From positions 1-24,269 of the IMG/VR virus record IMGVR_UViG_3300020056_000161: a DNA stretch of 24,269 nucleotides; one strand, written 5' to 3'. Under the pieces are notes generated by a model that was given only the letters and a program-made list of their open reading frames with translations, was not told the DNA's origin and searched no databases. The translations under genes and the position numbers were made by a program. Origin of the DNA: a virus. This document shows positions 1-24,269 of this stretch, in pieces. Position 1 is the stretch's first letter. Each line of letters starts with the position of its first letter.

Positions 1-3000
1 ATAAACATTATATTTTACACCATTTTCAAATGGTTTTGATAAGTTGAAAATTAACGTAGAGCCATCAGTTTCAAATACTTCTTCTTCAAAAGTATCATCA
101 TAGACGTCCCATTGTCCGTCATACCATTTATCAGTATCCCACCCTGGAGGTGCACCAAACTCAAAGCTCTTGACTTCTACTCCACCGTAGTCAACACCTT
201 CCATTAACTGCGAAACATCTTTACCTATTTGTCCGCTAGTTGGATTATAGAACAAGTTAATTCTATCCTGTGCTTGTAATAAGTTAATAGACTTTTTGTA
301 GTTTACTTCTACTTCTAAGTTGTTTGCTGGCGGATCAATAAAACTAATTTTACCATAGTATAATAATGTATCTGGATCATACGTATTTTCGTAATCGTAT
401 TCACTATTTAGAACCAATTCACCATTAACTAATACTTCAACAGTATTGGTTCTCATGTCCATTGGCCATTTTAATGTAAATTCTGTTTGTGAACCAGTAG
501 CAGCAAATGTTTCAGATTCATCTAGTTGTGTAATAAAGAAGTTTCCTGATACTCTATCAAATTTGATAATAGTATGCATATTTCTTACTTTACTATCTCC
601 TAGTACAGCGGTAAGTTTTGCTTCTCTGCCACCTTCACTTATTGTGCCATTGATTGTAATTTCAGGACTAGTATAATAGTTTCCGCCTTGATTAATAAGT
701 TTTACACTTGAAATTTTACCGCCTGGGCCAAGGCTAACTTCTGCTGTTGCTGTTCCTTCAATATCAATAATTGGAGCAAACTCATATCCTTCGCCTGCAT
801 CACTAATTTGTATGTCAACAACTTTGTAAGAAGAATTTTCTAACCAGAATCTTTCTGGATAGTTAACAAATCTTTCACCTTGTCCTGTAAGTATGTTGTT
901 TAACAATCTTACATTATTTGTTTCAATGGTTTGTGTGATATTATCATATCTTGGTGAACTATCAAAGTCTGTTACAACACTAGAACTATTTTCTAAGTTG
1001 TCATAGGTTGACAAATACTCTCTAATAGAAGATTTGTAAGGTTTAACTTCTTGAATATATTCTTCATAGCTTTCAAGACTATCATTTTTAAATGTAACTT
1101 TTTGCTCTAGGCTACCTACATTATGTTTAGCTTTGACAAAACTTGTTTTAAACGCCCAGTCAACATATCCTTGTTCTGCAAACACATAACGCAAACTTGC
1201 AAAGAACAATTTGTTATATTCGTCTGCTAAGTCATTTACAAGAATATCTTCTTTTAATGCTTGCATAATAATTCTAATTTCTTCGACTGGTTGACTATCA
1301 AAGAATTGTGTATCAAATGTTTGGGTGTCAAATCCTACTCTACTATCCTCTAAGTTATATAGATTCTCTGTAAACTGTAGTGTGCCGTTTTGTCTACCAA
1401 TTGTTTTGTAATTAATAGTATAATCAGTAGTATCTTCATTGTTAATTTTTTCTAAAAGAAGCCAACCTTCGCCGCCAACATTCAAAATTTTAACAATATC
1501 ACCAAATTGGTCATCAAGACTTTCTAATTCGTAGCTTTGATCAATAACATGGTCAATTTCAGTAAATCTATTGTAACCTTCTGCATACCAATCTACATAT
1601 GTCCAGTAACGAGTTACATCATACGCTTGGCTGTTTACTCTTATCCAGCCGCCAGTTGCATCATTTCTATTATACAACGACCATCTACCTCTAATCTGGC
1701 TATCAGCAACAACTAGTGCAGCAAAAGGCCTAACAATTATCTCAGTATTGTCGCCATAGTTATTTCCGTATTCTTCAACTGTAGCAGTATCAATGCCTCC
1801 TTGTGCGTTAATAGTAAATTTAATTTCAGCACCTGAGCCTGTTCCTTCAATAGTATATGTTGGAGGGACTCTATATCCTCTGCCAGGATTAGTAATTTCT
1901 ACTCTAATAAGTTTTCCGTTTTCCACAACTGGTGTAATAACTGCTGTTTCAGCTCTAGCAACACCAATGAAGTCTAAATCAATTTCTGTATCTACAGTAA
2001 CATCAAACAATCCTGTAGTTGCACTAGGTTGAGGATCAACATCAAGCAGTTTGGTTATATTCTTTTCTTCTTCAATTAAATTTTCTATTAGAACAGAATT
2101 AACTCTGTCTACTAATTGCTTTAATGCTTCTGTTCGGTTAATAAACCATCCCTGTCTAGGCTTGTTTAATATGCCAAAACGTTCTCTTGGAGATAAATTA
2201 GGATCAGGTACAGGTCTTGATTGGCGATCATAACCAACTAAACTATCAATCCATTTATTTTCAATTTCCATATATGGAGAACTTGTGCCTAATCCTTCAG
2301 TTAATATCTGATATTGATTATGAATATTACTGTCAGGTTCACTAAATGTCCAGTATTGTATGTTTAAAACAATATCGCTATCGTTCATTAGATCTTTACA
2401 ATTATGAAGTGAAAATTCGCCGTTACCAAAGAACGATGCAAAACTGTATCCCGCAGCTTCTGGATCTGAAATTAGACTTGCAATAGTTTGTACGCTCATT
2501 GATCTATTTTCAACATTAGGTATAGTAGTTTTATTTTTAACCCAGAAGTAAAATAGTTTATTAAATTTTTGTGCTATTTCATCATATACACGTTTTTCAA
2601 CAAATGCTGAATCACCGTGTAATGTAGTCCCTGTGATTCCGTTAATTTCGCCTTCTGGTTGAGCTGATAGTGTATCCCAGACACTAGGTAATACTTTACT
2701 TTCTACCCATTCATACACATCAATAGAGCCACCTGGGACAACTCTATTGTTGTTGTTTGTTTTATAAATTATGTTGCCTTGTCTAATATCAAAAAACTTT
2801 GCCGGTTTTAGATCCCACCAAACTTGGCCAACTTGTTGTTCGCCCCAGTTTCCAAATTCATTAATTCTCGCATTAGTGCTATTTCCTCTATTATAGATTG
2901 CAGGATCAAACATTGTTTTATAGCGAATTTCTTGATCTGCAGGACCTGCAATTTTACCTTGCATAACATCAATGTAATCTAAGTTTTGTACAACAATATT

Positions 3001-6000
3001 TTTCTCTTTGTTGTAAAGCATTACACGTTTGATCTTAGATAAATCTGCTGGAAGATCTGGCTGTCTATGTGTTGACCAAATTGGATTAGTAACATCTCTT
3101 CTATAATCAAGCACTAGTCCTTCTTTACCGTCACTGTTAGCATATTTAGGCAATGACATGTAAATATGATTACCTTTGGCTGTAATATTTCTTCCAAAGA
3201 ATTTAGCACCAGGATCATTAAAGTCTAATGTTTGTCCAAATACTAGTGTTTCATTTAGTCTTTCATAAACATATACAACTCCGTTGTTTGCAATTTCATT
3301 TCTAAATGTTGTAAACTCATTGTCAAAAGTTGTTGTTTCAACAACTTCACTATCGGTATCTAAAATATACTTCTTACCTGGCTCATTGTTGCCAGGATAT
3401 AATCTATCTCTAAAACCGTCAAAACGTGTAACATCGTCGCTGCTTGCATTAAATGCACTAGCAAATAGTGTATTTCCGTCAAAGTCTAATTCTGCACCAA
3501 AATCTTCTCCTCTTACAGGAGCAGTGCTTAGTAATGTTTGTGAAAGTTCAAACTGTCCATTAACTTGCTTGTAGATATAGATCTTTCCAGACTCTTCTAC
3601 AGTAGTATCACCATTAGGTGCACCAACAGCAATTAGTTTTCCATCTTGGCTGATACTAACTGATGCGCCAAATTCACTGTTTATATCATCAGCAAGAATT
3701 TCTTGTGACTTTTGATAGTTGTCGTTTTGGTTTCTATAAACTATTACTCTGTTTGCTTCGCCGTCATATCTAGCAACAACTACTAATACTTCGCCGTTGT
3801 CAGTTACATCAAACTCTTGTCCAAACTCAACTAAGTTATCCATTGAAATTTGTAATGAACTGTCGTTACCTGCAACATATTGTGTATCATTAGGCACATA
3901 TCCTAAGAAATCTACACTACGGATATTATCATTTGTTGACACTTCCCAGTCAAGTATGTTAAACTGTGCTGAAGGATCATCAGGATTATCAGCATTGCCT
4001 TGAATATTTGTTTTAGCAGTATAAAATTCTCCATCTAAGAAAACAATATCACCTACATAATAATTTCTTTCAGGTGAAAATTCTCCTTTAAATCTTTTAT
4101 CTTTAGCAAGTTCCCAATTATACTCAACGCCTTCTTCATCTGTACCATTGTTAACAAAATATATTCTGCCAGGGTTTGAAGGTGTTCCGTTACCTCTACA
4201 TCCAATAAATGCTTTATACAAGTCACCACGTTTTGCCATTTTTATTTTGCTGCCAATGCCAAGACCATCTATTAGATCAGGTACAATAAATGTTCCTACA
4301 CTAGTAAATGTAGAAATATTTTCTCTTGCATAAACTGTATACATTCCAGAATTTGTAAATCCGTTTGATATACCATCGCCACTAGTAGGAATTCTAAACA
4401 CTTCTTTCCAGTCAAAGTTTGTTTGATCTGGAATATTAGGATTAGTAGGTAAACCTAATATTTCGAAGTCTTTGTAAATTACATATTCTGCATCTTTAAT
4501 TGTATCTGTGTTTGGTACAGGCTCTAGTACACCAGGTAATTGGAACACACATAATTTACCAATGCCAATTTCATCCTGTCCTAGAGAAGTTTCTTTAATA
4601 TCACCTAATGTTCTAGTTACAGAATAAATTGGACTTGGATCATTAGGATCTCCTAAGAATTCGATATCACCACTTGCACCGTGGTTAGTACCTAAAGACC
4701 AATTGCCTACTTTGCTGCTTACAAAGATAGTTGCATTAATACCGTTTCTTTGATAAAATTCTACTTTTGCTGTTGCACCAGTTACACGGTCTCTAACAAA
4801 TTGTCCAACTCTTGGTTCAAACGGTCTACCAAAATCATCTGTTTCTTCTAATTCAAAATCAATGTATCCGTCCCAAAGTCCAACAAGTTCATGTTTTTTG
4901 TTCACATTGATATAAGGTAAACCTATTTCTGTAATATCTACAAACGATCCATCTATAAAACTTGGCAATCTATAAACTTCAACACCAATAGTATCACCTA
5001 TTTCTAAATTGTCAGTTAAACTCTTAGGTGCTCTCATAACAAATAGATCACTTAGTATAGGATCTAGTTCTCCGTATGCACCTGGTGAACCCTGATATGA
5101 TAGTGTTCTAATATAAGAGTGATCACTATTAGCACCACTAAAGATGTCATCGTTAGCATAGTCAATTACGTTGCCGCCTGCTGCACCTGGATCTTCTTTT
5201 CCGTTTGGAATTACATTATATACTGCTAACGCACGACCTTCGTCTTCATTGTTTGTTGTAGGCAAATAAGTGCCATTAGTATTAAACCACCAGTATCCAC
5301 CAAGGTCATCGCTAGTATCTACTTCTTCTTCGACAGGTGCAACTCTTTGGAATTCGCCGACAAACTCACCTGTTTCTAAGAACAACGATCCTGATACTGG
5401 CCATCTACCAACAGAACCTTTAACATATATTGTAGTTCTACCTTCGTCAGTATAAGAATAAGCTACATAGCCACTAGCGCCTATAGTGTCAACTTGCAAC
5501 TCATCTCCTGGAACTGTGCTTACACTATTAACATAAAGAACAGCATCAACTTTTTCAACAATAGTTAAACCACTTTCTAAATATTCTTCATTAATATTAT
5601 CGTATTCGGCATCAAACGGCTGTCTAGGAGTAGCAGGTGCTTCTTGGTTTGCACTCGTTGTTAGATACCAGTCTAAGAAAACAGTATCTCCTGGACCAGT
5701 TGCAATGTATGCATCTGCAGGTGCTCTTACAAGAATATGATCCGTTTCATCTTGTGCATCTGTAAACGGATAATTACCTGTTATTAAATTATTAAAGGTT
5801 ATTTCTGCTTGTGTAATATTGTTACCTTGAATTACTTCAATGATAGAACCAAAACTACCAAATGGTTGACTATCTCTAGCACCTTCAATATCAACTACTG
5901 CTTCCCATAGGCTGTCACTAAAACGAACAATTTCAGTATTTTCATAATCAGCATTAGGATCATAGTTTCCTTTAAATTTACTTTTTACATTGCTTGCATC

Positions 6001-9000
6001 AGGCGACCCTGCAATTATAAATTTTCCATCTGAACTAACTGCTACGCCTTCGCCAAACGCAATTCCGCCATCGGATAAATTTTCAGGTGGCTCAATAATT
6101 TGTGTAAACTGGAAGTTTTGATTGTTTCCGCCTCGAGTATACATGAAGATTTTACCGTTACCGTCAGCAGTCGGCGATGCTAGTGCCATAGTAACATTTC
6201 TTCCGTCTACTGCAAGTGCTTGACCAAAGTTATTGTTAGCACCAGTATCTTCTGCAGGTATTTTTTGTAGTAAGTTATATGATTGTGAATTTTTTAGCAC
6301 TTTCCATTTGCTTGTATCATCTTCATCAATCCATATAAGTGTGTCTTTGTCAATACCCTGTTGTGCTAATTTGTTTGCTTCTTGATAATTAGCTACTCTG
6401 ACTGGTACAAATTTAGTTACAATGCCATCACATGCATTAATATCTTCAATAACTTCATTAGTTTCAATTACTACTTTGTTTAATGTAACATCTAATACTT
6501 TATAAAATCCTTCAACAGGTTCTGTAGTTTGAGTTGAAATAGGATACGTACTATCAGTAGTCGCTCTATCTGTTACTATTAAATCGTATAGACCTATAAC
6601 ATCACCTACTTTAATGTCAGATGGGGCATTATCTAAAGTTACAATAAACTGGTTTTTATCTTCTGCACCAATACTAACAGCGTTAGCATTACCTTGAACT
6701 GATAATACTTTTCGATCTGTGATAGTATGTTGATATACATTCCAAGATTGATTTTCGGTGCTTATCCATACATAATTTTTATTTTTAATATCATTAAATT
6801 TTTGATCAAGTATATCATAATAATCACCTAGTGCAAGGGCTACATCATCTAAGTGTACAAAGCCTGCTGTTCTTGTAAACTGTGGCAACAGTTCAGTTCT
6901 TGGTAAAAAGTCATTAGTATAATTTTTTGGTTTTCTAAATACTTCAAAATCTTTAATTCTATAAACTAAATCTGTATCTGCAGAATCTTGATTTGTTAAT
7001 GCTATAGGCTGTGGGTCGGCTCTATATTTTAGTTCATCTAGAGCTAATTCTACTTCATCAAAACCTTCGGCTGCACCGTACTGTGCTTGTTTAATTGCCC
7101 ATTCTTCGTAAAACTCAAGACTTTCTTTATCTGCACTGCTGAGTACATCAAACAGTTTATCAAGACTATTACGTGTTCCTTTGTCAGCAATCATACCTTG
7201 ATAAAACTTATATTGGCTTACTTCGTCATTAACAATATTTTCTAAATACTGTCTTTTTTGATATCCAATTAAATGTTGAGCAAGCTGTTGCTGATCAACA
7301 TCAAAGTTGTCTGTGTCTAAACTATAAAAGTCTGCAAACTGGTTAACTTTATATTCAAAGTTAGAAGTCATAGTTGACTCAGGCTTACTGGAAAGTCTTG
7401 TCCATTCTTCACTATTAAATGTTTCAGCACCTATTACTTTAGCATCAGCAGTATAATAAAATTCTTTATACTTTATAAGATCGCCAATATCATAATCTGT
7501 CCACTGCTGCCATTCTCTAACTTTAGCTTCATTATATATAAAGCCTGGAATATTTAAACTGCCATCCCAATCAGTTGTTTTATAACCTAGTACCTTTATT
7601 CTTTCTTGTCTATAACCTGTGCTTGGTTGATAGATGACATCACCAAAAACACTAGTATTGTCTATAAGAACTACATGCTCTTTTTGTACTACTGGTAATT
7701 TAATAGCATAAACACCGTCTAAAGAGTTTCTAGGCTGAACTCGCATCTTATTAGGATCAGTTCTATTAATTCTTGTAAACTCGTCAGTTAGTTTTGTGCC
7801 ATCTGCTTTTAATAAACTATATCCATAGAAGTTATCAAAAATATTATCAACAACACTGTATTCAGTTTCAAAGTTAATTTCATCAGCAACTGGACTCATT
7901 GCAATAATTGCACCTGCTGCCCAATTCTGTGTTGACCAGAACATAAATTCTCTACAACTATTTTTCCAATCAGATATTACTTGAGCATCTCCGTCAAAGA
8001 ATTCAAATCTAAATCCTTCTGATTTTAGGAAACTTTGATATCCAAGTAAAAAGTCTACAACTTCTTGTATTGTGTTTAATACCGATCCGTATGGAAGGAT
8101 TTCTACATTATTTGTATCAAAATTTTCTCTAAAAAATGCTTCGCTGCCGCCAGTTGTTGGTAACTTAGGTATTTTAACATACTTGCTTGGATCGAAAGTT
8201 GATGACGCTGTATGTGTTTGAAGAACTTTAAAGAATGTTCCTTGGAACTGGATATTTTTGCCTTCAATATAAGTTTGTAAAGGTTCCCATTCCGTAAACG
8301 GTTCACTTATGCCGCCAACATTTACAAATACATCTTTTGTTGTAGGCAATGCTCTATGATATTTAAATGCAGGTGTTTCTGAATTATAACCTCTAATAAC
8401 AAACCCAAAAGTTTCTTTTTGTACAATTACACCACTATAGTTTACTAATTTTAATGCACTACTAGTGTTTAAAATAATATTATAGTTTTCTTCAGGAACA
8501 AACACATTACCTTTGTTTAATGGCGTTCTACTATCAAGTATAAGTTTAAATTTACTCTTATCAGTAAATCCGCCTAATTTAAATCCAAGATAATTTTTTA
8601 TAGATTTTAATCTTTTTCCATATTGTTTAAATGATGCAGTAACATTACTAGACATATAGTTTGCAATATAATTTACTAAACCACTAGTAAGTACTTCGTT
8701 AGGATCCTCTGAAGTATTTGGAAAAACAAGATCAGTAGTCGATATATGATCTCCAGTTGGAGTATATATTAATTGACCTAATTTATTTCTAACTTGTCGT
8801 GATCTGTCAAAACCTGCAGAGAGCAGTTGTGCAGGGTTATTAGTTAACCAACTTGTTAATATTGCAAAAGGATAATCTGAGCTTCTTCTCCATGCACTTT
8901 CTACAGGAGCATTATCACCAAAACTAAATGATCCGTCAATACCTGTACTATCATAACTTACAGGTAAATTAGCGTTTGAAGGACTTAGCAAATTACCTTC

Positions 9001-12000
9001 TGCATCAACCGGCAAGTATTGATATATTCCAGGGCGAGCATATTTTTTATTAATTATAAAAGGTTTATTTGGTTCTCTAATTATTCCCTTTTCAATATCT
9101 TCCCATAATAATCTATTTTCACTTGTATAAGGTGCTGGACCATATTGTTCATTCCACCAAGTTGGTTTAATTGTAAATCCAAGCATTTCCCAAGGATGTG
9201 TATGAGGACGATCAGTATCGTACATATTAATGTAAGCACCTCTCCACCATCCAGGTAGTTTTTGTCCATTTGGTCCTCTCATACCTTTATAGTTAAAACT
9301 AAATGAATCTAATCTATTAAAGTATTTGTGTTCTGTATAATCTTCGTCAACTAGTGTTAACCACTGAACAAAGTCTGTAATCATTGGAGAATAAATTTCT
9401 TCTCTTGAGAAACCTGTATCTCTATAATTACCGCTTACATAATTGTTTATATCTAAAACTGTAGGATCATATTTTACTTTTATATTATTAAATATTCTAC
9501 GTTCTAAGTCTAAAATTAAATCATCTCTAAAGTCTCCGTATGCTCTAATAATGCTTCCGTCGTGACCTTGAAGCATAAGCGGAGAATTAGGATAAGAATT
9601 GTCGTAATAAAGTGCTGGTTCGTATAAAGGATACAACCCTAACTTAGTTGGTGTTGGAGGAATATATGAACCATTTGTAGTTTCATATTCGTTAATTTCA
9701 ATTATATCATTAAATGCTTTTTCAGCAGTAATTTCTAAATAACCTTCATCATTAAAAACATAATCTTTATTATGCAATAATTGCACACCATTAATATAAA
9801 CCGTTACTGCTCTAGTGTTTAATGTTTTTAAATTAAAAGGTGTTTTTAGTGCAAAAAACTCTGCGTCAGGATCTTCTACTGTAATTCTTGTTGTAATGCT
9901 TGGTCCGTGTGCTGCCATGTCACTAAAATAAAATGGCATGCTATTAGTCTTATCCTTGACAATTTCTCGTATAATAACATCAACGTGTTGCTTTGTTGGA
10001 CCTTCATATCCTAGCGTTTCTGCTGTTTCTAAAAAGAGGCGTTTAAATTTACCATATTCTTTTCTAGCAAAACGCATTGCATTAATAATATTACTTTCTC
10101 TGTCTAGCAAACTAAACATTGATAAGTTTAATGGAGAACTATTTTTTATGAACTTTCTTCCAAATACACTTTGGTTTGCAATATCTCTAAGATTACTAGG
10201 TCCTGGGAATGTTCCTATATAATTTGGAACGTTTTCTGTAATAGTAGAAACGTGTTCTGTTACTTCTCCAAGTGTAAATTCTGCAACGTTTTCGTTTAAC
10301 GGATTGCGTTCTAAGTTATGTGCAATTTCATAATAACCATTTGAATTTTTTGGAGTAGCAGTTTTAGAAGTTATAACAATATTTGCATCACTTTCAAGTT
10401 TGTTTAAAAAATTAACTGCTTTAATCTTATCAGCTGTGTCGATTAACTCGTAATCAATTCCTTCAGTTTGAATACGATCGTTAACAAAAACTTTTACTTC
10501 TAAGTCTGAAATTAATGCAGACTTATTATAACAATTAATTGGATAGTTTATTCTTGTTCCGTCGTTAACATAACGTAATACAACATCCTGCTTTGAAAGT
10601 TCATTTGCTTTTTCGTATCTTCCAACTGTTTTGTATTGATTTCTTTCATTAAATTTTCGCAGATATCCTGCTTTTGCATTAATTGTATATGTGATGTCGT
10701 TTATTTGATATTCGTAAGAATCACTATTATAATTAAAATCAAATAAAATATCACCTACGTTGTCAATACTTCTATAAGATAGCGGAAATCCTAGAACAGT
10801 ATCATTGCTTCCTGTGCCTTCTTTATAACTAAAGAGTTTGGTTCCTCTAAAATTATTTGCAGGATATTGAACAAGATCTGAAAAACTATACCCCGAAGTG
10901 TCAAATAAATCAAATAATGGTGGCTGGTTTGTGCCTACTTTTTCTTGCGCTCTATTCCAGTTATTACCGTCATAATACCAAAGAGATCCTGCATAGTCTT
11001 CTCCTTTGGTTACAAGAACATTTTCGTTAGGTGATGGTTCTGAATCTTCTGTAGGAACAAGAGTGATTTGTCCTTGATCTCCGGCTCCTCTAAATTGAAT
11101 AAATTTTACTTCGAAAATTTTACCTTGAACTAATGGATCTGTATCTGCAAGAAAAATAATACGCATTCCTTCAGATAACTGTACACTGTCAATATTGTAA
11201 CCTAAGCTACCTTCAATTGTACTAAATGCATCTGTAGTAAAATTATCAATTAGATCAATTACTTGTTTTGACTTTGTACCAAAGTTGTAAAGTTTTAACC
11301 CTGACTCAAATTCAATAATAGGTCTGTTAGCACGTTGAGACTGATCAATTTGATCGCCAGAGCCAAGTATGCTTGCTGCTAGTTCAATAACGTCTTTGTG
11401 GAACCAACGATTGTATCGTGACCAAAAGTTTCCGTCTGGACTAGAACGATTAATTGTAATGTAATCTTTATCTCTAGGATATCCTGTTGCTGTACCAAAG
11501 GGTAATCTGTCAAAACCCTCTTCGTTGTCAAATGGCACAACTAAGTCAATACCAACTGGAAACGAAACTTCAACGTCAATGTCAGAAACTAATTTAATTT
11601 CATCGCCAACACCTTCAACATACCATTCTGAATTTTGATATATTTCAGGTGATACATCGCCTTCAAAACGAATTTTTAGTCCGTTAGTCAAACTCCATTC
11701 ATCTCGTGTTTGATAATATTTTTTGCCAAGTATTTCAGCTTCTACGTCAATCACTGTTGCTTCTGATTGATTAGCAACTTTAATAATGCCGCCGACATTA
11801 ACATCATTTTCTGCTACATAAAATATTTCTGACGGTGTATCAGGTCCAAGGGTTATTTCGATAATACCTTGTTCTACTGCTTGAGCACTAATGTCTTTTG
11901 TAATTAAAAATTCTTCGTCTAGCGTTCTTGCAGTTTTGAATGTAAGAGGTAACCCAGGTGTATTAACTTCGAAAACATATTTTACACCTCTATACAATTT

Positions 12001-12588
12001 TAACACAGGGTTATTTGTTAATCCGTCTGGGGTAAAGATATAACTATAATCGCCTAATGCTTCTTGTATATCAACTTTATATGTGCTAGTAATTTCCTTT
12101 TCTTCACCTGGAACAACAACAGTTTGTGGTCCATTTGGTAGCCAATAGTACTCACGGAAGTTTGCAAACTTATCCCAATCAATATGAGGGTTCCATGCAT
12201 AAAATTCTTGTTTATTATTTCGACTATGGTTGTTATTTGTTCCGCCAAAGTTAGCAATTTGATTTATATAATCTCTGTATTCAGCGTAAAATTCAACATT
12301 ATCTAAATCGTCTTTAACAACAGCAACAGGTTCTAATTGATAATGTGCTCTTTCATTAGAAATTTCGTCAACATAGTTGTCACTGCTTTTAAATGCTTTA
12401 GCAGTTTTTCTACCAACATATCCGTTGATTTTTTGTGCAACACCCGGCTGTATTAGTTGGTCTAATGTTGACTGTAAAAACTTTTGGTTCTTATCAGATC
12501 TAAAATATTTTGGAAGGTGATAAGAACTTGTTCTTTTTTGTTTACCTTCGCCTGGTAATGGAAATTCGTTTTGATCTTCGTTAGCCAT
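1..12588 (-). CDS. Giant virion structural protein (at least 4196 aa, C-terminus outside window), in the gene 7 position after gp6
   Basis: The frame opens with ATG at 12588-12586 and I read it through to base 1 without a stop, so the protein exceeds 4196 residues. The ATG overlaps the gp6 stop as TAATG. A strong GGAGG lies 12 bases upstream, inside the last gp6 codons, and an in-frame TAG at 12597-12595 rules out an earlier start. Visible parts: an N-terminal region with wedge-like context (1-560); a block with PTPTKLGLYPLYEP near 979 and RPHTHPWEML near 1127; a GD..Y..YYTA motif near 1700; FG-GAP-like motifs between about 2118 and 3177; GxGY repeats near 3570 and 3930; and VxVxxNG sandwich modules near 700, 920 and 4040. 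The wording resembles giant structural proteins of marine T4-like phages (from memory, not searched). By position it replaces T4 gp7, the wedge initiator, but I see no decisive gp7 similarity. It probably acts in the outer baseplate or host-adsorption apparatus. Structural role is likely; the exact role is unknown. Confidence 0.8.
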   Translation of the reverse strand, partial: MANEDQNEFPLPGEGKQKRTSSYHLPKYFRSDKNQKFLQSTLDQLIQPGVAQKINGYVGRKTAKAFKSSDNYVDEISNERAHYQLEPVAVVKDDLDNVEFYAEYRDYINQIANFGGTNNNHSRNNKQEFYAWNPHIDWDKFANFREYYWLPNGPQTVVVPGEEKEITSTYKVDIQEALGDYSYIFTPDGLTNNPVLKLYRGVKYVFEVNTPGLPLTFKTARTLDEEFLITKDISAQAVEQGIIEITLGPDTPSEIFYVAENDVNVGGIIKVANQSEATVIDVEAEILGKKYYQTRDEWSLTNGLKIRFEGDVSPEIYQNSEWYVEGVGDEIKLVSDIDVEVSFPVGIDLVVPFDNEEGFDRLPFGTATGYPRDKDYITINRSSPDGNFWSRYNRWFHKDVIELAASILGSGDQIDQSQRANRPIIEFESGLKLYNFGTKSKQVIDLIDNFTTDAFSTIEGSLGYNIDSVQLSEGMRIIFLADTDPLVQGKIFEVKFIQFRGAGDQGQITLVPTEDSEPSPNENVLVTKGEDYAGSLWYYDGNNWNRAQEKVGTNQPPLFDLFDTSGYSFSDLVQYPANNFRGTKLFSYKEGTGSNDTVLGFPLSYRSIDNVGDILFDFNYNSDSYEYQINDITYTINAKAGYLRKFNERNQYKTVGRYEKANELSKQDVVLRYVNDGTRINYPINCYNKSALISDLEVKVFVNDRIQTEGIDYELIDTADKIKAVNFLNKLESDANIVITSKTATPKNSNGYYEIAHNLERNPLNENVAEFTLGEVTEHVSTITENVPNYIGTFPGPSNLRDIANQSVFGRKFIKNSSPLNLSMFSLLDRESNIINAMRFARKEYGKFKRLFLETAETLGYEGPTKQHVDVIIREIVKDKTNSMPFYFSDMAAHGPSITTRITVEDPDAEFFALKTPFNLKTLNTRAVTVYINGVQLLHNKDYVFNDEGYLEITAEKAFNDIIEINEYETTNGSYIPPTPTKLGLYPLYEPALYYDNSYPNSPLMLQGHDGSIIRAYGDFRDDLILDLERRIFNNIKVKYDPTVLDINNYVSGNYRDTGFSREEIYSPMITDFVQWLTLVDEDYTEHKYFNRLDSFSFNYKGMRGPNGQKLPGWWRGAYINMYDTDRPHTHPWEMLGFTIKPTWWNEQYGPAPYTSENRLLWEDIEKGIIREPNKPFIINKKYARPGIYQYLPVDAEGNLLSPSNANLPVSYDSTGIDGSFSFGDNAPVESAWRRSSDYPFAILTSWLTNNPAQLLSAGFDRSRQVRNKLGQLIYTPTGDHISTTDLVFPNTSEDPNEVLTSGLVNYIANYMSSNVTASFKQYGKRLKSIKNYLGFKLGGFTDKSKFKLILDSRTPLNKGNVFVPEENYNIILNTSSALKLVNYSGVIVQKETFGFVIRGYNSETPAFKYHRALPTTKDVFVNVGGISEPFTEWEPLQTYIEGKNIQFQGTFFKVLQTHTASSTFDPSKYVKIPKLPTTGGSEAFFRENFDTNNVEILPYGSVLNTIQEVVDFLLGYQSFLKSEGFRFEFFDGDAQVISDWKNSCREFMFWSTQNWAAGAIIAMSPVADEINFETEYSVVDNIFDNFYGYSLLKADGTKLTDEFTRINRTDPNKMRVQPRNSLDGVYAIKLPVVQKEHVVLIDNTSVFGDVIYQPSTGYRQERIKVLGYKTTDWDGSLNIPGFIYNEAKVREWQQWTDYDIGDLIKYKEFYYTADAKVIGAETFNSEEWTRLSSKPESTMTSNFEYKVNQFADFYSLDTDNFDVDQQQLAQHLIGYQKRQYLENIVNDEVSQYKFYQGMIADKGTRNSLDKLFDVLSSADKESLEFYEEWAIKQAQYGAAEGFDEVELALDELKYRADPQPIALTNQDSADTDLVYRIKDFEVFRKPKNYTNDFLPRTELLPQFTRTAGFVHLDDVALALGDYYDILDQKFNDIKNKNYVWISTENQSWNVYQHTITDRKVLSVQGNANAVSIGAEDKNQFIVTLDNAPSDIKVGDVIGLYDLIVTDRATTDSTYPISTQTTEPVEGFYKVLDVTLNKVVIETNEVIEDINACDGIVTKFVPVRVANYQEANKLAQQGIDKDTLIWIDEDDTSKWKVLKNSQSYNLLQKIPAEDTGANNNFGQALAVDGRNVTMALASPTADGNGKIFMYTRGGNNQNFQFTQIIEPPENLSDGGIAFGEGVAVSSDGKFIIAGSPDASNVKSKFKGNYDPNADYENTEIVRFSDSLWEAVVDIEGARDSQPFGSFGSIIEVIQGNNITQAEITFNNLITGNYPFTDAQDETDHILVRAPADAYIATGPGDTVFLDWYLTTSANQEAPATPRQPFDAEYDNINEEYLESGLTIVEKVDAVLYVNSVSTVPGDELQVDTIGASGYVAYSYTDEGRTTIYVKGSVGRWPVSGSLFLETGEFVGEFQRVAPVEEEVDTSDDLGGYWWFNTNGTYLPTTNNEDEGRALAVYNVIPNGKEDPGAAGGNVIDYANDDIFSGANSDHSYIRTLSYQGSPGAYGELDPILSDLFVMRAPKSLTDNLEIGDTIGVEVYRLPSFIDGSFVDITEIGLPYINVNKKHELVGLWDGYIDFELEETDDFGRPFEPRVGQFVRDRVTGATAKVEFYQRNGINATIFVSSKVGNWSLGTNHGASGDIEFLGDPNDPSPIYSVTRTLGDIKETSLGQDEIGIGKLCVFQLPGVLEPVPNTDTIKDAEYVIYKDFEILGLPTNPNIPDQTNFDWKEVFRIPTSGDGISNGFTNSGMYTVYARENISTFTSVGTFIVPDLIDGLGIGSKIKMAKRGDLYKAFIGCRGNGTPSNPGRIYFVNNGTDEEGVEYNWELAKDKRFKGEFSPERNYYVGDIVFLDGEFYTAKTNIQGNADNPDDPSAQFNILDWEVSTNDNIRSVDFLGYVPNDTQYVAGNDSSLQISMDNLVEFGQEFDVTDNGEVLVVVARYDGEANRVIVYRNQNDNYQKSQEILADDINSEFGASVSISQDGKLIAVGAPNGDTTVEESGKIYIYKQVNGQFELSQTLLSTAPVRGEDFGAELDFDGNTLFASAFNASSDDVTRFDGFRDRLYPGNNEPGKKYILDTDSEVVETTTFDNEFTTFRNEIANNGVVYVYERLNETLVFGQTLDFNDPGAKFFGRNITAKGNHIYMSLPKYANSDGKEGLVLDYRRDVTNPIWSTHRQPDLPADLSKIKRVMLYNKEKNIVVQNLDYIDVMQGKIAGPADQEIRYKTMFDPAIYNRGNSTNARINEFGNWGEQQVGQVWWDLKPAKFFDIRQGNIIYKTNNNNRVVPGGSIDVYEWVESKVLPSVWDTLSAQPEGEINGITGTTLHGDSAFVEKRVYDEIAQKFNKLFYFWVKNKTTIPNVENRSMSVQTIASLISDPEAAGYSFASFFGNGEFSLHNCKDLMNDSDIVLNIQYWTFSEPDSNIHNQYQILTEGLGTSSPYMEIENKWIDSLVGYDRQSRPVPDPNLSPRERFGILNKPRQGWFINRTEALKQLVDRVNSVLIENLIEEEKNITKLLDVDPQPSATTGLFDVTVDTEIDLDFIGVARAETAVITPVVENGKLIRVEITNPGRGYRVPPTYTIEGTGSGAEIKFTINAQGGIDTATVEEYGNNYGDNTEIIVRPFAALVVADSQIRGRWSLYNRNDATGGWIRVNSQAYDVTRYWTYVDWYAEGYNRFTEIDHVIDQSYELESLDDQFGDIVKILNVGGEGWLLLEKINNEDTTDYTINYKTIGRQNGTLQFTENLYNLEDSRVGFDTQTFDTQFFDSQPVEEIRIIMQALKEDILVNDLADEYNKLFFASLRYVFAEQGYVDWAFKTSFVKAKHNVGSLEQKVTFKNDSLESYEEYIQEVKPYKSSIREYLSTYDNLENSSSVVTDFDSSPRYDNITQTIETNNVRLLNNILTGQGERFVNYPERFWLENSSYKVVDIQISDAGEGYEFAPIIDIEGTATAEVSLGPGGKISSVKLINQGGNYYTSPEITINGTISEGGREAKLTAVLGDSKVRNMHTIIKFDRVSGNFFITQLDESETFAATGSQTEFTLKWPMDMRTNTVEVLVNGELVLNSEYDYENTYDPDTLLYYGKISFIDPPANNLEVEVNYKKSINLLQAQDRINLFYNPTSGQIGKDVSQLMEGVDYGGVEVKSFEFGAPPGWDTDKWYDGQWDVYDDTFEEEVFETDGSTLIFNLSKPFENGVKYNVY
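3060..6240 (-). other. Split FG-GAP/integrin-like beta-propeller domain inside the giant protein
   Basis: Seven FG-type motifs are visible in the translated giant frame: NNFGQALAVDG (about residue 2119), FGEGVAVSSDGKFIIAGSP (2178), GIGSKIKMAKRGDLYKAFIG (2777), FGQEFDVTDNGEVLV (2922), EFGASVSISQDGKLIAVGAP (2972), DFGAELDFDGNTLFASAF (3029) and FFGRNITAKGNHIYMSLP (3130). Several are followed by a GKIYIY/GVVYVY-type strand, as in FG-GAP blades. Integrin-like FG-GAP propellers have seven blades and usually bind ligands or calcium. Here blades two and three are separated by about 570 residues. Blade boundaries are my estimate; a six- or eight-bladed fold remains possible. Confidence 0.6.
4270..5990 (-). 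other. About 570-residue insertion between propeller blades 2 and 3
   Basis: This stretch covers residues of about 2200-2773 of the giant protein. It lacks FG-GAP motifs and looks like a set of beta-rich segments, with phrases such as ETDHILVRAPADAYIATGPG, WYLTTSANQE and FVRDRVTGATAKVEFYQRNG. It is acidic, rich in Asn, Gly and Thr, and has no transmembrane segment or coiled coil. The limits are approximate because the second blade lacks a clear closing strand before it. No family is recognised. Confidence 0.45.
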
Positions 12589-15500
12589 TAGAAGCTAATA
12601 CCTCCGTTATTAGAACTGCTCGAAGTAGTACCACTAATTCCATTAGTGATATCTTGTGCTCCGCTTGTAACTGTAGTACTTTGTACGCCTACATTTGGTG
12701 TAGTTGATTTAGATACAACTACGCCTTGTGCTTTTAATTTGGATGCTGTAATTCCATCAATAATATCAATATTATCAACCGTTGCACCGCTAATAAAAAT
12801 TTCGTCTGATTCAGATTTAATTTCATATAGCGATCCAAATGACTGATCGTCTTGAACAGGAACAATTATAAATGCTGCAATGTCTGGTGTTAGTTGAGTC
12901 ATTACATAATTTGCAAGTTCGGAGAAATAAAATGTTTCTCCAAAGTCCCAATTTTCTAATGCAAAAAATTCAGTTATTGCATTAATAACTCTTGTTTTAA
13001 CATCGTTGTCGTTAATAACTTTGTCTGGATTTTTAACAATTTTAAATCTAGCTTGCAAGTCGTCGTTAGCCTCTTGTCCAAATAGTATCTTATACTTAAC
13101 TGGATGATAGATAATTTCATCTGTAAGTGATTTAATTTTGTTTAACGAATTTCCATAATCAATATACAATTGGTCTGAGCTAGGTGGCAACGGTTTTGGT
13201 CCTGATCTTTGTAACAACCATAGCCTAAATTCATTATCATAATTTCTTGTTAGCATGTACATATCAATAAGATTGCTTGCACTAGGATCAATTCTTGATG
13301 AATTGCCTGCTGCATGAATGTATCTAAATTTGATATTGTCTCTACCTAATCTTGCTTTATAATTAGTAGTCAAATTTAACTTTAGTGCTGTTGTATCTAA
13401 TACTTCAAATATGTCTTCGTCTATGTAGTAAAATATTTGACCGTCATCGTAGTTACTAAAAGGTAATATTTCTGATTTGCTGTTTAATACTATAATATCT
13501 TGATTGATATTATTGAAATAGTTAAAATCTTCTACATTGTCTTCTGTTAGATATTTTTTAAATATGATATATTTAGAAGTAGTATTTGTATTTGGTGATA
13601 CAATTTCATCAAACAAATCTGCATCATCAACAATGCCGTCTTCGTCATCGTCAAAATAGCTAACTTCTAATTTTTTACTATCAATGTACCCTTCTGGATC
13701 TCTGTATGCATCAACAATTTCCCATTTAAAGTCTTGTGTAAACGGTGTAGTATTTGCTGTAGGATCTTGAGGATTAATATTTAAAACTGTAATAGTGTCT
13801 TTAACAATTTTACCTGTTTTGTTATTATAAATTTTGTCATTGCTATCATAGTAAAATCTAATTTCGTTATCACTTTCAAATACATAACGCATAGATCTGT
13901 AAGTTACAGAATATGATTCTCCATTTGTTTCAAATAGCAATAACCAACTTGCATCTAATTGTTGGTTAGTTGTATCACCAGTTTTACCTGTAGAAAATGC
14001 TTCGCCAATTGATAAGTTATTTTCAGTTACTAGTTTCCAAGTTGCATCGATTTGATCAAATCTTAGACCAAAAGTTTTATATGCAAAAATTTGATCATAT
14101 AATTGCTGTTTAACACCAGAACCTAAATCATTAGCAAGAGGTGGTTTAACTTCTGCAAGTATTGCATTTGTAGGAATAGTTTCGTTAACTAATACAGCGC
14201 CTAGACCGTCTTCTCTTTCTTCAAATCCAGTACCATTGATGCTAATAATTTTAACCCATTTATAATAAGTATCGCCTACTACACTTGCAGGACCTGATAC
14301 TAGATTTCCGTTTTTATCAAAATGATCTGTGCTTATATCAGGATCATTAGGATTTTCTTTTGCTACATATCCTGGAGATACAAATTTAATAAGTGTGCCT
14401 TCTTTAACTAGTCTTAGAATAGAACTTGTAAACGATCCTAAGGTTGAAGGAATGCCGTCAACGTTTGTAAAGTAGCCCGAAGTGAATTCAGTATCTTTAG
14501 TAGTTTGCTTCCATTTAATGTTTAGATCTCTTGTAAGTATTCTTGGAAACTTATCAAAATAGTAGTTTCTTACTTTTATGTCTTGTAGTATAGGAACAAT
14601 AACATTTTCAACTGCGCCTTCAACATCTGTTCTTGTAGTAAAAGTAAAGTTTCTAATTTTATCTTGATATTCTTTGTACACAACACCGTCGTTGCCATAT
14701 AGTGTTGTTTGACTATATTTTCCAGTAGCATCTACTAGATCAAAGTATCTACTAATACCACTACTTGTTCTGTTAACACTTTTTACTTTTACAATTTGTT
14801 GATTAGTTCCTAGAGGAGCGACTTGATAGTCCTCTCCAGTAATCATTCTATTTTGTGTATAATAAGTGCTTGGAGCTTTTGATTTAATACTCTCTGTAGT
14901 TTCACTTATGGAACTGTTGTCAACAGTATATTTTAAACCATACACTATTGTAATAGTTTCTTCTCTACCTTTTTTAGAAAGATAAGGAATATTTACTGTA
15001 ATATTTCTAAAGTCTTTAGGTCTTACAGTTACACGCTGATTCAATCCTGTTCTAAAGTAAACTTTAAAATTACCTTTTGGAAGATCACCAAATACACCGT
15101 CACTAAAAATTAAACTAATTCTATCATCAACTCTAGTTAAAACACTGAATATATTTCTTTCATTTTTCTGCACAGAATTATAAATGACATTGTTACCTTC
15201 TAATGCTTCTACTTGAGTCCATAATTCTTGCTCATTTCCAATACTGTCTAATTCATATAACCAAACGTCTGTATTGTTAATATTTGGTGTTTCAATTGCA
15301 ACTGTCTGATTGCTGCTTGGATTAGTAATCGAAAACGTGCCTTGGTCTAAAATACCTTGACGGAAATGACTGAAAAATCCTGTGTTGTTGCTTGACGGAC
15401 CTTTACCGTCTTCTCTGTATAAGAATGCAAAGTTGTTTCCTGGGTATGGTGGTTCTTCTAAAATAGTATCAGTAATGTCAGTTGATACTACTTCAAAACG

Positions 15501-16130
15501 TGTTGCACGACCGTCAATAGTTTTAGTAAAACTAAAAGTTGGAACATTGGTATTAATACTGTTAAATCTATACTGTTCGGTGCTAATACCAGCAATATTA
15601 TCTTTTTTGTTTGGTTTACCAAAAGTACCATTTACAGGCAATGCTGTGTTGATTACTTTGATAAATTGCTCATACCAGTTAACATTTGCAGGGTCATTCC
15701 ATACAATAGTTTGGTTTTGTAGATTAACACCGTTGCTGTCAATAATTTCTTCCGAAGTTCTTATGCTGTCAATTTTTAACAGTCCGTTTGCTACTTGATT
15801 ACGCTTTGGATTGTAGGAAAGCAAACGTGCTAAACGTAGTACCGATTCTCTACGTTCAGCAAGTTCTAAGTAGTTTTCACGTGCATTTAGGTCAATGCGG
15901 AAGCTGATGTTTTGTCCAAGGAAAGCAATAAGATCAATTAGTGCAAGGTATTCACTTGACTCTACATAATCGTTAAAATCTTCAGGATAATTTTCCCTTA
16001 GATATTGAATCATTGTTCGACGTAAATTGTCGAAATCGTAACTTTGAAAGTCTGCATTACGGAATGATTGGTAAACACGTTTCCAATCTTCAGTCTGCAA
16101 TAATCTATTTTGTCTATCTGTAGAGGACAT
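12588..16130 (-). CDS. 6: Baseplate wedge protein gp6 (long form, 1180 aa)
   Basis: T4 gp6 dimers form the inner iris ring joining neighbouring wedges. The N-terminus here matches the family: helical segments with SYDFDNLRRTMIQYLRENYP (about 30-50) and an ESSEYLALIDLIAFLGQN phrase (58-75), then RENYLELAERRES and LARLLSYNPKR. A baseplate-J-like core contains TGEDYQVAPLG near 425. The C-terminal FFALENWDFGETFYFSELA region (about 1040-1065) is the conserved end domain. It is nearly twice the length of T4 gp6 (about 660); the extra length lies mainly at about 490-1000. That insert holds a calcium-loop motif (827-838). The last 45 residues are Ser/Thr/Gly rich. ATG is preceded by AAGGA at 16142-16138 with a 7-base spacer. 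The gene follows gp25 after 54 bases and ends in TAATG with the giant gene. Confidence 0.93.
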   Translation of the reverse strand: MSSTDRQNRLLQTEDWKRVYQSFRNADFQSYDFDNLRRTMIQYLRENYPEDFNDYVESSEYLALIDLIAFLGQNISFRIDLNARENYLELAERRESVLRLARLLSYNPKRNQVANGLLKIDSIRTSEEIIDSNGVNLQNQTIVWNDPANVNWYEQFIKVINTALPVNGTFGKPNKKDNIAGISTEQYRFNSINTNVPTFSFTKTIDGRATRFEVVSTDITDTILEEPPYPGNNFAFLYREDGKGPSSNNTGFFSHFRQGILDQGTFSITNPSSNQTVAIETPNINNTDVWLYELDSIGNEQELWTQVEALEGNNVIYNSVQKNERNIFSVLTRVDDRISLIFSDGVFGDLPKGNFKVYFRTGLNQRVTVRPKDFRNITVNIPYLSKKGREETITIVYGLKYTVDNSSISETTESIKSKAPSTYYTQNRMITGEDYQVAPLGTNQQIVKVKSVNRTSSGISRYFDLVDATGKYSQTTLYGNDGVVYKEYQDKIRNFTFTTRTDVEGAVENVIVPILQDIKVRNYYFDKFPRILTRDLNIKWKQTTKDTEFTSGYFTNVDGIPSTLGSFTSSILRLVKEGTLIKFVSPGYVAKENPNDPDISTDHFDKNGNLVSGPASVVGDTYYKWVKIISINGTGFEEREDGLGAVLVNETIPTNAILAEVKPPLANDLGSGVKQQLYDQIFAYKTFGLRFDQIDATWKLVTENNLSIGEAFSTGKTGDTTNQQLDASWLLLFETNGESYSVTYRSMRYVFESDNEIRFYYDSNDKIYNNKTGKIVKDTITVLNINPQDPTANTTPFTQDFKWEIVDAYRDPEGYIDSKKLEVSYFDDDEDGIVDDADLFDEIVSPNTNTTSKYIIFKKYLTEDNVEDFNYFNNINQDIIVLNSKSEILPFSNYDDGQIFYYIDEDIFEVLDTTALKLNLTTNYKARLGRDNIKFRYIHAAGNSSRIDPSASNLIDMYMLTRNYDNEFRLWLLQRSGPKPLPPSSDQLYIDYGNSLNKIKSLTDEIIYHPVKYKILFGQEANDDLQARFKIVKNPDKVINDNDVKTRVINAITEFFALENWDFGETFYFSELANYVMTQLTPDIAAFIIVPVQDDQSFGSLYEIKSESDEIFISGATVDNIDIIDGITASKLKAQGVVVSKSTTPNVGVQSTTVTSGAQDITNGISGTTSSSSNNGGISF
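13617..13652 (-). other. Thrombospondin type-3/dockerin-like calcium loop encoded in gp6
   Basis: Residues 827-838 of gp6 read DDDEDGIVDDAD, an exact fit to the DxDxDGxxDxxD loop that binds calcium in thrombospondin type-3 repeats and related folds. It stands alone and lies in the part of gp6 that T4 lacks. Calcium binding is inferred from the pattern only. Confidence 0.6.
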
Positions 16131-16184
16131 CGGCTATTCCTTGTTTATACAATAATATTTAGCAGATATTAAAAAGTGCGTATA
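16131..16184 (-). promoter_or_regulatory. Intergenic leader of gene 6 with a CTAAATA late-promoter-like element
   Basis: On the minus strand CTAAATA occupies 16162-16156, about 26 bases before the gp6 ATG. It resembles the T4-type late -10 element (TATAAATA, recognised by gp55) and matches the element before gene 48. Late promoters of this class need no -35. The motif is short and AT-rich: from base composition I would expect about five chance copies per strand in this window, and it also occurs inside genes (for example near 13570). The evidence is positional only. Confidence 0.35.
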
Positions 16185-16192
16185 TTATTGTA
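16148..16192 (-). repeat. 11-bp perfect inverted repeat spanning the 25/6 junction
   Basis: TACAATAATAT (16148-16158) is exactly complementary to ATATTATTGTA (16182-16192), with a 23-base spacer. In the structural-operon mRNA this would be an A/U-rich stem-loop that includes the last gp25 codons and stop and ends just before the gp6 ribosome site. There is no U-run after it, so it does not look like an intrinsic terminator. Possible roles are RNA processing, mRNA stability or control of gp6 translation. Confidence 0.5.
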
Positions 16193-16634
16193 GGAAGCCT
16201 GCTTCTTCGTCAAACTTGAACTGAAGCTTCTCTACAATGCTATATGGAAGGTATGCTAATTCACATTCAATAAGTATACCACTTTCATATGAATCAACAG
16301 TTATTTGGTTAACTTGAACCCTTGGATCATAGTTTACAATTCTTGAAACATTGCTTATAATTGCGTTTCTTGCATCGTCTGTTAACGGTTCAAAAAGTAT
16401 GTCCCAAATAATAGTTCCAAATTCAGGATCACTTAGTTTTTCACCTTGGCGAATATGGAAATGATTGATGATATCTTGTTTTATTAGAGCAATATCGTAT
16501 AACACATGTGAACTTGTGTTTTCATCAACTGTGCTGAATCCTTTGTATGTAGGACCAGAATCTGCAATCTTATCATACGTTGTGTTAGATTTAACTTTAA
16601 TTTCTTGGTAAAGATTTTTTTCTAAAGTGCTCAT
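16185..16634 (-). CDS. 25: Baseplate wedge protein gp25
   Basis: gp25 is part of the wedge core that sits by the hub and primes sheath assembly. The family (GPW/gp25) signature is clear: HFHIRQGEKLSDPEFGTIIW (about 58-77), then DILFEPLTDDARNAIISNVSRIV and a YDPRVQVNQITV beta segment. The length, 149 aa, is a little above T4 gp25 (132 aa); the excess is N-terminal. The ATG lies 12 bases after the gp5 stop, and the likely ribosome site AAGG (16648-16645) overlaps that stop codon, so translation is probably coupled to gp5. The gp5-25-6 order is standard for marine T4-like phages. Confidence 0.95.
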   Translation of the reverse strand: MSTLEKNLYQEIKVKSNTTYDKIADSGPTYKGFSTVDENTSSHVLYDIALIKQDIINHFHIRQGEKLSDPEFGTIIWDILFEPLTDDARNAIISNVSRIVNYDPRVQVNQITVDSYESGILIECELAYLPYSIVEKLQFKFDEEAGFLQ

Positions 16635-16646
16635 AACGTATTTACC

Positions 16647-18092
16647 TTAGGTTGGCTTCTTGAATGTATCTGGAACTGATGGGAAAGGTGGTTCAGGTAG
16701 TTCGTCAGTAGTACCGTTTAATAATAGTCCTTGTCGAGCTTCTTCATTTTCAGGATCGTCATAGGGTTTAGCTGCTGTTTCTTCGGGTACAAAGTTTTTA
16801 GGATCAAGATGTTCATGATCTGGCCATGGTTCGTGATGCGGAATACGCACCGGAACACTTGCTGTTCCAGCTTCTTCTGCTGCACCGTCTGAACTGTTCA
16901 TGTAAATCTTGCCATCGGTAGTTTCTCTATGATCGCCACCAGCATAAATGTTTGTATTACCATCTGCTTTTAGTTTGCCGTCGGCATCTGCTTTTATTTC
17001 CCAGTTACCAATAGTGTGTACAAAAAAGTTTCCGTCTGTGGTAATATTCATATTACCTTTTGCTTCAAAATTTATGTCTCTGTCAGCATAAAAATTAATG
17101 TCGTTTTCAGTTCTAAAACTAATGCTGTCTTTTGCATAAACATCAATTTTTCCATTACCTGTCATTTCGATCCAACTGTTGCCGCTACCGTGTGAAATAT
17201 AAATCAAATCTTCAGTATTATGCATTACAATTTGATGACCTTTACGTGTTTTGATACGTATTAGATCATTAGCAGGTAAAGTTACATCGCCGTCTGTTTC
17301 TCCAGCGTCAAAATCAGCATATTCCATTTTATCAGCTTCGTCGCCGCTTGCTGGTTTTTTACGCAATAAAGATGCATCGCCGTCATCCATTACAAATGAA
17401 CTTCCGCCAAGTCTATTAAAAGGACGGTTAACAGATCTTCCAGGTTTGCCGTAAGTAGCTTTTGGTCCATTAAAATCTAACGGTCCAGGAGTACTCCAAC
17501 CAAATACATGACTAGGTGCTTCTCGTCTACCGCTAGATGTATTTGTGCCTCTAATATGATCATCAATTAATCCTGCATCTTCCAATCGTTTTTTCTCGTC
17601 AGGATTAACAGGCTTTAAAAATTTAGTTGGATCTCTACTAGTTCCTTCTTCTTGTTTTTTGTTATATTCACCAACTGGTAATGCTTTGGTATTATCATCT
17701 TTGTTGTAACTTGTAGATGCATAGCCAGGTGTCATAAAGTTTACACCAGTATCAGGAATACAACCTAACCAATAGGCTTTTGAAAAGTCGCCTTCAGGCA
17801 TAACAACAATTACTCTAGTACCTACATCAGGCGGTACTGCCCAAAAACCGTAACTTTTTTGTGTACTAGGATAATCATCATTGTTACTAAGTCCATGATT
17901 GGGTGTTGTTCCAAAAAATGGACTTGCATACTGACAAATAATATAGTCTGTCATATTGCCGCTGCTAGTACGCTTTGTTATTTCAACTTCAATTGAACCC
18001 ATAAAATTTGTGTCAAGATGGTTTACTACTACTCCTACATATATGCCGGAGTTTTGTTGTCGTCTACTTGGGGTTCTTTGTTCTGTTGACAT
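16647..18092 (-). CDS. 5: Baseplate hub spike gp5-like protein (OB fold plus beta-helix, no visible lysozyme domain)
   Basis: gp5 forms the trimeric spike at the tail tip. Residues of about 15-115 form the OB-fold region (GIYVGVVVNHLDTNFMGSIE, later GTRVIVVMPEGDFSKAYWLG). Residues of about 190-245 carry the conserved GWSTPGPLDFNGP and GGSSFVMDDGD phrases. Residues 275-405 are a run of short strands (SISFRTENDINFYADRDINF) typical of the gp5/VgrG beta-helix. The C-terminus is Pro/Glu rich. T4 gp5 (575 aa) carries a lysozyme domain between OB fold and helix; here the 115-270 linker is short and shows no lysozyme motif. The ATG overlaps the preceding stop as TAATG, with only a weak GAGAAC 9 bases upstream, which suggests reinitiation. 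Confidence 0.9.
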   Translation of the reverse strand: MSTEQRTPSRRQQNSGIYVGVVVNHLDTNFMGSIEVEITKRTSSGNMTDYIICQYASPFFGTTPNHGLSNNDDYPSTQKSYGFWAVPPDVGTRVIVVMPEGDFSKAYWLGCIPDTGVNFMTPGYASTSYNKDDNTKALPVGEYNKKQEEGTSRDPTKFLKPVNPDEKKRLEDAGLIDDHIRGTNTSSGRREAPSHVFGWSTPGPLDFNGPKATYGKPGRSVNRPFNRLGGSSFVMDDGDASLLRKKPASGDEADKMEYADFDAGETDGDVTLPANDLIRIKTRKGHQIVMHNTEDLIYISHGSGNSWIEMTGNGKIDVYAKDSISFRTENDINFYADRDINFEAKGNMNITTDGNFFVHTIGNWEIKADADGKLKADGNTNIYAGGDHRETTDGKIYMNSSDGAAEEAGTASVPVRIPHHEPWPDHEHLDPKNFVPEETAAKPYDDPENEEARQGLLLNGTTDELPEPPFPSVPDTFKKPT

Positions 18093-20530
18093 TAGGTATC
18101 AGTTCTCGCATTTGTTATAGGTTCAATATCATTTGCTGGTGTACCTTCGCCAACAGCTCTGCCGCCTTTGAGATCTGATAGAATTGCACCTGCAATGCTT
18201 TCAAGAGTTAAATCTTGATTTCGCTTTCTATTTAATTTCAGTGTTTGTGTAAACACACCATCTTTGAAATTATTTTCAACAACAATTACTTGGTAAACAC
18301 CACTAAACATTGCTATAGGTAAGAATCCTCCTAAAGGATATTTTACAAATCCATCTTCTTGATCATAGTCAATAGGAGTTCTAAAGTTTAAAACTATGTG
18401 TACTTCTCCGTCTATAGGATTCATACTACCGTCGATTGTAATTGCACTGTTTAAAGGATTAGAAATTCCAACAAAGTTTCCAATTCCTGCGTCTGCTAAG
18501 AAATACGGATCTCCGTGTATAGTTAAATCAAGTCCTATTAAATCATTGTCGCTATGAATTAGCATATCATTTAATTGTCTAGCAATACTAACTAATGTGC
18601 CTTCTCTTGCGCCGCCGCCGTTTGCAGGCCTATCTGTAGCATTTATATTTCTTACAGTTGAGTTTCCGTCTGCTTGTGCAATTCCAGTACCTGCTGCTTG
18701 ACCAGGTCCGCTTGTTGCTGGCTCGCGATCGCCTTGAAACCATTCAGCTACGCTTCCAAAAATACTATCTTGTTGGCGTTGACCTCTTGAGCCTTGTATA
18801 CCTGTATAAAATGCCATATTAAATTGTAGATCAAAATCGACAATATCTGTATTTTGTCCTGTGTAGATGTAACTATACGATTTAATCGCTTTTGCTTGTC
18901 TAGTAAATGTTGCTAATACATTTGATGCTGGAGCAGCAATATTCGATATATCTACTTCATACGGAACAACTCTATACACATATATTTTAGGTGATTGTCC
19001 TGTTGAGGCTGCACTAAGCGGATTTGTTCCGTTATACACTTGAGTTTCTATTCTTACCCACTCTACTCGACCAAACATATCAGGCTGGTTTGTTGCAAAC
19101 TCTCTGCCGTACTCACTAAGCAATACAACTTCTTCTATTATATCTTGTATTTTTGAACCCGCAGCAAATTGAAAAACTCTGTTTTCTGTATCATATGTTA
19201 GATTTCCTCTAACAAAATATCCTTCTTTTTCTTCAGATTCTACAAATCCTGCTTCTTGGAATGGGAAGTTTCCTTGCTCTGTTGCGTTTTCTACAATTTT
19301 ACTTGAACCAATTCTATTCCAGGATGCTGCATTATCAGCTGCTGTTTTTAATGTGGCACCTAATGCCGACGACGGAATTGCAGACTGCGAATTTTGTTGT
19401 GCTTCAGCAACTGCTGCTGAGTCAAACTCTCCACTAGTATCGCCTGTTATACTTTCATATACTTGTTGTAATGTATTACCTACTTTAACTGTTGCAGCAT
19501 TTACAGCCGATGCAAATGTTCCGCCAATACTATCTGCTAAGCCGCCAGTTTGAGGAAATTGAATAACATATTGATCCGCTGCTGGAACATTGTTAGTTCT
19601 TGCTAGTTCTGCTAAATTATGGTTAACCTTTCTAGTTAAACTGTCTTCACCAGACTGTAACACTTGTCCTACAGTATCACCTTTAATTTGTAAATCTTGT
19701 GTAGTTGTTTGGGTAGCATCTGTACTTGCCATATCGTTATAGGCAACTGCTTCAACATGATATTCTGCACCTGACTCTGTAACTTTCATTGCTGCTTTAG
19801 CAATTCTAATAGGAAAGTGTCTCTGACTGAATAACGGTGCTTTAACATTTCCGTCATCATCATATCCTTTAAATGCCACACTTAGTAAAAACGGTGCTTC
19901 GATATAATTTGAATGTCCTGCAACCAATGCTGCTGTTCTTAGATTGTGTAGAAATTGTCCCATTGAATATGGTTCAATAACTTTAAAACTAATTGCCATT
20001 GCATTAGAAAGTCTAGTTCCTGGATTAGGCGCACAGTGATTTTTAATGTGTACGTCTTCTATAAAAAATTCTCTAACACCATCAGTTTCATAGATAGTAG
20101 GAATTTTTTGACCTCCAGTGCCGCCACTTTTGATAACCTTTATCAAAGGACCCATTGTTCTATAACTAAGAGGAAAATTTAATTCTAAGTTAGTTAGACA
20201 CCCTAAAGTAAAAATATAGTTGTAACTTGCAAATTGATCTAATTCATTCCTATAAGGAGGAAATCCTCTTCCAAGCAATGATAATGCACCGCTTAGTGTA
20301 GGATTTTGTATTAGTTGGGTTACTTGTGCTGCTTTTGTTGCAACGTCAACAACGGGTCTTACTGCTTGACCAACAACACCTGTAGCCACAGTGTCAAGTA
20401 CGCCGCCGCCGCCCACAACAATGTTTCCTGCTGTAGACACTGTGTTTGTTACATCTCGTGCAAGTGTACTACCAGAATCTTGATTTACCGGTGTTGTTAT
20501 AGGTGATCCGTTATTCGGATTAACTGCCAT
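18092..20530 (-). CDS. Probable baseplate hub protein (812 aa) between gp53 and gp5
   Basis: This large protein occupies the slot next to the spike gene, as in marine T4-like phages, where it is usually listed only as a structural protein. The N-terminus (1-80) is Val/Ala/Thr/Gly rich. From about residue 95 it reads like a tail hub: NELDQFASYNYIFTLGCLTN, then EFFIEDVHIKNHCAPNPGTR. Near 735-765 is a segment ending DGVFTQTLKLNRKRNQ, the kind of closing strand seen in gp27/gpD-type hub proteins. No recognisable gp27 gene exists elsewhere in the window, so it may act as the gp27-equivalent platform under gp5; that is inference. The ATG is one base after the gp53 stop, with AGGAA (20541-20537) 6 bases upstream. 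It ends in TAATG with gp5. Confidence 0.75.
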   Translation of the reverse strand: MAVNPNNGSPITTPVNQDSGSTLARDVTNTVSTAGNIVVGGGGVLDTVATGVVGQAVRPVVDVATKAAQVTQLIQNPTLSGALSLLGRGFPPYRNELDQFASYNYIFTLGCLTNLELNFPLSYRTMGPLIKVIKSGGTGGQKIPTIYETDGVREFFIEDVHIKNHCAPNPGTRLSNAMAISFKVIEPYSMGQFLHNLRTAALVAGHSNYIEAPFLLSVAFKGYDDDGNVKAPLFSQRHFPIRIAKAAMKVTESGAEYHVEAVAYNDMASTDATQTTTQDLQIKGDTVGQVLQSGEDSLTRKVNHNLAELARTNNVPAADQYVIQFPQTGGLADSIGGTFASAVNAATVKVGNTLQQVYESITGDTSGEFDSAAVAEAQQNSQSAIPSSALGATLKTAADNAASWNRIGSSKIVENATEQGNFPFQEAGFVESEEKEGYFVRGNLTYDTENRVFQFAAGSKIQDIIEEVVLLSEYGREFATNQPDMFGRVEWVRIETQVYNGTNPLSAASTGQSPKIYVYRVVPYEVDISNIAAPASNVLATFTRQAKAIKSYSYIYTGQNTDIVDFDLQFNMAFYTGIQGSRGQRQQDSIFGSVAEWFQGDREPATSGPGQAAGTGIAQADGNSTVRNINATDRPANGGGAREGTLVSIARQLNDMLIHSDNDLIGLDLTIHGDPYFLADAGIGNFVGISNPLNSAITIDGSMNPIDGEVHIVLNFRTPIDYDQEDGFVKYPLGGFLPIAMFSGVYQVIVVENNFKDGVFTQTLKLNRKRNQDLTLESIAGAILSDLKGGRAVGEGTPANDIEPITNARTDT

Positions 20531-20531
20531 A

Positions 20532-20837
20532 TTATATTCCTAGTTGTTGAGCTAGATTTTCGCCTTTTGGTAAAAATATTTTAACACCTGGTACCATATC
20601 GTACACTGGATCTTTTAATACATCCATATTCCTTTGAGCAAAAACCCACCACAATTTTTCTGATCCATATAAATCGTATGCTAACAAGTCGGGTCTAAAT
20701 GTGTATTGTGTTTGTACTGTATACAGTACATCATCTGCTTCTGCAGGAACAGGTCTAATAGATAATACATCTAAGAATTGCCCTTGTACTATTGTTGTTC
20801 GATTCCACGGACTTGTTGCTTCGTATTGTGCTGCCAT
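20532..20837 (-). CDS. 53: Baseplate wedge protein gp53
   Basis: gp53 clamps neighbouring wedge complexes during baseplate assembly. The short family is recognisable from YTFRPDLLAYDLYGSEKLWW (about 46-65), followed by VFAQRNMDVLKDPVYDMVPG and IFLPKG, which reads like a LysM-type small fold. The length is 101 aa against about 196 in T4, so it is a compact version limited to the conserved core. The ATG overlaps the upstream stop as TAATG, with AAGGA (20850-20846) at an 8-base spacer. The next gene begins one base after its TAA. Confidence 0.92.
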   Translation of the reverse strand: MAAQYEATSPWNRTTIVQGQFLDVLSIRPVPAEADDVLYTVQTQYTFRPDLLAYDLYGSEKLWWVFAQRNMDVLKDPVYDMVPGVKIFLPKGENLAQQLGI

Positions 20838-21646
20838 TAGATAAATCCTTTTCCGTCTACAACATATTGACCATTAACAAATGCATCTAAGCTAAATTTT
20901 GTAATATTCTTTCTGCTGTAAGTAGGTTGTACAACAACTGATATAGAACTACGTGTTGGAACCCATGTTCCGTTGTCGCCAACACCAACTTGTATGTAGT
21001 CTACATCGTTTGGAAGTTCTACTGTAAACATTTGCACCACAACTGGTACATCTTTAAACACATAATCGCCGTATCCATTTAATTTTACAATAGGTGGCGG
21101 TGAACCTTGATTGCTAGTAGCACCATATGCCATCTTGGTTATTGATCTTAGATAGTGCGTTGCTGCAACCCAATACTGACCTTCTTTTTCATTTTCAATA
21201 AAAAAGTCGCCAATAATAGTCATAGCATTCACTTGACTGTTCTGATAAGCTGGAAACACATAATTACTATGTGTAGGATGCAATGCATTATAGTTTGCAC
21301 TGTGTTCCATGATAATTTGGGGAGTATATGGCCACATAAACCCATCAGTTTCGAGTAACGGTGTTAGCAATTTACTAGATTTGTAGTTTTGCGGTACAGA
21401 AAGACGGACACGCCAGTCTAAGTTAACTTCTGAACCCCATCTAGCTTCAACAAATCCAGTTCCAGCTGATGGAGCGGCACCTGGTAAAAGACCAACTGAT
21501 CTTAGTGCTTTGCCAAAACCTGTGTCTGAAATAGCATTTGTTACTTTTTGACCTACGTTACTAGGTATGCTTGCAATTGATTCGCCAACTGATAATGCAC
21601 TACCTTGTAAGTTCTCTACGCTACTTTGAGGATTCTGTGTTGTCAT
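20837..21646 (-). CDS. 48: Baseplate tail-tube cap/initiator, gp48-like
   Basis: This is the first gene of the leftward structural operon. The 269-residue protein has a Ser/Gly/Ala-rich N-terminus (1-60), then a beta-rich body with ARWGSEVNLDWRVRLSVPQN (about 68-87), LLETDGFMWPYTPQI and a NYVFPAYQNSQVNAMTIIGD segment that reads like a tail-tube-type barrel. In marine T4-like phages the gene before 53 is generally gp48; gp54 has the same fold and is the main alternative. gp48 and gp54 sit on the hub and start tail-tube polymerisation. The ATG is preceded by AGGAGAAC; its GGAG (21661-21658) is 11 bases away. The gene ends in TAATG with gp53. Confidence 0.62.
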   Translation of the reverse strand: MTTQNPQSSVENLQGSALSVGESIASIPSNVGQKVTNAISDTGFGKALRSVGLLPGAAPSAGTGFVEARWGSEVNLDWRVRLSVPQNYKSSKLLTPLLETDGFMWPYTPQIIMEHSANYNALHPTHSNYVFPAYQNSQVNAMTIIGDFFIENEKEGQYWVAATHYLRSITKMAYGATSNQGSPPPIVKLNGYGDYVFKDVPVVVQMFTVELPNDVDYIQVGVGDNGTWVPTRSSISVVVQPTYSRKNITKFSLDAFVNGQYVVDGKGFI

Positions 21647-21669
21647 AAAAAAATGTTCTCCTATAGTAT

Positions 21670-21677
21670 TATTTAGT
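21670..21677 (-). promoter_or_regulatory. Late-promoter-like element for the structural operon (ACTAAATA)
   Basis: ACTAAATA reads leftward 8 bases before the AGGAGAAC ribosome site of the gp48-like gene. It resembles the T4 late -10 box TATAAATA recognised by gp55 and shares CTAAATA with the gene 6 leader. Its outer base overlaps the -35 of the divergent gene 55 promoter. The short motif alone is weak; the position at the head of a late operon is the main support. Confidence 0.45.
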
Positions 21678-21705
21678 TGACTTTATTAACAGAGTATATT
21701 ATAAT
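21677..21705 (+). promoter_or_regulatory. Host sigma-70-type promoter of gene 55
   Basis: TTGACT (21677-21682) and TATAAT (21700-21705) are separated by 17 bases, one mismatch from the full bacterial consensus. The expected start is near 21712, giving a leader of about 20 bases before the TTG start. A promoter this close to consensus can be used by unmodified host polymerase, so gene 55 would be expressed before late genes. Confidence 0.85.
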
Positions 21706-21712
21706 ATATACT
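21693..21712. repeat. Inverted repeat enclosing the gene 55 -10 box
   Basis: AGTATAT (21693-21699) and ATATACT (21706-21712) are exact reverse complements, and the six bases between them are the TATAAT box itself. The same AGTAT/ATACT arms recur at the gene 47 promoter. It could be an operator or simply an AT-rich coincidence. Confidence 0.5.
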
Positions 21713-21720
21713 TATTAACC

Positions 21721-21726
21721 GGAGAA
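21721..21726 (+). promoter_or_regulatory. Ribosome-binding site GGAGAA deciding the TTG start of gene 55
   Basis: GGAGAA lies 5 bases before TTG at 21732. There is no in-frame ATG until about residue 97, well inside the conserved protein, so TTG is the only reasonable start. Confidence 0.8.
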
Positions 21727-21731
21727 TAGCC

Positions 21732-22559
21732 TTGAGGAAACAAAACTACCTAAACAACAAAGATATTTTAAAGGAAATACATAAATCTAAGAGCAGATTT
21801 TGTAGTTTCGTAGATCCAGAGTATCATCAATTTGATATCATTTTACCAGATATTGAAAAAATTAACATTCGAACTATTGCTGAAGCAAAAAGAAACAAAG
21901 CAAAAAGACTTAGTACGGAAGAATACGATAGACGCAAAGCGGCTGGTGAAAAAGTAAAACAAGCAGAATGCGAACACGATTATAAAAAAATTACAAAAGA
22001 AGAACTAATTTTTAGGATTATGACATTTGATCATATTCCTGAAGAGCCTGGACGTAAAAAGAATCCTAAAACAATAGCAGATACAAAGGTAAAACTAAAC
22101 TTTCCTCCATTCCAGCATTACAAATTCAACGACGACGGTGAATTAGTATGTGTAGGCAAAAGTCATTGGGTTGGCGGCATGGAAAACGGACACTTTAGTC
22201 AAAAACATGCAAAAGCAACAGACAAACTTGCACTTATGTGGATGAAGTTATGCGACAGGTATGCAACACGTGGTAATGTACGTGGATACACTTACAATGA
22301 CGAAATGCGTGGACAAGCAATACTACAACTAGCACAAATTGGATTACAGTTTGATGAAAGTAAATCAGCAAACCCATTTGCTTACTACACAGCGGCAGTT
22401 ACAAACTCATTTGTACGTGTTATCAACTTGGAAAAACGCAATCAAAACATACGTGACGACATTTTAGAAATGAATGACATGAATCCTTCCTACACAAGAC
22501 AACATCAAGGTGAATGGGAAGCAGCTATGAAGCGAGAAAAAGAGGCAAAAAAAGATTGA
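21732..22559 (+). CDS. 55: Late transcription sigma factor gp55
   Basis: gp55 is the phage sigma subunit that directs host RNA polymerase to late promoters, with the sliding clamp gp45 and co-activator gp33 in T4. The conserved core is clear: SHWVGGMENGHFSQKHAK (about 145-162), then RGYTYNDEMRGQAILQLAQI (about 184-203), GLQFDESKSANPFAYYTAAV and LEKRNQNIRDDILEMND, the region-2-like part. At 275 aa it exceeds T4 gp55 (185 aa), mainly by a Lys/Glu-rich N-terminal section. The C-terminus is a charged run, EAAMKREKEAKKD, without the hydrophobic clamp-binding end expected from T4. It starts with TTG behind GGAGAA under its own sigma-70 promoter, and it is divergent from the late operon it should activate. 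Confidence 0.95.
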   Translation: MRKQNYLNNKDILKEIHKSKSRFCSFVDPEYHQFDIILPDIEKINIRTIAEAKRNKAKRLSTEEYDRRKAAGEKVKQAECEHDYKKITKEELIFRIMTFDHIPEEPGRKKNPKTIADTKVKLNFPPFQHYKFNDDGELVCVGKSHWVGGMENGHFSQKHAKATDKLALMWMKLCDRYATRGNVRGYTYNDEMRGQAILQLAQIGLQFDESKSANPFAYYTAAVTNSFVRVINLEKRNQNIRDDILEMNDMNPSYTRQHQGEWEAAMKREKEAKKD

Positions 22560-22584
22560 CCTTACCCAGTATTTCATGTATACT
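22556..22584 (+). promoter_or_regulatory. Host sigma-70-type promoter of genes 47-46, starting in the gene 55 stop codon
   Basis: TTGACC (22556-22561) and TATACT (22579-22584) are separated by 17 bases. The -35 includes the TGA stop of gene 55 (22557-22559). The start should lie near 22591, about 23 bases before the gp47 TTG. It gives 47-46 their own transcription besides any read-through from 55. Confidence 0.75.
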
Positions 22585-22585
22585 G
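22567..22585. repeat. Inverted repeat CAGTAT/ATACTG at the gene 47 -10 box
   Basis: CAGTAT (22567-22572) and ATACTG (22580-22585) are exact reverse complements with a 7-base spacer. The right arm overlaps the TATACT -10. It shares the AGTAT/ATACT arms of the gene 55 promoter repeat. Confidence 0.5.
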
Positions 22586-22599
22586 TAGTTAATAAGTAC

Positions 22600-22605
22600 G
22601 GAGAA
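22600..22605 (+). promoter_or_regulatory. Ribosome-binding site GGAGAA deciding the TTG start of gene 47
   Basis: GGAGAA lies 8 bases before TTG at 22614. Two in-frame TAA codons (22590-22595) close the frame upstream, and the first in-frame ATG is at residue 63, after essential motifs. TTG is therefore the start. Confidence 0.8.
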
Positions 22606-22613
22606 AATACGTT

Positions 22614-23624
22614 TTGTTTAAAAAGGCAGCAGTCTTTACAGATATCCACTTTGGATTAAAAGGCAACAGTAAAGTACACAACGACGATTGTGAAGAATTT
22701 ATCGATTGGTTTATTGACCAAGCAAAAGAAAACGGGTGCGAAACCGGTATATTCTGCGGTGATTGGCATCATAATCGTAATTCATTAAATCTAACAACTA
22801 TGGACGCAACTATACGCAGCCTAGAAAAACTAGGTAAAGCATTTGACAAGTTCTATATGTTTGTTGGCAATCATGACTTATATTACAAAGACAAACGTGA
22901 TGTAAGTTCAACTATTTTTGGGAAGCACATTGACGGTATTACGTTTGTAGACGAAATCTACGAAGAAGAAGATGTTGCACTTGTACCTTGGTTAGTAGGC
23001 GAAGAGTGGAAGAAAATAGAAGGCATCAAAGCCAAATATATGTTTGGACATTTTGAACTTCCAAGTTTTTACATGAATGCTATGGTACAAATGCCTGACC
23101 ATGGAGACTTACGTCCGCAACACTTTAAAAATCAAGACTATGTGTTTAGCGGACATTTCCACAAACGTCAAGTACAAGGAAAAATACACTATATCGGCAA
23201 TACGTTTCCTCACAATTATGCTGATGCTGGCGATGACGAACGCGGTATGATGATACTTGATCGCGAAAACGGCAAAGAGCCAGAGTACATCAACTGGTGG
23301 AATTGTCCTAAATATCGAACAATTAAACTTAGTGAACTAATTGATAATGCTGACAAAGTAATTAAACCTAAAATGTATCTTCGTGTAACATTAGATCTTC
23401 CTATATCGTATGAGGAAGCGCAGTTTATCAAGGAAACATTCATTAATCAATACAACTGTAGAGAAATTACACTTATTCCTCAAAAACAAATTGAAGAACT
23501 TACTAGTGATATTGATATTGAACACTTTGAAAGCGTAGATCAAATTGTAACAAAAGAAATTGCTGCTATTGAAAGCGACAATTTTAATAAGAAAATGCTA
23601 TTGGACATCTATAGAGAACTATGA
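22614..23624 (+). CDS. 47: Recombination nuclease subunit gp47 (Mre11/SbcD-like)
   Basis: gp47 is the metallophosphatase nuclease of the gp46/47 complex, which resects DNA ends for recombination-dependent replication. Motifs in order: D10-x-H12 (TDIHFG), G49-D50 (GDWHHNR), G85-N86-H87-D88, H146 (FGHFELP) and H181-x-H183 (SGHFHKRQ), so the full set of metal ligands is present. The length, 336 aa, matches T4 gp47 (339). It starts at TTG, and the conserved first beta strand begins at residue 3, which leaves no room for a later start. Its stop overlaps the gene 46 start as ATGA, implying coupled translation of the two partners. Confidence 0.96.
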   Translation: MFKKAAVFTDIHFGLKGNSKVHNDDCEEFIDWFIDQAKENGCETGIFCGDWHHNRNSLNLTTMDATIRSLEKLGKAFDKFYMFVGNHDLYYKDKRDVSSTIFGKHIDGITFVDEIYEEEDVALVPWLVGEEWKKIEGIKAKYMFGHFELPSFYMNAMVQMPDHGDLRPQHFKNQDYVFSGHFHKRQVQGKIHYIGNTFPHNYADAGDDERGMMILDRENGKEPEYINWWNCPKYRTIKLSELIDNADKVIKPKMYLRVTLDLPISYEEAQFIKETFINQYNCREITLIPQKQIEELTSDIDIEHFESVDQIVTKEIAAIESDNFNKKMLLDIYREL

Positions 23625-24269
23625 TACGTATTAAAGATTTAACAGTTAAAAACTTTATGAGTGTTGGTAACCAAACGCAGGCTGTTGATTTCAACAAAGA
23701 GCAACTAACACTCGTGCTTGGTGAAAATCTCGATCAAGGAGGTGACGATTCTGGCTCACGAAACGGTACTGGTAAAACTACGATAATCAATGCATTATCT
23801 TACGCTATGTACGGCCAAGCACTGACCAACATCAAGAGGAATAATCTTATTAACAAGACTAATTCCAAAGGTATGTTGGTCACCCTACACTTTGAGAAAG
23901 ACGGTCAAGACTATAGGATTGAGCGAGGACGCTCTCCTAATGTTTTAAAGTTTTATATCAATGATCAAGAACAAGAGCTAGTTGACGAAAGTCAGGGCGA
24001 TAGTCGCAAGACACAAGAATTTATTAACGATTTGCTAGGTATGAGTCACGATATGTTCAAACATATTGTTGCACTAAACACATACAGTGAACCGTTTCTA
24101 AGCATGCGACAAAACGATCAACGTGCTATTATTGAGCAGTTGCTCGGTATTACTATTTTGTCTGAAAAGGCAGAAAATTTAAAAGAGCAAGTACGCAAAA
24201 CTAAAGAAGAAATTAGTCTAGAAACCAATCGAATAGAAGCAGTACAAAAAGCAAACGAACACATTCAAG
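23621..24269 (+). CDS. 46: Recombination ATPase subunit gp46 (Rad50/SbcC-like), 5' part only
   Basis: The ATG overlaps the gp47 stop (ATGA), and 216 codons are present before the window ends. The N-terminus follows the SMC/Rad50 pattern: IRIKDLTVKNFMSVG, then the P-loop ending RNGTGKTT (47-54) and IINALSYAMYGQAL. Later FINDLLGMSHDMFKHIVALN and the start of the coiled coil (about 180 on, KAENLKEQVRKTKEEISLET) fit the family. About ten extra residues (from G34, NLDQGGDDSG) precede the P-loop compared with T4's GRNGGGKST; similar wording occurs in marine T4-like phages as I recall it. Walker B and signature motifs would lie outside the window. Confidence 0.95.
   Translation, partial: MIRIKDLTVKNFMSVGNQTQAVDFNKEQLTLVLGENLDQGGDDSGSRNGTGKTTIINALSYAMYGQALTNIKRNNLINKTNSKGMLVTLHFEKDGQDYRIERGRSPNVLKFYINDQEQELVDESQGDSRKTQEFINDLLGMSHDMFKHIVALNTYSEPFLSMRQNDQRAIIEQLLGITILSEKAENLKEQVRKTKEEISLETNRIEAVQKANEHIQ

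Follow-up and report, generated by a model that had tools for sequence, protein, structure and literature searches.

A giant protein gene directly behind baseplate gene 6 of a marine jumbo phage, encoding a candidate wedge subunit in the position of T4 gp7

In T4, the gene directly after gene 6 is gene 7, and in the viral DNA described here the equivalent position is held by a single open frame of several thousand codons. What does this frame encode, and has it replaced or fused the products of T4 genes 7 to 10? The window analyzed is an entire virus record of 24,269 bp, and because it is a complete record the giant gene is truncated, its 3' end cut off by the contig edge. On the minus strand, the frame extends from an ATG at position 12588 to base 1, stop-free over 4,196 codons in the ORF list of the window, where about 275 stops are the chance expectation at 34.6% GC. 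The junction with gene 6 reads ...TTCTAATGGCTAAC..., with the last A of the gene 6 stop, TAA, shared with the ATG of the giant (TAATG). A preliminary description of this DNA had reported an uninterrupted frame of more than 4,196 codons with a TAATG-coupled start, and both observations hold.

The same frame is present in other contigs, at 100% (locus L008), 93 to 95% (L109), 82 to 83% (L091), and 74 to 81% (L023 and L089) identity, and assembly error is excluded because these contigs carry it. Joining L023 and L089, two loci of one 79-kb contig, via 12,572 identical overlapping bases yields an ortholog, ~75% identical, with a complete protein of 5,230 aa and 587 kDa. The stop sought beyond the left edge of the window is therefore seen in a relative, 956 residues past that edge, and the longer relatives have open frames of 4,993 to 5,271 codons. 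Comparison of the window and ortholog frames gives a dN of 0.156 and a dS of 1.19, with dN/dS of ~0.13 overall and of ~0.08 to 0.16 in each 500-residue block, indicating purifying selection along the whole frame. No DNA tandem repeats were found in the window. A chance frame or a misassembly is ruled out by the frames of the relatives, the selection, and the expected stop count. The frame is a genuine gene and covers most of one protein of ~5,200 residues.

Upstream of the giant (1..12588, minus strand), the order of genes is structural protein, gp53, another structural protein, gp5, gp25, gp6. The minus-strand assignments by profile match are a gp53-like wedge subunit (20532..20837), a gp5-like hub protein (16647..18092), a gp25-like wedge subunit (16185..16634), and a gp6-like wedge subunit of 1,180 aa (12588..16130; phrog_10646 and phrog_219), which overlaps the giant by one base. 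Divergent genes in the window encode gp55, gp47, and gp46, the last a cut gene assigned by position only. Gene order in the window is identical in PA5oct, RaK2, and CBB, and the gp25-gp6-giant order is found in these three phages as well as in Phosso, Atu_ph07, and Vibrio 2.275.O. A gp6-sized ORF (1,100 to 1,250 aa) lies immediately upstream of the giant in 75 loci, with the one-base overlap in 63 of the 75, and a gene of 200 to 205 aa is usually found directly behind the giant in the relatives. Phage SCTP-2 (L005) has tandem giants of 3,096 and 3,807 aa (8606-17896 and 17974-29397). Its gene 6 is elsewhere in the genome (positions 231230-234985 of the record), breaking the coupling of gp6 and giant, unlike in the other phages examined; adjacency of the two genes is therefore not absolute.

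The giant matches PHROG 10938, annotated as a virion structural protein, in four stretches (E=0, 1,102.6 bits; profile length, 3,324 positions). Membership in this family is indicated both by the profile match and by a gene position immediately after gp6 within the gp25-gp6 block. Homologues measure 4,555 aa in Phosso, 4,449 in Atu_ph07, 3,857 in PA5oct, 3,807 in SCTP-2, 3,771 in Vibrio 2.275.O, 3,340 in CBB, and 3,326 in RaK2. Residues 1 to 1900 and 3170 to 3880 are common to all jumbo homologues, and residues 1900 to 3170 are variable. In Stenotrophomonas phage RAS14 (L184), a gene for 3,138 aa (10209-19625) behind one for 970 aa weakly resembles the conserved core (E of 1e-7), suggesting that the giant family has a more remote branch.

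Members of this family are virion proteins. CBB_236 was found in CBB virions by mass spectrometry, with 21 unique peptides and 7.72% coverage (PMC5259590). The phAPEC6 protein gp245, of 381.88 kDa, was found in virions with 17 peptides (7.6%) and is listed right after the wedge protein gp244 (PMC7247149). PA5oct gp355 is flagged ESI-MS/MS in its database record. None of these sources gives a function or baseplate place for the homologues. In the marine jumbo phage of the window, the giant is a protein of the tail baseplate, from a family that has already been described and proteomically confirmed.

Giant proteins straight after gene 6 are also known from marine T4-like cyanophages. Products of the post-gene-6 gene measure 7,041 aa in S-E7, 6,737 in S-WAM1, 4,314 in S-CAM7, 4,307 in P-TIM68, 3,048 in S-PM2, and 896 in Melnitz, and the gene in T4-like cyanophages and their relatives is annotated as gp7 or wedge initiator in several records. 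T4-GC969, the cluster of the S-E7 giant, was detected in S-SM1 virions (PMC3037559). With such giants on record in both RaK2-like phages and T4-like cyanophages, the preliminary view of this locus as an unusual departure is not supported.

Several modules are recognizable along the chain, all on the minus strand. The model of residues 1 to 996 is poor (pLDDT 60) and yielded one domain, a cupredoxin-like beta-sandwich at residues 166 to 276 (11761..12093; structure match with Z 10.7, rmsd 2.6, 99 aligned). This domain contains no His, Cys, or Met and hence no copper site, and it is apparently used as a structural module. The core most conserved across all homologues, residues 976 to 1750 (7339..9663), is modeled mostly at pLDDT 80 to 95. 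Taken from a model of residues 960 to 1990 that is good over this core, it has no large PDB match, the only counterparts found there being two small CBM5/12-like domains, and in a viral structure library its only clear match is to its own family. One of the two is a CBM5/12-type module at residues 1433 to 1463 (8200..8292), seen in Pfam above the cut-off and in the structure, and the other a similar fold at residues 1688 to 1736 (7381..7527; 8fqc_Q1, Z 7.5, 45 aligned), which resembles small domains of phage baseplate and fiber structures. The lineage-specific region 1900 to 3170 includes an FG-GAP repeat (Pfam) at residues 2962 to 3006 (3571..3705). Residues 3170 to 3880 (949..3081) form another block that all jumbo homologues conserve, and GxGY beta-modules shared with the cyanophage giants occur at residues 3557 to 3618 (1735..1920) and 3921 to 3982 (643..828). 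Past the window, the C-terminal part of the ortholog contains, by eye, repeated DGST..F.L and VNG stretches. PDB sequence searches with the single sequence and with profiles matched just a module of the Dpo31 tailspike (E of 2.5e-4) in addition to the CBM5/12-type stretch.

Is the giant related to gp7? Profile comparison with T4 gp7, full-length and slice-wise, gave no similarity, a result that says little, as the same method also misses the match between T4 gp7 and its presumed counterpart, P2 gpI. PHROG 964, Gp7_5th, and Gp7_6th were not found in the window's protein. At the level of motifs, the aligned gp7-position proteins, including that of T4, share DFY..KGT..S...LFK.L, and the jumbo family has KGT..S..KLF, with post-KGT spacing equal to that of the gp7-position proteins. 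In the window the motif is KFYQGMIADKGTRNSLDKLFDVLSSA, at residues 1794 to 1819 (7132..7209, minus strand), where K1803 and G1804 are invariant in a nine-member alignment. Against the gp7-position profile, the KGT segment ranks first among 53 windows of the giant, scoring 27.6 (next unrelated window, 18.4; mean, 13.1; standard deviation, 3.6), and a refined comparison gives 29.1, a value reached by none of 200 column-shuffled controls (maximum, 19.0). The match spans 26 residues only, and its score against T4 gp7 alone is weak (18.5). HMM-to-sequence searches produced no significant match (best, 0.065), although the cyanophage gp7-position proteins ranked first, at the motif; the model is of low confidence in the region surrounding it. 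GxGY modules are common to the giant and to nearly all gp7-position genes examined, T4 and OLIVR5 being the exceptions. Sharing of KGT and GxGY points to a link with gp7, as motif-level evidence that is suggestive and not proof.

We consider it probable that the frame encodes a giant third baseplate wedge subunit, in the position of gp7, and that the marine jumbo phage carrying it is a distant relative of T4. The gene is coupled translationally to gene 6, and its product presumably assembles with gp6; gp7 wedge subunits join two gp6 chains in a heterotrimer. In mid-chain, the short helical stretch with KGT is likely to be a remnant of the gp7 wedge core. The rest of the chain consists of beta-rich modules (cupredoxin-like, CBM5/12-like, FG-GAP, GxGY, and a C-terminal tandem of beta-sandwich-like units) that probably form the peripheral frame of the baseplate, where separately encoded fibers may dock. 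T4 gp7 is present as one copy per wedge. If the giant follows the same stoichiometry, six chains of 587 kDa would contribute ~3.5 MDa to the baseplate and could form a large beta-rich skirt tying gp6 to the fibers.

The strongest competitor, which we regard as unlikely, is that the giant is a peripheral baseplate or tail-fiber-like protein unrelated to gp7, located behind gene 6 by chance, with the real gp7 counterpart being another gene that escaped detection. Such a reading draws on the shortness of the KGT match and the lack of full-length gp7 similarity, on a core (residues 976 to 1750) with no large PDB match, and on the SCTP-2 giant, which is not adjacent to gene 6. However, coupling to gene 6 is conserved, the KGT motif and GxGY modules are held in common with gp7-position proteins, and the T4-type gp7 profile has no match in any of the 14 related records.

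Far less probable is a single chain fusing gp7, gp8, and gp9 or gp10 with receptor-binding functions. A mosaic, beta-rich architecture with carbohydrate-binding-type modules would suit a fusion, as would the failure to detect T4-type gp7 and gp8 profiles in the 14 related records. Part of the cyanophage gp8 profile, a sub-module at about positions 186 to 275, also matches inside the giants. Yet this is a generic GxGY beta-module rather than the gp8 fold, and S-E7 also carries it outside its giant, in a frame of 1,392 aa; as it alone accounts for the matches of PHROG 438 (gp8) within the giants, we rejected those as signs of a fused gp8. Profile comparison with T4 gp8, gp9, gp10, gp11, and gp12, full-length and in slices, gave no match in the giant, a negative of little weight given that the method misses T4 gp7 against P2 gpI. 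Among the structure matches listed for the 960 to 1990 model there is no gp7, gp8, or gp10 fold, although one may still be present. Phage-Gp8 (PF09215) was detected neither in the window's protein nor in the 14 related records, while the T4 and S-E7 controls scored above the cut-off, and T4_gp9_10_N (PF07880) is absent from the window's protein in Pfam. S-E7, with an even larger giant, retains gp8 and gp9 as separate genes downstream. The jumbo relatives may lack gp8 or have one that has diverged past recognition, and it is not visibly within the giant.

Fiber proteins have genes of their own behind the giant in relatives. Behind the giant of L089 come a 204-aa protein and then fiber-like proteins of 697 aa (with a Phage Tail Collar domain), 634 aa, and 507 aa. 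These three (15914-21480) have a common N-terminal domain of ~90 residues, with the pattern VEDGTI..TT..L.G.NY.GYG...NENF..LLENF, and differ in their C termini. T4_gp9_10_N is found in other frames of the longer relatives G001, G004, and G007, in some cases below the Pfam cut-off. In G004 (180881-181018) and G001 (136400-136513), this attachment domain lies in open frames of 2,787 and 2,641 codons, so that the phage group has additional giant frames. In L176, from a 275-kb relative, a subtilase-family (S8) gene (1791-3218) adjoins a gp9/10-type gene. Of the preliminary proposal, then, a huge mosaic chain where T4 has gene 7 and the presence of such proteins in virions, by way of the homologues, stand; the replacement or fusion of genes 7 to 10 is not supported. 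Its counter-expectation of separate gp7, gp8, and gp10 homologues elsewhere is borne out for gp9/10-type N termini and not for gp7 or gp8, the profiles of which match in 0 of 14 records.

An enzyme or adhesin for chitin or other glycans, to which the CBM5/12 match over the Pfam cut-off and the two CBM-like folds might point, is very unlikely, as Pfam detects nothing catalytic in the window's protein and phage baseplate and fiber structures often contain small folds of the CBM5/12 kind (Milano, 7-7-1, and the Anabaena injection system).

Members of the giant family occur widely across IMG/VR viral contigs and are among the larger virion protein types, and the window itself adds nothing qualitatively new to it. 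A link to gp7, if true, would explain the seeming lack of gp7 in RaK2-like phages and would mean that wedge proteins can grow from fewer than 1,000 to more than 7,000 residues with one short core motif kept. We raise tentatively, as a possibility we would not yet favor over its opposite, that the RaK2-like giants are true gp7 homologues, with the wedge core placed 1,800 residues deep via N-terminal insertions, and that those of cyanophages grew mainly C-terminally. One superfamily would then have reached giant wedge proteins by two separate routes, with the motif as the first sequence link between them.

Compared with known systems, the giant is like T4 gp7 (1,032 aa) in its position behind gene 6 and in a KGI segment of T4, at residues ~738 to 740, that resembles KGT. 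T4 gp7 is, however, five times shorter, and has nothing detectably similar outside the motif; the Gp7_5th and Gp7_6th domains were not found in the window giant. The PHROG 10938 giants (CBB_236, phAPEC6 gp245, RaK2 ORF070, PA5oct gp355, Atu_ph07 gp180, and that of Phosso) have the same order behind gene 6 and collinear homology over residues 1 to 1900 and 3170 to 3880. They differ in the region from 1900 to 3170, and the window giant has a longer C-terminal tail of beta-modules; its nearest relatives (~5,200 aa) exceed the range of these giants (3,326 to 4,555 aa). Virion presence is a feature of the CBB, phAPEC6, and PA5oct homologues, whereas the window giant is known from its sequence. In the cyanophage giants of the T4-GC969 type, similarity over the full length is absent, KGT lies at residues 197 to 712 rather than 1803, and S-E7 has separate gp8 and gp9 genes behind its giant. 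Like the window giant, these proteins are encoded right after gene 6, are giant, and carry GxGY modules, and the spacing downstream of their KGT motif is identical (KGT-2-S/A-3-LF).
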